A DNA stretch of 64,000 nt from Enterobacter hormaechei subsp. xiangfangensis (GTDB lineage: Bacteria; Pseudomonadota; Gammaproteobacteria; Enterobacterales; Enterobacteriaceae): the NCBI RefSeq assembly GCF_001729785.1, contig NZ_CP017183.1:1488001-1552000 (forward strand), given 5' to 3'. A program made the position numbers and the translations under genes. The notes beneath the pieces are model-generated. The model was not told where the DNA came from and made no database searches. It saw only the letters and a list, made by a program, of their open reading frames with translations. Shown piece by piece: positions 1-64,000 of the stretch; the stretch's first letter is position 1, and every line of letters begins with the position of its first letter.

Positions 1-966
1 ACGCTCAAAGACGGGCAGCTTAAGCACTGGCAGGCAGGGAAAGGGCTCTCCGATCCGATTGTCGGCGTGCCGAAAGTGTGGGCGAGCGGCCAGGGCGGAC
101 TGCTGGACGTCGCGCTGGCCCCGGATTTTGCACAATCACGGCGGGTCTGGCTCAGCTTCGCCGAGGCAGGTAATGATGGCAAAGCGGGTACCGCGGTGGG
201 CTACGGGCGGTTGAGCGATGACCTGTCGCGCATTGAGGGCTTCCAGGTGGTGTTCCGACAGATGCCGAAGCTCTCTACCGGCAACCACTTTGGCGGACGG
301 CTGGTGTTCGACGGCAAAGGCCATCTTTTTATTGGCCTGGGTGAAAACAACCAGCGCCCGACGGCGCAGGATCTGGACAAGCTTCAGGGCAAGGTGGTGC
401 GCCTGACGGAGGACGGAAAAGTGCCACCGGATAATCCGTTTGTGAACACCGCCGGTGCGCGCCCGGAAATCTGGTCCTATGGCATTCGCAACCCGCAGGG
501 AATGGCGATGAACCCGTGGAGTGACACGCTGTGGCTCAACGAACACGGACCACGCGGTGGGGATGAGGTTAACATTCCTGAGAAGGGCAAAAACTACGGC
601 TGGCCCCTGGCGACGCACGGGATCAATTACAGCGGCCTGAAAATCCCGGAAGCGAAAGGCGAGCACGTTGAGGGCACTGAAAAACCGCTGTTTGTCTGGA
701 AAGTGTCGCCCGCCGTCAGCGGCATGGCGTTCTACAACAGCGACGTCTTCCCGCAGTGGAAAAACAAGCTGTTTATCGGCGCGCTGAAGGAGAAAGACGT
801 CATCGTGCTGAGCGTGAAGGGCAATAGCGTGACGGAGGATGGGCGAATTCTTGGGGATAAAGATCAGCGTATCCGCGATGTGCGCGTCGGGCCGGATGGT
901 TATCTGTACGTGCTGACCGACGAGACGGACGGGCAGCTTTGGAAAGTCAGCCCGTCCGGGTCGTAA
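1..966 (+). CDS. yliI: Aldose sugar dehydrogenase YliI (5' end cut by window)
   Basis: Soluble PQQ-dependent glucose-dehydrogenase-family protein that oxidises aldose sugars in the periplasm, passing electrons from pyrroloquinoline quinone. The frame is open from base 1, so the start codon and signal peptide lie outside the window; about 321 residues are visible of roughly 370 in the E. coli protein. Family features of the six-bladed propeller are visible, including NQRPTAQDLDKLQGK and the EHGPRGGDE segment near the active site. It ends at TAA 964-966 and converges with gstB with no gap. Family assignment is firm; whether the host makes PQQ cannot be judged here. Confidence 0.93.
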   Translation, partial: TLKDGQLKHWQAGKGLSDPIVGVPKVWASGQGGLLDVALAPDFAQSRRVWLSFAEAGNDGKAGTAVGYGRLSDDLSRIEGFQVVFRQMPKLSTGNHFGGRLVFDGKGHLFIGLGENNQRPTAQDLDKLQGKVVRLTEDGKVPPDNPFVNTAGARPEIWSYGIRNPQGMAMNPWSDTLWLNEHGPRGGDEVNIPEKGKNYGWPLATHGINYSGLKIPEAKGEHVEGTEKPLFVWKVSPAVSGMAFYNSDVFPQWKNKLFIGALKEKDVIVLSVKGNSVTEDGRILGDKDQRIRDVRVGPDGYLYVLTDETDGQLWKVSPSGS

Positions 967-1593
967 TCAGGTCACCGGGATCATCACCACGTTGCGATAC
1001 GCCGGGCGCTCGCTGAGCTGCTGGATCCAGCGCTCAAGGTGAGGGCGCGGGGTCCAGCTGAGACCTATGTTAGTGAGGTTCCAGACGAAGGGGGCGACGG
1101 CGATATCGCCCACGCCGAACGTGTCGCCGGAGAACCAGGTATGCTTCGCCAGTTCGTCGTCCATCATCGCAAACAGCGACTCGCACGCATCCTGGGCGGC
1201 ATGAATGGCGGGATAATCACGATCGGCTTCCGGCGTACGGATAAGCCCCATCAGGATCACGCGGTGCGTGGGGGAAAGCGTCTGGTTTGCCCAGTCCATC
1301 CATTTTTCGCCCTGCGCGCGCTGGGCCGGATTTTCAACCCACAGGCGACCCTGGCCGTACTGCGCGGCGAGATAACGCACAATGGTATTGGACTCCCACA
1401 GCGTGGCGTCTGTCTCGTCATCGCGCAGCAACGGCACCAGCCCGTTTGGGTTCATCGCCAGATAGTCGGCGTCTTTATTCACCCCGAACGCCATGCCAGC
1501 CATAATTTGGTTGAACGGTAAATCCAGCTCCTCCAGCGTCCAGAGCACTTTCTTCACGTTAGTCGAATTGTTCCTGCCCCACAGCGTAATCAT
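967..1593 (-). CDS. gstB: Glutathione S-transferase GstB (YliJ)
   Basis: Cytosolic glutathione transferase of 208 residues. The N-terminal thioredoxin-like domain begins [15 protein letters not shown] and carries NPNGLVPLL, the cis-proline turn that binds glutathione, and ESNTIVRYL; the rest is the helical C-terminal domain. The E. coli homologue acts on haloacids such as bromoacetate. The frame stays open 21 codons further upstream, but the ATG at 1591-1593 is chosen because it follows a GGGAG ribosome site and gives exactly the E. coli length and N-terminus. It is convergent with yliI and divergent from dacC. Confidence 0.93.
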
Positions 1594-1836
1594 ATTTACT
1601 CCCGATGAGATGTGAATCCGAGTCAGCTTTTCGCCATGGTGAGATAAACCTAACAATTACGCAACAGATGCTAAAAAAAACGCCGCAATCAAAGCGTATC
1701 TGAATGTTATTGCATAAACTTTAAAAACTTTACCTGGAACAGGTTTCTTTGAAGGCTGTAGTGCGCTATTACTCATCGCTTCTTGCGACACGGTGATTGT
1801 GACGTGATTTTTAGAATGGACACTCGGGTGGCATTT

Positions 1837-3042
1837 ATGACGCAAAAAACTTCTTCTCTGCGCAGCCTGGCGGCAGGCTCGGCGCTGCTTTTCCTTTTTG
1901 CCCCAACGCTTCATGCGGCGGAACAGACAGCGCCCGAAGCGCCGCCTGTTGATGCGCGCGCCTGGATCCTGATGGATTACGCCAGCGGGAAAGTGCTGGC
2001 GGAAGGTAACGCCGACGAAAAACTCGACCCGGCGAGCCTGACGAAAATTATGACCAGCTATGTGGTCGGCCAGGCGTTAAAAGCAGGCAAGATCAAGCTG
2101 AATGACATGGTCACCGTCGGGAAAGATGCCTGGGCGACCGGTAACCCGGCGCTGCGCGGCTCGTCCGTGATGTTCCTGAAGCCCGGTGATCAGGTCTCCG
2201 TTTCCGATCTGAATAAAGGGGTCATTATTCAGTCGGGAAATGATGCCTGTATTGCGCTGGCCGATTACGTCGCGGGCAGTCAGGACTCGTTTATTGGGCT
2301 GATGAATGGCTACGCGAAAAAACTGGGTCTGACCAATACCACCTTTAAAACCGTTCACGGCCTGGATGCGCCGGGTCAGTTCAGTACCGCGCGCGATATG
2401 GCGCTGCTGGGCAAAGCGCTGATCCATGACGTTCCGGATGAGTACGCCATCCATAAAGAGAAAGAGTTTACCTTCAATAATATTCGCCAGCCTAACCGTA
2501 ACCGCCTGCTCTGGAGCAGTAACGTTAACGTGGACGGCATGAAAACCGGTACAACTGCCGGGGCCGGATACAACCTGGTGGCTTCTGCGACGCAGGGCGA
2601 TATGCGCCTGATCTCGGTGGTGCTGGGCACGAAAACCGACCGCATTCGTTTTAACGAGTCAGAAAAACTGCTGACCTGGGGTTTCCGCTTCTTTGAAACC
2701 GTCACGCCGATTAAGCCGGACGCCACCTTCGTCAGCCAGCGCGTCTGGTTTGGTGATAAAAGTGAAGTAAACCTGGGGGCAGGTGAAGCGGGGTCCGTCA
2801 CCATTCCACGCGGCCAGCTGAAAAACCTGAAAGCCAGCTATACCCTGACCGAGCCACAGCTGACCGCGCCGTTAAAAAAAGGCCAGGTGGTCGGGACGAT
2901 AGATTTCCAGCTTAACGGCAAATCCATTGAGCAGCGTCCGCTGGTGGTAATGGAAGCGGTGGAAGAGGGCGGCTTCTTCAGCCGGATATGGGACTTTGTG
3001 TTAATGAAATTCCACGGCTGGTTTGGCAGCTGGTTCAGCTAA
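1837..3042 (+). CDS. dacC: D-alanyl-D-alanine carboxypeptidase PBP6
   Basis: Low-molecular-mass penicillin-binding protein that trims the terminal D-Ala from peptidoglycan pentapeptides in the periplasm. It has 401 residues, a signal peptide ending near LHA, the serine-protease-like triad SLTK (nucleophile Ser67, Lys70), SGN and KTGTTAGAG, and a C-terminal amphipathic anchor ending GWFGSWFS. The frame is open 18 codons further upstream; the ATG at 1837 is preferred because it yields the known MTQ N-terminus followed directly by the signal peptide. A REP-like palindrome follows at 3049. The near identity of the core to E. coli DacC rather than DacA supports the name. Confidence 0.96.
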
Positions 3043-3048
3043 GTTTTT

Positions 3049-3076
3049 GCCGGGTGGCGGCTTCGCCTTACCCGGC
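3049..3076. repeat. REP-type palindrome
   Basis: GCCGGGT and ACCCGGC arms flank GGCGGCTTCGCCTT in the gap between convergent dacC and deoR. The same core recurs at 24194, 26486, 48698, 54212, 54246 and 58050. Such elements usually cap mRNA 3' ends or bind gyrase. Confidence 0.8.
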
Positions 3077-3082
3077 ATAACC

Positions 3083-3841
3083 TCAATACATCAACTTCAC
3101 CTGCTGCGCTTTCGCGTATGCCACCAGCTCGTCATCCGGGCGGCAATCACTGACGATGGCGTCAAAGCGCGACAGCTCTCCCATTCTTGCCGGACGGACC
3201 TTGCCAAATTTACTGTGATCAACCACCAGCACATGCTGCTGTGCGGCGTTGAGCGCCCACTGTTTCACCGGTAACTCTTCAAGATTAAAACAGGTTGCCC
3301 CCTGTTTCACATTCACGCCCGCCGCAGAGTAAAAGGCGATATCCGGGCATACATTGCTCAGCGTGTCCTGAATATTCAGCGGTTTGAAAATGGCGTTGCT
3401 GGCATGAAATTCGCCGCCACACAAAATCACCCGGCACGCCGGTTTCTCCTGCAAGGCCAGGAAGGTGTTTAGCGAATAACAGACGGCGGTAAAGGGAACG
3501 GTGCTGTCGATGGCCTCGATGATCCACGGGGTTGTCGTACCGCAGTCAAAAAAAAGCGTTTGATGCGGCTGCACCAGCGAGGCGGCGAGCCGCGCGGCTT
3601 TGCGCTTCTCCTCCACCAGGCGTGTTTTTTGATCGCTTAACAGATAATGGCTGGCGCTACGCGGCTCCAGAACAATATACCCGCCAAGCAGCACAACGGG
3701 GGCGCTGTCGCTGTTCAGATCGCGACGAATGGTCATTTCAGACACGCCAAGCAGGGTAGCGGCTTCCTTAAGATGCAGCTTATCGCTGCGCTTCAGCGCC
3801 TGGAGCAGCTGAGCAATGCGGTCATCGCGACGTGTTTCCAT
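3083..3841 (-). CDS. deoR: Deoxyribonucleoside operon repressor DeoR
   Basis: DeoR-family repressor of 252 residues that controls nucleoside catabolism genes (deoCABD, nupG) and responds to deoxyribose-5-phosphate. The N-terminal winged helix-turn-helix is at about residues 10-60, with LLGVSEMTIRRDL as recognition region. The C-terminal phosphosugar-sensing domain shows the family FDCGTTTPW segment (about 100-110). The ATG at 3839-3841 gives the standard length. It sits between dacC and ybjG as in E. coli; the ybjG terminator lies just upstream. Confidence 0.95.
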   Translation of the reverse strand: METRRDDRIAQLLQALKRSDKLHLKEAATLLGVSEMTIRRDLNSDSAPVVLLGGYIVLEPRSASHYLLSDQKTRLVEEKRKAARLAASLVQPHQTLFFDCGTTTPWIIEAIDSTVPFTAVCYSLNTFLALQEKPACRVILCGGEFHASNAIFKPLNIQDTLSNVCPDIAFYSAAGVNVKQGATCFNLEELPVKQWALNAAQQHVLVVDHSKFGKVRPARMGELSRFDAIVSDCRPDDELVAYAKAQQVKLMY

Positions 3842-3855
3842 AGATCCTCGGGCTA

Positions 3856-3885
3856 AAAAAGTGAGCCCCCGCAGGGCGGGGGCTC
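3856..3885 (-). terminator. Rho-independent terminator of ybjG
   Basis: Perfect stem GAGCCCCCGC / GCGGGGGCTC (3863-3872 and 3876-3885) with a 3-base loop. Read on the minus strand it is followed by a run of T (complement of AAAAAA, 3855-3860). It lies 24 bases after the ybjG stop. Confidence 0.9.
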
Positions 3886-3908
3886 AAGTGTAACCTGACG
3901 GACCGGGG

Positions 3909-4517
3909 TTAGTCACGTATCCAGCCTTTGCGGATCGGAAGGGCAAACAGAACGCGATAGGCCTGTGATAATCCACGATAAAGCGCCGGACCAAAGAGGC
4001 TCCACAGGATGGCTGCGCTGACGCAGCCCATCAGTCCCACCAGGAAACCGCCGACCATATCCAGCGGCCAGTGCACGCCCAGGTAGACGCGGGACCAGGC
4101 GATGGCGACCGCCACGCCCATCAGCACTACGCCGGACCACAGGCGATGCCAGAACAGGAAGGCCAGCGCAAAGGTGAAGATCACCGTGCCGTGATCGCTC
4201 GGGAACGAGTCGTCCGGCGCATGGTGCAGGAAGTTGTAGCCGACGCGATCGACAAACGGACGATCGTGTGGGAAGGCGTGGCCCAGCACGTAGCTTGCCA
4301 GCACGCTGACGCCGATCGCCATCGCCATTTTGATCACCAGATGGCGCTGGGCGGTGACCTGTGTACGAGGTCCCCATAACCAGAGGATCACCGCCAGCGC
4401 CGGTACGATGCTGATCACATCTTTCGCAATGAAGGTGGCGAGATCGATCATCCATTCCGGTGACGACGGCGTGGCGTTGAGCAGGTAAAACAGTTCGTAG
4501 TTCAGATTTTCTAACAT
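3909..4517 (-). CDS. ybjG: Undecaprenyl-diphosphatase YbjG (PAP2 family)
   Basis: Inner-membrane phosphatase that converts undecaprenyl diphosphate to the monophosphate for recycling of the cell-wall lipid carrier. It has 202 residues, about five or six membrane segments and the PAP2 signature in order: HDRP, FPSDHGT and SRVYLGVHWPLDMVGG, with catalytic His in the second and third blocks. The frame extends upstream to a TTG at 4536, but the ATG at 4515-4517 (MLENLNYELF) matches E. coli and sits 7 bases after the stop of the upstream PAP2 gene. The two genes are probably cotranscribed from the PmrA-box promoter near 5299. Confidence 0.94.
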   Translation of the reverse strand: MLENLNYELFYLLNATPSSPEWMIDLATFIAKDVISIVPALAVILWLWGPRTQVTAQRHLVIKMAMAIGVSVLASYVLGHAFPHDRPFVDRVGYNFLHHAPDDSFPSDHGTVIFTFALAFLFWHRLWSGVVLMGVAVAIAWSRVYLGVHWPLDMVGGFLVGLMGCVSAAILWSLFGPALYRGLSQAYRVLFALPIRKGWIRD

Positions 4518-4524
4518 AATCTCG

Positions 4525-5253
4525 TTACTCTTTAGCAAACCAGGCGGAAACCAGCCCGTAAACCAGCACCTGGGAAAACCAGACCCACCACCCGGCCCAC
4601 AGGTTGTGAGAGAAAAAATGCGCGCCGCGCATGACCTGCCCGAATCCCATCAGCAGCCCCATAACAACGCCCAACGCGACAAAGGTCCAGGCCAGGCGTG
4701 GACGTTCACGCCAGAAGGCAAAAAACAGCCCCATCACCATAAACCCGCTTGAGGCGTGGCCGCCGGGAAAGCAGCGTCCCGGTCCGCTGTCTGCCGGAAT
4801 CGCGCTGAACAGGGGATACGAGACGGCTTTGCCGCCATACTCCACCAGATCCCACGGACAGCTGTGGTGGCTCATGCTTTTCAGGGCTCCTACAACGAGC
4901 GCGCCCAGACCCATCAGAAGCGCGGCTGTCACCAGCCGGGCATTGCGTCTGTAAGTCCCGTAAACCAGCGCGATGACGGCCAGGGCAATGGCCACATATT
5001 TCGCCAGCCGATGGTTGAGCAGATCCAGCAGCGGATTTTGCTGTAGCGGGAAATGATGCGTCGCCGCGTCATACCAGAAGCCGGTGATCCATCGGTCAAG
5101 CGATTCATCGCGCGAAAGCCAGGTAAAAAGCAGCGCAAGGACGATCAGCACGAAAAGCTGATAACCATAAAAGCGGGCAGGCAAACGGTAAAGGCGTTTT
5201 GTCTTATTTGTCGGTAACTTAGATAATTCTGAAGGGCTGACGGCGTGTGTCAT
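4525..5253 (-). CDS. PAP2-family membrane phosphatase, upstream partner of ybjG
   Basis: Integral membrane phosphatase of about 242 residues with a cytosolic N-terminus and about six hydrophobic segments. PAP2 motifs are present in modified form: K-SMSHHSCPWD in place of KxxxxxxRP, PGGHASSGF for PSGH, and RGAHFFSHNLWAGW for the last block, where His replaces the usual Asp. It lacks the LpxT sequence pattern. Substrate is unknown; lipid A phosphate or an isoprenyl diphosphate is plausible given the downstream ybjG and the PmrA box. The ATG at 5251-5253 is chosen; a TTG four codons upstream is possible and neither has a strong ribosome site. K-12 has no equivalent here. Confidence 0.85.
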   Translation of the reverse strand: MTHAVSPSELSKLPTNKTKRLYRLPARFYGYQLFVLIVLALLFTWLSRDESLDRWITGFWYDAATHHFPLQQNPLLDLLNHRLAKYVAIALAVIALVYGTYRRNARLVTAALLMGLGALVVGALKSMSHHSCPWDLVEYGGKAVSYPLFSAIPADSGPGRCFPGGHASSGFMVMGLFFAFWRERPRLAWTFVALGVVMGLLMGFGQVMRGAHFFSHNLWAGWWVWFSQVLVYGLVSAWFAKE

Positions 5254-5282
5254 AGTTTCGGTCAATAACGTGAAATAGCACT

Positions 5283-5315
5283 ATCATAAGGAGGGCAACT
5301 TAAGGAAACCTTAAA
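5283..5315 (-). promoter_or_regulatory. PmrA (BasR) box and -10 for the PAP2-ybjG operon
   Basis: On the minus strand the sequence TTTAAG-GTTTC-CTTAAG (5299-5315) matches the PmrA consensus YTTAAK-N5-YTTAAK at every defined base. Ten bases further downstream is TATGAT (5283-5288), a good -10. It is about 46 bases upstream of the first gene. ybjG (mig-13) is PmrA-regulated in Salmonella, so control by PmrAB in response to iron, mild acid or polymyxin is a reasonable inference. Confidence 0.72.
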
Positions 5316-5420
5316 CAACAACGATAAGTGCGTTATTTCTGTTTTTTCACGTTAATTTGCTATCTCAGACAGCGGCAATTCATTACACTCATCGCGATTT
5401 TTTCATATTAAAGAGATTGC

Positions 5421-6653
5421 ATGATAAACCGTTCTTCTTCCGGTAATCGTCTGGGTCGTCAGGCGTTACTTTTTCCTCTGTGTCTGGTGCTTTACGAATT
5501 CTCTACCTACATCGGCAACGACATGATCCAGCCAGGCATGCTGGCTGTGGTTGAGCAGTACAACGCAGGTATTGAGTGGGTACCTACATCGATGACCGCC
5601 TATCTCGCGGGCGGCATGTTTTTACAGTGGCTTTTAGGGCCGCTGTCGGATCGTATTGGTCGCCGCCCGGTGATGCTGACGGGCGTGGTATGGTTTATCG
5701 TCACCTGTCTCGCCACGCTGCTGGCGCAGAACATTGAGCAGTTCACGTTGCTGCGTTTCCTTCAGGGCGTGAGCCTGTGCTTTATTGGTGCCGTGGGCTA
5801 CGCCGCTATTCAGGAGTCGTTTGAGGAGGCGGTATGTATCAAAATTACCGCGCTGATGGCGAACGTGGCGCTGATTGCACCGCTTCTGGGGCCGCTGGTG
5901 GGAGCCGCATGGGTCCACGTCGCGCCGTGGGAAGGGATGTTCGTGCTCTTTGCCGCGCTTGCGGCCATCTCTTTCTTTGGTCTGCACCGTGCGATGCCGG
6001 AGACCGCCACCCGCCTGGGCGAAAAGCTCTCGCTTAAAGAGCTGGGGCGTGATTATAAGGCGGTGCTGAAAAACGGCCGTTTTGTCGCGGGCGCGCTGGC
6101 GACGGGCTTTGTCAGCCTGCCGCTGCTGGCGTGGATTGCCCAGTCGCCGGTCATTATCATCAGCGGCGAACAGCTTAGCAGCTATGAGTATGGCCTGTTA
6201 CAGGTGCCGATTTTTGGCGCGCTGATTATCGGTAACCTGGTGCTGGCGCGTCTGACGTCACGCCGTACCGTGCGTTCGCTGATTATTATGGGCGGTTGGC
6301 CCATAGCGGCAGGGCTGATTATCGCGGCGGTGGCGACCGTAGCCTCGTCTCATGCGTACCTGTGGATGACGGCGGGGCTGAGCATTTACGCGTTTGGTAT
6401 CGGCGTGGCGAATGCCGGTCTGGTACGCCTGACGCTGTTCGCCAGTGAAATGAGTAAAGGCACGGTCTCTGCCGCGATGGGGATGCTGCAAATGCTGATT
6501 TTCACCGTCGGAATTGAGGTGAGCAAGCATGCTTATGCTTTCGGCGGTAACGGGCTGTTCAGCCTGTTCAACCTCGCCAACGGCGTGCTGTGGATTGCCC
6601 TGATGGTGGTATTCCTGAAAGACAAACGCGTCGGAAACGCCCTGCAACCGTAA
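5421..6653 (+). CDS. mdfA: Multidrug efflux MFS transporter MdfA
   Basis: Proton-coupled multidrug antiporter (Cmr/CmlA) of 410 residues with 12 predicted membrane helices. It exports chloramphenicol, quaternary cations and other drugs and also works as a cation/proton antiporter at alkaline pH in E. coli. The membrane-embedded acidic residues known to matter, Glu26 and Asp34, are both present in [16 protein letters not shown], and the family motif A is seen as [12 protein letters not shown]. The ATG at 5421 gives the exact family length. It is divergent from the PAP2-ybjG operon. Confidence 0.96.
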
Positions 6654-7177
6654 TCCTTATCCCCTCTCCCCCCTGGGCGAGCTCGGGACAGTTCCCTCTC
6701 CCTGTGGGCTGAGGGATCCCCAGTAATTTGAAAGCAAAAGCGATAACGTTGCCTCAGAATAACTGAGGGCTTTCAGCGATGCCTCGGTCCGGCTGTAAAT
6801 CGCTGAGGCGTTTCCTGTAGGCCGGGGCGAGGCGCAGGGATGCGCCGAGAGGGCGGGCTGTACAGGGATGTTACTTCCGCCCGTCCCCGATAAGCCGGAA
6901 GGAATAAGCCGAAGGGACCGCGAAGCGGCGATTTACCGCCGGGAGCCCGGGTCGCCAGGGTGGCGGCGACTGAGCCACCCTGGCACGTTCACCGGTCATG
7001 TCGTGACAGAGTAGCAAGGAACATAAAGTGAACGGAATGACCACCAGAGCCGTATGTTCCCCCTCACCCCAGCCCTCTCCCTCAAGGGAGAGGGGGCCGT
7101 CTGTGCAGGCATTATTTTGTGGGGAACCCTCAGCCCTGTGGGAGAGGGTTAGGATGAGGGCACCAGAGCGCACGGAA
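6654..7177. other. 524-bp intergenic region rich in palindromes
   Basis: No convincing gene lies between mdfA and the 3' end of ybjI. The region holds several inverted repeats: CCTCAG/CTGAGG (6752-6768), TCAGCGAT/ATCGCTGA (6773-6806) and a perfect CCAGGGTGGC/GCCACCCTGG (6955-6964 and 6974-6983). An alternative stem GTCGCC/GGCGAC shares the last one. GGGAGAGGG-type repeats occur at 6661-6715 and 7061-7161. Open frames here have no family resemblance and overlap the repeats. It looks like a composite repeat element or a structured RNA rather than coding DNA. Confidence 0.6.
7061..7161. repeat. Inverted pair of GGGAGAGGG-type repeats
   Basis: A copy of the CCCTCACCCC-AG-CCCTCTCCC element with its hairpin partner GGGAGAGGG (7061-7094) faces a degenerate inverted copy (7134-7161, GGGAGAGGGTTAGGATGAGGG). 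The arrangement resembles a small palindromic unit. Related copies are at 48640 and 58106. Confidence 0.7.
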
Positions 7178-7990
7178 TCAATTAAACGGCGCCTCCCCGT
7201 CCAGCACCCTATCAATTACGTCCAGCACCCCTTCGTCATTATTGTTCGGCGCTTCATAGCGGGCCACCGCCTTAATGTGCGGTCTGGCATTGGCCATCGC
7301 GAAGCCAAACCCAGCCTGGCGCAACATCTCCACGTCGTTACCGCTGTCGCCAAAGGCCACCACTTCACTGTCCTCAATGCCCCAGCGCGCTTGCAGGATC
7401 CGCAGGCCGTTAGCTTTGTGTACGCCGGGGATAATCAGGTCGATACTACCGTGTCCCGTGGTCACCGGCACCATGATGTCGCCAAGCTTCTCATGCAGCA
7501 GCGCCTGAATGCGCGGAATTTCGTCGTCAGAGACGTTTAGCCCGAATTTGAAGAAAATATCGTTGAGGTTGTCAAAGCTGCTGACGCTTTCAAGGCGGTG
7601 ATAGTATTTCGCAGCAATCTCTTTGAAGAGGTCGTTATACGTTTTCAGCGTGTAGGCGCTGTTTTTTCCGCAGGCAATTATCTCAATGCCGGGCACGTCG
7701 TTTAACAGGGTGGCGACGGTCAGAAAGTGCTCTTTCGACAGTTCGCCGTTAAACACGTCTTCGCCCGCATCCACCACCCAGCCGCCGTTTTCGGCGACGA
7801 AGGCGATTTCATGGGCGATCTCCGGGAAAAATGAGATCAGCTGGTAGTACTGGTTTCCGCTGGCGACCACAAAACGGATGCCTTGCGCTTTCATGCGCGC
7901 GTACTGCGCCAGAAAACGCGCGCGGTTATAGGTTTTCGCATCGCTCAGGAAGGAGCCATCCATGTCGACTGCAATCAGTTTAACGCTCAT
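7178..7990 (-). CDS. ybjI: HAD-superfamily sugar phosphatase YbjI
   Basis: Cytosolic Cof-type HAD hydrolase of 270 residues; the E. coli enzyme dephosphorylates FMN and some sugar phosphates. Motif I is AVDMDGSFL (nucleophile Asp and acid/base Asp), motif II is VVASGN, and motif IV is [14 protein letters not shown], with a C2-type cap domain between. The ATG at 7988-7990 ([12 protein letters not shown]) is chosen over an open extension of 22 codons because it matches the family N-terminus. It overlaps the end of ybjJ by 11 bases, so the two are translated from one mRNA. Confidence 0.93.
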
Positions 7991-9194
7991 ATCCCTTCTC
8001 CATTGACGTTGTTTCTGCTTCCGGTTTTGCCACCGCTCGCGCCACCAGGGCGGCAATAATGACTAACCCTAATACCACCAGCATCGCGCTGCGTAACCCG
8101 TAGTGCTCACCGAGGAATCCAAGCAGCGGCGGCCCCACCAGGAAAGCGAGGTAGCCCGTGGTCGCTACGACGCTCACGCGCGTCGGCGCGTCGGGGCCGG
8201 TATCGCTGGCAGCGGAAATGGTCAGCGGGAAGCCAAGGGAGGCGCCCAGTCCCCACAGGATCACCGACACACCCGCAATCCAGTCCACATCCACAAAGAT
8301 AATCATCGCGATGCCCAGCCCGCCCAGCAGGGCGCTGGCACGGACGACCGCCACGCGGCTGTAACGGTCGATAAACCAGCCCCCGGTAAAGCGTCCGACG
8401 GTCATGCCGAGCGTAAACCCGGCGTAAATCAGCGAGCCGGAGGTGGGGCTAAATCCGTGCCCGTCCACCATCAGCAACGGTAGCCAGTCGTTGGCGGAGC
8501 CTTCAGCAAACGCCATCGCCAGCACCACCACGCCAATCAGCATTAGCTGGAAATCACGATAAAAGGGCAACCCTTTTGCCGCAGACTTCTGTTCGTCCGT
8601 GGCGTGTTGTCCTGTGCCTGCGGGAATAGCCCTGATGCCGGTGAGGATCGGGATAATACAGACCAGCGCCGCCAGCAAAATGTGCACATTGGCCGCAATG
8701 CCCAGCGCCGTCAGCGCCATCCCCACGCCCGCGCCCGCCAGCGTGCCGAGGCTGTAAAAACCATGCATCATCGGCAGCACCGTTTTGTTCATCGCCTGTT
8801 CGACGGCGGCCCCCTCGACGTTAATGGCCACTTCCGCCGCACCAAAGCTGCCGCCAAATACCATCAGCCCAAGGGCAAACATCAGCGGCGAGGCGAACCA
8901 CAGCGCCACGCTCAGACCGAGCATTCCCACCACGGCGCAGCACATGGTGGTGCGGATCACCGCGCGCGTGCCAAAGCGCTTCACCAGCCAGGCCGAGCAG
9001 AGGATGCCGCTCATCGAGCCAATCGACAGGCCAAACAGCACGATCCCCATCTCCGCCGTCGAGACGGACAGCGTATCGCGGATTGCCGGGGTGCGCGTTG
9101 CCCAGGAAGCCATCAGCAGCCCGGGGATGAAGAAGAACATAAACAGCGCCCACATGCGCAGATGCAGGGCTTTGCGAGGAGAAGTTAGCGTCAT
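7980..9194 (-). CDS. ybjJ: MFS transporter YbjJ
   Basis: Major facilitator superfamily protein of 404 residues with about 12 membrane helices; substrate unknown. It starts [20 protein letters not shown] at ATG 9192-9194. Although the frame continues 49 codons upstream, that extension would run across the palindromic operator and rcdA start, so it is rejected. MFS motifs include [11 protein letters not shown] in the first loop and [11 protein letters not shown] between helices. It is divergent from rcdA and cotranscribed with ybjI. Divergence from a TetR-type regulator suggests RcdA controls it. Confidence 0.92.
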
Positions 9195-9239
9195 TGGGAT
9201 CAGCACCAGAAGTACAACAATAGCGACAACACTAGCAAC

Positions 9240-9261
9240 TTTGTGTACATTTGTACACAAA
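9240..9261. promoter_or_regulatory. Perfect palindrome, candidate RcdA operator
   Basis: TTTGTGTACA and TGTACACAAA are exact inverted arms separated by TT. The site lies in the 82-bp gap between the divergent ybjJ and rcdA starts, 16 bases before the rcdA ATG. This is the usual place and form for a TetR-family autoregulatory operator; assignment to RcdA is inferred. Confidence 0.65.
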
Positions 9262-9276
9262 CTGGATGAGGATTTT

Positions 9277-9828
9277 ATGAGCAGACCACCGAACGACCCT
9301 AACCGCCGCGAGAAGATACTCCAGGCGACGCTGGACACCATTGCTGAGCACGGTATTCATGCCGTCACGCACCGCAAAATTGCCACCTGCGCAGGCGTGC
9401 CGCTGGGGTCGATGACCTACTATTTCGACGGGATGGAGTCGCTTCTGGAGGAGGCATTCACGTGGTTTACGCAACAGATGTCTCAGCAGTACCGGGATTT
9501 CTTCGCGGGGGTGACCGGGCGGGAGAGGGCGTGCGAGGCCATTACCACGCTGATCCACAGTTCAGCCGTGACCACGCCACACAATATGGCGCTGATGTAT
9601 CAGTTATACGCGTTTATGCACCGCAGCGCCGCGCTGAAAACGGTGATGCAGGACTGGATGAAGATGAGCCAGACTACGCTTGAGCAGTGGTTTGATCCGG
9701 CCACCGCCCGTGCGCTGGATGCGTTTATCGAGGGGATGACGCTGCATTTTGTAACCGACCGGTCGCCGTTAACCCGGGAGGAGATCCGGGTGATGGTGGG
9801 GCGGATTGCAGGCGAGGATACCGTCTGA
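9277..9828 (+). CDS. rcdA: TetR-family regulator RcdA (YbjK)
   Basis: DNA-binding regulator of 183 residues; in E. coli RcdA activates csgD and other stress or biofilm genes. The N-terminal TetR helix-turn-helix is clear at about residues 15-60, with [20 protein letters not shown] followed by YYF. The C-terminal part ([20 protein letters not shown]) matches the E. coli protein closely. The ATG at 9277-9279 is chosen for homology and because longer starts would cross the palindrome. It converges on arsC, whose stop is 28 bases away; in K-12 the next element would be rybB, so the ars operon is an insertion here. Confidence 0.93.
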
Positions 9829-9855
9829 TAGCGCTCGCCCCGGCCACGCCTGATG

Positions 9856-10281
9856 TCAGGAGATTTTTTTCCCGCTGGCGTCAACGACGACTTCGCCATC
9901 TTCCTTCGTAAATGCCCCTTTTTGCGCGTCCGGAAGGATGTCGAGAACGACTTCAGAAGGGCGGCACAGACGGGTACCCAGCGGCGTCACCACAATCGGA
10001 CGGTTAATCAGAATAGGGTATTGCAGCATGAAATCGATAAGCTGGTCGTCGGTGAAATGTCCCTGTGAAAGGCCCAGTTGCTCATAAGGCTCGACGTTTT
10101 TGCGCAGCAGATCGCCTATGGAAATCCCCATATCTGCAATCAGCCTTGTCAGTTCATCACGCGACGGTGGGTTCTCAAGATAGAGAATAATTTCGGGTTC
10201 CGTACCGCTGTTGCGGATCATCTCCAGCGTATTGCGCGACGTGCCGCAGGCCGGGTTGTGGTAGATAGTGATATGGCTCAT
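9856..10281 (-). CDS. arsC: Arsenate reductase ArsC (glutaredoxin-dependent)
   Basis: Reduces arsenate to arsenite with glutathione and glutaredoxin so that ArsB can expel it. The 141 residues match the family length. The catalytic Cys12 lies in YHNPACGTSRNTL, and the arginines that bind the oxyanion are present in LLRKN, LINRPIV and TRLCRP. Last gene of arsR-arsB-arsC, 12 bases after arsB. GrxA, encoded at 15.3 kb, could serve as electron donor. Confidence 0.96.
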   Translation of the reverse strand: MSHITIYHNPACGTSRNTLEMIRNSGTEPEIILYLENPPSRDELTRLIADMGISIGDLLRKNVEPYEQLGLSQGHFTDDQLIDFMLQYPILINRPIVVTPLGTRLCRPSEVVLDILPDAQKGAFTKEDGEVVVDASGKKIS

Positions 10282-10293
10282 ATCCGTTACTCA

Positions 10294-11583
10294 TTACAGT
10301 GTGAAGGAGAGACGTAGCGCCAGCGCGGCAAGCGTCACAAAGAGAACTGGCAGCGTCATTATGATGCCCGTCCTGAAATAGTAGCCCCAGGTAATAGTCA
10401 TGTTTTTCTGTGCCAGCACATGAAGCCATAGCAGGGTAGCCAGGCTCCCGATGGGGGTAATTTTCGGCCCCAAATCGCAGCCAATCACGTTAGCGTAAAT
10501 CATCGCCTCTTTAACCAACCCTGTTGCAGCACTACCCTCAATGGAGAGCGCGCCAATCAGCACCGTTGGCATATTGTTCATTATGGATGACAGGAAGGCG
10601 GTGATAAATCCGGTTCCCAGCGTGGTGACCCAGAGTCCGTACCCGGCTAAGTAATCAAGAACGCCTGAAAGAGACTCCGTCAGCCCGGCGTTGCGCAGGC
10701 CATACACCACCAGATACATCCCCAGCGAGAAGATAACAATTTGCCACGGCGCGCCGCGCAGCACTTTTCCGGTGTTAATGGCGTGCCCGCGTTTAGCAAC
10801 GGCAAACAAAATCAGCGCGCCAGTTGTTGCGATAGCGCTGACCGGGATACCCAGAGGTTCAAGCACAAAGAAACCGACGAGCAGTAGCAGCAGCACGATC
10901 CAGCCCGTTCTGAACGTCGGCAGGTCGTGAATGGCCAAAGCAGGCTCGCGGAGTTTTGCCAGGTCATATTCCGGCGGTATTTCCTTGCGGAAGAACAGAT
11001 GCAGCATCACCAGCGTTGCGGCAATTGCGGCGATATCAACCGGGATCATCACCGAGGCGTATTCGCTAAAGCCCAGCTTAAAGAAGTCCGCCGACACAAT
11101 GTTGACCAGGTTGGAGACAATCAGCGGCAGGCTGGCGGTATCGGCGATAAATCCCGCCGCCATCACGAACGCCAGCGTGGCCTGCTTGCTGAACCCCAGC
11201 GCCAGCAGCATGGCGATAACGATAGGCGTCAGGATCAATGCCGCACCGTCATTGGCGAACAGCGCCGCCACGGCCGCACCCAGCAGCACGATCCAGGTAA
11301 ACAGCAACCGCCCGCGACCGTTTCCCCAGCGAGCAACGTGCAGCGCCGCCCACTCGAAAAAGCCGGACTCATCCAGCAGCAAACTGATAACGATTACCGC
11401 GATAAACGTGGCCGTCGCATTCCAGACGATATTCCACACCACAGGGATATCGTTAATGTGGATCACGCCGCTCATCAGCGCCAGCGCGGCGCCAATGGTC
11501 GCGCTCCAGCCGATGCTGAGCCCTCTGGGTTGCCAGATGACCAGCACCAGTGTGAATAAAAAAATCGCTCCTGCCAGAAACAT
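10294..11583 (-). CDS. arsB: Arsenite/antimonite efflux permease ArsB
   Basis: Inner-membrane transporter of the ArsB/NhaD superfamily, 429 residues with about 12 hydrophobic segments, which extrudes arsenite using the proton gradient. Conserved stretches include [12 protein letters not shown] and [19 protein letters not shown]. It starts at ATG 11581-11583, 40 bases after arsR, and is followed by arsC. No arsA ATPase or arsD is present, so this is the three-gene chromosomal type. Confidence 0.96.
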
Positions 11584-11623
11584 CTTTTACTCCGTTATAT
11601 CTGTTTTTGTGAATGTGTCGTGG

Positions 11624-11944
11624 TCAGCAAGGGCCCGGGAGGCGGTTTTTCAGCTTCATACGTGTCTCTTCTCGCAGGCAGTTCCAGCTGTTATCGATAA
11701 CGGTTGCCGCCCACGCGGGCATGTTGGGAGAGAGACGGTAGTAGATCCATTTACCCTCACGACGATCGATGACCAGCCCGGCCTCGCGCAGTAAGGCCAT
11801 ATGGCGCGAGACTTTCGGCTGCGGCTCGTTGGTAGCGGAACAGAGATCGCAGACGCACAACTCGCCCGCCTCACGCAGAAGCATGACGATGGAGAGGCGC
11901 GTTTCGTCGGAGAGGGTTTTGAAGAGCTGGATGGGGTGTAGCAT
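11624..11944 (-). CDS. arsR: Arsenical-responsive repressor ArsR
   Basis: SmtB/ArsR-family winged-helix repressor of 106 residues. The As(III)-binding motif ELCVCDLC is at about residues 28-35 in the recognition region, followed by PQPKVSRHMALLREAGLV (DNA-reading helix). Arsenite binding releases it from the operator and derepresses arsRBC. It is slightly shorter at the C-terminus than the 117-residue E. coli protein, ending LPGPC. First gene of the operon. Confidence 0.95.
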   Translation of the reverse strand: MLHPIQLFKTLSDETRLSIVMLLREAGELCVCDLCSATNEPQPKVSRHMALLREAGLVIDRREGKWIYYRLSPNMPAWAATVIDNSWNCLREETRMKLKNRLPGPC

Positions 11945-11969
11945 CGGGTGATCCTGCGTGGTTTTTTGT

Positions 11970-11991
11970 CATATTCATTAAATCATATATG
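11970..11991 (-). promoter_or_regulatory. Candidate ArsR operator
   Basis: AT-rich imperfect dyad with CATAT and ATATG ends, 26 bases upstream of the arsR start. It contains ATCATATATG, which resembles the core remembered from the E. coli chromosomal ars operator. Assignment rests on position and partial similarity only. Confidence 0.4.
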
Positions 11992-12098
11992 TTTGTGGCG
12001 AGTGAGGGAAGGGCAATAAGGGCAAATAATTGCCCTCAGTGAAGTACCACTACGTTGAGCCGTCGTCTTTGAGCCACAGACAGGGCGGGATTAGAAGA

Positions 12099-12392
12099 TT
12101 AATGATTCCTGGTTTTGTTGAATATCTTCAATGTTATGAGACAGACGATCGTTGCAGATGTTAACAGAATCAAAATATCAATATTTGTATATGTTTCGTA
12201 CATTGTCTCCGCATTAATATCACCATAGATGAAGCCGCAAATAGCAGTTGCAACGTCGTGGTTAATATAAGCTGTTGAAGGACCCAGCATACGTCCTGCC
12301 AGGAAGCTAATTAACACAAACCAGACGGCCTTAAGTAGTCTTGAGCCCCATTTACGGGCAAGGGTAGTGATATCCACCGTCAATAACCTCAA
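12099..12392 (-). CDS. Small membrane protein of unknown function
   Basis: Not recognised. The frame encodes up to 97 residues, with two hydrophobic segments at about residues 20-40 (AVWFVLISFLAGRML) and 70-90 (IDILILLTSATIVCLITL). A loop with Cys and acidic residues lies between them (about 45-68) and the tail KIFNKTRNH is basic. No ATG start fits: the first codon is TTG, with another TTG and a GTG within six codons, so the exact start is uncertain. Lower GC than its neighbours suggests transfer. It lies between arsR and rybB on the strand of arsR but about 155 bases upstream of it, so it is not in the operon. Confidence 0.5.
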   Translation of the reverse strand: MRLLTVDITTLARKWGSRLLKAVWFVLISFLAGRMLGPSTAYINHDVATAICGFIYGDINAETMYETYTNIDILILLTSATIVCLITLKIFNKTRNH

Positions 12393-12736
12393 TACTATTG
12401 CACGCGATATGTGAACGCATACATGGGACCTAAATAAATTCCGGTTTCAGAAGAGCGATTCCGAAATTGGAGTGGTGAGCGAGCTTTATGTAGACTTCTG
12501 CCGCTATCCCCGGATGAAGCCTTCATTCCTTTTCCTGTCATCAGGTGGATTAATTCGTTCCAGCTTATGCCAGCTGCCTGTATCGAAGTTCAAACCCGAT
12601 CATATCTACGCTCAATCGTTGTTCTTTTAAGATATTGACCAGGCAAAATTTAACCGCGCAAGAAGATCAGCTATACCGCCATGGAAATAAGGTAGTGTTA
12701 TAAGTAATTGATAGGGAAGGGTATGAATTTCAGGAA
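12393..12736. other. Intergenic region without recognisable gene
   Basis: About 344 bases between the small membrane-protein frame and the rybB terminator. No reading frame with a ribosome site, no RNA gene and no strong repeat was seen. Base composition is AT-richer than the surrounding core genes, in line with the foreign character of the ars segment next to it. Confidence 0.5.
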
Positions 12737-12818
12737 ACAAAAAACCCATCAACCTTGAACCAAAAATGGCGGGGTTGATGGGCTCCACAAATTGGGGACA
12801 TCAAAGAAAAGCAGTGGC
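12737..12818 (-). ncRNA. rybB: Small regulatory RNA RybB
   Basis: Hfq-dependent sRNA of about 80 nt, made under sigma-E and repressing many outer-membrane porin mRNAs. Read on the minus strand it begins GCCACTGCTTTTCTTTGATG, the conserved 5' seed that pairs with targets. It ends in a terminator with arms CCCATCAACC / GGTTGATGGG (12745-12754 and 12773-12782) followed by six T. It lies next to ybjL as in E. coli. Differences from the remembered E. coli sequence are in the terminator loop and the middle stem, not in the seed. Confidence 0.95.
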
Positions 12819-12823
12819 ACTAG

Positions 12824-12851
12824 TTATGACTGCACCCTGCGTAAAAAGTTC
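12824..12851 (-). promoter_or_regulatory. Sigma-E promoter of rybB
   Basis: On the minus strand GAACTT (12846-12851) is followed after 16 bases by TCATAA (12824-12829), and 5 bases later by the RybB 5' G at 12818. This fits the sigma-E -35 (GGAACTT) and -10 (TCnnA) spacing. Confidence 0.8.
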
Positions 12852-12894
12852 TGCGCGTAACGAAAATTTTTTGCGCCACACGCAAACTTGAGAT

Positions 12895-14580
12895 TTATCC
12901 GAGTCCTGGCCAGATAATGATGATCAGCGTACCTGCCAGCGTCAACAGCACGTTTGCGATGGCGTAGGTGCCTGCATAGCCCAGCGCCGGGATATTGCTG
13001 CGCGCGGTGTCGCTGATGATCTCCATCGCCGGTGCGCAGGTGCGCGCGCCCATCATCGCGCCGAAGAGCAGGGCGCGGTTCATGCGCAGCACGTAGGCGC
13101 CGAACAGGAAACAGATCACCACCGGTACCAGGCTGACGATAAGTCCGGAAACCAACATTTGCCAGCCGACCGCGCCCAGGCCGTTGCCAATGCCGCTCCC
13201 GGCGCTTAAGCCGACACCCGCCATAAAGACCATCAGACCGAACTCTTTCACCATGTTCAGCGCACCCTGAGGGATATAGCCGAAGGTGGGATGGTTCGCT
13301 CGCAGGAAGCCCAGCATGATCCCGGCGAACAGCAGACCGGCTGCGTTACCAATGCCGAAGCTAAAGTTGCTGAACTGGAAGGTGATCATCCCGATCATCA
13401 GGCCGACAATGAAGAAGGCGCAGAAGGCTAACAGGTCCGTCACCTGGCTGTGGATCGAGATAAAGCCGATACGGTCGGCAACGGTTTTAACACGTCGGGC
13501 ATCGCCGCTGACCTGCAACACATCGCCTTTATTGAGCACCACGTTATCGTCGATAGGCATTTCAATCTGGCTGCGGATCACGCGGTTGAGGAAACAACCG
13601 TGGTCGGTCAGCTTCAGCTGTGCCAGACGGCGGCCCACGGCGTTGTGGTTTTTCACCACAATCTCTTCGGTGACGATACGCATGTCCAGCAGGTCGCGGT
13701 CAAACACCTCTTTCCCGTTACGGAAGCTCGGATCGAGACGCGCGTGGGCGTCCGGGTAGCCAACAAGGGCGATGTCATCGCCCATCTGGAGCACCGCGTC
13801 ACCGTCCGGGTTTGCCAGAATGCCGTTACGACGGATACGTTCGATGTAGCAGCCGGTCTGACGGTAGATCCCCAGCTCGCGCAGGTTTTTCCCGTCGGTC
13901 CAGGCAACCAGCTCCGGCCCGACGCGGTAGGCGCGGATCACCGGCAGGTAAACTTTACGTTTGGAGTCCGTGTCCAGGCCGCGCTCGCGGGCGATGGTCT
14001 GGGCGCTGGTCTGGAGATCCTGATGCTGAAGTTTTGGCAGATAGCGCGCGCCAACAATCAGGCTCACCAGACCAATCAGATAGGTCAGGGCATAGCCCAG
14101 ACTCAGGTTGTCCAGCGCGGAGGAAAGCGGCGTGCCGGCCATGCCAGAATGACGAAGCGTATCGCCCGCGCCGACAAGCACCGGTGTGGAGGTCATCGAG
14201 CCTGCCAGCATACCGGCCGTTAAGCCGATGTCCCAGCCAAACAGCTTGCCCAGCCCTAACGCAATCAGCAGGGCGCTGCCGACCATCACCAGCGCCAGCA
14301 TCAGGTAATTTTTGCCGTCTCGGAAGAAAATGGAAAAAAAGTTCGGACCGGCTTCCACGCCTACGCAAAAAATAAACAGCATGAAACCTAAGTTAAGCGC
14401 GTCCGTGTTAATACTGAAATGTTGTTGACCTAATAACAGGGAGACGACTAAAACGCCAATGGAATTACCAAGTTGAACTGAACCCAGGCGTAATTTACCC
14501 AGACAAAGGCCCAGCGCCAGTACCACAAATAATAACAGGATGTAATTCCCATTTAACAAGTCTGCGACGTTTATATTCAC
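12895..14580 (-). CDS. ybjL: AAE-family transporter YbjL
   Basis: Inner-membrane protein of the aspartate:alanine exchanger family, 561 residues, with two blocks of about five helices flanking a central cytosolic part that holds two TrkA-C (RCK_C) domains (about residues 200-375). A family motif is [15 protein letters not shown] near the C-terminus. Substrate is not established; related E. coli proteins export succinate or act as putative antiporters. The GTG at 14578-14580 gives the exact E. coli length and N-terminus. An upstream ATG at 14667 is also possible: it would add 29 residues and has AGGA and GGGAG near it. Confidence 0.92.
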
Positions 14581-14854
14581 GGAGGCTAACTTCTTGTTTA
14601 CCAGTAAGTTGTTGAATGAAAGGACTATTTGGGCTACTGTTTTCAGAGTCAGGGAATCACTTTGCATCTCCCTGCTTCCTGATAAATACCCTAAACACTA
14701 GCAGTCGGTTAGTTTAATCGTAATAGCTACCGACAGCCACCTATTATCGCACGACTTCTGTGCGTGCTTTGGCAAGGATTGCCGCATTGCTTTATCTGAC
14801 TGGGCGTCCACCGGACGATTTTTGTATTTGATAGAGATAAGTCAGGAGGATAGT

Positions 14855-15229
14855 TTGAACTTTAAACGAAACTGGGCTGGCGTAATCAGCTGTTTTTTGC
14901 TGTTTACGGTCGTTTGCATGTCACTCGCTTTTAACGTGAAAGGCGCCTTCAGAGCGTCCGGTCATCCCGAGCTGGGCCTGTTGTTCTTCATCCTGCCGGG
15001 GGTAGTAGCCGGTTTTCTCTCACGTAAAGGCGAGGTGGTGATGCCGCTTATTGGGGCAATGCTTGCGGCCCCGCTCTGCCTGCTTCTGATGCGCGTGCTG
15101 TTTCTCTCGTCGAGAAGCGTCTGGCAGGAAGTGGCGTGGCTACTGAGTGGCGTTTTCTGGTGTGCGCTGGGCGCGCTCTGTTTCTTATTTACGCGCAGCC
15201 TGCTGCAACAGCGGAAGCACCGTAAATAA
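14855..15229 (+). CDS. ybjM: Inner-membrane protein YbjM
   Basis: Small membrane protein of 124 residues with four hydrophobic segments; function unknown. It matches E. coli YbjM through KGAFRASGHPELGLLFFILP and the tail GALCFLF. The TTG at 14855 is taken as start because AGGAGG sits 4 bases upstream (AGGAGGATAG-TTG) and the N-terminus then fits the family; the frame is open 11 codons further. It is divergent from ybjL and convergent with grxA. Confidence 0.88.
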   Translation: MNFKRNWAGVISCFLLFTVVCMSLAFNVKGAFRASGHPELGLLFFILPGVVAGFLSRKGEVVMPLIGAMLAAPLCLLLMRVLFLSSRSVWQEVAWLLSGVFWCALGALCFLFTRSLLQQRKHRK

Positions 15230-15252
15230 AAACGCCCTCAGGGTGAGGGCGT
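15227..15252 (-). terminator. Terminator of grxA (also faces ybjM)
   Basis: ACGCCCTCA / TGAGGGCGT arms (15232-15240 and 15244-15252) with a 3-base loop, followed on the minus strand by TTTTATTT. It lies 8 bases after the grxA stop. Read from ybjM the T-run is weak, so it mainly serves grxA. Confidence 0.85.
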
Positions 15253-15259
15253 CTTCGCA

Positions 15260-15529
15260 TTACTGAGCCGCAAACAGGCCCAGGTGTTCTTTGGCGTAGG
15301 CCTCAAAATCGGTGCAGCCGCCGATGTGTTTCTGATCGAGGAAGATCTGCGGCACGGTTTCAACCGGTTTACCCACGGTTTTTTCCAGATCGGCTTTAGT
15401 GATGCCTTCCGCGTGGATATCCACATAACGGAAGTTGAAATCATCACGCTCTTCAGTCAGTTTCTCTGCCAGTTCTTTCGCGCGCACACAGTAAGGGCAT
15501 CCTGGACGACCAAAAATTACTGCAAACAT
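15260..15529 (-). CDS. grxA: Glutaredoxin 1
   Basis: Dithiol glutaredoxin of 89 residues that reduces ribonucleotide reductase, OxyR and arsenate reductase with glutathione. The active site is GCPYC near residues 10-14, the cis-Pro loop is TVPQIFLDQ and the glutathione-binding GGCTDF motif follows. The ATG at 15527-15529 is chosen because GAGGAGAG lies directly upstream and matches the family start. In E. coli grxA is OxyR-activated; no clear OxyR site was identified here. ybjC, usually next to it, is absent. Confidence 0.95.
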   Translation of the reverse strand: MFAVIFGRPGCPYCVRAKELAEKLTEERDDFNFRYVDIHAEGITKADLEKTVGKPVETVPQIFLDQKHIGGCTDFEAYAKEHLGLFAAQ

Positions 15530-15714
15530 TTCTCTCTCCTCAAAAAACAAGCCTGACGGCGAATAGCACCTATAGTGCACGATAACCTGCCGTCATGGAA
15601 AGAAGGTTTCACCTGTCACTTTGATACAGTCAGGCTATGTTTCGCCAATTACATCAGGTGGATCATTGCCTATACTGGCTGCCATACGTTTTACGCAACA
15701 CAAAGAGAGACAAA

Positions 15715-16437
15715 ATGACGCCAACCATTGACCTGCTTCGTTCCCACCGTTCCATTCGCCATTTCACCGATGAGCCAATTACCCAGGCGCAGCGGGACGC
15801 GATCATCGACAGCGCAAGAGGCACCTCCAGCTCCAGCTTTTTGCAGTGCAGCTCCATTATCCGCATCACCGATCCGGCGATGCGTGAGCAGCTGGTAACA
15901 CTGACGGGCGGACAAAAGCACGTTGCCCAGGCGGCTGAGTTCTGGGTGTTCTGCGCCGATTTTAACCGTCACCTGCAAATATGCCCTGAGGCCGAGCTGG
16001 GGCTGGCGGAACAGCTGCTGCTGGGCGTTGTGGATACGGCACTGATGGCGCAAAACGCGTTCACGGCGGCGGAATCTCTGGGGCTTGGCGGCGTCTATAT
16101 TGGCGGGCTGCGTAACAACATCGAAAGCGTGACGGAACTGCTGAAGCTGCCGAAACACGTGCTGCCGCTGTTTGGTCTGTGCCTCGGCTGGCCGGCGGAT
16201 AACCCGGATCTGAAGCCGCGCATTCCTGCTGCGATGCTGGTGCATGAAAACCACTACCAGCCGGTCGACCAGGACGTTCTGCATCAATACGATGAAGAGC
16301 TGGCGAACTACTATCTGACGCGTGACAGCAACAACCGCCGCGACACCTGGAGCGACCATATTCGTCGCACCATTATCAAGGAGAACCGCCCGTTCATTCT
16401 CGACTACCTGCACAAACAGGGCTGGGCAACGCGGTAG
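15715..16437 (+). CDS. nfsA: Oxygen-insensitive NADPH nitroreductase NfsA
   Basis: FMN-dependent, NADPH-specific nitroreductase of 240 residues that makes two-electron reductions of nitroaromatics and quinones; it activates nitrofurans. FMN-contact segments are seen as [12 protein letters not shown] near the N-terminus and [13 protein letters not shown], and the basic NADPH-binding segment is [12 protein letters not shown]. The ATG at 15715 gives the exact family length. A TATACT -10-like box at 15671 may be its promoter. It is followed 64 bases later by rimK. Confidence 0.96.
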
Positions 16438-16501
16438 TCCATTCCTCCTGCGCCTCGTGTATGATAGGCAGGCTTTTACCATGTCTTTAGAGAGGTGCAG
16501 G

Positions 16502-17404
16502 GTGAAAATTGCCATATTGTCCCGGGATGGAACGCTCTATTCATGTAAACGCCTGCGAGAAGCGGCGGCGAAACGCGGACATCAGGTTGAGATCCTCGAT
16601 CCGATGTCCTGCTATATGAACATCGACCCTGCGGCGTCGTCGATTCATTACAAAGGCCGCAAACTCCCGCATTTTGATGCGGTAATTCCCCGTATTGGCT
16701 CCCAGATCACCTATTACGGCACGGCCGCGCTGCGTCAGTTTGAAATGCTGGGAAGTTATCCGCTCAACGAGTCCGTGGCGATCTCCCGCGCCCGCGATAA
16801 GCTGCGCTCGCTGCAACTGCTGGCGCGCCAGGGGATCGATCTGCCCGTCACCGGGATTGCCCACTCCCCGGACGACACCAGCGATTTAATCGATATGGTG
16901 GGCGGTGCGCCGCTGGTCATTAAGCTGGTGGAAGGTACGCAGGGTATTGGAGTGGTACTGGCGGAGACGCGTCAGGCGGCGGAAAGCGTGATCGATGCGT
17001 TTCGCGGTCTGAATGCCCATATTCTGGTGCAGGAGTATATTAAAGAGGCTAAAGGGTGCGACATCCGCTGCTTTGTGGTGGGCAATGAAGTGGTGGCCGC
17101 TATAGAGCGGCAGGCGAAAGAGGGCGATTTTCGCTCTAACCTTCACCGCGGCGGTATCGCACGGGTGGCCCTTATCAGCGAGCGCGAGCGTGAGATTGCG
17201 GTGAAAGCGGCGCAGACGCTGGGCCTGGACGTGGCGGGGGTCGATCTGCTGCGTGCCGACCGCGGGCCGTTGGTGATGGAAGTTAACGCCTCGCCGGGGC
17301 TGGAAGGGGTGGAAAAAACAACAGGCGTCGATATTGCAGGTAAAATGATCGCATGGATTGAATGCCATGCAACGCCGGGATTTTGCCTGAAAACGGGCGG
17401 TTAA
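16502..17404 (+). CDS. rimK: Ribosomal protein S6 glutamate ligase RimK
   Basis: ATP-grasp enzyme of 300 residues that adds glutamates to the C-terminus of ribosomal protein S6 and can make poly-alpha-glutamate. The N-terminal fold begins [15 protein letters not shown]. The ATP-grasp core shows [33 protein letters not shown] and the metal-binding [17 protein letters not shown]. The start is GTG at 16502, with AGAGAGG upstream, giving exactly the E. coli length. Cotranscription with nfsA and ybjN is likely from spacing. Confidence 0.95.
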
Positions 17405-17467
17405 ATGGATCGGCGCGCACTTTTTGCGTAATCTGGACAACGTTTTTATTTAAGAGGCTGCACTGCG

Positions 17468-17944
17468 ATGGATTTACAGGTCGTACCTACACTGGATACG
17501 TTACGTCAATGGCTCGATGATGCCGGTATTACTTTCTTCGAATGCGACTCCTGCCAGGCGCTGCATCTGCCTCACATGCAAAATTTCGACGGCATTTTTG
17601 ATGCCAAAATCGATCTGATTAACGACGTGATCCTGTTCTCGGCGCTGGCTGAAGTAAAGCCGTCCGCGCTGCTGGCGCTGGCATCCGATCTGTCAGCGAT
17701 CAACGCCAGTTCTTTGACGGTGAAAGCGTTTCTCGACATACAGGATGATAATCTGCCAAAGCTGGTGGTTTGCCAGTCTTTATTCTCCGGCGCGGGGCTC
17801 TCCTTCAAGCAGTTCGCCTGGTTTATGCGCCTGAGCGAAGAGCAAATTTCCATGGTAATGATGGAAGCCAACGCACATCACCTGCTGTATAGCGCGGAAG
17901 ATGACGCCGAGAATAATGATGCATCTCCCAATTTTCTCCACTAA
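17468..17944 (+). CDS. ybjN: YbjN family protein
   Basis: Cytosolic protein of 158 residues of the YbjN/CesT-like chaperone fold; in E. coli it affects motility, biofilm and multicellular behaviour by an unknown mechanism. It starts MDLQVVPTLDTLRQWLDDAG and ends DAENNDASPNFLH as in relatives. An AGAGG ribosome site precedes the ATG at 17468. It follows rimK by 63 bases. Confidence 0.93.
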   Translation: MDLQVVPTLDTLRQWLDDAGITFFECDSCQALHLPHMQNFDGIFDAKIDLINDVILFSALAEVKPSALLALASDLSAINASSLTVKAFLDIQDDNLPKLVVCQSLFSGAGLSFKQFAWFMRLSEEQISMVMMEANAHHLLYSAEDDAENNDASPNFLH

Positions 17945-18294
17945 GCCTGTCTGACTTTTGCGCAGTCGCTGCCAGAGCGGCTGCATAACACCGTTTTTTC
18001 TGCTGCTTTTAACCTTTCTTTAAAGAATTTTTCACCTCCTCTCCGGCCGTTTCGGCTTATCACGTAGACATAATCTGCATAAAAAATTGATAAAAGGCGT
18101 TTTTTCGTCTGGGCTATAGCCGGAGACACGGGCTACAGTTATTCTTGCAGTGCTTAAAAAAGCGAGCGGAACCTGCCGGGATGAGGGGGGTATTTTATTT
18201 CGGGCAGAGCGACAAACTATGCATGATTATTGCATATCTTCAGGCTGCACAGTTTTGGTTCGTTTGTTAACGAACTTTCAGAAGGAATAACAAT
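17945..18294 (+). other. Intergenic region upstream of potF
   Basis: A 350-bp non-coding stretch. Just after ybjN there is an imperfect hairpin GCAGTCGCT / AGCGGCTGC (17962-17970 and 17976-17984) with a T-run 9 bases later, a weak terminator. Near potF are a sigma-54-like motif (18218-18234) and an AGAAGGAAT ribosome site before the ATG. No gene is seen. Confidence 0.6.
18218..18234 (+). promoter_or_regulatory. Weak candidate sigma-54 promoter of potFGHI
   Basis: TATGCATG-ATTA-TTGCA partly fits YTGGCACG-N4-TTGCW: the -12 TTGCA is exact but the -24 element has three mismatches. It is 60 bases upstream of potF. Nitrogen control of potFGHI has been proposed in E. coli, which is the only reason to list it. 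Confidence 0.28.
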
Positions 18295-19407
18295 ATGATC
18301 GCCTTGAATAAAAAATGGTTATCGGGTCTGGTTGCGGGTGCTCTGATGGCCGTCTCTGCCGGCACGCTCGCTGCGGAACAAAAAACGCTGCACGTCTATA
18401 ACTGGTCTGACTATATTGCGCCGGATACCGTCGCCAATTTTGAAAAAGAGACCGGCATTAAGGTTGTCTACGACGTATTCGATTCCAACGAAGTGCTGGA
18501 AGGCAAACTGATGGCGGGCAGCACCGGTTTCGACCTGGTGGTGCCGTCGGCAAGCTTCCTGGAGCGTCAGCTGACCGCCGGTGTCTTCCAGCCGCTGGAC
18601 AAGAGCAAATTACCGAACTGGAAAAACCTCGATCCGGACGTGCTGAAGCTGGTGGCGAAGCACGATCCGGACAACAAATACGCGATGCCTTACCTGTGGG
18701 CGACCACCGGTATTGGCTATAACGTGGATAAAGTCAAAGCGGCGCTGGGCCCGGACGTCAAGCTGGACAGCTGGGACGTGGTGCTGAAGCCGGAAAACCT
18801 CGAGAAGCTGAAAAGCTGCGGCGTCTCTTTCCTCGATGCGCCGGAAGAGATTTTCGCCACCGTGCTTAACTATCTCGGCAAGGATCCAAACAGCAGCAAG
18901 GCTGACGACTACACCGGTCCGGCGACCGACCTGCTACTGAAGCTGCGTCCAAATATTCGCTACTTCCACTCCTCTCAGTATATCAACGACCTGGCGAACG
19001 GGGATATCTGCGTGGCCATCGGCTGGGCGGGCGACGTCTGGCAGGCGGCGAACCGCGCGAAAGAGGCAAAAAACGGCGTGAATGTTTCCTACTTCATTCC
19101 GAAGGAGGGGGCGCTGGCGTTCTTCGACGTCTTCGCGATGCCGGCTGATGCGAAAAACAAAGAGGAAGCGTATCAGTTCCTCAACTACCTGATGCGTCCG
19201 GATGTGATTGCTCACATCAGCGACCACGTCTACTACGCCAATGGTAACAAGGCCTCCGAGCCGCTGGTGAGCGAAGAAATCCGCAATAATCCGGCGATCT
19301 ACCCGCCAGCCGATGTGTTTGCCAAGCTCTTCACCCTGAAAGTGCAGGAACCAAAAATTGACCGTGTGCGTACCCGCGCGTGGACCAAGGTGAAAAGTGG
19401 TAAGTAA
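18295..19407 (+). CDS. potF: Putrescine-binding periplasmic protein PotF
   Basis: Substrate-binding protein (370 residues) of the PotFGHI putrescine importer. A Sec signal peptide ends at SAGTLA-A around residue 26. The mature part starts KTLHVYNWSDYIAPDTV, the polyamine-binding family hallmark, and includes NGDICVAIGWAGDVWQA with the aromatic and acidic pocket residues. Length and sequence match E. coli PotF closely. First gene of potF-G-H-I. Confidence 0.97.
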   Translation: MIALNKKWLSGLVAGALMAVSAGTLAAEQKTLHVYNWSDYIAPDTVANFEKETGIKVVYDVFDSNEVLEGKLMAGSTGFDLVVPSASFLERQLTAGVFQPLDKSKLPNWKNLDPDVLKLVAKHDPDNKYAMPYLWATTGIGYNVDKVKAALGPDVKLDSWDVVLKPENLEKLKSCGVSFLDAPEEIFATVLNYLGKDPNSSKADDYTGPATDLLLKLRPNIRYFHSSQYINDLANGDICVAIGWAGDVWQAANRAKEAKNGVNVSYFIPKEGALAFFDVFAMPADAKNKEEAYQFLNYLMRPDVIAHISDHVYYANGNKASEPLVSEEIRNNPAIYPPADVFAKLFTLKVQEPKIDRVRTRAWTKVKSGK

Positions 19408-19424
19408 CGGCGTTTGATATCGTT

Positions 19425-19493
19425 GCCCGGTAGCGCCGTCGCTTACCGGGCCGACAAATACCGTAGGCCGGGCAAGCGTTAGCGCCGCCCGGC
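19425..19493. repeat. REP pair between potF and potG
   Basis: Two inverted REP-like units: GCCCGGT...ACCGGGC (19425-19452) and GTAGGCCGGGCAAG...CGCCCGGC (19463-19493). Located inside the operon, where such pairs commonly stabilise the upstream message and let the binding protein be made in excess over the transporter subunits. Confidence 0.75.
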
Positions 19494-19550
19494 GATGCGC
19501 ACCCTGACGGTGCGTTTGCACCAGTGTTGATCTATGCCGGAGAGCACCCC

Positions 19551-20684
19551 GTGAATGACGCGATCCCCCGCCCGCAGGCGAAAGTCCGTAAAGCGCTGAC
19601 CCCGCTTCTTGAAATTCGAAACCTCACCAAATCCTTCGACGGCCAGCATGCCGTGGACGATGTCAGCCTGACGATCTACAAAGGTGAAATATTTGCTTTG
19701 CTCGGCGCATCCGGCTGCGGTAAATCGACCCTGCTGCGCATGCTGGCCGGGTTTGAACAGCCCACCGCCGGGCAGATCGTGCTGGATGGGGTAGACCTCT
19801 CCAGCGTGCCGCCGTACCAGCGGCCCATCAACATGATGTTCCAGTCCTATGCCCTGTTCCCGCACATGACCGTTGAGCAGAACATCGCCTTCGGCCTGAA
19901 GCAGGACAAACTGCCGAAAGCCGAAATCGCCGCGCGCGTGGCGGAGATGCTGAGCCTGGTGCATATGCAGGAGTTTGCGAAGCGTAAGCCGCATCAGCTT
20001 TCCGGCGGCCAGCGTCAGCGCGTGGCGCTGGCAAGAAGTCTGGCGAAGCGTCCAAAATTATTACTGCTCGACGAGCCGATGGGCGCGCTGGATAAAAAGC
20101 TGCGCGACCGGATGCAGCTGGAAGTGGTGGATATCCTCGAGCGCGTTGGGGTGACCTGCGTGATGGTGACTCACGACCAGGAAGAGGCGATGACCATGGC
20201 CGGGCGCATTGCGATCATGAATCGCGGTAAGTTCGTGCAGATCGGCGAGCCGGAAGAGATTTACGAACACCCGACAACCCGCTACAGCGCGGAGTTCATC
20301 GGCTCGGTGAACGTCTTCGAAGGGCTGCTGAAGGAACGCCAGGACGACGGTCTGGTGATTGAATCGCCGGGGCTGGTGCACCCGCTGAAGGTTGATTCTG
20401 ATAACTCCGTGGTGGACAACGTGCCGGTTTACGTTGCCCTGCGCCCGGAAAAAATCATGCTATGCGATGAGCCACCCGCCGATGGCTATAACTTTGCCGT
20501 GGGCGAAGTGGTGCACATTGCCTATCTCGGCGATCTGTCGATTTACCATGTGCGCCTGAAAAGCGGCCAGATGCTCAGCGCCCAGTTACAGAACGAACAC
20601 CGGTATCGCAAGGGACAGCCAACCTGGGGCGACGAAGTGAGCCTCTGCTGGGATGCGGACAGTTGCGTAGTCCTGACGGTATAA
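19551..20684 (+). CDS. potG: Putrescine ABC transporter ATPase PotG
   Basis: Cytosolic ATPase of 377 residues driving putrescine import. Walker A is GASGCGKSTLL, the Q-loop is MFQSYALFPHM, the signature is LSGGQRQRVALA, Walker B is LLLLDEPMGALD and the switch His is in MVTHDQEEA. A C-terminal TOBE/OB regulatory domain follows from about residue 250. The start is GTG at 19551 after GGAGAG; the frame opens nine codons earlier, but this start gives the E. coli length. It is followed by potH after 9 bases. Confidence 0.95.
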   Translation: MNDAIPRPQAKVRKALTPLLEIRNLTKSFDGQHAVDDVSLTIYKGEIFALLGASGCGKSTLLRMLAGFEQPTAGQIVLDGVDLSSVPPYQRPINMMFQSYALFPHMTVEQNIAFGLKQDKLPKAEIAARVAEMLSLVHMQEFAKRKPHQLSGGQRQRVALARSLAKRPKLLLLDEPMGALDKKLRDRMQLEVVDILERVGVTCVMVTHDQEEAMTMAGRIAIMNRGKFVQIGEPEEIYEHPTTRYSAEFIGSVNVFEGLLKERQDDGLVIESPGLVHPLKVDSDNSVVDNVPVYVALRPEKIMLCDEPPADGYNFAVGEVVHIAYLGDLSIYHVRLKSGQMLSAQLQNEHRYRKGQPTWGDEVSLCWDADSCVVLTV

Positions 20685-20693
20685 GGAGCGGTC

Positions 20694-21647
20694 ATGAGTA
20701 CACTTGAACCTCCAGCCCGCGTCAAAAAACCGGGCGGTTTCGCGCTCTGGCTGGCGCGCATACAGATGGCGCATGGCCGCAAGCTGGTCATCGCCATGCC
20801 CTATATCTGGCTGATCCTGCTGTTTCTGCTGCCGTTCCTGATCGTCTTTAAGATCAGCCTGGCGGAGATGGCGCGGGCGATCCCACCGTATACCGATCTG
20901 TGGGAGTGGGCCGACGGGCAGCTGACGCTGACCGTAAACCTCGGTAATTTCCTGCAACTGACCGACGATCCGCTCTATTTCGAAGCCTATTTGCAGTCGT
21001 TACAGGTTGCGGCTATTTCTACGATCTGCTGCTTGTTGATGGGCTACCCGCTGGCGTGGGCAGTGGCGCACAGCAAGCCGTCGACGCGAAATATTTTACT
21101 GCTGTTGGTCATTTTACCGTCGTGGACGTCGTTCCTGATCCGCGTGTACGCGTGGATGGGGATCCTGAAGAATAACGGCATACTGAATAACTTCCTGCTG
21201 TGGCTTGGGGTGATCGACCAGCCGCTGACGATCCTGCATACCAACCTTGCGGTGTATATCGGGATTGTCTATGCCTATCTGCCGTTTATGGTGCTGCCGA
21301 TCTATACGGCGCTGACGCGTATTGATTACTCGCTGGTGGAAGCCTCGCTGGATCTCGGCGCACGCCCGTTGAAGACTTTCTTCAGCGTCATTGTGCCGCT
21401 CACCAAAGGCGGGATCATCGCCGGATCGATGCTGGTGTTTATCCCGGCTGTCGGGGAGTTTGTGATCCCGGAACTGCTCGGCGGCCCGGACAGCATCATG
21501 ATTGGCCGCGTGCTATGGCAGGAGTTCTTCAATAACCGCGACTGGCCGGTGGCCTCGGCGGTGGCGATCGTCATGTTACTGCTGCTGATCGTGCCGATCA
21601 TGTGGTTCCATAAACATCAGCAGAAACAGATGGGAGACCACGGATGA
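20694..21647 (+). CDS. potH: Putrescine ABC transporter permease PotH
   Basis: Inner-membrane permease of 317 residues with six predicted helices. The cytosolic EAA coupling loop is EASLDLGARPLKTFFSVIVP, which contacts PotG. The N-terminal extension (about 35 residues) before the first helix is as in E. coli. It overlaps potI by 4 bases (ATGA), which indicates coupled translation of the permease pair. Confidence 0.96.
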   Translation: MSTLEPPARVKKPGGFALWLARIQMAHGRKLVIAMPYIWLILLFLLPFLIVFKISLAEMARAIPPYTDLWEWADGQLTLTVNLGNFLQLTDDPLYFEAYLQSLQVAAISTICCLLMGYPLAWAVAHSKPSTRNILLLLVILPSWTSFLIRVYAWMGILKNNGILNNFLLWLGVIDQPLTILHTNLAVYIGIVYAYLPFMVLPIYTALTRIDYSLVEASLDLGARPLKTFFSVIVPLTKGGIIAGSMLVFIPAVGEFVIPELLGGPDSIMIGRVLWQEFFNNRDWPVASAVAIVMLLLLIVPIMWFHKHQQKQMGDHG

Positions 21648-22489
21648 ACAACTTACCGGTAGTACGCTCCCCGTGGCGAATTGCGATCCTGATTATCGGC
21701 TTTACCTTCCTTTATGCGCCGATGCTGATGCTGGTGATCTACTCGTTCAACAGCTCTAAGCTGGTCACCGTCTGGGCGGGCTGGTCGACGCGCTGGTACA
21801 GCGAGCTGTTCCACGATGATGCGATGATGAGCGCGGTGGGGCTGAGCCTGACCATTGCGGCGCTGGCGGCGACGATGGCCTGCGTGCTGGGCACGATTGC
21901 CGCGCTGGTGATGGTGCGCTTTGGCCGTTTCCGCGGGGCAAATGGTTTTGCGTTTATGATCACCGCCCCGCTGGTCATGCCGGACGTGATCACCGGGCTG
22001 TCGCTGCTGCTGCTGTTTGTCGCGCTGGCGCACGCCATCGGCTGGCCAGCGGATCGCGGGATGCTCACCATCTGGCTGGCGCACGTCACCTTCTGTACGG
22101 CATATGTGGCGGTGGTCATCTCCTCGCGGCTGCGCGAGCTGGATCGCTCCATTGAAGAGGCGGCGATGGATCTCGGCGCCACGCCGCTGAAGGTCTTTTT
22201 CATCATCACGCTGCCGATGATTATGCCGGCGGTGATCTCCGGCTGGCTGCTGGCGTTCACGCTCTCGCTCGACGATCTGGTTATCGCCAGCTTTGTGTCG
22301 GGACCGGGCGCGACGACGCTGCCGATGCTGGTCTTCTCCAGCGTGCGGATGGGGGTGAATCCGGAGATCAACGCCCTGGCCTCCATCATCCTTGGCGTGG
22401 TCGGAATTGTCGGATTTATCGCCTGGTATTTGATGGCGCGCGCGGAAAAACAGCGTGTGCGCGATATCCAGCGTGCAAGACGCGGCTGA
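21644..22489 (+). CDS. potI: Putrescine ABC transporter permease PotI
   Basis: Second permease, 281 residues, six predicted helices. The EAA loop is EEAAMDLGATPLKVFFIITL. It pairs with PotH to form the putrescine channel. Last gene of the operon; a strong terminator follows 23 bases after the stop. Confidence 0.96.
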   Translation: MNNLPVVRSPWRIAILIIGFTFLYAPMLMLVIYSFNSSKLVTVWAGWSTRWYSELFHDDAMMSAVGLSLTIAALAATMACVLGTIAALVMVRFGRFRGANGFAFMITAPLVMPDVITGLSLLLLFVALAHAIGWPADRGMLTIWLAHVTFCTAYVAVVISSRLRELDRSIEEAAMDLGATPLKVFFIITLPMIMPAVISGWLLAFTLSLDDLVIASFVSGPGATTLPMLVFSSVRMGVNPEINALASIILGVVGIVGFIAWYLMARAEKQRVRDIQRARRG

Positions 22490-22511
22490 AGGAATTACTA
22501 TTTCCAGTGAT

Positions 22512-22540
22512 GTGCCGCGTATGACGCGGCACTGTTTTTC
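22512..22540 (+). terminator. Terminator of potFGHI
   Basis: Perfect stem GTGCCGCGT / ACGCGGCAC (22512-22520 and 22524-22532), loop ATG, followed by TGTTTTTC. Confidence 0.92.
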
Positions 22541-22555
22541 AGGGAAGTAAAAACA

Positions 22556-23029
22556 TTGGGATTCTTACAAAAAACACGTCATTCGCACGCCCGTCCGAAC
22601 GTCCCTGCACTGGTGCAGGTGGCGGCGCTCGCCATTATTATGATCCGCTGCCTGGATGTGCTGATGATAATGAACACGCTGGGTCCGCGCGGAATGGGGG
22701 AATTTATTCACCGCAGCGCGCAGACGTGGAATCTGACGCTGGTGTTTCTCAGCAGCCTGATGCTGGTGTTTATTGAGATCTACTGTGCGTTCTCGCTGGT
22801 GAAAGGCCGCAACTGGGCGCGCTGGGTGTATCTGCTGACGCAGATCACCGCCGCCAGCTACCTGTGGGCCGCCTCGCTGGGCTATGGCTATCCGGAGCTG
22901 TTCAGCATACCCGGTGAGTCACGACGTGAGATTTTCCATTCACTGGTGATGCAAAAACTGCCGGATATGCTGGTGCTCTGCCTGCTTTATCTCCCGGCTT
23001 CCAGTCGGCGGTTCTTCCGCCTGCAATAA
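22556..23029 (+). CDS. ybjO: Inner-membrane protein YbjO
   Basis: DUF2593 membrane protein of 157 residues with about four hydrophobic segments; function unknown. It matches E. coli YbjO from RPNVPALVQVAALAIIMIR to the end SSRRFFRLQ. The start taken is TTG at 22556 with AGGGAAG upstream; E. coli has a slightly longer N-terminus, so the exact start is not certain. It sits between potI and rlmC as usual. Confidence 0.88.
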   Translation: MGFLQKTRHSHARPNVPALVQVAALAIIMIRCLDVLMIMNTLGPRGMGEFIHRSAQTWNLTLVFLSSLMLVFIEIYCAFSLVKGRNWARWVYLLTQITAASYLWAASLGYGYPELFSIPGESRREIFHSLVMQKLPDMLVLCLLYLPASSRRFFRLQ

Positions 23030-23069
23030 TGTGTATAATCGCAGCCCTCGTGTTTCTTAAGGTTTTCAT

Positions 23070-24197
23070 ATGCAGTGCGCACTCTACGACGCCGGACGCT
23101 GCCGCTCCTGTCAGTGGATAGAACAGCCGGTCTCTCAACAACTCACCGCCAAAATGGTCGACCTGCAACAGCTGCTGGCAGCACACGCGGTGGGCGAGTG
23201 GTGCGCACCCGTCAGCGGCCCGGAGCAGGGCTTTCGCAATAAAGCCAAAATGGTGGTCAGCGGCAGCGTTGAAAAGCCGCTGCTGGGGATGCTGCACCGC
23301 GACGGCACGCCGGAAGATTTAACCGACTGCCCGCTGTATCCCGCCTCGTTTGAGCCGGTGTTTAGCGCTCTGAAACCGTTTATCGCCCGGGCGGGGTTAA
23401 CGCCCTATAACGTTGCCCGCAGGCGCGGCGAGCTGAAATACCTTCTGCTGACCGAAAGCCAGATCGACGGCGGGATGATGCTGCGCTTTGTGCTGCGTTC
23501 GGAAACCAAACTGGAGCAGCTGCGCGCGGCACTTCCGGGATTGCAGCAACAGCTTCCGCAGCTCAAGGTTATCACCGCAAATATTCAGCCGGTGCATATG
23601 GCGATCATGGAAGGGGAGAAAGAGATTTTCTTCACCGAACAGCACGCGCTGGAGGAGCGTTTTAACTGCGTGCCGCTGTGGATCCGTCCGCAAAGCTTCT
23701 TTCAGACTAACCCCACCGTCGCCAGCGCGCTGTACACCACCGCGCGCGACTGGGTGCGTGCGTTACAGGTTCATCACATGTGGGATCTGTTCTGCGGCGT
23801 CGGCGGCTTTGGCCTGCACTGTGCCACGCCAGACATGCAGCTCACCGGCATTGAGATCTCCGCCGAAGCGATTGCCTGCGCGAAGCAGTCCGCCGCGGAG
23901 CTGGGGCTGACGAATCTGCACTTCCAGGCGCTGGACTCCACGCAGTTCGCGACCGGGCAGGGCAACGTGCCGGAGCTGGTGCTGGTGAACCCGCCGCGCC
24001 GGGGCATCGGCCAGGCGCTCTGCGACTACCTGAGCCAGATGGCGCCGGAGTACATCGTCTACTCCAGCTGTAACGCGCAGACCATGGCGAAGGATATCGC
24101 CAGCCTGTCGGGCTACCGCATCGCGCGCGTTCAGCTTTTCGATATGTTCCCCCATACCGCCCATTATGAAGTGTTGACGTTGTTAACCAAAGCGTAG
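23070..24197 (+). CDS. rlmC: 23S rRNA (uracil747-C5)-methyltransferase RlmC
   Basis: SAM-dependent methyltransferase (RumB, 375 residues) that makes m5U747 in 23S rRNA. The iron-sulfur cluster cysteines are in [16 protein letters not shown] near the N-terminus and LTDCPLYP. The SAM motif is [13 protein letters not shown], motif IV is LVNPPRRG, and the catalytic cysteine is in [12 protein letters not shown]. The ATG at 23070 gives the standard length. A REP unit follows, then the two-component pair. Confidence 0.96.
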
Positions 24198-24225
24198 GCC
24201 GGGTAAGGCGAAGCCGCCCCCCGGC
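24194..24225. repeat. REP-type palindrome after rlmC
   Basis: GTAGGCCGGGTAAGGCGAAG followed by CCGCCCCCCGGC. It overlaps the rlmC stop codon and is the same family as the element at 3049. Confidence 0.75.
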
Positions 24226-24318
24226 ATAAACCCCACACAATGTTCAACAAAATGTGAACTCTTCCCCCGCTCGAAATCAGGTAAGCTTACGACATAACAA
24301 ATGATTGAAGGCTTACCC

Positions 24319-25026
24319 ATGAAGCAGATCCTGCTGGTAGAAGATGACCACGATATCGCGGCACTCCTGCGTCTTAACCTGGAAGATGAAGGCTACGCCA
24401 TTACCCACGAGCCCGACGGGGGCAACGCCTTACAGCGTCTTGAAACACAGCCGTGGGACGCGGTGATCCTCGATCTGATGCTGCCGAATGTTGATGGTCT
24501 GGAGATTTGCCGCCGTATCCGCCAGATGACCCGTTACCTGCCCATTATCATCATTAGCGCCCGCAGCAGTGAAACTGACCGTATTACCGGCCTGGAAACC
24601 GGGGCGGATGATTATCTGGCAAAACCTTTCTCGGTGCAGGAGCTGATTGCCCGCATTAAGGCGCTGTTCCGCCGACAGCAGGCGATGGGCCAGGCGCAGA
24701 CGGACGGCATTATTCAGGCGCACGGTCTGACTATCGATCCGCTGGCGCGCACCGTGCGTCTTAACGGTCAACACGTCGATCTCACTCCGCGTGAATTTGA
24801 ACTGCTCTATTTTTTTGCTCGCCATCCTGGAGAGGTCTTTTCACGTCTGGCATTGCTGGAGCAGGTGTGGGGGTATCAGCACGAAGGCTACGAACACACC
24901 GTCAACACCCATATTAACCGCCTGCGCATCAAAATAGAAAAAGATGCCGCCGAGCCGGAGATCGTTCGCACCGTCTGGGGCAAAGGCTACAAATTCGCGG
25001 AGCAGAATCATGATGCGTCGCTTTAG
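24319..25026 (+). CDS. OmpR-family response regulator of unknown signal
   Basis: DNA-binding response regulator of 235 residues. The receiver domain (about 1-115) has the acidic pocket VEDDHD, the phosphoacceptor Asp52 in VILDLMLPNVDG and the switch Lys in DDYLAKPFS. The C-terminal OmpR/PhoB winged helix (about 135-232) includes LTPREFELLYFFARHPGEVF and VRTVWGKGYKF. The ATG at 24319 (MKQILLVEDD) is the natural start; an ATG six codons upstream is in frame. It overlaps its sensor gene by 17 bases. No K-12 gene lies at this site and I cannot name the system. Confidence 0.9.
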   Translation: MKQILLVEDDHDIAALLRLNLEDEGYAITHEPDGGNALQRLETQPWDAVILDLMLPNVDGLEICRRIRQMTRYLPIIIISARSSETDRITGLETGADDYLAKPFSVQELIARIKALFRRQQAMGQAQTDGIIQAHGLTIDPLARTVRLNGQHVDLTPREFELLYFFARHPGEVFSRLALLEQVWGYQHEGYEHTVNTHINRLRIKIEKDAAEPEIVRTVWGKGYKFAEQNHDASL

Positions 25027-26479
25027 CCTGAGCCAGCGCCTGACGCTGCTGTTTACGGTGTTACTGCTGCTCTGCGCCACCGTCGCCTGTGCGGTGCAGC
25101 TCTACAGTAGCATGCAGTACGGCAACGCGATGGTGCAGCGGCTCTCCGGCGGGCTGGCGCAGCAGATTGTGCAGCGGGAAGCGATTCTGGATTCGCAGGG
25201 CAGGGTGGATCGCAGCGCCTTAAAACCGCTGTTCGACCGGCTGATGACCTTTAATCCGAGCGTCGAGCTGTATGTTGTCTCGCCTGATGGCGATATCCTG
25301 GCCGATGCCGCCCCGCCGGGGCACATTCAGCGGCAAAAAATTGACCTCGCGCCGATACAGAATTTCCTGAGCGGGACGGTGATGCCGGTGTTTGGCGACG
25401 ATCCCCGAAGCCAGAATAAGAAAGTCTTCAGCGCCACCCCGCTGCGGCAGGACGGCGAGCTGAAGGGGTATCTGTACATTATTTTGCAGGGGGAAGAGTC
25501 CAACGCGCTGGCGGAGATGGCCTGGCACAAAGCGCTCTGGAGTACGGCGCTGTGGTCGATGCTGCTGGTGGCGCTGTTTGGTCTGCTGGCGGGGGTGCTG
25601 CTCTGGTACTGGGTGACGCGCCCGGTTAAAGAGCTCACGCTGGACGTGGCCGGGCTGGAGCAGGACAGCATCAGCGCGATTAAGCAGCTGGCGGCCCAGC
25701 CGCTTGAGCCTGCCGGCCAGGATGAAGTGGCGATCCTGCGCAATACCTTTATCGAGCTGGCGCGCAAAATCACCTCTCAGTGGGATCGGCTGGCCGACAG
25801 CGACCGCCAGCGCCGGGAGTTTATCGCCAACATTTCGCACGACTTACGCACCCCGCTGACGTCGCTGCTGGGTTATCTGGAAACGCTGTCGCTCAAATCC
25901 GCCACGCTGTCGCCGCAGGAGCATCAGCAGTACCTCGCTACCGCGCTGCGTCAGGGGCAAAAGGTACGCCATCTGTCGCAGCAGCTGTTCGAGCTGGCGC
26001 GTCTTGAGCACGGCGGCATCAAGCCCCAGCGCGAGCGTTTTGCCATGGCTGAACTGATTTCCGACGTGGCGCAGAAGTTTGAGCTTACCGCCCGCACGCG
26101 CGAGGTGAACCTGCGTATTGATGTGCCGGGGCGATTGCCGCTGGTGAACGCCGACGTGTCGATGATCGAGCGCGTGGTCACTAACCTTCTGGATAACGCC
26201 ATCCGTCATACGCCGAGCGGCGGAGAAATTCGTCTGGCGGTCTGGCAGGAGAATGAACGACTTCAGGTCGAAGTGGCAGACAATGGTACGGGCGTAGATG
26301 CCTCGCTGCGCGACGATTTGTTCCAGCGGCCTTCAGCGTTAAATCCTCAGGCGTCGCGAGAGAACCGTGGGGGATTAGGGCTGTTAATCGTGAAGAGAAT
26401 GCTGGAGCTGCACGGCGGTGGGATCAGGCTGATGGAGTCCGTGAGCGGGGCGCGGTTCAGGTTCTTTGTACCGCTATGA
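25010..26479 (+). CDS. Sensor histidine kinase, partner of the upstream regulator
   Basis: Membrane sensor kinase of 489 residues. TM1 is at about 13-33 (LTLLFTVLLLLCATVACA) and TM2 at about 175-200 (MLLVALFGLLAGVLLWYW), enclosing a periplasmic domain of about 140 residues that should hold the signal site. A HAMP linker follows. The phosphorylated His277 is in FIANISHDLRTPLTS. ATP-binding boxes are NLLDNAIRHTP (N), VADNGTG (G1) and RGGLGLLIVKRML (G2). The periplasmic domain (ELYVVSPDGDILADA) looks PAS/dCache-like but is not assigned. An adjacent second ATG at 25013 is possible. Confidence 0.9.
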   Translation: MMRRFSLSQRLTLLFTVLLLLCATVACAVQLYSSMQYGNAMVQRLSGGLAQQIVQREAILDSQGRVDRSALKPLFDRLMTFNPSVELYVVSPDGDILADAAPPGHIQRQKIDLAPIQNFLSGTVMPVFGDDPRSQNKKVFSATPLRQDGELKGYLYIILQGEESNALAEMAWHKALWSTALWSMLLVALFGLLAGVLLWYWVTRPVKELTLDVAGLEQDSISAIKQLAAQPLEPAGQDEVAILRNTFIELARKITSQWDRLADSDRQRREFIANISHDLRTPLTSLLGYLETLSLKSATLSPQEHQQYLATALRQGQKVRHLSQQLFELARLEHGGIKPQRERFAMAELISDVAQKFELTARTREVNLRIDVPGRLPLVNADVSMIERVVTNLLDNAIRHTPSGGEIRLAVWQENERLQVEVADNGTGVDASLRDDLFQRPSALNPQASRENRGGLGLLIVKRMLELHGGGIRLMESVSGARFRFFVPL

Positions 26480-26485
26480 GAAATT

Positions 26486-26545
26486 GCCGGGTGGCGCTGC
26501 GCTTATCCGGCCTACAGACCACCCCCGCAGGCCAGACCACCCGGC
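26486..26545. repeat. REP unit with inverted tail
   Basis: GCCGGGTGGCGC...TATCCGGCCTACAG, then a second short arm GCCAGACCACCCGGC. It lies between the convergent sensor kinase and artJ genes and may end both messages. Confidence 0.75.
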
Positions 26546-26554
26546 AAAAAGAGA

Positions 26555-27286
26555 TTACTGAGGGAACCACTGCTCGCTGATTTTCTGGTACGTACCGTCA
26601 GCTTTGATCGCTTTCAGCGCGCCGTTCAGTTTCTCAAGCAGAGCCTTGTTATCCGGACGCACGGCAATACCGAGGCCAGTGCCGAAATACTGCGGATCGG
26701 TCACTTTCTCCGTCGCTGTACCCAGCTGCGGGTTGGTTTTCAGCCACTCATTCACGACTGCGGTGTCGCCAAATACGCCATCGATACGGCCATTTTTCAG
26801 GTCGATAATGGCATTCTGGTAGCTGTCGTAGGCCACGGTTTTCACTTCAGGATGCTTGTCCTGGAGGTATTTCTGGTGCGTGGTGCCGTTCTCCATGCCG
26901 ATGCGCTTGCCTTTCAGCTCGTCGAAAGATTTATAAGCTCCTTTCTTCGCAATCACCACCGCAGAGTTCGCGTAGTACGGGTCGGTGAACGCGACCTGCT
27001 TGCTGCGCTCTGGCGTAATGTCCATGCCGGAGATCACCGCATCGTATTTTTTAAATTTCAGGGACGGGATCAGGCTGTCAAACGCGTGGTTAGTAAAGGT
27101 GCAGTCGGCCTGCATCTGTTTGCACAGCGCTTTCGCCAGGTCAATGTCGAAACCGACGATCTGGTTGCTGGCATCCAGCGATTCAAACGGCGGATAGGTG
27201 GCAGAAACGCCAAAATTGATTTTATCGGCGGCGGATGCGCCAGCGGCGAAGGTTGCGAGTAATGCGGCCAGAACTAACTTTTTCAT
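26555..27286 (-). CDS. artJ: Arginine-binding periplasmic protein ArtJ
   Basis: High-affinity arginine-binding protein of 243 residues for the ArtPQM transporter. A signal peptide ends at SA-A near residue 19. The solute-binding family 3 pattern is clear, with INFGVSATYPPFESLD, the ligand-binding ISGMDITPERSKQVAFT and NGTTHQKYL. It is a separate transcription unit from artPIQM, with two ARG boxes upstream. Assigned as ArtJ rather than ArtI by position and by divergence from the ArtI copy at 28851. Confidence 0.95.
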   Translation of the reverse strand: MKKLVLAALLATFAAGASAADKINFGVSATYPPFESLDASNQIVGFDIDLAKALCKQMQADCTFTNHAFDSLIPSLKFKKYDAVISGMDITPERSKQVAFTDPYYANSAVVIAKKGAYKSFDELKGKRIGMENGTTHQKYLQDKHPEVKTVAYDSYQNAIIDLKNGRIDGVFGDTAVVNEWLKTNPQLGTATEKVTDPQYFGTGLGIAVRPDNKALLEKLNGALKAIKADGTYQKISEQWFPQ

Positions 27287-27349
27287 TGTAATGCTCCCGT
27301 CTGTCTTATTGATGCGCCGTGTCTGCGGCCTGGATGTACAATGCCAGTT

Positions 27350-27388
27350 AATGAATTTATATGCAATAAAAATGATTAAGTATTATTT
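27350..27388 (-). promoter_or_regulatory. Pair of ARG boxes controlling artJ
   Basis: AATGAATTTATATGCAAT (27350-27367) matches the 18-bp ARG-box consensus WNTGAATWWWWATTCANW at all but one position. A weaker copy begins 3 bases later (27371-27388), the usual ArgR hexamer spacing. ArgR repression of artJ by arginine is established in E. coli. Confidence 0.78.
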
Positions 27389-27395
27389 TAATCAC

Positions 27396-27429
27396 AAAAA
27401 AAAGCGGATAACCCATCAGGTTACCCGCT
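27396..27429 (-). terminator. Terminator of the artPIQM operon
   Basis: On the minus strand AGCGGGTAAC / GTTATCCGCT (complement of 27420-27429 and 27403-27412) with one mismatch and a 7-base loop, followed by seven or more T. It is 31 bases after the artM stop. Confidence 0.88.
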
Positions 27430-27459
27430 CCATGAATACCGTTTTATGCATTTGGGTGG

Positions 27460-28128
27460 TTAATTCCTGCGCTCAAACGCTAACGCCTTACGCTCGATAA
27501 GACGCATCATCAGCGTCAGCAGACCGTTGACCACCAGATAGACCAGACCCGCCGCACCGAACACCATTACGTCGTAGGTGCGTCCGTACAGCAGCTGTCC
27601 GTGGCCCATCACTTCCATCAGGGTGATGGTGTAGGCCAGTGAGGTGCTTTTGAACACCAGAACGACTTCGTTGGAATAGGAAGAGAGCGCGCGCTTAAAG
27701 GCATAGGGCAGCAGGATCGCCAGCGTATCCTTCTTGCTCATGCCCAGCGCTCCGCAGGACTGCCACTGGCCTTCCGGGATCGCGCGAATGGCACCGTAGA
27801 ACAGCTGCGTGGTGTAGGCGGCGCTGTTCAGCGAGAGGGCAATCAGGGCGCAGAGCCACGGTTCAGAGAGCAGGTGCCAGATCACCGGGTATTCCTGTAA
27901 CGACGGGAACTGCCCCGGGCCGTAGTAAATCAGGAAGATTTGCACCAGCAGCGGCGTACCGGTAAAGAGCGTAATGTAGCCACGTACAATCCACACCAGC
28001 ACTGGCGTTTTCAGCGTCAGGACGATGGTGAAGATCAGCGCCAGGATCAGCGCCACGATGATAGACGCGACGGTCAGCGTCAGGCTGGTGTGCAGCCCTT
28101 TCATCAGTTCGGGTAAATAATCCAGCAT
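27460..28128 (-). CDS. artM: Arginine ABC transporter permease ArtM
   Basis: Inner-membrane permease of 222 residues with about five helices, His/Glu/Gln/Arg/opine family. The conserved coupling loop reads QSCGALGMSKKDTLAILLP. It pairs with ArtQ and is powered by ArtP. The ATG overlaps the artQ stop by one base. Confidence 0.95.
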   Translation of the reverse strand: MLDYLPELMKGLHTSLTLTVASIIVALILALIFTIVLTLKTPVLVWIVRGYITLFTGTPLLVQIFLIYYGPGQFPSLQEYPVIWHLLSEPWLCALIALSLNSAAYTTQLFYGAIRAIPEGQWQSCGALGMSKKDTLAILLPYAFKRALSSYSNEVVLVFKSTSLAYTITLMEVMGHGQLLYGRTYDVMVFGAAGLVYLVVNGLLTLMMRLIERKALAFERRN

Positions 28129-28844
28129 CAGCCTGGTCTCCGTTCAAAACGCGTTGCGCGCAGGTCAATACGCTTCAGAACGTACTGGCTCAGCAACGTG
28201 ATCACCAGGTAGATTGCCGCCGCGACGATGTACCAGGTAAACGGCTCCTGCGTACGGGTGGCGATACTTTTGGTTTGCAGCATCAAATCGTTCACGCTGA
28301 TCAGGCTTACCAGCGCGGTATCTTTCAGCAGTACCAGCCACTGATTACCCAGCCCTGGCAGGGCATGACGCCACATCTGCGGCATCACCAGGCGGAAGAA
28401 GATCGCCGCTTTCGACAGGCCCAGCGCCTGACCGGATTCCCACTGACCCTGTGGCACCGCTTTCAGCGCGCCGCGCAGCGTTTGTGACGCATAGGCTGAA
28501 TAGAGCAGGGAGAGCGCAATCACGCCGCACAGGAACGGGCTGACGTCGAAGTTCTCGATCTGCATCTGCACCGGGATTTGCGCAAAGCCGAGATTAATCG
28601 TGAAGCCGTCCGACAGCGTTAACAGCAGCTGTGAGGAGCCGAAATAGATAAACAGGACCACCAGAATTTCCGGGAGTCCACGCAGCACAGTCACCAGCGC
28701 TGAACCGAGCCATGCGACAGGGCGCCACTTAACGGACTCCCACACCGCAAAGAACATCGCCAGTACGAGGCCGATAATCAGTGCACAAACGGCAAGGCCG
28801 ACGGTCATCCCGGCGGCGCTTGCTAAAGGAAAAATTTCATTCAT
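28128..28844 (-). CDS. artQ: Arginine ABC transporter permease ArtQ
   Basis: Permease of 238 residues with about five helices. The EAA-type loop reads [20 protein letters not shown]. It lies between artI and artM with almost no gap (6 bases after artI, 1-base overlap with artM), so the subunits are translated together. Confidence 0.95.
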
Positions 28845-28850
28845 CAGGAA

Positions 28851-29582
28851 TTACTTCTGGAACCATTTTTTGTAGATGGTTTCGTAGGTGCCGTCTTTCT
28901 TCACTTTTTCCAGCGCAGCGTTGAATTTCTGCTGCAACTCGGTGTTGCCCTGACGTACGGCAATACCCAGACCTGTACCGAAGTAGTCTTTATCGGTCAC
29001 CTTGTCACCCACGGCAGCCAGCTTGTCGTTCGCTTTCAGCCATTCAGTCACGACAGCCGTATCCCCGAACACCGCATCGATACGACCGTTTTGCAGGTCC
29101 AGTTTCGCATTCTGGTAGCTGTCATACGGCACGGTGGTGATTTCCGGGTGCTTATCCATGATGAATTTCTGGTGCGTGGTGCCGTTCTGCACGCCGACTT
29201 TCTTGCCTTTCAGCAGGTCAACGGAGGCGTATTTACCTTTCTGACCGATGAACAGCGCCGAGTTGTCGTAGTAAGGGGTGGTGAACAGAACCTGCTTCTC
29301 ACGCTCCGGTGTGATGTCCATACCGGCCATTACGGCGTCGATACGGCGGAACTTCAGGCTTGGGATCAGGCTGTCGAACGCCTGGTTGCTGAAGGTACAG
29401 GTCGCGTCGATCTCTTTACACAGGGCATTTGCCAGGTCCACGTCGAAGCCAACAATCTTGTTGTTCGCATCAATGGATTCAAACGGAGGGTAGGACGCTT
29501 CAGTGGCGAAACGGATGGTCTGGGCTGCGGTAGCGGAAAGGCTGACGCTAGCAAGCAGCGCGGCAATCAATACTTTTTTCAT
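28851..29582 (-). CDS. artI: Arginine-family periplasmic binding protein ArtI
   Basis: Binding protein of 243 residues with a signal peptide ending at ATA-A near residue 19. It is a paralogue of ArtJ, sharing YPPFES, AGMDITPEREKQVLFT and NGTTHQKFI. In E. coli its ligand is less well defined than for ArtJ. It lies between artP and artQ, the standard order artP-I-Q-M. Confidence 0.95.
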   Translation of the reverse strand: MKKVLIAALLASVSLSATAAQTIRFATEASYPPFESIDANNKIVGFDVDLANALCKEIDATCTFSNQAFDSLIPSLKFRRIDAVMAGMDITPEREKQVLFTTPYYDNSALFIGQKGKYASVDLLKGKKVGVQNGTTHQKFIMDKHPEITTVPYDSYQNAKLDLQNGRIDAVFGDTAVVTEWLKANDKLAAVGDKVTDKDYFGTGLGIAVRQGNTELQQKFNAALEKVKKDGTYETIYKKWFQK

Positions 29583-29600
29583 TATAATTTCCCTAACACA

Positions 29601-30329
29601 TCAGTGTGATAAGTAGTTTTTGAAGGCATCGGTTTGCGGGTTAGTGAAGCAGCTCGCGTCACCCTGCTCAACGATATACCCGTTTTCCATATAGACCACG
29701 CGGCTGGCGGTTTTGCGCGCCACTTCCACCTCGTGGGTCACGATGACCTGGGTAATGTTGGTTTCCGCCAGCTCACGAATGATACTCACGATCTGGGCAG
29801 TAATTTCCGGGTCCAGCGCCGCGGTCGGCTCATCGAACAGCAGCACCGCTGGCTCCATCATCAGCGCACGGGCGATCGCCACACGCTGTTGCTGACCACC
29901 AGAGAGATGCAGAGGATAACGGTCGCTGTACGGTTTCAGACGCAGACGTTCCAGCAGCTTTTCAGCGCGCGCCATCGCCTGGTCTTTGCTTAAGCCAAGC
30001 ACGCGGCACGGGGCTTCAATCAGGTTTTGCACCACCGTCAGATGCGGCCAGAGATTGTATTGCTGGAAAACCATGCCCACGTTTTGACGCAGTTCACGAA
30101 TCGCTTTATCAGAAGGGGTTTTCGCGAAGTCAAAATGGTTACCGGCGATGGCCAGCGTTCCCGAACGGGGCATTTCAAGCAGATTTAAAACACGCAGAAG
30201 GGAGCTTTTTCCCGCGCCGCTTGGGCCAAGCAAAACCAGCGTTTCGCCCTCCGGGCAACTCAGCGTAATGTCGAACAGCGCCTGGTGTGCGCCGTAGAAG
30301 CAGTTAATGCCGTTTAGTTTAATACTCAT
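29601..30329 (-). CDS. artP: Arginine ABC transporter ATPase ArtP
   Basis: ATPase of 242 residues. Walker A is [11 protein letters not shown], the Q-loop is [13 protein letters not shown], the signature is [12 protein letters not shown], Walker B is [12 protein letters not shown], and the switch His is in IVTHEVEVA. First gene of the operon; no strong ARG box was found in front of it, in contrast to artJ. Confidence 0.96.
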
Positions 30330-30555
30330 CGGGGCAGTCTTTACTCATCCAGGCAAACTATAGCAATTGAGGCCGCAGATAGTACCGTTGACAGAATAGT
30401 TATGCAATATTTATGCGTTAAAAGTTAAATATAACCCGTGTTTACTCTTAAACATAGCACAAAATAGCGACGGGAAAGGGGGGCGAGTATAAATGTCGGC
30501 ATTCCGCCTGAAATGCCGGACATTTTACGGGGTTAACGTTTATTTAACGGATGCG

Positions 30556-31074
30556 TTAGCGGTTCTCAATCGACTGGCGAAGGGTGCCTGCCGGGGCATG
30601 AACGCTGCCGCCAATGTAGCGTACATCATCTACTGCCCAGCACTGGCCTTCACGGATCATCAGCACCTCATCCTGCCAGGTTTGCGTCCCCTGGGTTAGC
30701 TTCACGCGCAGGGGAATATTGCGTGCGTCGGTATTTGGAATGGTGGATGCGCTGGCGACGTCGGCGCTGTCCGGCAGCGTGGCGCGGCTTGAGAACGGAT
30801 CGGATGACAGCAGGGCGTTATGCTGCGGATCGCGCGAAGCGTCGGTGAGCAGTTTCGCCAGATTATCGCTCAGGTACGGGCGCAGGGCGGTCAGGTCATT
30901 ACCGCGATGCTGAATACGGTAATCATAAAATTGTTGCGCCACGGCGTCCGGGCCACCCTCAATACAAGGGCCGCTGCGGGTTCCGATATCCTTAAAGGCT
31001 GGCGTGACCGGCGTTGTGCAGGCGCTGAGCACCAGCGCGCATGGCACTAAAAGCGTTAAAGCAGAGTAGCGCAT
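30556..31074 (-). CDS. ybjP: Lipoprotein YbjP
   Basis: Predicted lipoprotein of 172 residues with lipobox LSAC (Cys19) after a short signal sequence; it contains DUF3828 and has no known function. The mature part includes a YDYRIQHRGNDL segment as in E. coli. Asp is not at position +2 (CTT), so outer-membrane sorting is expected. Confidence 0.93.
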   Translation of the reverse strand: MRYSALTLLVPCALVLSACTTPVTPAFKDIGTRSGPCIEGGPDAVAQQFYDYRIQHRGNDLTALRPYLSDNLAKLLTDASRDPQHNALLSSDPFSSRATLPDSADVASASTIPNTDARNIPLRVKLTQGTQTWQDEVLMIREGQCWAVDDVRYIGGSVHAPAGTLRQSIENR

Positions 31075-31171
31075 GTTGATTTCCTTATTTATTAACTATC
31101 CTTTCAATCATAGCGTAACGAACCGATAATGCAGTTGCTAACGCATTGAACGCTAAAGAAGGAGAGAAAGT

Positions 31172-31495
31172 ATGCAGTTTTCAACAACGCCAACCCTGGA
31201 AGGTCAACCGATTACCGAGTACTGCGGCGTGGTCACCGGTGAGGCGATTCTGGGCGCGAACATATTCCGGGACTTCTTTGCCGGCATTCGGGATATCGTC
31301 GGGGGTCGCTCCGGCGCGTACGAGAAAGAGCTGCGTAAAGCGCGTGACATTGCGTTTAAGGAGCTGGGCGAGCAGGCCAAAGCGCTGGGCGCGGATGCGG
31401 TGGTAGGTATTGATATCGACTACGAAACGGTCGGGAAAGATGCCAGCATGCTGATGGTGAGCGTAAGCGGTACGGCGGTGAAAACCCGTCGATGA
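31172..31495 (+). CDS. ybjQ: UPF0145 family protein YbjQ
   Basis: Small cytosolic protein of 107 residues, YbjQ/UPF0145 family, thought to form pentamers and possibly bind metal; function unknown. Conserved features are [20 protein letters not shown] and [20 protein letters not shown] ribosome site precedes the ATG. It overlaps amiD by 4 bases. Confidence 0.94.
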
Positions 31496-32322
31496 AGCGT
31501 TCGCTCTCAACCCTCCTGCTGGCGATATTGCTGGCAGGATGCGCCTCGGAAGAGGGCATCGTTGATAAAGGCGCGTACGATCTGGATACGCGCCATCAGG
31601 CGCAGGCGGCCTACCCGCGTATAAAGGTGCTGGTTATTCACTACACCGCCGACGATTTCGACACCTCGCTTGCGACCCTGACCGATAAAAACGTCAGCTC
31701 TCACTATCTCATTCCCGCAAAGCCCCCAGCTCCACAGGGCAAACCGCGTATCTGGCAGCTGGTCCCGGAGAGCGAGCTGGCCTGGCATGCGGGCATCAGC
31801 TTCTGGCGTGGCACCAACCGCATAAATGATACCTCCGTCGGCATTGAGCTGGAAAACCGCGGCTGGCGGCAAACCGATGGCGTGAAAACCTTTACCCCCT
31901 TCGAACCGGGGCAAATTGCGGCGCTGATCCCGCTTGCCAGAGATATCATCGCCCGCTACGACATAAAACCGCAGAACGTGGTGGCACACTCGGATATCGC
32001 CCCGCAGCGCAAAGACGATCCTGGCCCGATGTTTCCGTGGCGCGAGCTGGCGCAGCAGGGTATCGGGGCCTGGCCCGATCCGGCGCGGGTGAATTTTTAT
32101 ATCAACGGCCGACCGCATTATCAGCAGGTTGATACCGCAGCGCTGCTCGATCTGCTGGCGCGCTACGGTTACGAGGTGCCAGAAAACAGCACGCCCGCAC
32201 AGCAAAAACGCATCATCATGGTTTTCCAGATGCATTTCCGCCCGCAGTTATGGAATGGCGTAGCGGATGTGGAAACCATGGCGATTGCCGAAGCACTTTT
32301 AGAGAAATACGGGCAGGGGTAA
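31492..32322 (+). CDS. amiD: N-acetylmuramoyl-L-alanine amidase AmiD
   Basis: Outer-membrane lipoprotein amidase of 276 residues that cleaves the bond between MurNAc (or anhydro-MurNAc) and the stem peptide. The lipobox is LLAGC (Cys17). Zinc ligands are His in [10 protein letters not shown] and His/Asp in [18 protein letters not shown]-binding helical domain occupies about residues 205-276. In K-12 the next gene is ybjS; here the secretion-chitinase block is inserted after amiD. Confidence 0.95.
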
Positions 32323-32338
32323 ACCTTCGGATTACCCC
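32316..32338 (+). terminator. Hairpin spanning the amiD stop codon
   Basis: GGGGTAA / TTACCCC arms (32316-32322 and 32332-32338) extended by a CC/GG pair around TTC. No T-run follows at once, so it may be a weak terminator or an mRNA 3'-end stabiliser. Confidence 0.4.
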
Positions 32339-32591
32339 CGAGTGAGTATATTTTCTTAAGTTTCTATCAGATTAATCCTAAGTACAAACTCATTTCATTT
32401 TTAGTTAATTGACTTAAAATTATCCCGATTTAAGATGGACACATAGCGCGCTAAGTAATGTAGCGAATTAATCAAAAACTTTACTCTTTTATTTTTATTC
32501 TTGAGATTTTCATCAGGTAAAAATTTATGGTTCGGCGTAAATGCCGCGGCCATCTTATTTTAAAAAATCACATCTTAAATCGGGTATAACA

Positions 32592-33215
32592 ATGTTAAGC
32601 ATCTATGGAAAAAAATTACGTCCACAATATGAAATGGAAAGAATTATTTCTGCAACCGCAGGCGTTGAAGAAAAAACGTTAAAGAAATGGCAGAAAATTT
32701 CCACTACTGATTCCGGTTACATTCATGTCATCGTCAGCGGCGAAGTCGAATTTCGACGTGAATCTGACGAACTGTGCATGTTTACTGTCACCGGACAATG
32801 CCTTTTCGGCCTATCGTCAATGTATTACAACGCCACCCATATGTACGGCCTTGTCCGGACGAATACGGTCGTTCGCTCGATCAAGAAAGAGGTCTTCGCC
32901 CAGCTGATGACCGAAAAAAATCTGTGGCCTGACCTGACCAAAGTCCTTTCCTGGTACATATGCGTGATGAGCAAACGTGATGATGTTCTGGTTGCCCGCA
33001 GTGCGTATTCTGTTGTTCGTGAATTTTTATATGAGATTAACGATCTGACTGTTCATCAGCAACGTGATATTAACGTTTATGATTACATTCAGGAATACAC
33101 TAACCTCGCACGTAGTACTATTATCAAAATCCTCTCCGATCTGAAAAAAGGTCAATATATTGTGGTGGAAAAAGGTCGATTGCTTAACCTCACCGCACTG
33201 CCTGAAAAATATTAA
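32592..33215 (+). CDS. IprA/YaiV-like winged-helix regulator
   Basis: Probable transcription regulator of 207 residues. It has a cyclic-nucleotide-binding-like N-terminal half (GYIHVIVSGEVEFRRE, then FGLSSMYYN at about 75-90). The C-terminal winged helix shows LARSTIIKILSDLKKGQY and ends VVEKGRLLNLTALPEKY, the IprA/YaiV ending. The ATG at 32592 (MLSIYGKKLR) fits the family. It is AT-rich relative to the core genes and lies next to the gsp locus, converging on gspB with a 3-base gap. Its target is not known; control of the secretion or chitinase genes is inference from position. Confidence 0.78.
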   Translation: MLSIYGKKLRPQYEMERIISATAGVEEKTLKKWQKISTTDSGYIHVIVSGEVEFRRESDELCMFTVTGQCLFGLSSMYYNATHMYGLVRTNTVVRSIKKEVFAQLMTEKNLWPDLTKVLSWYICVMSKRDDVLVARSAYSVVREFLYEINDLTVHQQRDINVYDYIQEYTNLARSTIIKILSDLKKGQYIVVEKGRLLNLTALPEKY

Positions 33216-33218
33216 CAC

Positions 33219-33851
33219 CTACTCCCGCCGTTCTCCTTTCTCACTCAAAGGAGAACGGCTATTTCCACTGTTTTTTACACTCGCTTGTGAATTATCCTGC
33301 GTTTCGTCAACCGGCGGCGCGGGAATTTTTCCTTGAGAATAATCCTGCTCCTGCTCTTTTAATGCCTGCTTAAATAATTCCGTTAATGATGACTCTTCAC
33401 TGCTCGTGCTGGCGGGGGCGATATCGTGCTCATGCGCCTCGGTTCCGGGTAAGGTATCCCGCGAGGTATCGTGCGGCACCGCGCCCTCGGGCGCCTGCTG
33501 CCAGTCGGCATCATCACTGCTGATCGGCAGATCCTGCATCGGTGGAACATCAACATGCACTGGCGCAACTTTAGGCTGCGGATGCGGGAACGGTTTACTC
33601 ACGTACACGTAATGCATTTCCGAAAGCTGCGTTTCCGGTTTGGCAACGCTGGCGTTGACCGGTTCAGGTGCCGGGTGGCGCAGGTTCCAGTAGACGTGCA
33701 TATACAGGCCGACAACCAGCATGGCGCAAAGCCCGACCAGCCATAACGCTGTTTTGCCGAATACGTTTTTCAGGCTGGGGAGGCGGTACGAAAACCAGAC
33801 CGCTTCCCCGGTTGTATAGCTGCGCTGAGCCGCAAGGCAGATGGTCGACAT
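33219..33851 (-). CDS. gspB: Type II secretion accessory protein GspB-like
   Basis: Bitopic inner-membrane protein of 210 residues with a short cytosolic N-terminus, a membrane segment at about 35-52 (TALWLVGLCAMLVVGLYM), and a long Pro/Glu/Ser-rich periplasmic region ending GERRE. PulB/OutB/ExeB-type proteins work with GspA in placing the secretin through peptidoglycan. The start ATG overlaps the gspA stop (TAATG). The C-terminal codons lie in the terminator-like stem at 33228. Identification rests on architecture and the gspA neighbour more than sequence motifs. Confidence 0.72.
   Translation of the reverse strand: MSTICLAAQRSYTTGEAVWFSYRLPSLKNVFGKTALWLVGLCAMLVVGLYMHVYWNLRHPAPEPVNASVAKPETQLSEMHYVYVSKPFPHPQPKVAPVHVDVPPMQDLPISSDDADWQQAPEGAVPHDTSRDTLPGTEAHEHDIAPASTSSEESSLTELFKQALKEQEQDYSQGKIPAPPVDETQDNSQASVKNSGNSRSPLSEKGERRE
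33228..33258. terminator. 12-bp stem between regulator and gspB ends
   Basis: Perfect CCGTTCTCCTTT / AAAGGAGAACGG (33228-33239 and 33247-33258) with a 7-base loop, inside the last codons of gspB. It can end transcription from both convergent genes; a six-T run occurs about 13 bases later on the plus side. Confidence 0.6.
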
Positions 33852-35413
33852 TAGGCTTTCTTCTCCTGCATTTTTGCGTCCGGGGTGGTGCGGGTTGCCT
33901 GAATCAGTACGCCCGGCGTGCTGTTGTTCACGCGCATCAGCTGCATCAGCGTTTCTTCACCGGGGATGCCATCCACGTGCAGATGCATTTTTTGCTGGAA
34001 CTCGCGGGTGCGTTTCATCATTTCTGCGGTCCAGATCCGGGCATGCGTTTCGGGCTGGCTCAACGCGATGCTTAACTGCTGATCGAGCCAGACCATGTCT
34101 TTGCTGTCGCTGGCCGTGCCGATCGCGTCTTTTCCTTCCGGTGTCAGGCGGTGCAACTGGGTGAAGTTGCCGGTCGCATGCCGGTTAAACCAGCTGCGGC
34201 TTACCTGCCAGGTCCGGTTATTCATTAACAAGTCAATTGATGTATCTCCGACCCTGGCGACCACTGCATAGTTAAGGTGACCGCTGGTTTTCAGCTCACT
34301 GACCCACGGATACCCTTCCTGCGCCAGCGTCTGCGGGGACGCGTTCCCCTGTTTACACATCAGGTTCACTTTAGCGGCGTTCTGGCACAGCGCATCGTCG
34401 GCCGAGGCGTCATACCCCCACATGAGATAAAGCTGATGCATCGCATCCGGCTGATTAACTATTTCGTTGTCGATAACCGGCACTACGGCTGCCTCAGGTT
34501 TTGGCGTCTGCTGTTTCCAGCTGACGGGCACCGGCAGCTGGATCGGCAGGCGCGCGCCGATCGACGAGGTAAAATACCAGCCGCAGGCGGCAAACAGCAC
34601 GGACGCAAACAGCCCCACGGTTGCCAGGCGCTTACCGTGTTTTTTGGCGGGCAGGATCTCTCCCGCCGCCAGACGTAAATGGCGTGGGCTGACCTGCGCC
34701 GCGCGTTCCGTCCAGGCGGCGAGCATTGACAGGTGTGCCAGAGCGTTCAGTTTGCTGATGTTGCCTTTGGTCAGCGTGTGCATTTTGCGCACGCGGGCAG
34801 GCGGCAACGGCGAATGTTCACAGTCGTGTTCTTCGCACTGCGCCTGCACATAGCTCAGGTATTCGCAGCAGGTGAGGGGGCGCAGGACATGATGTGTGTG
34901 CGTATATTCGCGCAGTTCAGGTTGCTTTAGCAGGCGTTCCTGCTCCGCAGCACCCGTCAGCACCACGGCGAGCCGGAAGTTCAGCTCCTGGGCGCGCGTG
35001 AGCAGCGTTCCCAGGACTTCACGGCAGCTCTCCTTCATGGCTTCGGAATGGGCGATCGTCAGCACTCTGGATTTTGCTTTCCCCTCCTGCCACTGGCGCA
35101 GGACGGCATCCACCGCCTGCATGCGATCTTTAATCGCTTTCGTTCCCGGGTAGAGTTTGTACAGCAGGCTACTGGCACTCAGTTTGGGAAACGCGTTGAT
35201 GGCAATAACGGTATTGCTGCTGGCTTTCAGCGCGTCGATGAAGTGGCTCAGAAGCGGAGCGTCGTCGCAAAAAAGCCCGATAATACCCGCCAGCTGGGTT
35301 TTCTCTTTCAGCAGGTTGAACACGTCCTGATGATAAGGCACCAGAAAATCACCGGATAAACGGGTGATTGTCCTGAATGGCGGATTTTTAAAATTAAAGT
35401 GGCTCTGATACAT
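33851..35413 (-). CDS. gspA: Type II secretion protein GspA with degenerate ATPase motifs
   Basis: ExeA/GspA-type protein of 520 residues. The N-terminal AAA-like domain starts MYQSHFNFKNPPFRTI as in ExeA. Where Walker A should be it reads AGIIGLFCDDAPLLSHF, with no GxxxxGK(S/T), and the Walker B position reads VLTIAHSEAM without the DE pair. A membrane segment follows at about 265-285 (LATVGLFASVLFAACGWY). The periplasmic part ends in a peptidoglycan-binding domain (TREFQQKMHLHVDGIPGEETLM, about 470-500). It should bind peptidoglycan but looks unable to hydrolyse ATP. It is divergent from gspC. Confidence 0.85.
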   Translation of the reverse strand: MYQSHFNFKNPPFRTITRLSGDFLVPYHQDVFNLLKEKTQLAGIIGLFCDDAPLLSHFIDALKASSNTVIAINAFPKLSASSLLYKLYPGTKAIKDRMQAVDAVLRQWQEGKAKSRVLTIAHSEAMKESCREVLGTLLTRAQELNFRLAVVLTGAAEQERLLKQPELREYTHTHHVLRPLTCCEYLSYVQAQCEEHDCEHSPLPPARVRKMHTLTKGNISKLNALAHLSMLAAWTERAAQVSPRHLRLAAGEILPAKKHGKRLATVGLFASVLFAACGWYFTSSIGARLPIQLPVPVSWKQQTPKPEAAVVPVIDNEIVNQPDAMHQLYLMWGYDASADDALCQNAAKVNLMCKQGNASPQTLAQEGYPWVSELKTSGHLNYAVVARVGDTSIDLLMNNRTWQVSRSWFNRHATGNFTQLHRLTPEGKDAIGTASDSKDMVWLDQQLSIALSQPETHARIWTAEMMKRTREFQQKMHLHVDGIPGEETLMQLMRVNNSTPGVLIQATRTTPDAKMQEKKA

Positions 35414-35671
35414 AACGACTGACCGTCTCTGATTAGGAATAGCAACAGCAGCAGAAAGTAAGGTAATGCCCCTGAGCGGTCAATTTGCAGACAGGGTAAA
35501 AATATCCAGCTGGCCGCGCCTAACATCTGGATTTTATACGGTCAATATTTTTCTGTATGAAAGTTGGTGGCGAAGTCAGTGGTCGTATTTGCAACAGCTT
35601 ATTACTATTTTCCTCCATATTGGCGCAGTATGACGCTGCTTATTTTTGCTTTGCTATAGGCCGGATAAAAA

Positions 35672-36446
35672 ATGAGGTTCTCATTTCTGTCACGGTGGAT
35701 AACGCCTTGTATTATGTTTGCGCTGCTCATTTTTAGCGGCCAGCAAGGGTATCTCACCTTAAAAGATTATAAAAAAGTTACGAATAAGTTGGCTAAAGCT
35801 GATCTACAGCCGCTGAAAAAAAACGCGCGAAGATAAACCCTTCACGCTTTTTACGGCTGCCGTCCGTCAGGAGAACTTAGCGGATGCGGCAAAAGCCCCG
35901 CTGGCAGCGGAGATAGAGGGCATTGTGCGCAGTGATGACGCCTGGCTCTCCTTTGCTGTTATCAAAACCCCAGGCGGTCAGCGAAGCTACCGTGAGGGTG
36001 AACCTCTCGCCGGATTTAACGACGCATTTATTCAGGAAATAAACAAAGATAATGTGGTGGTTAATTATGAAGGTGCTACGCAGGTACTGGCGTTAAATAA
36101 ACCGGACTATTTTAAGGGGGGCGTGGATAGCGGCCCGGTTACAAAATCGACGAAAGATGCTGGCGCAGAAAGTTTGCATCTTGATGATTATCTGGTGTTA
36201 AAACCCATCATTGAAAAAGGCCGACTGGAAGGCTACAGGATAAATCCAAGGAATGCCTCCGCCTTTTACAGTCAGTCAGGTCTGGAAAAAGGCGATGTGG
36301 CGGTTCAGGTTAACTCTGTCGATATGACCGATGAAGCAAAAGCGAAAAGCATTATTGCCAACTGGTCGAAAATGAAAGAAGCGGATGTCGTCGTGCGGCG
36401 TCACGCTCACCTTGTAAATATTCGGGTTAATGTTCTAAACAATTAA
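35672..36446 (+). pseudogene. gspC: gspC interrupted by a frameshift at an A8 run
   Basis: Inner-membrane clamp that links the secretion platform to the secretin. The first frame (ATG 35672) encodes a membrane anchor WITPCIMFALLIFSGQQGY and stops at TAA 35834. The rest is open in another frame from 35817 to 36446. It contains the HR domain (IEGIVRSDDAWLSFAVIKTP) and a PDZ-like domain (GYRINPRNASAFYSQSGLEK). Removing one A from the run at 35816-35823 would join them into about 257 residues, close to the 271 of E. coli GspC. Only a +1 or -2 shift restores the frame. It may be a true mutation, a slippage site or a sequence error. Confidence 0.85.
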
Positions 36447-36459
36447 CAAGTGTGCAGAC

Positions 36460-38382
36460 ATGAAAAAATTTCCCTGGGCGTGCGTGGCGCTGACCGCATT
36501 GTCGTTATATTCCAGTTCGCTGCTTGCAGCTAACTTTAGCGCGAGTTTTAAAAATACTGATATTCGCGAGTTTATCGATACGGTAGGCCGCAATCTCAAC
36601 AAAACCATTCTGGTCGACCCGTCCGTCCAGGGCACCGTCTCGGTCCGAACCTACAACGTGCTGACGGAAGATGAGTACTACCAATTCTTTCTGAGCGTGC
36701 TGGATCTCTACGGCCTGTCGGTGATCCCGTTGGACAACGGCATGGTCAAAGTGGTGCGCTCAAGCGTGGCGCGTACCGCCGGTGCGCCGCTGGCAGACAG
36801 CAAGAACCCGGGCAAAGGTGATGAGATCATCACCCGCGTGGTGCGCATGGAAAACGTACCCGTTCGCGAGCTGGCCCCGCTGCTGCGTCAGCTCAACGAT
36901 GCCACTGGCATCGGGAACGTGGTGCACTTTGAGCCGTCCAACGTCCTGCTGTTAACCGGTAAAGCCTCGGTGGTGAACCGCCTGGTGGATCTGGTGCAGC
37001 GCGTCGATAAAGACGGTATTCAGCGCCGCGAAATCCTCCCGCTGCGCTTTGCCTCTGCCAAAGAACTTTCGGATATGTTGAACAACCTCAACAACGAAGA
37101 GCAGAAAGGGCAGAACGCGCCGCAGCTGGCGACCAAGGTGGTGGCGGATGACGAAACCAACAGCCTGGTGATCAGCGGTTCGGAAGATGCGCGCGCGCGT
37201 ACCCGTTCCCTTATCCATCAGCTGGATCGCGAGCAGAATAACGAGGGGAACACCCGCGTCTTCTACCTCAAATATGCCAGCGCCACCAAAGTGGTGCCGG
37301 TGCTGACCGGGATTGGCGAGCAGCTGAAAGACAAGCCGGGCGCGGCCAAAGCGAAAACCGCGAGCGCCTCAACCGATCTGAATATCACCGCCGACGAGTC
37401 AACCAACTCCCTGGTGATCACTGCGCAGCCTAATGTGATGAACTCCCTGGAGAAGGTGATCGACAAGCTGGATATTCGCCGTCCGCAGGTGCTGGTGGAA
37501 GCGATCATTGCCGAAGTGCAGGACGGCAACGGCCTGGATCTTGGGGTGCAGTGGACCAGCAAGCACGGCGGCGTGCAGTTTGGCGCTACCGGCCTGCCAA
37601 TCAGCCAGATTAAAAATGGCACCATGAAAGGGGCGAGCTTCACGGGCCTTGCGACCGGCTTCTTTAACGGTGATTTCGGTGCGCTGATGACCGCGCTCTC
37701 CACCAACGGCAAAAACGACATCCTCTCCACGCCAAGCGTGGTCACGCTGGATAACAAAGAAGCGTCATTCAACGTCGGTCAGGATGTGCCGGTGCTTTCC
37801 GGTTCGCAAACCACCAGCGGCGACAACGTGTTTAACTCCGTTGAGCGTAAAACCGTCGGTACCAAGCTGAAGATTGTGCCGCAAATCAACGATGGCGACA
37901 TGATCCACCTGAAGATTGAGCAGGAAGTGTCCAGCGTTGACAACAGCGCGACGGAAGATTCGAGCCTCGGCCCAACCTTCAACACGCGCACGATCAATAA
38001 CGAAGTGATGGTTCACAGTGGCCAGACGGTGGTGCTCGGCGGCCTGATGGAAAATGTGACCAAACAGTCCGTCTCCAAAGTGCCGCTGCTCGGCGATATC
38101 CCGCTGGTCGGGCAGCTGTTCCGCTACACCTCGCAGGATACCTCTAAACGCAACCTGATGGTGTTTATTCATACCACCGTCCTGCGTGACGACGACAACT
38201 ACAGCGCAGCCTCGAAAGAGAAATATGACCAGATCCGGGTGCGCCAGATGCAGCGCGTGGAAGAGAAAAAGCTCGGTATTGTTGAGCCGAGCGACAATGC
38301 CGTCCTGCCCGCGTTTCCTTCAGCAAGCCCTCACGTCGCACCGGTGAAAACCTCCGCGGCACGCAATCCGTTTAAAGAGTAA
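36460..38382 (+). CDS. gspD: Type II secretion secretin GspD
   Basis: Outer-membrane channel subunit of 640 residues (E. coli 650). Signal peptide ends near SSLLA-A (about residue 23). N0 is ANFSASFKNTDIREFIDTVG; three KH-like N domains follow (about 120-340) and then the secretin core, with VPLLGDIPLVGQLFRY and the inner-gate region FNVGQDVPVLSG. It is intact. The C-terminus is Pro/Ala-rich like other pilotin-dependent secretins, but no gspS pilotin gene is seen here. It follows gspC by 13 bases. Confidence 0.95.
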   Translation: MKKFPWACVALTALSLYSSSLLAANFSASFKNTDIREFIDTVGRNLNKTILVDPSVQGTVSVRTYNVLTEDEYYQFFLSVLDLYGLSVIPLDNGMVKVVRSSVARTAGAPLADSKNPGKGDEIITRVVRMENVPVRELAPLLRQLNDATGIGNVVHFEPSNVLLLTGKASVVNRLVDLVQRVDKDGIQRREILPLRFASAKELSDMLNNLNNEEQKGQNAPQLATKVVADDETNSLVISGSEDARARTRSLIHQLDREQNNEGNTRVFYLKYASATKVVPVLTGIGEQLKDKPGAAKAKTASASTDLNITADESTNSLVITAQPNVMNSLEKVIDKLDIRRPQVLVEAIIAEVQDGNGLDLGVQWTSKHGGVQFGATGLPISQIKNGTMKGASFTGLATGFFNGDFGALMTALSTNGKNDILSTPSVVTLDNKEASFNVGQDVPVLSGSQTTSGDNVFNSVERKTVGTKLKIVPQINDGDMIHLKIEQEVSSVDNSATEDSSLGPTFNTRTINNEVMVHSGQTVVLGGLMENVTKQSVSKVPLLGDIPLVGQLFRYTSQDTSKRNLMVFIHTTVLRDDDNYSAASKEKYDQIRVRQMQRVEEKKLGIVEPSDNAVLPAFPSASPHVAPVKTSAARNPFKE

Positions 38383-38396
38383 GGCGGAGGGATAAC

Positions 38397-39056
38397 GTGG
38401 ACGAACTGAGTAAATCCCTGTGTAGCAGCAACTACGCAAAAGATAACGGCGTTCTGCTTTACAACAATGACGTCTATATCCGTGAGGACACCCCGGCGTT
38501 AGCACTGCTGGAGGTGCGCCGGGTGCTTGGACGCGCGTTCGTCCCGATCACCCTGGCGCCGGAAGCGTTTGATGAGATGCTGGCCAAAATCTGGCAGCAG
38601 AGCAGCGGCGTGTCGCAGCAGCTGGTGGACGACATGGACGCGGATATCGATCTGATGGCGTTAACCGAGGAGATCCCGGATAACGGCAACAAAAAGCAAA
38701 AGGGGATGACGCTGCTGGAGGTGATGGTCGCTTTGGTGATTTTCTCCACCGCCGCGCTGGCGCTGATGAACTCGGTCTCCCTGAACGTGCGTTTTACCCA
38801 TGGCCTGGCCGATACCTTGCAGGCCACTTGGGTGGCGGAAAACCAGCTGGCGGAAGCACAGCTCACGAAAACCGACTTCCCGGATGCTGAACAGCAGGGG
38901 ACGGAAATCATGGGCGGGCGCAGCTGGAACTGGCGTAAGCAGCGGGTGAAAACGGCCGACAACGTCTGGGCGAATACAATACGCGTGTATGCGGAAGGCG
39001 ATGAGAGCCAGCCGGTTATTTCCCTGCATATCATTCCGCCGGGAGAGAGCAAGTGA
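38397..39056 (+). CDS. Chimeric GspE N-terminal / GspI pseudopilin gene
   Basis: One 219-residue frame. Residues 1 to about 98 (LLEVRRVLGRAFVPITLAPE ... LTEEIPD) match the N-terminal, GspL-binding domain of the GspE ATPase. From about 99 the sequence is GspI: KKQKG-MTLLEVMVALVIFS, the prepilin cleavage site (Gly103-Met104, with Glu at +5), then a minor-pseudopilin body. GspE Walker motifs and zinc domain, and all of gspF, gspG and gspH, are missing. The join is near 38681-38692. The GTG at 38397 follows GGCGGAGG; the stop overlaps gspJ. Topology would be coherent: cytosolic domain, membrane helix, periplasmic head. Confidence 0.9.
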   Translation: MDELSKSLCSSNYAKDNGVLLYNNDVYIREDTPALALLEVRRVLGRAFVPITLAPEAFDEMLAKIWQQSSGVSQQLVDDMDADIDLMALTEEIPDNGNKKQKGMTLLEVMVALVIFSTAALALMNSVSLNVRFTHGLADTLQATWVAENQLAEAQLTKTDFPDAEQQGTEIMGGRSWNWRKQRVKTADNVWANTIRVYAEGDESQPVISLHIIPPGESK

Positions 39057-39712
39057 AGAAAATGCGACGCCAGCGCGGATTTACCCTGCTGGAGATCATG
39101 ATTGCGCTGACTATCTTCGCGGTGATCAGCACCCTGGCCTGGCAAATTCTGGACGGCGCGATGCGTACCAGCTCGGCGACGGATGCCAGCGCCGCAAAGC
39201 TCAACCAGCTTCAGCGCGCCTGGAGTCTGATGGAGCGTGATTTTTTCCAGCTTCAGGCGCGCGCCCCGCGTAATGAGCCGGAGCTGTTTCGTCAGGCGGG
39301 CGATGCCCTTGAACTGACCACCCTGAATGGCGTGAGCGGAACGGTCCAGCTGGAGCGCGTGCGCTGGCGGCTGGAAGAGGGGCGTTTGTATCGCGACGTC
39401 TGGCCGGTCATTGACGGCCCGGCGGATGTTAAGCCTGACGAAGTGCCGATTGTCAGCGGCGTTAAATCATTGCAGTGGCGGTTTTATCGTCAGGGCTGGC
39501 TGAAAAGTTGGAGCGACGCCGCCCATCTGCCGGACGGCGTGGAGGTTACGTTGACGATGGAAAACGGGGATACCTGGCGCTGGGTATTCACCACGCCGGG
39601 TGATATGCCGGAGGTGGCCGCTGCCGCGGCGCCAGAGAAAGCCGCCGACGCACCTGGGACGCCCCCGGATGCAGCCCCTGCGCCTGCCCCTTCGCCGGAG
39701 ACCAGACCATGA
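39053..39712 (+). CDS. gspJ: Minor pseudopilin GspJ
   Basis: Type II secretion minor pseudopilin of 219 residues that forms the tip complex with GspI and GspK. The prepilin motif is RQRG-FTLLEIMIALTIFAV, with cleavage after Gly and Glu at +5. The C-terminus has an unusual Ala/Pro-rich tail (AAAAPEKAADAPGTPPDAA). The start is GTG at 39053 overlapping the previous stop (GTGA). It ends overlapping gspK. Confidence 0.93.
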   Translation: MKKMRRQRGFTLLEIMIALTIFAVISTLAWQILDGAMRTSSATDASAAKLNQLQRAWSLMERDFFQLQARAPRNEPELFRQAGDALELTTLNGVSGTVQLERVRWRLEEGRLYRDVWPVIDGPADVKPDEVPIVSGVKSLQWRFYRQGWLKSWSDAAHLPDGVEVTLTMENGDTWRWVFTTPGDMPEVAAAAAPEKAADAPGTPPDAAPAPAPSPETRP

Positions 39713-40719
39713 AGCGGATCCGTCAACAACAGGGCGTCGCCCTGCTGGTGGTGCTGATTTTGCTGGTGATGATGTCGGCGCTGGCCGCCAAAATCAGCCA
39801 GCAGTTCTGCCGTAATTTGCAGAAAACGCATTATCAGGTAAGCCAGCAGCAGCTGCGCTGGGCGATGCAGGCCCAGGAAAAAGTGGTTAAGGACCGGTTA
39901 CAGACCGACGCCAGCGGCGAGAGCAAGCCGCTGGCGCTGGACGGCGACTGGCATCAGCCGCTGGAGACGCAGGGTGAAGATTACACGGTCGTGAGCCAGG
40001 TGGAAGATGCGCAGGACTGCTTTAACGTCAATAACCTGTTGACCGCCGACATCGCACCCCAGGGGCAAAGCGCTCCCGCGGTGGCGGAAACACCGCGTAA
40101 AGCGCGGATTGTAGAACAACTTCTGACGGAAAGTGGGCTCAGTCGGGGCACGGCGGAGGCGGTCTATTTCCAGCTGGTGGATTATCTCGATGGTGACAGC
40201 ACCACGGCGAAGGAGGGGGCCGAAAGCGATGCGTGGGCTGGCGTCGTGCCCGCGCGGCAACCGGCAAATCAGATGATGCGCAGCATCGCGGAAATCAAAC
40301 TGCTGCCGGCGTTCCCTGTTACGGCATATCCAAAGGTGAGCAAGCTGTTATGCGCGCTGCCGGACGCCGCCAGCAAGGTGGACGTGAACACCCTGCAACC
40401 GGAACAGGCCGCCGTGCTGGCGGCCATGTTCCCGGGAAAACTCACGCGGGATGACGCCGTTCGCCTGCTGGATTCGCGTCCGGAATCGGGCTGGGAAAAT
40501 ATGGAAGCGTTCAGCAAAGCGCTGGAGCAGGCCTTCCCGCAGTTAAAAGACGATCTCCCGCAGGTGGTGGATCAATTTTCTATAAACAGCCGGTACTTCC
40601 GCGTGAATTACACCGGCAATACCGATGAATTAACGCTTCGCGTGGTCAGCCAGCTTCAGGTGAATAACGAAGCCGGTGAGATCGTGACGTGGCAGCGTCG
40701 TTACCGAATGATTGAATAA
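39709..40719 (+). CDS. gspK: Minor pseudopilin GspK
   Basis: Large minor pseudopilin of 336 residues that caps the pseudopilus. The N-terminal motif is RQQQG-VALLVVLILLVMMSAL and lacks Glu at +5, as is usual for GspK. The large periplasmic head includes a helical insert and the calcium-site region DAQDCFNVNNLLT. The ATG overlaps the gspJ stop (ATGA). Confidence 0.94.
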   Translation: MKRIRQQQGVALLVVLILLVMMSALAAKISQQFCRNLQKTHYQVSQQQLRWAMQAQEKVVKDRLQTDASGESKPLALDGDWHQPLETQGEDYTVVSQVEDAQDCFNVNNLLTADIAPQGQSAPAVAETPRKARIVEQLLTESGLSRGTAEAVYFQLVDYLDGDSTTAKEGAESDAWAGVVPARQPANQMMRSIAEIKLLPAFPVTAYPKVSKLLCALPDAASKVDVNTLQPEQAAVLAAMFPGKLTRDDAVRLLDSRPESGWENMEAFSKALEQAFPQLKDDLPQVVDQFSINSRYFRVNYTGNTDELTLRVVSQLQVNNEAGEIVTWQRRYRMIE

Positions 40720-40734
40720 GAAAAGTAGAACGTT

Positions 40735-41868
40735 ATGAAACAGGTACTTTTTGTTCGTCCCGACAGCCGCGAGGGCGGGAAAATAATGTGGTGTGAGTCC
40801 GGCAGCGAGCGCGTCGAGGTGGTCGACAGCCTGGAGATGCTGGCCGAACACCCCCTGGCTACGCGCGTTTGTCTCCTGTTACCCGCCAGCGACATGATTT
40901 TCCGCCATTTTAGGCTACCGAAAAAGGTGGCTTCTCAGGGAATGGCCTTCTCGTGGATGGCAGAAGAGACGCTGATTGGCGACGTGGACAACCTCCACTG
41001 GACGGTACTCCACAAAAAAGGCGCCGACGTCGACGCCGTGGCCATTGACGCCGACCGCCTGCGCGCAACATTAATCCGCTGTCAGGAGGCCGGATTAAAC
41101 GTGATTCAGGCCCTGCCTGATGCCTGGCTCCTGCCCGTGACGGCAGGGGGCAGCACGCTGGTCGCGCAGGATGATGGCTACTGGCTGCGTTTATCGCCCC
41201 ATGTGGCGGGTGAAATGGAGGCAACCCTGCTGCCGCTGTTAATGCAGAAAGCCGGGGGCGGGGAAGTGTGGTGTTACGGCGATGCGCCTGCGAAGGTGCA
41301 CATTGACGTGCAGCATGCCTGGCAGCATCCGCTGGCGCTGATCCAGCCGCAGTGGCAAACCTGTCGCGTTAACCTGCTTCACGGTGAATTCAGCCTTAAG
41401 GCCGGTCATGGGCGGGCAGCGAAAAGGATGAAAGCCGCGATGGTGGCGGCGGGCGTGCTGTCTGTTGGTCTGCTGCTGGGGCCACGCATTGCGATGGCCT
41501 GGATGCTGGTGCAGCAGGAAAATCGGGTGCAGCAGGAGATCGTCCAGGTTTATCAGCACCATTTCCCCAGCATGCGGCAGCAGACCAATATCAAATATCA
41601 CTTTGGCCAAAGCCTGAAAAAACAGAGCAAGGGGTTCTTTCTTCAGCTTGAGGAGCTGGAGAAAGCCCGGCAGTCAGTCCCTGCGATGGAGATCGATCTG
41701 CTGGAATACGATGCGCAGCAAAACACCCTGACGCTGAGCGTCAGCGCGCAAAACCAGCCCGCGTTGCAGGCGTTTGTTAACCAGACCAGTGAGAATTTTG
41801 ATTTTACCTTACAGCCTGTTTCAACAACCGAACCGTATACCGCCATGATCGCAGGGAAACATAAATGA
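40735..41868 (+). CDS. gspL: Type II secretion platform protein GspL
   Basis: Bitopic inner-membrane protein of 377 residues. The actin-like cytosolic domain (about 1-235) normally binds the N-terminal domain of GspE. The membrane helix is at about 240-262 (AAMVAAGVLSVGLLLGPRIAMA) and a ferredoxin-like periplasmic domain binds GspM. The frame is intact. Because its partner GspE survives only as the N-terminal domain fused to GspI, GspL could still bind that chimera. Confidence 0.9.
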   Translation: MKQVLFVRPDSREGGKIMWCESGSERVEVVDSLEMLAEHPLATRVCLLLPASDMIFRHFRLPKKVASQGMAFSWMAEETLIGDVDNLHWTVLHKKGADVDAVAIDADRLRATLIRCQEAGLNVIQALPDAWLLPVTAGGSTLVAQDDGYWLRLSPHVAGEMEATLLPLLMQKAGGGEVWCYGDAPAKVHIDVQHAWQHPLALIQPQWQTCRVNLLHGEFSLKAGHGRAAKRMKAAMVAAGVLSVGLLLGPRIAMAWMLVQQENRVQQEIVQVYQHHFPSMRQQTNIKYHFGQSLKKQSKGFFLQLEELEKARQSVPAMEIDLLEYDAQQNTLTLSVSAQNQPALQAFVNQTSENFDFTLQPVSTTEPYTAMIAGKHK

Positions 41869-42350
41869 AAGAGCGAATCGCACAGCTGAAAGCGCGCTAT
41901 CAGAATTACAGCGCCCGGGAAAAAATCATTTTAAAAATATGTGCCGTTGCCATTGTGGGGGCAGCGGTGTATTACACAGGAGTGATCCCCTTGGATAATA
42001 TGATTAAAAATAGTAAATCGACACTTAAAAGACAAAAAGAGACGCTTAACTGGATGCGCAGTGAAATTGATAAAAATCATCTTCAGATCCAGTTAGTCAA
42101 AACGGATAATCCGCGTACGGTGGTCGAGAATAGCGCCCATGAAATTAACCTTTCGCTGACGGATGTGCGCCAGGAGGGGCAAACTTTATCGTTCGTGGTG
42201 AATCGGGTTAATGTGTATGAATTAAAAAGCTGGCTGCGTGAAATTAATCAGACCACCGGTGTGAGATTGCAAAAAATAAACCTCACGCCGGTTGACCACC
42301 TCAGCGATGTGAAAGCGCAGGTGCAACTCACCTGGGCAAAAAACGCATGA
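41865..42350 (+). CDS. gspM: Type II secretion platform protein GspM
   Basis: Small bitopic inner-membrane protein of 161 residues with a cytosolic start, a helix at about 24-42 (IILKICAVAIVGAAVYYTGV) and a ferredoxin-like periplasmic domain. It partners GspL and GspC. It overlaps gspL and gspO by 4 bases each. No gspN gene follows, as in the E. coli K-12 set. Confidence 0.9.
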   Translation: MKERIAQLKARYQNYSAREKIILKICAVAIVGAAVYYTGVIPLDNMIKNSKSTLKRQKETLNWMRSEIDKNHLQIQLVKTDNPRTVVENSAHEINLSLTDVRQEGQTLSFVVNRVNVYELKSWLREINQTTGVRLQKINLTPVDHLSDVKAQVQLTWAKNA

Positions 42351-43144
42351 ATACCTTCGCGCTGATGCGGGATGCCTTTCCGGTAGGGTTCCCGATAATG
42401 AGTGCGATCCTGGGCGGCATTGTGGGCAGTTTTCTTGGCGTTGTCGCCGAACGCGTACCGGGGATGGTGATGGATGAGGAGGGGAGCGGTAATCTGCTCA
42501 TTCCGGCCTCGCACTGTTCGGTGTGCCAGCACGCCCTCGCCGCGTGGGAAAACATCCCGCTGCTCAGCTGGCTTTTATTACGGGGGCGCTGCCACCAGTG
42601 CGGCAGCGCGATCCCGCTGCGACTCTTTCTGGTCGAACTGATCTCCGCCTTGTTTTTTGGCATCACGGCCTGGTGCATGCCAGACGTTCAGGCGCTGTTC
42701 TCTTTGTGGTTACTGGCGGCTTTTTTACTGCCGCTGGCCATGATCGACTGGCAGCACCAGCTGCTTCCGGACTGCCTGACCCAGCCGCTGCTGTGGGCAG
42801 GTCTCTTGCTTCATGTGTTTGACCACACGTTGCCGCTACGCGATGCGCTGTTCGGCGCGGTGGCGGGCTATCTGTCGCTCTGGCTGCTCTACTGGGCTTT
42901 TCGTCTGATCACGGGACGAGAAGGTCTGGGTTACGGGGATTTTAAGCTACTGGCGGCGCTGGGCGCCTGGTGCGGCTGGCAGGCGTTGCCCTCTATTGAA
43001 CTGGCGGCAGCGTTAAGCGGTATTGTCGGTTATTTCGCCGTAAATAATTTAAATAAAAATAACCTCACTATTTCTTTTGGTCCTTATCTCGCCTTTGCTG
43101 GAATAGGGGTTTTTATTAGTCAGCAAATTGCTTTCACATTTTAA
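42347..43144 (+). CDS. gspO: Prepilin peptidase/methyltransferase GspO
   Basis: Inner-membrane aspartic protease of 265 residues that cleaves prepilin leaders after Gly and methylates the new N-terminus. The cytosolic zinc loop has two CxxC pairs (CSVC and CHQC). Catalytic aspartates are in MIDWQHQLLPD and GLGYGDFKLL. About eight hydrophobic segments. Intact and last in the gsp operon; it would be needed to process GspI, J and K and perhaps pilins encoded elsewhere. Confidence 0.95.
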   Translation: MNTFALMRDAFPVGFPIMSAILGGIVGSFLGVVAERVPGMVMDEEGSGNLLIPASHCSVCQHALAAWENIPLLSWLLLRGRCHQCGSAIPLRLFLVELISALFFGITAWCMPDVQALFSLWLLAAFLLPLAMIDWQHQLLPDCLTQPLLWAGLLLHVFDHTLPLRDALFGAVAGYLSLWLLYWAFRLITGREGLGYGDFKLLAALGAWCGWQALPSIELAAALSGIVGYFAVNNLNKNNLTISFGPYLAFAGIGVFISQQIAFTF

Positions 43145-43379
43145 ATATACAGGTCAAGATTTTTTATAAATCTTTTTGATGGAGGAAGGAAAGGACGATC
43201 CTTTACGCTCAGTGTATCGTAAGAGATATAAGCTACACGGGATTTGGCTTGTATCTTTTAATGGAGGAATACAACGCAGCAACAATTTTTTGTTCACGGC
43301 ACTCACGTTGGTTAAATACGCATTACGCGAAACGCATCCATGATCTCACGGAAGACATGGGTTACTACGTTATAAATAA

Positions 43380-46100
<2,721 letters not shown>

Positions 46101-46111
46101 TCTAACCCATT

Positions 46112-46141
46112 AATCACTCCCCCTTTAGAGGGGGAGTGATT
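46112..46141 (+). terminator. Hairpin after the GH18 chitinase
   Basis: AATCACTCCCCC / GGGGGAGTGATT (46112-46123 and 46130-46141) with a 6-base loop, 12 bases after the stop. No long T-run follows, so termination may be partial. Confidence 0.7.
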
Positions 46142-46201
46142 CAAAATTCATTTTACAGGATGTTGGTAAGGAGAAATAACCGAAACTGTCAGCAGGTAAA
46201 A

Positions 46202-46642
46202 ATGAAAAAGTTAATTTTGTTGTTATTGATAATAAGCCAAAGCGCACTGGCAAATTGTTGGGATAAAGCGGCGCATTATTATCATGTCGATCCTTATTTA
46301 CTGTACGCGATAGCGAATGTGGAATCCGGAATGAATCCGTATGCGGTTGGGCAAAACCGCGATGGCACGCGGGATGTCGGGCTGATGCAAATCAACAGTT
46401 CGCATTTTACCGCGCTTGAAAGCAGAGGCATCGACGAATATCGATTAATCACGGAGCCGTGTACTTCGATCATGGTCGGGGCTTCTATCCTTTCCGGGAT
46501 GATCAGGGTGTATGGCTACAACTGGGAAGCCGTTGGCGCGTATAACGCCGGACTGAAAAAAGAAAATTATCCGCAGAGGATGAAATATGCCCATAAGGTC
46601 TGGGCCAAATATCAGCAACTGAAATTAGCAGCACGTTATTAA
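46202..46642 (+). CDS. Small secreted lytic transglycosylase (IagB/IpgF-like)
   Basis: Periplasmic SLT-family enzyme of 146 residues that cuts the glycan strand of peptidoglycan. The signal peptide is MKKLILLLLIISQSALANCW. The catalytic Glu is in YAIANVESGMNPYAV, then GLMQINSSHF and GAYNAG, all standard family blocks. It resembles the dedicated enzymes IagB/IpgF that open the wall for secretion machines. The ATG at 46202 follows GCAGGTAAAA; the frame is open 22 codons further but the signal peptide fixes the start. It lies between two chitinase genes, so a role in wall passage of the secretion machine is plausible. Confidence 0.88.
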   Translation: MKKLILLLLIISQSALANCWDKAAHYYHVDPYLLYAIANVESGMNPYAVGQNRDGTRDVGLMQINSSHFTALESRGIDEYRLITEPCTSIMVGASILSGMIRVYGYNWEAVGAYNAGLKKENYPQRMKYAHKVWAKYQQLKLAARY

Positions 46643-46776
46643 CGTTTTTTATTTTTGAAGAATTCCTGAAGGTGTTCTTCGAAAAGTGAAAACAGCTGAA
46701 TGTGGTTTATGTATTAACGGAGTAATACCTAAGCCGGGATATTAACATTTAATTTGAAACGAACAGGAAAACTGAA

Positions 46777-48597
46777 ATGAACAAAAGGACGTTACTGAGT
46801 GTACTCATTGCGGGAGCCTGCGTGGCGCCATTCATGGCCCAGGCTGCGAATCTGAAGGAGACCAGCAGTGAGCCGTACACCATCAAAGCCAGCGATCTGG
46901 CGAAGAAAGAGAAGGAACTGACGGACTTCCCGCTGATGGCTTCGGTTAAAGAGACCATCCAGACGCTGGATAACGCGCAGGTCGAACTGATTGAGCCAGG
47001 CCGGGCGGCGAACCCGGACAACGTTAAACGCGTTGAAGGGATTGTGAAAGCCAGCGACTGGGAATATCTCTTCCCGCTGCGCGCCCAGGCCTATACCTAC
47101 AGCAACTTCCTGAAAGCCGTGGGTAAATTCCCGGCGCTGTGTAAAACCTATAATGACGGTCGTGACAGCGACGCCATCTGTCGCAAAGAGCTGGCCACCA
47201 TGTTTGCCCACTTTGCCCAGGAAACTGGCGGCCACGAAAGCTGGCGTCCGGAAGCCGAATGGCGTCAGGCGCTGGTCCACGTACGTGAAATGGGCTGGAG
47301 CGAAGGGCAGAAGGGCGGTTATAACGGCGAATGTAACCCGGACGTCTGGCAAGGACAGACCTGGCCTTGCGGTAAAGATAAAGACGGCGATTTCCTGAGC
47401 TATTTCGGACGCGGTGCGAAACAGTTGTCTTACAACTACAACTACGGTCCATTCTCTGAAGCGATGTACGGCGACGTGCGTACGCTGCTCGACAAACCTG
47501 AGCTGGTGGCGGACACCTGGCTGAACCTGGCGAGTGCGATCTTCTTCTTCGCCTATCCGCAGCCGCCAAAACCAAGCATGTTGCAGGTGATCGACGGTAC
47601 ATGGCAGCCGAACGACCACGATAAAGCCAACGGTCTGGTTCCGGGCTTTGGTGTGACCACCCAGATCATCAACGGCGGCGTTGAGTGCGGCGGCCCGACT
47701 GAAATTGCGCAGTCTCAGAACCGTATCAAATACTACAAAGAGTTTGCAAACTACCTGAAAGTGCCTGTTCCGGCGAACGAAGTGTTGGGTTGCGCCAACA
47801 TGAAGCAGTTCGACGAAGGTGGCGCAGGCGCCCTGAAGATTTACTGGGAACAGGACTGGGGATGGAGCGCGGATACCCCGGACGGCAAGACCTACTCTTG
47901 CCAGCTGGTGGGCTACCAGACTCCGTTCAGCGCCTTTAAAGAAGGTGACTACAGCAAGTGCGTGCAGAAGTTCTTTAACGTGAAAATCGTTAACGATGAT
48001 GGTTCTTCCGTTACCCCGGACGAAACCCCGGTCACGCCAACACCGACGCCATCTGGCGATGAAACGCCAGCGCCAACACCAACGCCGGATGAAACCCCGG
48101 TCGAACCTGTTGTGGTGAACCACGCGCCGGTTGCGCAGATTGCCGGTCCGATCGGTGCAGTGGAAGCAGGTGCGCAGGTTTCTCTGAGTGCGGAAGGCTC
48201 CACCGATCCTGATGGCAACAAACTGACGTATACCTGGCGTTCCCAGGATGGTCAGACTGTTACCGGTCAGGACAAAGCGGTTGTGACCTTCACAGCGCCA
48301 GAGTCTGCGACGGCGCAGCAGTATGAAGTGAGCCTGACCGTCAGCGATGGCGAGCTGAGCAGCACCACGTCTTACCTGCTGAACGTGAAAGCGAAAGCGG
48401 CAACGCCATCCGGAGAAGATACGTCTTACCCGGCATGGAGCGCGAACAGCAAGTACAACGCCGGTGATATCGTGAACAACCACGGTAAACTGTTCCAGTG
48501 CAAACCGTTCCCGTACAGCGGCTGGTGTAACAACTCTTCAACGTACTATGAACCAGGCGCAGGTCTGGCATGGGCTGAAGCCTGGACGGCTCTGTAA
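46777..48597 (+). CDS. Modular GH19 chitinase
   Basis: Secreted chitinase of 606 residues, unrelated in fold to the GH18 enzyme. Signal peptide ends at AQA-A (about 23). The GH19 catalytic region (about 85-330) shows [14 protein letters not shown] with the general-acid Glu and [16 protein letters not shown] Thr/Pro/Glu-rich linker (about 408-443), one PKD domain (about 444-540) and a C-terminal CBM5/12-type domain ([20 protein letters not shown]) follow. It shares the PKD-CBM design of the upstream chitinase. Also a likely cargo of the neighbouring system. Confidence 0.93.
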
Positions 48598-48601
48598 AAG
48601 C

Positions 48602-48629
48602 AAACGGCAACCCCCAGGGTTGCCGTTTT
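48602..48629 (+). terminator. Terminator of the GH19 chitinase
   Basis: Perfect AAACGGCAACCC / GGGTTGCCGTTT (48602-48613 and 48617-48628) with loop CCA, 4 bases after the stop and ending in TTTTA. Confidence 0.9.
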
Positions 48630-48639
48630 AGTGTCTGCA

Positions 48640-48673
48640 CCCTCTCCCTGTGGGAGAGGGCCGGGGTGAGGGC
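48640..48673. repeat. 34-bp GGGAGAGGG-type repeat
   Basis: CCCTCTCCC-TGT-GGGAGAGGG hairpin followed by CCGGGGTGAGGGC. Its reverse complement is identical over 34 bases to 58106-58139 near aqpZ. Dispersed intergenic repeat. Confidence 0.85.
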
Positions 48674-48697
48674 ATCAGTCCGCACTCTCTGTTTTTT

Positions 48698-48728
48698 GCC
48701 GGGTGGCGCTGCGCTTACCCGGCCTACA
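48698..48728. repeat. REP-type palindrome
   Basis: GCCGGGTGGCGC...TTACCCGGCCTACA between the convergent GH19 chitinase and ybjS genes; same family as the element at 26486. Confidence 0.78.
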
Positions 48729-48742
48729 TGAGGCTGGAACGC

Positions 48743-49756
48743 TTACCGGTGCAACTTCCCGTGATCCCGTAACCACGCCGCCGTACGCACTATCCCTTCA
48801 TCCAGCGAGACAATCGGTTTATATCCCAGCTCGTTCTCCGCCCGAGAAATATCCAGCGTAAAATCAAAGTTGAGCTTCGACACACCGTAATGCGTCAGCG
48901 CAGGCTCTTTCGCCGATTTGCTGCCAAAACGTTCCATGCTGCGGGCAATCATGTCCAGCATTGGGTAGGGAACGGAACGGATCCGGCAGTCGATTTTTAA
49001 TTCGTCAATTAGCCTTTGCACAATGCTGCGCAGGGTACAGGGTTCGCCGTTAGTGATGTTATACGCGCGCCCCGACACCAGCTTATCGCATTCCGGCTGG
49101 CTCGCCAGCCACATGGCGTGAACGGCATTTTCGTAATAGGTCATGTCCACCAGCGCATCGCCACCGCGCGGTAACAGCACGCTGCCGTAGTGATGCATCA
49201 TCTGGGCCAGTCGCGGGATAAAGACTTTGTCGTGCGGCCCAAACAGGCTCTGCGGACGCAGCACGGTAAAGCGGGTGTGCGGGTTTGACTGGGCCAGCAG
49301 GTCGATCACCTCTTCGCCCGCCGCTTTACTGCGGGCAAACTCACAGGCAAAGCGCGCCGGGCGGAAATCTTCCTGAATATCACGATGGTGGTGATAGTCG
49401 AAATAGAGCGACGGAGAGGAAATATGAATAAAGTTACGCACGCCCCAGGCGACGGCCCATTCACCCAGACGGCGCGTGGCGCGCACGTTGGCGAGATCAA
49501 AGGCTTCCTGGGTACCCCACGGGGAGGTAAAACTGGAGCAGTGCCACAGCGTATCGATACCGGCGAGCATCACCTTGGCCTGAGAGGAGACCAGCTCCGT
49601 CAGATCGGCATGGACAAATTCAGCGCCCATTTTTTGCAGGAGCTTACCCATCGCCTCATTGCGACCGGTGGCCCTCACGCTGATGCCTTTGTTGCGCAGA
49701 AACTCGACCGCATTTCGGCCTAAGCCGCTGGTCGCCCCGGTAACCAGTACCTTCAT
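48743..49756 (-). CDS. ybjS: NAD(P)-dependent epimerase/dehydratase family protein YbjS
   Basis: Extended short-chain dehydrogenase of 337 residues; substrate unknown. The Rossmann motif is [16 protein letters not shown] at the start. The catalytic SerTyrLys region is [13 protein letters not shown] and [10 protein letters not shown] (unusual, without the standard YxxxK in register). The ATG at 49754-49756 gives the exact E. coli length; the frame is open 21 codons further upstream. Last gene of poxB-ltaE-ybjT-ybjS on this strand. Confidence 0.92.
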
Positions 49757-49848
49757 AACAATCCACTGTGTTGAAAAGAATTTCGTGCGCATTCTTTCGT
49801 GAATTACGATGTGTTGCAATGGGAAAGGTGAAAGATTAAGAGTTTTAT

Positions 49849-51285
49849 TTAGTTATTTTCCCGCTTTTCTTCTGCCAGTAGCGCAATCCGTTTCGCCATT
49901 CCGCGGAAGATAAACAGGTGTGCCGGGATCATCAGCAACCAGTAAAACAGACCCGGCATTCCGTGCGGATGCCACCATGCCCGAACGTCCAGTTCACGAT
50001 GGTCGCCCTTGTCCTTCAGGGTGAAGCAGAGCCGCCCCAGCCCTGGCGCCTTCATGCCAAACAGCAGCGCCAGCTGTTTTTCCGGCTCAACGATAATCAC
50101 CTTCCAGCTGTCGACGGTATCGCCCACCTTCAGCCAGGGATGGGCAGGGCGGCCTTTTGCCAGCCGGTGACCGACCAGCAGATCCAGCGCGCCGCGCGTT
50201 TGCCACAGAATATTGCCGAAGAAATAGCGCTCTTTGCCGCCAATCTGGTTCACAACTTCCCACAGCGCTGCAAGGCTGGCCGTGGTTTTGACCGTACAGC
50301 CCGCCTGTTTCGGATAATAGCCGTACTCGGGCCGCCAGCGGGCAAACGCCTGCGCGTCGTAGCCCCAGTCGCTGGAGTTCACCAGCTTCTCTTCTTCTTT
50401 CAGCGTATTACGTACCGCGTCGTCAAAGCGGATCAATTCCTGAGGGATTAAGGCGCGCAGCGCGCGATCGTCCGCCAGCAGATCGTGCTTCAGCCCCTGG
50501 ATCAGCGCTTTGGCGGTCGTCGGCGGCACGGAGGTGATCACATTCAAAAACCACACTGATATCCAGCGGGTCGGGAAGGGGATGGGGATCAGCCAGCGGC
50601 GGCGGCCGCTCACCCGCATAAAATGTTCGAACTGCGCCTGATAGCTCAGCACTTCCGGGCCTGCCGCCTCCAGCACGCGATGCTGCTCCGCCGGGTGATC
50701 CAGCAATGCCACCAGATAGTGGAGTAAATTCTCCAGCGCAATGGGCGTGGTGCGCGAGCGTACCCAGCGCGGCGGCGTCAGCACAGGCAGGTTGTAGACC
50801 ATATCGCGCATCACTTCGAACGCGGCGGAACCCGCGCCGACGATGATCCCTGCCCGGAGTTCGGTGACGGGGATACGGGCGCTTCGCAGCGTTTCTGCCG
50901 TCAGCTGTCGGGCGCGCAGATGATCTGACTGCTCGTTCTCAGGCGCCTGGAGTGAGCTTAAAAAAATCACCTGCTTCACCGGCGTTTGCCGCAGCGCATC
51001 ACGAACGTTCATCGCCACCTGACGCTCGTGGGCGATAAAATCGCCGCCTTCGCCCATGCTGTGGACAAGGTAGTAAAGCGTATCGACCCCTTCCAGCAGC
51101 GCAGGAAGCGCTTTCGGCCAGTTAAGGTCAACGTTGTGACACGTCACGCCAGGCAAATGTAGCTTTTGCAGGCGTTCCGTGTTGCGTGCCGCTGCCAGCA
51201 CCTGGTGCCCCTGCTGGCTTAACGCAGTGGTCAGATGCTGACCGATATACCCGCTGGCGCCGAGCACCAGAATACGTTGCGGCAC
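49849..51285 (-). CDS. ybjT: SDR/DUF2867 fusion protein YbjT
   Basis: Protein of 478 residues: an N-terminal NAD(P)-binding domain ([18 protein letters not shown]) of the NmrA/SDR type and a C-terminal DUF2867 domain with a hydrophobic tail ([18 protein letters not shown]) that may anchor it in the membrane. Function unknown. It begins 10 bases after the ltaE stop. Confidence 0.92.
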
Positions 51286-51295
51286 GGTATGCTCC

Positions 51296-52297
51296 TTAAC
51301 GCTGTAAAAACGCCTGCCAGTGTTTCACCACCTCGGTCAACTGCTCGCGGTTAACGTCAAGATGCATCACCAGTCGCACGACCGGGGAGGCGTTGATCAG
51401 CACGCCTCGGGCTTTCATAAAGTCGCCCAGCGCGGCAGCATGCTCATCGCCGACGCGGACAAACAGCATGTTGGTGTCGTGTCGCATGACTTCAGCGCCG
51501 ATTTCACGCAGCTGCGCTGCCATCCACGCCGCATTATCGTGATCGTCTTTCAGGCGTGACACGTTATTTTTCAGGGCGTACAGTCCGGCAGCCGCCAGAA
51601 TACCCGCCTGACGCATCCCGCCGCCGGTCATTTTGCGCCACCGGTTGGCGCGTCTGATGTAGTCTGCGCTGCCAACCAGCAGGGAACCTACCGGCGTGCC
51701 CAGCCCTTTAGAGAGGCAAATGGTGAACGAGTCGCAATATTGGGTGATCTCTTTCAGCTCGCAGCCGTACTCCACCACGGCGTTGAAGATACGTGCGCCG
51801 TCAACGTGGAGGCCGAGCTTGCGCTCGCGGGTAAAATCCCATGCCGCTTTCAGGTATTCACGCGGCAGGACTTTACCGTTATGGGTGTTTTCGAGGCTCA
51901 GCAGTTTAGTGCGGGCGAAGTGAATATCGTCAGCTTTGATTTTCGCCGCGACTTTGTCCAGCGGCAGCGTACCGTCCGGCGCAGCATCGATCGGCTGCGG
52001 CTGGATGCTGCCGAGCACCGCCGCGCCGCCGGCTTCGTACAGGTAGTTATGCGCCCCCTGGCCAACGATATACTCTTCGCCGCGCTCGCAGTGGCTCAGC
52101 AGCGCCACCAGGTTAGCCTGCGTGCCGGTGGGCAGGAACAGAGCAGCCTCTTTACCGCTCAGCTCGGCCGCATAGCGCTGGAGTTCGTTGACCGTCGGGT
52201 CATCGCCGTAGACGTCGTCCCCGACCGGGGCGGCCATCATCTCTTCGAGCATGGCGCGGCTCGGGCGGGTAACGGTATCACTGCGTAAATCAATCAT
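51296..52297 (-). CDS. ltaE: Low-specificity L-threonine aldolase
   Basis: PLP enzyme of 333 residues that splits L-threonine or L-allo-threonine into glycine and acetaldehyde and acts on phenylserine. It starts [20 protein letters not shown]. The PLP lysine is in [16 protein letters not shown]; the His stacking on PLP lies in [11 protein letters not shown] / AHNYLYE. It follows poxB by 38 bases, as in E. coli. Confidence 0.96.
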
Positions 52298-52335
52298 GGC
52301 ATGTCCTTATATTTAAAAAGGCGATGCCAGATGTT

Positions 52336-54054
52336 TTACCTGAGCCAGTTGGTTTTTGCCAGTTCGATCACCTCGTCACCGCGCCCGCTGATGATGGCGC
52401 GCAGCATGTAGAGGCTAAATCCTTTGGCCTGTTCCAGCTTGATTTGAGGCGGGATCGCCAGCTCTTCTTTGGCGACCACCACATCCACCAGCACCGGGCC
52501 GTCGATGGCGAAGGCGCGTTGCAGGGCGTCGTCCACCTCTGAGGCTTTCTCCACCCGAATACCGGTGATACCGCAGGCTTCGGCGATGCGGGCGAAGTTG
52601 GTGTCGTGCAGCTCGGTGCCGTCCGTGAGGTAGCCTCCGGCCTTCATCTCCATCGCCACGAAGCCCAGCACGCTGTTGTTAAAGACCACGATTTTCAGCG
52701 GAAGCTTCATCTGCGCCACCGACAGGAAATCCCCCATCAGCATACTGAACCCGCCGTCGCCACACATCGCCACCACCTGACGTTCCGGTGCCGTCGCCTT
52801 TGCGCCCAGCGCCTGCGGCATGGCGTTGGCCATTGAGCCATGGTTGAACGACCCAAGCAGGCGTCGTTTGCCGTTCATTTTCAGGTAGCGTGCTGCCCAG
52901 ACGGTGGGCGTTCCCACGTCGCAGGTGAAGATGGCATCGTCGTCGGCGAAGTGGCTGATCTGCTGCGCCAGATACTGCGGGTGGATCGCTTTTTCGCTCG
53001 GTTTGGCGAGATCGTCCAGCCCCTTACGCGCATCGCGATAGTCGCTCAGGGCTTTATCGAGGAATTTGCGGTCCGTTTTTTCTTCCAGTAGCGGCAGCAG
53101 GGCGGCGAGGGTGGATTTGATATCGCCGATAAGCGCCATATCCACCTTGCTGTGCGCACCGATGCTGCCGGGATTAATGTCGATCTGGATAATTTTGGCA
53201 TCCGTCGGGTAGAACGCGCGGTACGGGAACTGAGTGCCGAGCAGGATCAGCGTGTCGGCGTTCATCATGGTGTGGAAGCCGCTGGAAAAACCGATCAGCC
53301 CGGTCATGCCGACATCGTACGGGTTATCGTATTCAACGTGCTCTTTCCCGCGCAGGGCATGCACCACTGGCGCCTTGAGCTTGCCGGCAAATTCCACCAG
53401 CTCTTTATGCGCACCGGCGCAGCCGCTGCCGCACATCAGGGCGATATTGCTGGAGTATCGCAGCAGTTGCGCCAGCTTTTTCAGCTCTTCTTCGGCAGGG
53501 GTAATGGTTGGCTGTGGCGCAGAGTACCAGTGGGTGGTGGCGGTTTCAGGTGCGGCCTTCAGCGCCACGTCCCCCGGCAGCACAACCACCGAAACCCCGC
53601 GATTCAGGATCGCCTTACGCATGGCTATCGCCAGCACCTGTGGGATCTGCTCCGGTGATGAGACCAGCTCGCAATAGTGGCTGCATTCACGGAACAGCTC
53701 CTGCGGATGCGTCTCCTGAAAATAGCCGCTGCCGATTTCGGATGACGGAATATGTGCGGCAATCGCCAGCACCGGAACATGGTTGCGGTGACAGTCGAAA
53801 AGACCGTTGATAAGGTGCAGGTTTCCCGGTCCGCAGGAACCTGCACAGACGGCGAGTTCGCCCGTGAGCTGCGCTTCGGCACCGGCGGCAAAGGCGGCGA
53901 CCTCTTCATGGCGGGTGGGCATCCATTCAATGGTCTTCATCTTGTTGAGGCTGTCGCTGAGTCCGTTCAGCGAATCGCCGGTGACGCCCCAGATACGCTT
54001 TACGCCAGCCTGCTCCAGGGTTTTCGCTATGTATGCAGCCACGGTTTGTTTCAT
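52336..54054 (-). CDS. poxB: Pyruvate:ubiquinone oxidoreductase PoxB
   Basis: Peripheral membrane flavoenzyme of 572 residues that decarboxylates pyruvate to acetate and CO2 and sends electrons to ubiquinone; mainly stationary phase. It has three thiamine-enzyme domains: N-terminal ([17 protein letters not shown] with the cofactor Glu), central FAD domain, and TPP motif [12 protein letters not shown]...FNNS. The C-terminal lipid-binding segment ([19 protein letters not shown]) that activates the enzyme at the membrane is present. RpoS control is known in E. coli; no promoter was pinned down here. Confidence 0.96.
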
Positions 54055-54211
54055 GGTGGTCCTTCTCCTTTATGTGATATCGCTTACAAGCTTAGAAGAA
54101 AGTCGCTGTATTGCCTGCTCAGTCCTCTTTAAGTACAGGTGGTTTTTCTGCGCGACGCGCCTGGCAAAGTCAAACAAATAACGGGCTGCCGTACAGGCAG
54201 TAGGCACAACA

Positions 54212-54279
54212 TAGGCCGGGTAAACGTAGTGCCACCCGGCAAAAAGCCCGGTGGCGCTGACGCTTACCGGGCCTACAGG
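54212..54279. repeat. REP pair between poxB and hcr
   Basis: Two units in opposite sense: TAGGCCGGGTAAACG...CACCCGGC (54212-54240) and GCCCGGTGGCGC...ACCGGGCCTACA (54246-54279). They lie just after the hcr stop, upstream of poxB, and can cap the hcp-hcr message. Confidence 0.78.
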
Positions 54280-54293
54280 TGAACCACGACAGA

Positions 54294-55262
54294 TTATGCG
54301 AGCACAAGATCGCCCTGCGGATGGCACGAACATGCCAGCACATAGCCCTCGGCAATTTCCGCTTCGGTCAGCGTCATGGTGCTGGTGACCGTGTACTCAC
54401 CGGAAATCACTTTGGTCTTACAGCAACCGCACACCCCGGCGCGACAGGCCGCCGCTACCGGCACGTTGTTGCTTTCCAGCGCTTCAAGCAGCGTGGTGCC
54501 CACGCGGCCAAAGAAAGTCTGCGCCGGTTGCAGCTTCGTGAACTTCATCCCGCTGGTCGCCGCTGCCGCTACAGGCGTGAAGAACTGCTCTTTGAAGAAG
54601 CGGGTCACGCCGAGCGCTTTCACTTCTTTCTCCACGATCTCCATATAAGGCGCCGGGCCGCAGGTCATCACGGTACGGTTCGCAATATCCGGCACGCTTT
54701 GCAGCAGCTCGCGGCTCAGGCGCCCCGCGACAAAACCGTGCGTCGCGTTGTGCTCAGCCACCAGCGTCACCGGGTAGTTGCGCCATTCTTCGGCAAAAAT
54801 CACATCTTCCGGGGAACGCACGCTGAAAATCACCTGCACGTCGGCCTGAGGACGGTATTTCGCCAGCCAGCGACGCATCGACATAATCGGCGTCACGCCA
54901 CAGCCTGCCGCCAGCAGCAGGAATTTATCTTCAGTCTTGTCGTCACAGGTAAACTCGCCCTGCGCGTCAGACAGCCAGATGTAATCCCCGCGCTTCACGT
55001 CCCGGGTCAGCCACTCGGATCCTGCGCCGTCATCAATACGACGGACGGTGAGCGTAATGTATTCGCTCACGCCCGGCGTGGAGGAGAGGGTGTAGGCGCG
55101 CAGGGTATTCGCCGAATTACGCACGCTAACCAGCGCATACTGACCTGGGCGGTACGGGTAGTAGTCATGGCACAGCAGCGACAGCGTCCACACATCCGGC
55201 GTCTCCTGATGGATGTGATGAACCTGCATCCGCCACGGACATTGTGAGGTTGGCATGGTCAT
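54294..55262 (-). CDS. hcr: NADH-dependent Hcp reductase Hcr
   Basis: Electron-transfer flavoprotein of 322 residues that reduces Hcp using NADH. FAD domain with RAYTLSSTPG, NAD domain with LLLAAGCGVTPIMSMRRW, and a plant-type [2Fe-2S] ferredoxin domain at the C-terminus with CRAGVCGCC...C. It starts 10 bases after hcp in the hcp-hcr operon. Confidence 0.96.
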   Translation of the reverse strand: MTMPTSQCPWRMQVHHIHQETPDVWTLSLLCHDYYPYRPGQYALVSVRNSANTLRAYTLSSTPGVSEYITLTVRRIDDGAGSEWLTRDVKRGDYIWLSDAQGEFTCDDKTEDKFLLLAAGCGVTPIMSMRRWLAKYRPQADVQVIFSVRSPEDVIFAEEWRNYPVTLVAEHNATHGFVAGRLSRELLQSVPDIANRTVMTCGPAPYMEIVEKEVKALGVTRFFKEQFFTPVAAAATSGMKFTKLQPAQTFFGRVGTTLLEALESNNVPVAAACRAGVCGCCKTKVISGEYTVTSTMTLTEAEIAEGYVLACSCHPQGDLVLA

Positions 55263-55272
55263 GAGTTACTCC

Positions 55273-56925
55273 TTACGCGCTCAGCAGTTGCTTCATATCA
55301 TCTTCAACGTTGGTCACGGAACGCAGACCAAATTTCTCGTTCAGGATGGCCAGCAGGTCCGGCGTCAGGAAGCCTGGCGCAGTCGGCCCGGTGACGATGT
55401 TGGTCACGCCGAGAGAGAGCAGGGTCAACAGAATAACGATCGCTTTCTGCTCGAACCAGGAGAGCACCAGCGACAGCGGCAGGTCGTTCACGCCGCAGCC
55501 CAGTTTCTCTGCCAGCGTGACCGCCAGAATGATGGCTGAATACGCATCGTTACACTGACCCGCATCCACCAGGCGCGGCAGACCTTCGATGTTGCCGAAG
55601 TCCAGCTTGTTGAAACGGTACTTACCGCAGGCCAGGGTCAGGATCAGGCAGTCTTCCGGTACGCGGGTGGCGAAATCGGTGAAGTAGTTACGTTCCCCGC
55701 GCGCGCCGTCACAGCCGCCGATAAGGAAGATGTGACGCAGTTTTTCACGACTGACGAGGTCAATCAGGGAATCCGCCGCACCCAGCAGGGTTTCACGGCC
55801 AAAACCGACGGTGATGAGGTGCGGGATTTCGCTGTACGGGAAGCCTGCCATCTGCTGCGCCTGAGCGATAACCGGACCGAAATCGTCGCCTTCAAGGTGG
55901 CTCACGCCCGGCCAGCCGACGATGCTGCGGGTCCAGATACGGTCGTCATACGCGCCGACGGTCGGGTCGATGATGCAGTTAGAGGTCATAACAATTGGGC
56001 CAGGGAAGCGGGCGAACTCCACCTGCTGGTTCTGCCAGCCGCTGCCGTAGTTACCGATCAGATGCTTAAATTTACGCAGCTCCGGGTAGCCGTGCGCGGG
56101 CAGCATTTCGCCGTGGGTATAGACGTTAACGCCAGTGCCTTCGGTCTGCTTCAGCAGGTTGTAGAGATCTTTCAGGTCATGACCGGAGATCAGGATGCAT
56201 TTGCCTTCGGTCGCTTTGACGTTGACCTGCGTTGGCGTTGGGTGGCCGTAGGTGCTGGTTTCACCGGCATCCAGAATACTCATCACTTTGAAGTTCATCT
56301 GGCCGATTTCCATCGAGCATTCCAGCAGGGCGTTCATGTCGGAAGGCCAGGTGCCCAGCCATGCCATGATTTTGTGGTACTGGGCGTAAATAGCGTTATC
56401 GTACTGGCCGAGTACGTGCGCGTGCTCCATATAGGCCGCAGCACCTTTCAGACCGTACAGGCACAGCAGGCGCAGGCCGAGGATGTTCTCGCCAATTGCC
56501 GCTTTGTCCTTATTTGGGGTGAATTCTGCGGCCTGACGCTGTAGCTCGCCCAGGTCGTCGCTCACCAGCTGTAGCTCCGCCATCGGGTTGTCCACGCGGG
56601 CGCTGGCGTCGGCATTCAGGCACTGCGCTTTCAGGGCTTCACGCAGGGCAATCGCTTCGCGGGCATAGCCCACAATGCGTGGAGAATCGAAGTTAACGTT
56701 GGTCAGCGTGGAGAAAAATGCGCGCGGCGCAAAGCTGTCGACATAGTGATCGACAATGCCATATTCACGGGCTTTGAAGGCCCAGGCGGACAAGCCTTGC
56801 AGCGCCGCAATCAGCAGATCCTGGAGATCGGACGTTTCTGCGGTTTTGCCGCACATACCCTGCGCGTAAGAGCAGCCGTTGCCTGCTGGGGTACGGATGG
56901 TTTGTTCACATTGCACACAAAACAT
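55273..56925 (-). CDS. hcp: Hybrid cluster protein (NO reductase / nitrosylase) Hcp
   Basis: Enzyme of 550 residues with an iron-sulfur-oxygen hybrid cluster that reduces nitric oxide and drives protein S-nitrosylation under anaerobic nitrate growth. The N-terminal cysteines C3-C6-C18-C25 (Cx2Cx11Cx6C, class II type) are in MFCVQCEQT and [10 protein letters not shown]. Hybrid-cluster ligands lie in [26 protein letters not shown] and CNDAYSAI. The ATG at 56923-56925 (MFCVQ) is chosen with AGGTG upstream; a GTG two codons earlier is in frame. An NsrR-like and an FNR-like site lie in front. Confidence 0.96.
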
Positions 56926-56939
56926 AATCACACCTGTTA

Positions 56940-56962
56940 AAGTTATATTTGAGATACATGTT
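56940..56962 (-). promoter_or_regulatory. NsrR-like operator upstream of hcp
   Basis: The 23-bp minus-strand sequence matches 19 positions of the NsrR consensus AAGATGYATTTNAAATRCATCTT, including AACATGTATC and CAAATA...CTT. It is 15 bases before the hcp start. NsrR repression of hcp-hcr, relieved by NO, is known in E. coli. Confidence 0.7.
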
Positions 56963-57021
56963 TAAGGTTATGCCTGTGCTACAGCAGAGAAAAGTGCTTT
57001 CTTATACTAAGTGGAGGGTTA

Positions 57022-57035
57022 TTGATTTAGCGCAA
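57022..57035. promoter_or_regulatory. FNR-like site upstream of hcp
   Basis: TTGAT-TTAG-CGCAA matches 8 of 10 defined bases of TTGAT-N4-ATCAA. It is about 73 bases upstream of the NsrR-like site, where an FNR activator site would fit the anaerobic control known for E. coli hcp. Confidence 0.5.
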
Positions 57036-57069
57036 TTTTGGCGGCAGGTTCACTACCGCCAAAGCAGTA

Positions 57070-57969
57070 TCAGGCTGAGAAGAACGCCATCAGAATGGGT
57101 ACCAGCAGGCTCAGAATAAAGCCGTGTACAATGGCGGCAGGAACCATCTCCAGCCCTCCCGAGCGCTGTAACACCGGCAGGGTAAAGTCCATTGAGGTGG
57201 CCCCGCACAGGCCCAGCGCAGTAGAGCGGCTGCGGCGTACCAGGCCGGGGATCAGCATGATGGCTATCAGCTCGCGCGCCAGATCGTTAAAGAAGGCGGC
57301 GCTGCCGATCACCGGACCAAACGATTCGGTCAGCAGAATACCTGAGAGCGAATACCAGCCGAAACCGGACGCCATCGCCAGGCTGGTTTTCAGCGGCAGA
57401 TCGAGAATAAAGGCGTTAATCACTCCCCCCGCCAGTGAGCTGGCCACAACGATAACGGCAACCATCATGCCCCGGCGGTTAAGGACAATCTGTTTCAGCG
57501 TCATGCCATTATTTCGCAGCTGAATACCAATCAGGAAGAGCAGGAAAATAAGCGTATATTCGCTGGCTTCCGTTGCGTGCTGTAAAAATGCCCAGCCGGT
57601 CAGACCCAGTAAAAAACCGAGTACCACCACGCCGCACAGCTTTAATGATTCCAGCGCCATCGCAATACGGGAGGGAAGCTTTTCCTGATGATGGTGATTT
57701 TTCCAGGGAATAGTGCGTTCCAACCAGAACAGCGCGGCAATATTGCACAGCAGAATAACCACTACCGTAACCGCAGAATAATGCAGGATGGAAAGCAAGT
57801 TCGTCGCCAGATTATCCAGGAAGGCCAGGCTGATCCCCATAAAGAACAGAATGACGTAAACAATCCAGCTGAGAAAACGATTAATAAGCTTTAAGGCCGA
57901 TTCATGACGCAGCGGAATAAGGTAGCCCGCAATCAGGGGCAGAAGAATGATGAGGAGTCCTGAGAACAT
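57070..57969 (-). CDS. lysO: L-lysine exporter LysO (YbjE)
   Basis: Inner-membrane lysine exporter of 299 residues, also giving thialysine resistance, with about eight hydrophobic segments and the two-part DUF340/LysO family structure. Acidic membrane residues occur in MASGFGWYSLSGILLTESFG and LCGATSMDFTLPVL. The ATG at 57967-57969 gives the E. coli length. A separate unit between hcp and aqpZ. Confidence 0.94.
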   Translation of the reverse strand: MFSGLLIILLPLIAGYLIPLRHESALKLINRFLSWIVYVILFFMGISLAFLDNLATNLLSILHYSAVTVVVILLCNIAALFWLERTIPWKNHHHQEKLPSRIAMALESLKLCGVVVLGFLLGLTGWAFLQHATEASEYTLIFLLFLIGIQLRNNGMTLKQIVLNRRGMMVAVIVVASSLAGGVINAFILDLPLKTSLAMASGFGWYSLSGILLTESFGPVIGSAAFFNDLARELIAIMLIPGLVRRSRSTALGLCGATSMDFTLPVLQRSGGLEMVPAAIVHGFILSLLVPILMAFFSA

Positions 57970-58049
57970 GAACAGCCGGTCCTTTTGAGTATCAGTTAAG
58001 CGCCAGAGACACTACCCAATAAAGGCTGTGAGGTAAAGCTACAAAAAAA

Positions 58050-58077
58050 GCCGGGTGGCGGCTACGCCTTACCCGGC
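58050..58077. repeat. REP-type palindrome
   Basis: GCCGGGTGGCGGCTACGCCT followed by TACCCGGC, downstream of aqpZ; nearly the same as the element at 3049. Confidence 0.78.
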
Positions 58078-58105
58078 TTGTCTATTTGGGGTGGTGCGGC
58101 CTGAT

Positions 58106-58139
58106 GCCCTCACCCCGGCCCTCTCCCACAGGGAGAGGG
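58106..58139. repeat. 34-bp GGGAGAGGG-type repeat, second copy
   Basis: GCCCTCACCCCGG then the CCCTCTCCC / GGGAGAGGG hairpin. Exact reverse complement of 48640-48673. It may also serve as the aqpZ terminator on the minus strand. Confidence 0.85.
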
Positions 58140-58149
58140 GGGAAAACCA

Positions 58150-58845
58150 TTAATCGCGTTTTTCCAGCAGGGTGCGATACAGCACGCCGCCCAGAATACC
58201 GCCGATAATTGGCATCACCCAGAATAGCCACAGCTGTTCAAGCGCCCAGCCGCCCTGGAAAATAGCCACCGCGGTGCTGCGCGCCGGGTTAACGGAGGTG
58301 TTGGTCACCGGGATGGAGATGAGGTGGATCAGCGTCAGCGCCAGACCAATAGCGATGGGGGCAAAGCCCGCAGGCGCGTATTTGTCCGTTGCGCCGTGGA
58401 TCACCAACAGGAAACCTGCGGTGAGCACAATTTCAATCACGATAGCAGACAGCATTGAGTAGCCGCCTGGCGAGTGTTCGCCGAAGCCGTTCGACGCAAA
58501 TCCGCTGGCCGCGGCGTCAAACCCGGCTTTTCCGCTGGCAATTACGTACAGCACCGCCGCGGCAATAATACCGCCAATAACCTGGGCAATAATATAGCCA
58601 ATAATATCTTTCGCCGGGAAACGTCCGCCCGCCCATAAACCTAATGTGACGGCCGGGTTGAAATGACCGCCGGAAATATGCCCCACGGCGAATGCCATGG
58701 TTAATACGGTTAAACCGAATGCCAGCGCGACGCCGACAAATCCAATACCTAATTCCGGAAATGCGGCTGCCAGTACTGCGCTACCGCAGCCACCAAACAC
58801 CAGCCAGAATGTGCCAAAGCATTCTGCCGCTAATTTTCTGAACAT
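58150..58845 (-). CDS. aqpZ: Aquaporin Z
   Basis: Water channel of 231 residues with six membrane helices and two half-helices. Both NPA motifs are present, HFNPAVTLG and SVNPARSTA, and the selectivity-filter Arg follows the second NPA. The ATG at 58843-58845 ([11 protein letters not shown]) gives the exact E. coli length; the frame opens 39 codons earlier but without family match. Confidence 0.97.
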
Positions 58846-59136
58846 AACCACCTCAATAATAAACGTCCGCGCCCATTCCTGCGCGCGGGTTATATCGCCA
58901 TAAAGGGATGACGACTCAAAGAGCCAGTATTTTGAAACCATCAACATCCCTTCGCCACTCAAATAAATTCACTAAATTTGATTTAAGGCAATGTGATGTT
59001 AATCCTTGTTCAGAACGGAGGTAATTAGAGCATAGCCCAATAATTAAGGGGGCGTATATTCTGCTGTCGTGACCCACAGCCTGCCGCTATACTGCTGATA
59101 ACTTGAAGGAAAAAGTGGCCGAATTGCGGGGGATGT

Positions 59137-60795
59137 ATGCTACTCGAACGTGTGGAGATTGTCGGGTTTCGCGGGATTAACCGCCTGTCGCTGCAACTGG
59201 AACAGAACAACGTCCTGATAGGCGAAAACGCCTGGGGTAAATCCAGCCTGCTGGATGCCCTGACGCTGCTGCTTTCGCCCGAAGAGAACTTGTACCACTT
59301 CGTTCATGATGACTTCTGGTTTCCGCCGGGGGATGTCAACGGGCGCGAGAAACACCTGCATATCATTCTGACCTTCCGCGAATCCGAGCCCGGCCGCCAT
59401 CGCGTGCGTCGTTTTCGCCCTATGTCGGCCTGCTGGGTTCCCTGTGAAGATGGGTTCCAGCGTATTTTCTATCGCCTTGAGGGCGAAATGGCGCAAAACG
59501 ACGGGGTATTAACCCTGCGTGAATTTCTTGATGAGAAGGGGAATCCGATCCCGCTCGATAATATTGACGAGCTTGCCCGACATCTTATCCGCCTCTCCCC
59601 CGTATTGCGCTTACGCGACGCGCGTTTTATGCGGCGGATCCGTAACGGCACCGTGCCGAATATGCCCGAGGTGGAAGTAACCGCCCGCGAACTGGATTTC
59701 CTCGCCCGTGAACTGGTCTCACGGCCGCAGAACCTCACCGACGGCCAGATCCGTCAGGGACTGTCTGCCATGGTACAACTGCTGGAGCACTACTTCTCCG
59801 AGCAGGGAACGGGGCAGGCGCGCCACCGTCTGATGCGTCGCCGCTCGCACGATGAACAACGAAGCTGGCGCTATCTCGATATTATCAACCGCATGATCGA
59901 CCGCCCCGGCGGGCGTACGCATCGGGTGATCCTGCTGGGTTTATTCTCCACGCTTTTACAGGCGAAAGGGACGGTGCGCCTGGATCGGGACGCGCGCCCG
60001 CTGCTGCTGGTGGAAGATCCGGAAACGCGGCTCCACCCGATTATGCTTTCCGTGGCGTGGCATCTTCTTAATCTGCTGCCGTTGCAGCGAGTCACCACCA
60101 CGAATTCCGGAGAGCTGCTCTCTCTGACGCCGGTAGAGTATGTCTGCCGCCTAGTGCGTGAATCGTCGCGGGTCACCGCCTACCGGCTCGGGCCCGGCGG
60201 GTTAAATGCCGAAGATGGCCGACGGATTGCGTTTCATATCCGTTTTAACCGTGCCTCTTCCCTGTTTGCTCGCTGCTGGTTGCTGGTGGAAGGGGAAACG
60301 GAAACCTGGGTGATAAACGAGCTGGCTCGCCAGTGCGGGCACCACTTTGATGCCGAAGGGATCAAAGTGATCGAATTTGCTCAGTCTGGCTTAAAACCGC
60401 TGATCAAATTTGCGCGCCGGATGGGGATAGAGTGGCACGTGCTGGTGGATGGCGATGAGGCGGGTAAAAAATATGCGGCGACCGTGCGCAGCCTGCTCAA
60501 TAACGATCGTGAAGAGGAGCGGGAACATCTGACCGCGCTGCCTGCGATGGACATGGAGCACTTTATGTACCGTCAGGGATTTGACGACGTCTTTCACCGC
60601 GTGGCGATGATCCCGGTGGATGTACCCATGAACATGCGTCGGGTGATTGCCAAAGCTATCCATCGGTCGTCAAAACCGGATTTGGCCATTGAAGTCGCGA
60701 CGGAAGCCGGCAGGCGAGGCGTGGAGTCGGTGCCCACGCTGCTGCGTAAAATGTTCTCCCGCGTCCTCTGGCTGGCTCGCGGGAGGGCCGATTAG
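59137..60795 (+). CDS. ybjD: OLD-family ATPase/nuclease YbjD
   Basis: Protein of 552 residues with an SMC/RecF-like ATPase half (Walker A GENAWGKSSLLDA near residue 30; ABC-type late motif LLLVEDPETRLHP) and a C-terminal Toprim domain (LLVEGETETWVINELA and VLVDGDEAGKKY) as in OLD nucleases. Class 2 OLD proteins usually pair with a UvrD-like helicase as Gabija; none is adjacent here. In K-12 the same gene lies in the same position, so it is a core gene. Exact role unknown; DNA repair or phage defence is suspected. It overlaps ybjX by 4 bases tail to tail. Confidence 0.92.
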   Translation: MLLERVEIVGFRGINRLSLQLEQNNVLIGENAWGKSSLLDALTLLLSPEENLYHFVHDDFWFPPGDVNGREKHLHIILTFRESEPGRHRVRRFRPMSACWVPCEDGFQRIFYRLEGEMAQNDGVLTLREFLDEKGNPIPLDNIDELARHLIRLSPVLRLRDARFMRRIRNGTVPNMPEVEVTARELDFLARELVSRPQNLTDGQIRQGLSAMVQLLEHYFSEQGTGQARHRLMRRRSHDEQRSWRYLDIINRMIDRPGGRTHRVILLGLFSTLLQAKGTVRLDRDARPLLLVEDPETRLHPIMLSVAWHLLNLLPLQRVTTTNSGELLSLTPVEYVCRLVRESSRVTAYRLGPGGLNAEDGRRIAFHIRFNRASSLFARCWLLVEGETETWVINELARQCGHHFDAEGIKVIEFAQSGLKPLIKFARRMGIEWHVLVDGDEAGKKYAATVRSLLNNDREEEREHLTALPAMDMEHFMYRQGFDDVFHRVAMIPVDVPMNMRRVIAKAIHRSSKPDLAIEVATEAGRRGVESVPTLLRKMFSRVLWLARGRAD

Positions 60796-61748
60796 CGGTC
60801 AGTCGCCTGCGAAACCTGTTGGATCAGGCTATCAAGCAGGGTATAGCGGCGGCGGTATTCGGACCGTTTTTTACTCGCAATCTCTTCCATCGGTTTGCGT
60901 GGCATGGTCAGTGGCAGGGCAAAGTTGCCGTTATCCTGCTGCTGTCCGCCAAGGGAGCGCCAGAAGCTGTCATAGTCAGCCAGCAATTTTCCCTCTTTTT
61001 TCTTGCGATAGCGCCAGCTGCGGTAGATGTGGGTGGCGTTACTCACCGCGAGGATCTGCTCGACCGGGAAGGCGCCTGCCAGCGTCATGACCGCTTCAAC
61101 CAGCAGACGTTTTGGGAACAGTCCGTGACAGGCTTTGGTCGCCAGCTGAATGTGCTCGTGCGGGACATGCGCTTTCGCCCCCTGCATTCCGCCGATGAAG
61201 AGCGTTGACTTGCCCTGGTATTTGCACAGCGTAAAGGTCAGCTCGGCCAGCACCGTGTTCTGGTGGTCGCAAAAAGTGAGGGTCGCTTCCCCTTCTTTGT
61301 CCAGAAACGCATCCGCGCTCAGGCGAACGCTAAACTGCTGTTCCTCTTTGCCCGTTAACGTCACCAGCGTGATGCCCTGGCTGGAGAGGTAGCCGTTGAG
61401 CAGCGACGCCGGAAGATGGCGGCTCATCATCTGATAGTGATCGTTCAATGCGTCCAGCGTATTCTGACGACCCATATTTACGGTCAGCCACGGCCGGTGC
61501 AGGCGGCACGGCAGGCCGGGCTGCACGCGCAGGATCTGCATCAGACGGGGCTGTTTTGCAAGGTTTCCGAGCAGGCGCGCAGTGGTGAACGGCGTTGCCA
61601 GCGAGCGCAACATAAACTTACGTCGATAGGCCGGATTTTGCCACGCCAGCCCCGGCGTGAGGGAACCCGATGTCAGGCTTTTAAACAGTTGCCAGCCCGA
61701 TTTAGGCTGGGGCAGCGTTGAATAAGGTGTATCGACGATGGAAGACAT
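60792..61748 (-). CDS. ybjX: VirK/YbjX family (DUF535) protein
   Basis: Protein of 318 residues of the DUF535/VirK family, linked in Salmonella and Shigella to lipid A remodelling, antimicrobial-peptide resistance and virulence. Family segments are CRLHRPW-type near the N-terminus (PCRLHRPWLTVN), LFIGGMQGAKAHVPHEHIQL and ASKKRSEYRRRYTLLDSL. It is divergent from macA, with a PhoP-box-like site 49 bases upstream. Molecular activity is not established. Confidence 0.9.
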   Translation of the reverse strand: MSSIVDTPYSTLPQPKSGWQLFKSLTSGSLTPGLAWQNPAYRRKFMLRSLATPFTTARLLGNLAKQPRLMQILRVQPGLPCRLHRPWLTVNMGRQNTLDALNDHYQMMSRHLPASLLNGYLSSQGITLVTLTGKEEQQFSVRLSADAFLDKEGEATLTFCDHQNTVLAELTFTLCKYQGKSTLFIGGMQGAKAHVPHEHIQLATKACHGLFPKRLLVEAVMTLAGAFPVEQILAVSNATHIYRSWRYRKKKEGKLLADYDSFWRSLGGQQQDNGNFALPLTMPRKPMEEIASKKRSEYRRRYTLLDSLIQQVSQATDR

Positions 61749-61796
61749 GTTAGATCCTGCTTCTGGTGGAATATCGCTATTTCAGCAGGCGCTTTA

Positions 61797-61813
61797 TCAA
61801 CATCGGGTAAACA
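61797..61813 (-). promoter_or_regulatory. PhoP box in the ybjX-macA interval
   Basis: On the minus strand TGTTTA-CCCGA-TGTTGA matches the PhoP repeat KGTTTA-N5-KGTTTA at 11 of 12 bases, oriented towards ybjX. ybjX belongs to the PhoP regulon in Salmonella, and macAB is repressed by PhoP there, so either gene may respond. Confidence 0.68.
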
Positions 61814-61907
61814 ATTCCCGACGATTACGGGGATCGGGGGTTTCGTTGAGGAGTGGTTTAGATAAAATCAACGGTGATGATAGCCAGAACAACTATTTGG
61901 AATATTT

Positions 61908-63023
61908 ATGAACCTGAAGGGAAAACGCAGAAAGCTGTTTCTGCTGCTGGCGGTAGTGGTGTTAGCGGGCGGATTCTGGTTATGGAAGGTACTGAACGCG
62001 CCGGTACCACAGTATCAAACGCTGATTGTTCGTCCGGGCGAGCTGCAACAAAACGTGCTGGCGACGGGGAAACTGGATGCCCTGCGTAAGGTTGACGTGG
62101 GCGCGCAGGTCAGCGGTCAGCTTAAAACCCTGTCAGTTGAGATTGGCGATAAGGTTAAAAAAGGCCAGCTGCTGGGCGTGATCGATCCTGAGCAGGCGCA
62201 AAACCAGATCCGCGAAGTGGAAGCGACGCTGATGGAGCTGCGCGCGCAGCGCGCGCAGGCTCAGGCGGAGCGTAATCTCGCTCAGGTCACCCTGACGCGC
62301 CAGCAGGCGCTGGCGAAAACGCAGGCCATCTCGAAACAGGATCTGGACACAGCCGCCACGGAGCTGGCGGTGAAGCAGGCGCAGATTGGCACCATCGATG
62401 CGCAAATCAAACGGAATCAGGCCTCGCTGGATACGGCGAAAACCAACCTCGATTACACGCAAATCGTTGCGCCAATGGCCGGGGAAGTGACGCAGATAAC
62501 CACCCTGCAAGGCCAGACGGTCATCGCCGCGCAGCAGGCGCCAAACATCCTGACCCTGGCGGATATGAGCACCATGCTGGTGAAAGCCCAGGTATCCGAA
62601 GCGGACGTCATTCACCTTAAGCCGGGGCAGAAAGCCTGGTTTACGGTGCTGGGCGATCCACAAACCCGCTATGAGGGCGTGCTGAAAGATATCCTGCCGA
62701 CGCCGGAAAAGGTCAACGACGCCATCTTCTACTACGCGCGTTTCGAGGTGCCAAACCCGCAGGGCGTGCTGCGTCTGGACATGACCGCCCAGGTGCATAT
62801 CCAGCTGACCGGCGTGAAAAACGTGCTGACGGTTCCGCTCTCCGCGCTGGGCGAATCCGCCGGGGACAATCGCTACAAGGTGAAAGTGCTGCGCAACGGC
62901 GAAACCCGCGAGCGGGAAGTAGTGATTGGCGCGCGTAACGACACCGACGTGGTGGTGGTAAAAGGGCTGGAAGAGGGTGAAGAAGTGGTCACCAGCGAAA
63001 CCCTGCCCGGAGCCGCGCAATGA
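61908..63023 (+). CDS. macA: Macrolide efflux periplasmic adaptor MacA
   Basis: Membrane-fusion protein of 371 residues linking MacB to TolC; exports macrolides, enterotoxin STII and protoporphyrin-like compounds in relatives. One N-terminal membrane helix ([17 protein letters not shown]), a lipoyl/barrel-sandwich domain ([14 protein letters not shown]), a long alpha hairpin (about 85-160, [18 protein letters not shown]) and beta-barrel domains. It overlaps macB by 4 bases (ATGA). Confidence 0.96.
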
Positions 63024-64000
63024 CGGCGCTGCTTGAGCTGAATGACATTCGTCGCAGCTATCCGTCCGGCGACGGGCCGGTGGAGGTGCTGAAGGGCATC
63101 TCCCTGCGCGTTGAAGCCGGTGAAATGGTGGCGATTGTCGGGGCGTCGGGCTCGGGTAAATCAACGCTGATGAACATTCTTGGCTGTCTGGATAAGCCCA
63201 CCAGCGGCACCTATCGCGTGGCCGGGACGGATGTTTCCACCCTGGACGGCGACGCGCTGGCGAAGCTGCGTCGCGAGCATTTTGGCTTTATCTTTCAGCG
63301 TTACCATCTGCTTTCACACCTGAGCGCGGCGCAGAATGTGGAAGTGCCGGCGGTGTATGCGGGCGTCGAGCGCAAAAAACGCCTTGAACGCGCGAAGGCG
63401 CTGTTAACGCGTCTTGGGCTGGCGGAGCGTGTTGATTATCAGCCTTCGCAGCTTTCCGGCGGTCAGCAGCAGCGCGTGAGTATTGCCCGCGCGCTGATGA
63501 ACGGCGGACAGGTGATCCTCGCCGATGAGCCAACCGGTGCGCTCGACAGCCATTCCGGTGAAGAGGTGATGGCGATCCTGCATCAGCTTCGCGATCAGGG
63601 GCATACGGTGATTATCGTCACCCACGATCCACAGGTCGCGGCGCAGGCGGAACGCATCATCGAGATCCACGACGGCGAGCTGGTCAGCAACCCGCCGCCG
63701 CGTCAGTCCAGAGCGGCGGCGGCGAAAGAAGCTTTGCCTGCGTCCACCGGCTGGGGCCAGTTTTCCAGCGGTTTCCGCGAGGCGCTGAACATGGCCTGGC
63801 TGGCGATGGCGGCCAACAAAATGCGCACTCTGCTGACCATGCTCGGCATCATTATCGGTATTGCCTCGGTGGTGTCGATTGTGGTGGTGGGCGATGCGGC
63901 GAAACAGCTGGTGCTGGCGGATATTCGGGCCATCGGGACTAACACCATCGACGTTTACCCCGGCAAAGATTTTGGCGACGACGAGCCGCAGTATCAGCAG
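63020..64000 (+). CDS. macB: Macrolide export ATPase/permease MacB (3' end cut by window)
   Basis: First 327 codons of about 648. The N-terminal ATPase shows Walker [13 protein letters not shown]-loop FIFQRYHLL, signature [12 protein letters not shown], Walker [13 protein letters not shown] and switch His in IVTHDPQ. The first membrane helix ([20 protein letters not shown]) follows at about residue 275, then the start of the periplasmic domain. It forms the tripartite pump with MacA and TolC. The frame is open to the window end. Confidence 0.96.

What the first reader, a model, noticed from the sequence alone, without database searches (positions are those of the whole stretch)
38397..39056. 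In-frame gspE::gspI chimera with loss of the secretion ATPase, GspF, GspG and GspH
Between gspD and gspJ a normal gsp operon has gspE-F-G-H-I. Here one 219-codon frame begins as the GspE N-terminal domain and changes near 38681-38692 to GspI, keeping the prepilin cleavage site (Gly103-Met104). About 3.4 kb of standard operon is missing, yet the flanking genes keep intact, overlapping frames. Two readings are possible. One is a recent clean deletion that disables secretion. The other is a working chimera that places a GspL-binding domain on the cytosolic side of a minor pseudopilin, which is topologically possible and would be freed by GspO cleavage. A 103-residue leader on a pseudopilin would be very unusual.
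Basis: partly seen in the sequence, partly recalled or inferred. Interest (0 to 1): 0.8.

Follow-up and report, generated by a model that had tools for sequence, protein, structure and literature searches.

The report
Deletion-broken secretion operon with gene fusion
A 3.3-kb deletion in an Enterobacter protein-secretion operon has removed its motor and central parts and joined the ends of two genes into one reading frame; this looks like ordinary loss of a secretion system, not a new working protein.

Summary
The chimera is real: residues 1-96 are 92% identical to a neighbour's GspE start, residues 96-219 are 94% identical to its GspI. All 48 other drawn Enterobacter genomes with this operon keep both ends apart, 18 of them by exactly 3,338 bp more than here. 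The ends share 5 bp, TAACG, at 38681-38685. Lost are most of gspE, gspF, gspG, gspH and the gspI start codon. In the one-contig genome the missing DNA matches only a 333-bp, 67%-identical piece of another ATPase gene; the best GspF match is 23% identical; no GspG was found. gspC is also frame-broken at a run of A, though sequencing error is not excluded. The junction was found in 0 of 391 other family genomes. Best reading: a recent, chance in-frame deletion that disables the type II secretion system beside chitinase ChiA, like the internal gspD-K deletion of E. coli K-12 T2SS-beta (PMC3707838, passages). A functional chimera is topologically possible but nothing supports it. Same-species strains could not be examined.

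The parts
38397..39056 (+). gspE'::'gspI in-frame fusion, 219 codons, GTG start
38397..38680 (+). GspE-derived part (N1E domain, GspL-binding by homology); with the shared bases it codes residues 1-96
   Evidence: PF22341 at residues 13-65; 92% identity to GspE of L007
38681..38685 (+). deletion junction; 5 bp TAACG present at both ends in L006, L007, L008 and L011 (4 of 27 near loci)
38686..39056 (+). GspI-derived part: native leader less Met-Ala, cleavage site after Gly103, pseudopilin domain, stop
35672..36446 (+). gspC, frame-broken: the 5' frame ends at the stop 35834-35836; the 3' part is open as 35925-36446; the break lies at or near a run of eight A, 35816-35823
   Evidence: in 26 of 27 relatives the frame is 257-345 codons from stop to stop, 258 in 19 of them; L016, a record with many split genes, has 235
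36460..38382 (+). gspD secretin, intact
39053..39712 (+). gspJ, intact, overlaps the fusion by 4 bases
39709..40719 (+). gspK, intact
40735..41868 (+). gspL, intact, cytoplasmic T2SSL domain present
41865..42350 (+). gspM, intact
42347..43144 (+). gspO prepilin peptidase, both domains present
33219..35413 (-). gspB and gspA, divergent (gspA by its Pfam domain; the gspB name is from position and recall, with no Pfam match)
43398..46100 (+). chiA-type GH18 chitinase, a likely substrate of the intact system
   Evidence: role by analogy with the E. coli chitinase-secreting T2SS-alpha (PMC3707838, passages)

Best explanation
In this Enterobacter lineage a 3,338-bp deletion between two 5-bp matches removed the gspE linker and ATPase domains, gspF, gspG, gspH and the gspI start codon. 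By chance it left the reading frame open. The T2SS-alpha type (chitinase) system is therefore non-functional: it has no motor, no inner-membrane platform and no major pseudopilin. The fusion frame is a by-product. If translated, it would insert as a prepilin with an N1E domain in the cytosol, perhaps be cut by GspO, and have no filament to join. Shown: the fusion in the assembly, the missing stretch relative to relatives, the shared bases at its ends in 4 of 27 near loci, the failure to find second copies, and the gspC frame break in the assembly. Inferred: the deletion as a single event in this lineage, that it is recent, the loss of secretion, and the fate of the product.
For: 48 of 48 other genus genomes that carry the operon (of 59 others drawn) keep the two ends apart, by 3,322-3,339 bp more than here in 47 and by 4,116 bp in one, which has an insertion. 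All 27 near loci L005-L031 do too, at 3,322-3,339 bp (these overlap with the 48). The junction motif, with up to 3 mismatches, is in 1 of 392 family genomes, the window's own. The ends share 5 bp and no direct repeat of 14 nt or more found in L007 fits the loss. Own genome: the T2SSE family has two members over the cut-off, at 777117 and 3862231, and two weak matches below it; the missing DNA matches only 333 bp of the first at 67% (40 of 80 first-look candidates were scored); the best GspF match is 23% identical, beside that ATPase; 0 T2SSG matches, the control ringing in 2 of 14 genomes, E. coli among them. gspC is frame-broken. Private changes in nine gsp genes or gene parts are 8 nonsynonymous to 25 synonymous in the window against 103 to 359 pooled for six relatives, Fisher p 0.83, compatible with a recent loss. 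Precedent: E. coli K-12 lost gspD-K of T2SS-beta by an internal deletion (PMC3707838, passages).
Against: Only one genome carries it and no reads were available, so its presence in the living strain is not shown. The frame is open, and the N1E domain, cleavage site and downstream genes are intact, which the chimera reading would also predict. The remaining genes show no relaxed selection. gspC could be a homopolymer sequencing error, or be read by slippage on the run of A. No secretion phenotype is known.
Confidence: 0.9

Rival explanations
1. Working chimera: the fusion is expressed, its N1E leader binds GspL, and GspO frees it, giving a regulated minor pseudopilin or a decoy in a reduced or re-purposed system, perhaps powered by the type IV pilus-like ATPase and platform pair at 775958-778226.
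For: The N1E domain is nearly complete by Pfam (profile positions 6-63 of 64), GspL and GspO are intact, and the native leader next to the cleavage site is kept except Met-Ala. PulE residues 1-108 bind PulL residues 1-235 one to one in K. pneumoniae (PMC6882859, passages). Leader length varies and very long leaders are mentioned for S. sanguinis (PMC10191384, passages). The genome has a distant ATPase/platform pair.
Against: It was seen in one genome among 60 drawn from the genus and its junction in one of 392 drawn from the family. No GspG was found and gspC is frame-broken. Leaders are given as 6-26 residues, about 15-30 for type IVb prepilins (PMC4471445, passages). In-frame joining has a one-in-three chance. 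The distant platform protein is only 23% identical to GspF and nothing ties the pair to this operon.
Confidence: 0.03
2. Assembly error: gspEFGH is present in the strain but was collapsed or skipped.
For: No reads were available. gspC shows a frame break at a homopolymer, typical of some long-read data (the typicality is recalled).
Against: One contig, 100% complete, 0.1 contamination. Only 5 bp are shared at the ends and no repeat of 14 nt or more in L007 fits. The missing stretch was not found elsewhere in the assembly.
Confidence: 0.05
3. Old, fixed fusion: a gene joined long ago and kept in the lineage.
For: The open frame is kept and the neighbouring genes show no relaxed selection.
Against: All 48 other drawn genus genomes with the operon have separate ends. 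The GspE part has 0 nonsynonymous and 1 synonymous private change and the GspI part 0 and 1, and both parts are as like the neighbour as the rest of the operon, so the join looks young.
Confidence: 0.02

Closest known systems
E. coli K-12 T2SS-beta remnant: internal deletion of gspD-K (PMC3707838, passages)
   Same: An internal deletion of a gsp operon that leaves flanking gsp genes and inactivates secretion
   Different: Other T2SS lineage and other breakpoints; the Enterobacter deletion runs from gspE into gspI and leaves one open fused frame
T2SS-alpha / chitinase-secreting gsp operon (E. coli, with chiA)
   Same: gspA/B divergent to gspC-D-...-J-K-L-M-O, GspO prepilin peptidase, chitinase gene next to gspO (the E. 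coli gene order is recalled)
   Different: Most of E, all of F, G, H and the start of I are missing here; gspC is frame-broken
Type IV prepilins with long leaders
   Same: Hydrophilic leader ending in Gly, then Glu at position 5 of the mature part (MTLLE)
   Different: Leader of 103 residues holding a domain homologue, against 6-26 residues, about 15-30 in type IVb (PMC4471445, passages)

Membership tests
Functional type II secretion system (T2SS) | Secretion ATPase GspE with N2E and C-terminal ATPase domains | tested here: not met
   only N1E remains here; two other T2SSE-family proteins over the cut-off lie elsewhere
Functional type II secretion system (T2SS) | GspF platform protein | tested here: not met
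   only a 23%-identical relative elsewhere, beside a T2SSE-family ATPase
Functional type II secretion system (T2SS) | Major pseudopilin GspG | tested here: not met
   0 matches of PF08334 in the genome; the control rings in 2 of 14, E. coli among them
Functional type II secretion system (T2SS) | Minor pseudopilin GspH | tested here: not met
   by DNA only: the stretch that holds gspH in L005 has no match in the genome beyond 333 bp of an ATPase gene; no family search was made
Functional type II secretion system (T2SS) | Secretin GspD | tested here: met
Functional type II secretion system (T2SS) | GspC in one frame | tested here: inconclusive
   frame-broken in the assembly; sequencing error not excluded
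GspI minor pseudopilin | T2SSI domain and class III signal motif with Gly before the cleavage site | tested here: met
GspI minor pseudopilin | Short hydrophilic leader | tested here: not met
   103 residues from the GTG start; an internal ATG at residue 87 (38655) would give 17 but has no obvious ribosome site (read by eye)
GspI minor pseudopilin | Cleavage by GspO and incorporation in the pseudopilus | not testable with these tools
   needs protein work
Deletion-inactivated gsp operon (as in K-12 T2SS-beta) | Intact spacing in near relatives, one contiguous stretch missing, no second copy of the lost genes | tested here: met
Deletion-inactivated gsp operon (as in K-12 T2SS-beta) | Loss of secretion | not testable with these tools
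   needs a secretion assay

The most novel reading that the evidence does not exclude
The fusion is expressed and acts: its N1E leader docks a minor pseudopilin onto GspL until GspO cuts it, either as a decoy that locks the remaining GspL/GspM platform or as part of a reduced machine driven by the distant type IV pilus-like ATPase and platform pair.
Probability: 0.02. Interest if true: 0.75.

Novelty: new member of a known kind. Interest (0 to 1): 0.15.

Why it matters
It is a well-resolved instance of type II secretion loss in an opportunistic genus, with exact breakpoints, and it warns annotators that the open fused frame should not be read as a GspI or GspE gene. A T2SS count that relies on the genes left here (gspD, gspI part, gspJ-O) would call this strain positive. 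If the chimera did work, it would be the first prepilin known to me with a docking domain as leader (recall, no search made for that wider claim), but this is unlikely.

Tried and rejected
Considered and rejected: (1) The missing genes moved elsewhere: the L005 stretch matches only a 333-bp, 67%-identical piece of the ATPase gene at 777 kb (40 of 80 first-look candidates were scored). (2) A shared, old fusion: of 59 other genus genomes 48 have two separate pieces, one (G004) only a 40-base weak match and ten no match; the junction was in none of 391 other family genomes. Only 4 of those 391 are of the genus, and one search finds this junction only, with up to 3 mismatches, so one search is the stronger test near home. 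(3) Deletion by longer direct repeats: a 25-nt, 72% pair in L007 with spacing 3,367 does not fit 3,338 bp (one relative, repeats of 14 nt or more). (4) Relaxed selection on the remnant genes: not seen, which neither supports nor refutes recent loss. (5) Structure prediction was not run; the joint protein alignment of separate GspE and GspI pieces was misaligned by the program and was not used. (6) Papers: the lists shown by searches (20 of 28; 15 of 20; 12 of 79; 10 of 13; 8 of 16), and one search (no paper), hold no title or abstract start that describes this fusion. I read passages of six papers from these lists and none in full.

What could not be done: a search of the large protein database for the same fusion in other strains (switched off), so same-species strains remain unexamined. 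The genome collections hold one genome per species.

Full report
Observation. The frame at 38397-39056 is open for 219 codons from GTG. Residues 1-96 match GspE of E. hormaechei hoffmannii L007 at 88 of 96 identities, and residues 96-219 match its GspI at 117 of 124. Asn96 is shared because the two genes have the same bases there. Pfam gives GSPE_N1E, N_methyl and T2SSI above their cut-offs. Of five distinct solved chains matched, two are GspE (first half) and three GspI (second half). The chimera is real at sequence level.

Intact state. In L007 the order is gspE 4859-6337, gspF 6337-7545, gspG 7549-7998, gspH 7998-8483, gspI 8476-8856 (gene names by order and homology). In 27 of 27 near loci (L005-L031; the other 30 of the 57 loci were not used in this count) both ends are present, 3,322-3,339 bp further apart than in the window. 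In a draw of 60 genus genomes (own included), 49 have the orthologous GspD at 90% identity or more, three (G007, G008, G016) have only a more distant secretin and eight have no hit at E <= 1e-100. All 48 others with the orthologous GspD have the GspE and GspI ends as two separate matches: 47 at 3,322-3,339 bp, 18 of them exactly 3,338, and one (G005) at 4,116 bp. These spacings show room for gspE-H; I read the genes themselves only in L007 and L033 and G005. G005 has 768 bp inserted in the last bases of gspF, with frames that look like an IS1 element (the element name is recalled).

Breakpoints. Aligning both sides gives TAACG at both ends in L006, L007, L008 and L011, 4 of the 27 near loci; the window reads through it once (38681-38685). 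No direct repeat of 14 nt or more in L007 fits a 3,338-bp loss. This looks like short-homology (illegitimate) deletion, which is an inference from the ends. The gspI start codon and second codon are gone; the rest of its leader remains. Joining in frame has a one-in-three chance, so the open frame by itself is no evidence of use.

Second copies. The T2SSE family has two members over the cut-off elsewhere in the one-contig genome, at 777117-778226 and 3862231-3862833, and two weak matches below it. DNA of the missing stretch from L005 matches only 333 bp of the first at 67% (40 of 80 first-look candidates scored). The best GspF-like protein is 23% identical and lies beside that ATPase. No T2SSG match exists. 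GspH was covered by the DNA search only. So I found no second GspE, GspG or GspH and no close GspF.

Second lesion. gspC in relatives is one frame of 257-345 codons from stop to stop in 26 of 27 (258 in 19); L016, whose other genes are also split, has 235. In the window its 5' part runs into a stop at 35834-35836 and the remainder continues in another frame. The change lies at or near a run of eight A at 35816-35823. It may be a true mutation, a sequencing error in a homopolymer, or partly readable by slippage; this cannot be told here. Intact copies exist in relatives.

Selection. Codons changed in one lineage only, over nine gsp genes or gene parts in seven sequences (window, L005, L006, L007, L008, L010 and L011; six of the 27 relatives), are 8 nonsynonymous and 25 synonymous in the window, and 103 and 359 pooled in the six others (Fisher p 0.83). 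There is no sign of long decay, so the loss looks recent; the test has little power, and a kept function would look the same.

Function. GspE N1E binds the cytosolic part of GspL one to one, and the central ATPase ring is modelled from the N2E and C-terminal domains that are missing here (PMC6882859, passages). Leaders of prepilins are given as 6-26 residues, about 15-30 for type IVb, and stay in the cytosol (PMC4471445, passages); a later review mentions very long leaders in S. sanguinis without a number in the passage seen (PMC10191384, passages). A cytosolic N1E is therefore topologically possible, but no filament can be expected without GspE, GspF and GspG. An internal ATG at residue 87 would give a 17-residue leader but shows no obvious ribosome site (read by eye). 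gspJ-K-L-M-O and the GH18 chitinase are intact, so chitinase export is the likely casualty, by analogy with T2SS-alpha of E. coli (PMC3707838, passages).

Literature. E. coli K-12 T2SS-beta lost gspD-K by an internal deletion (PMC3707838, passages). In the E. hormaechei complex T2SSs are reported in 240 genomes and absent in four steigerwaltii and five xiangfangensis strains (PMC12034153, passages). Another study reported T2SS components absent from its E. kobei, E. hormaechei and E. ludwigii, and complete except for gspE in its E. nimipressuralis, E. asburiae and the reference strain (PMC7235008, passages); I did not check its genomes, and the intact gspE in L007 shows that absence is not general. 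Loss in this genus is therefore known. This particular fusion appears in none of the title and abstract lists of searches, which were capped.

Verdict. A real, recent-looking, in-frame deletion product in what is most likely a disabled T2SS. It is ordinary as a kind of event, and exact and well bounded as an instance.

Noticed in passing
window 35672-36446: gspC is frame-broken at or near a run of eight A; it could be a true lesion, a sequencing error or a slippage site.
   Followed up: partly
L077 (G005) 5991-6758: Another Enterobacter gsp operon carries a 768-bp IS1-like insertion in the last bases of gspF, with both ends of the operon otherwise in place (element name recalled).
   Followed up: partly
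   Followed up: no
window 43398-48597: Two chitinase-type genes follow the operon: GH18 with PKD and CBM5/12 domains, and GH19 with a PKD domain.
   Followed up: no
L032: A record named Chryseobacterium carries an enterobacterial-type GspI (67% identical); probably a contaminated or mislabelled assembly.
   Followed up: no
L016: Several genes of this Leclercia record appear split, which looks like indel errors in the assembly.
   Followed up: no
window 12736-12815 (-): RybB small RNA, 101 bits.
   Followed up: no
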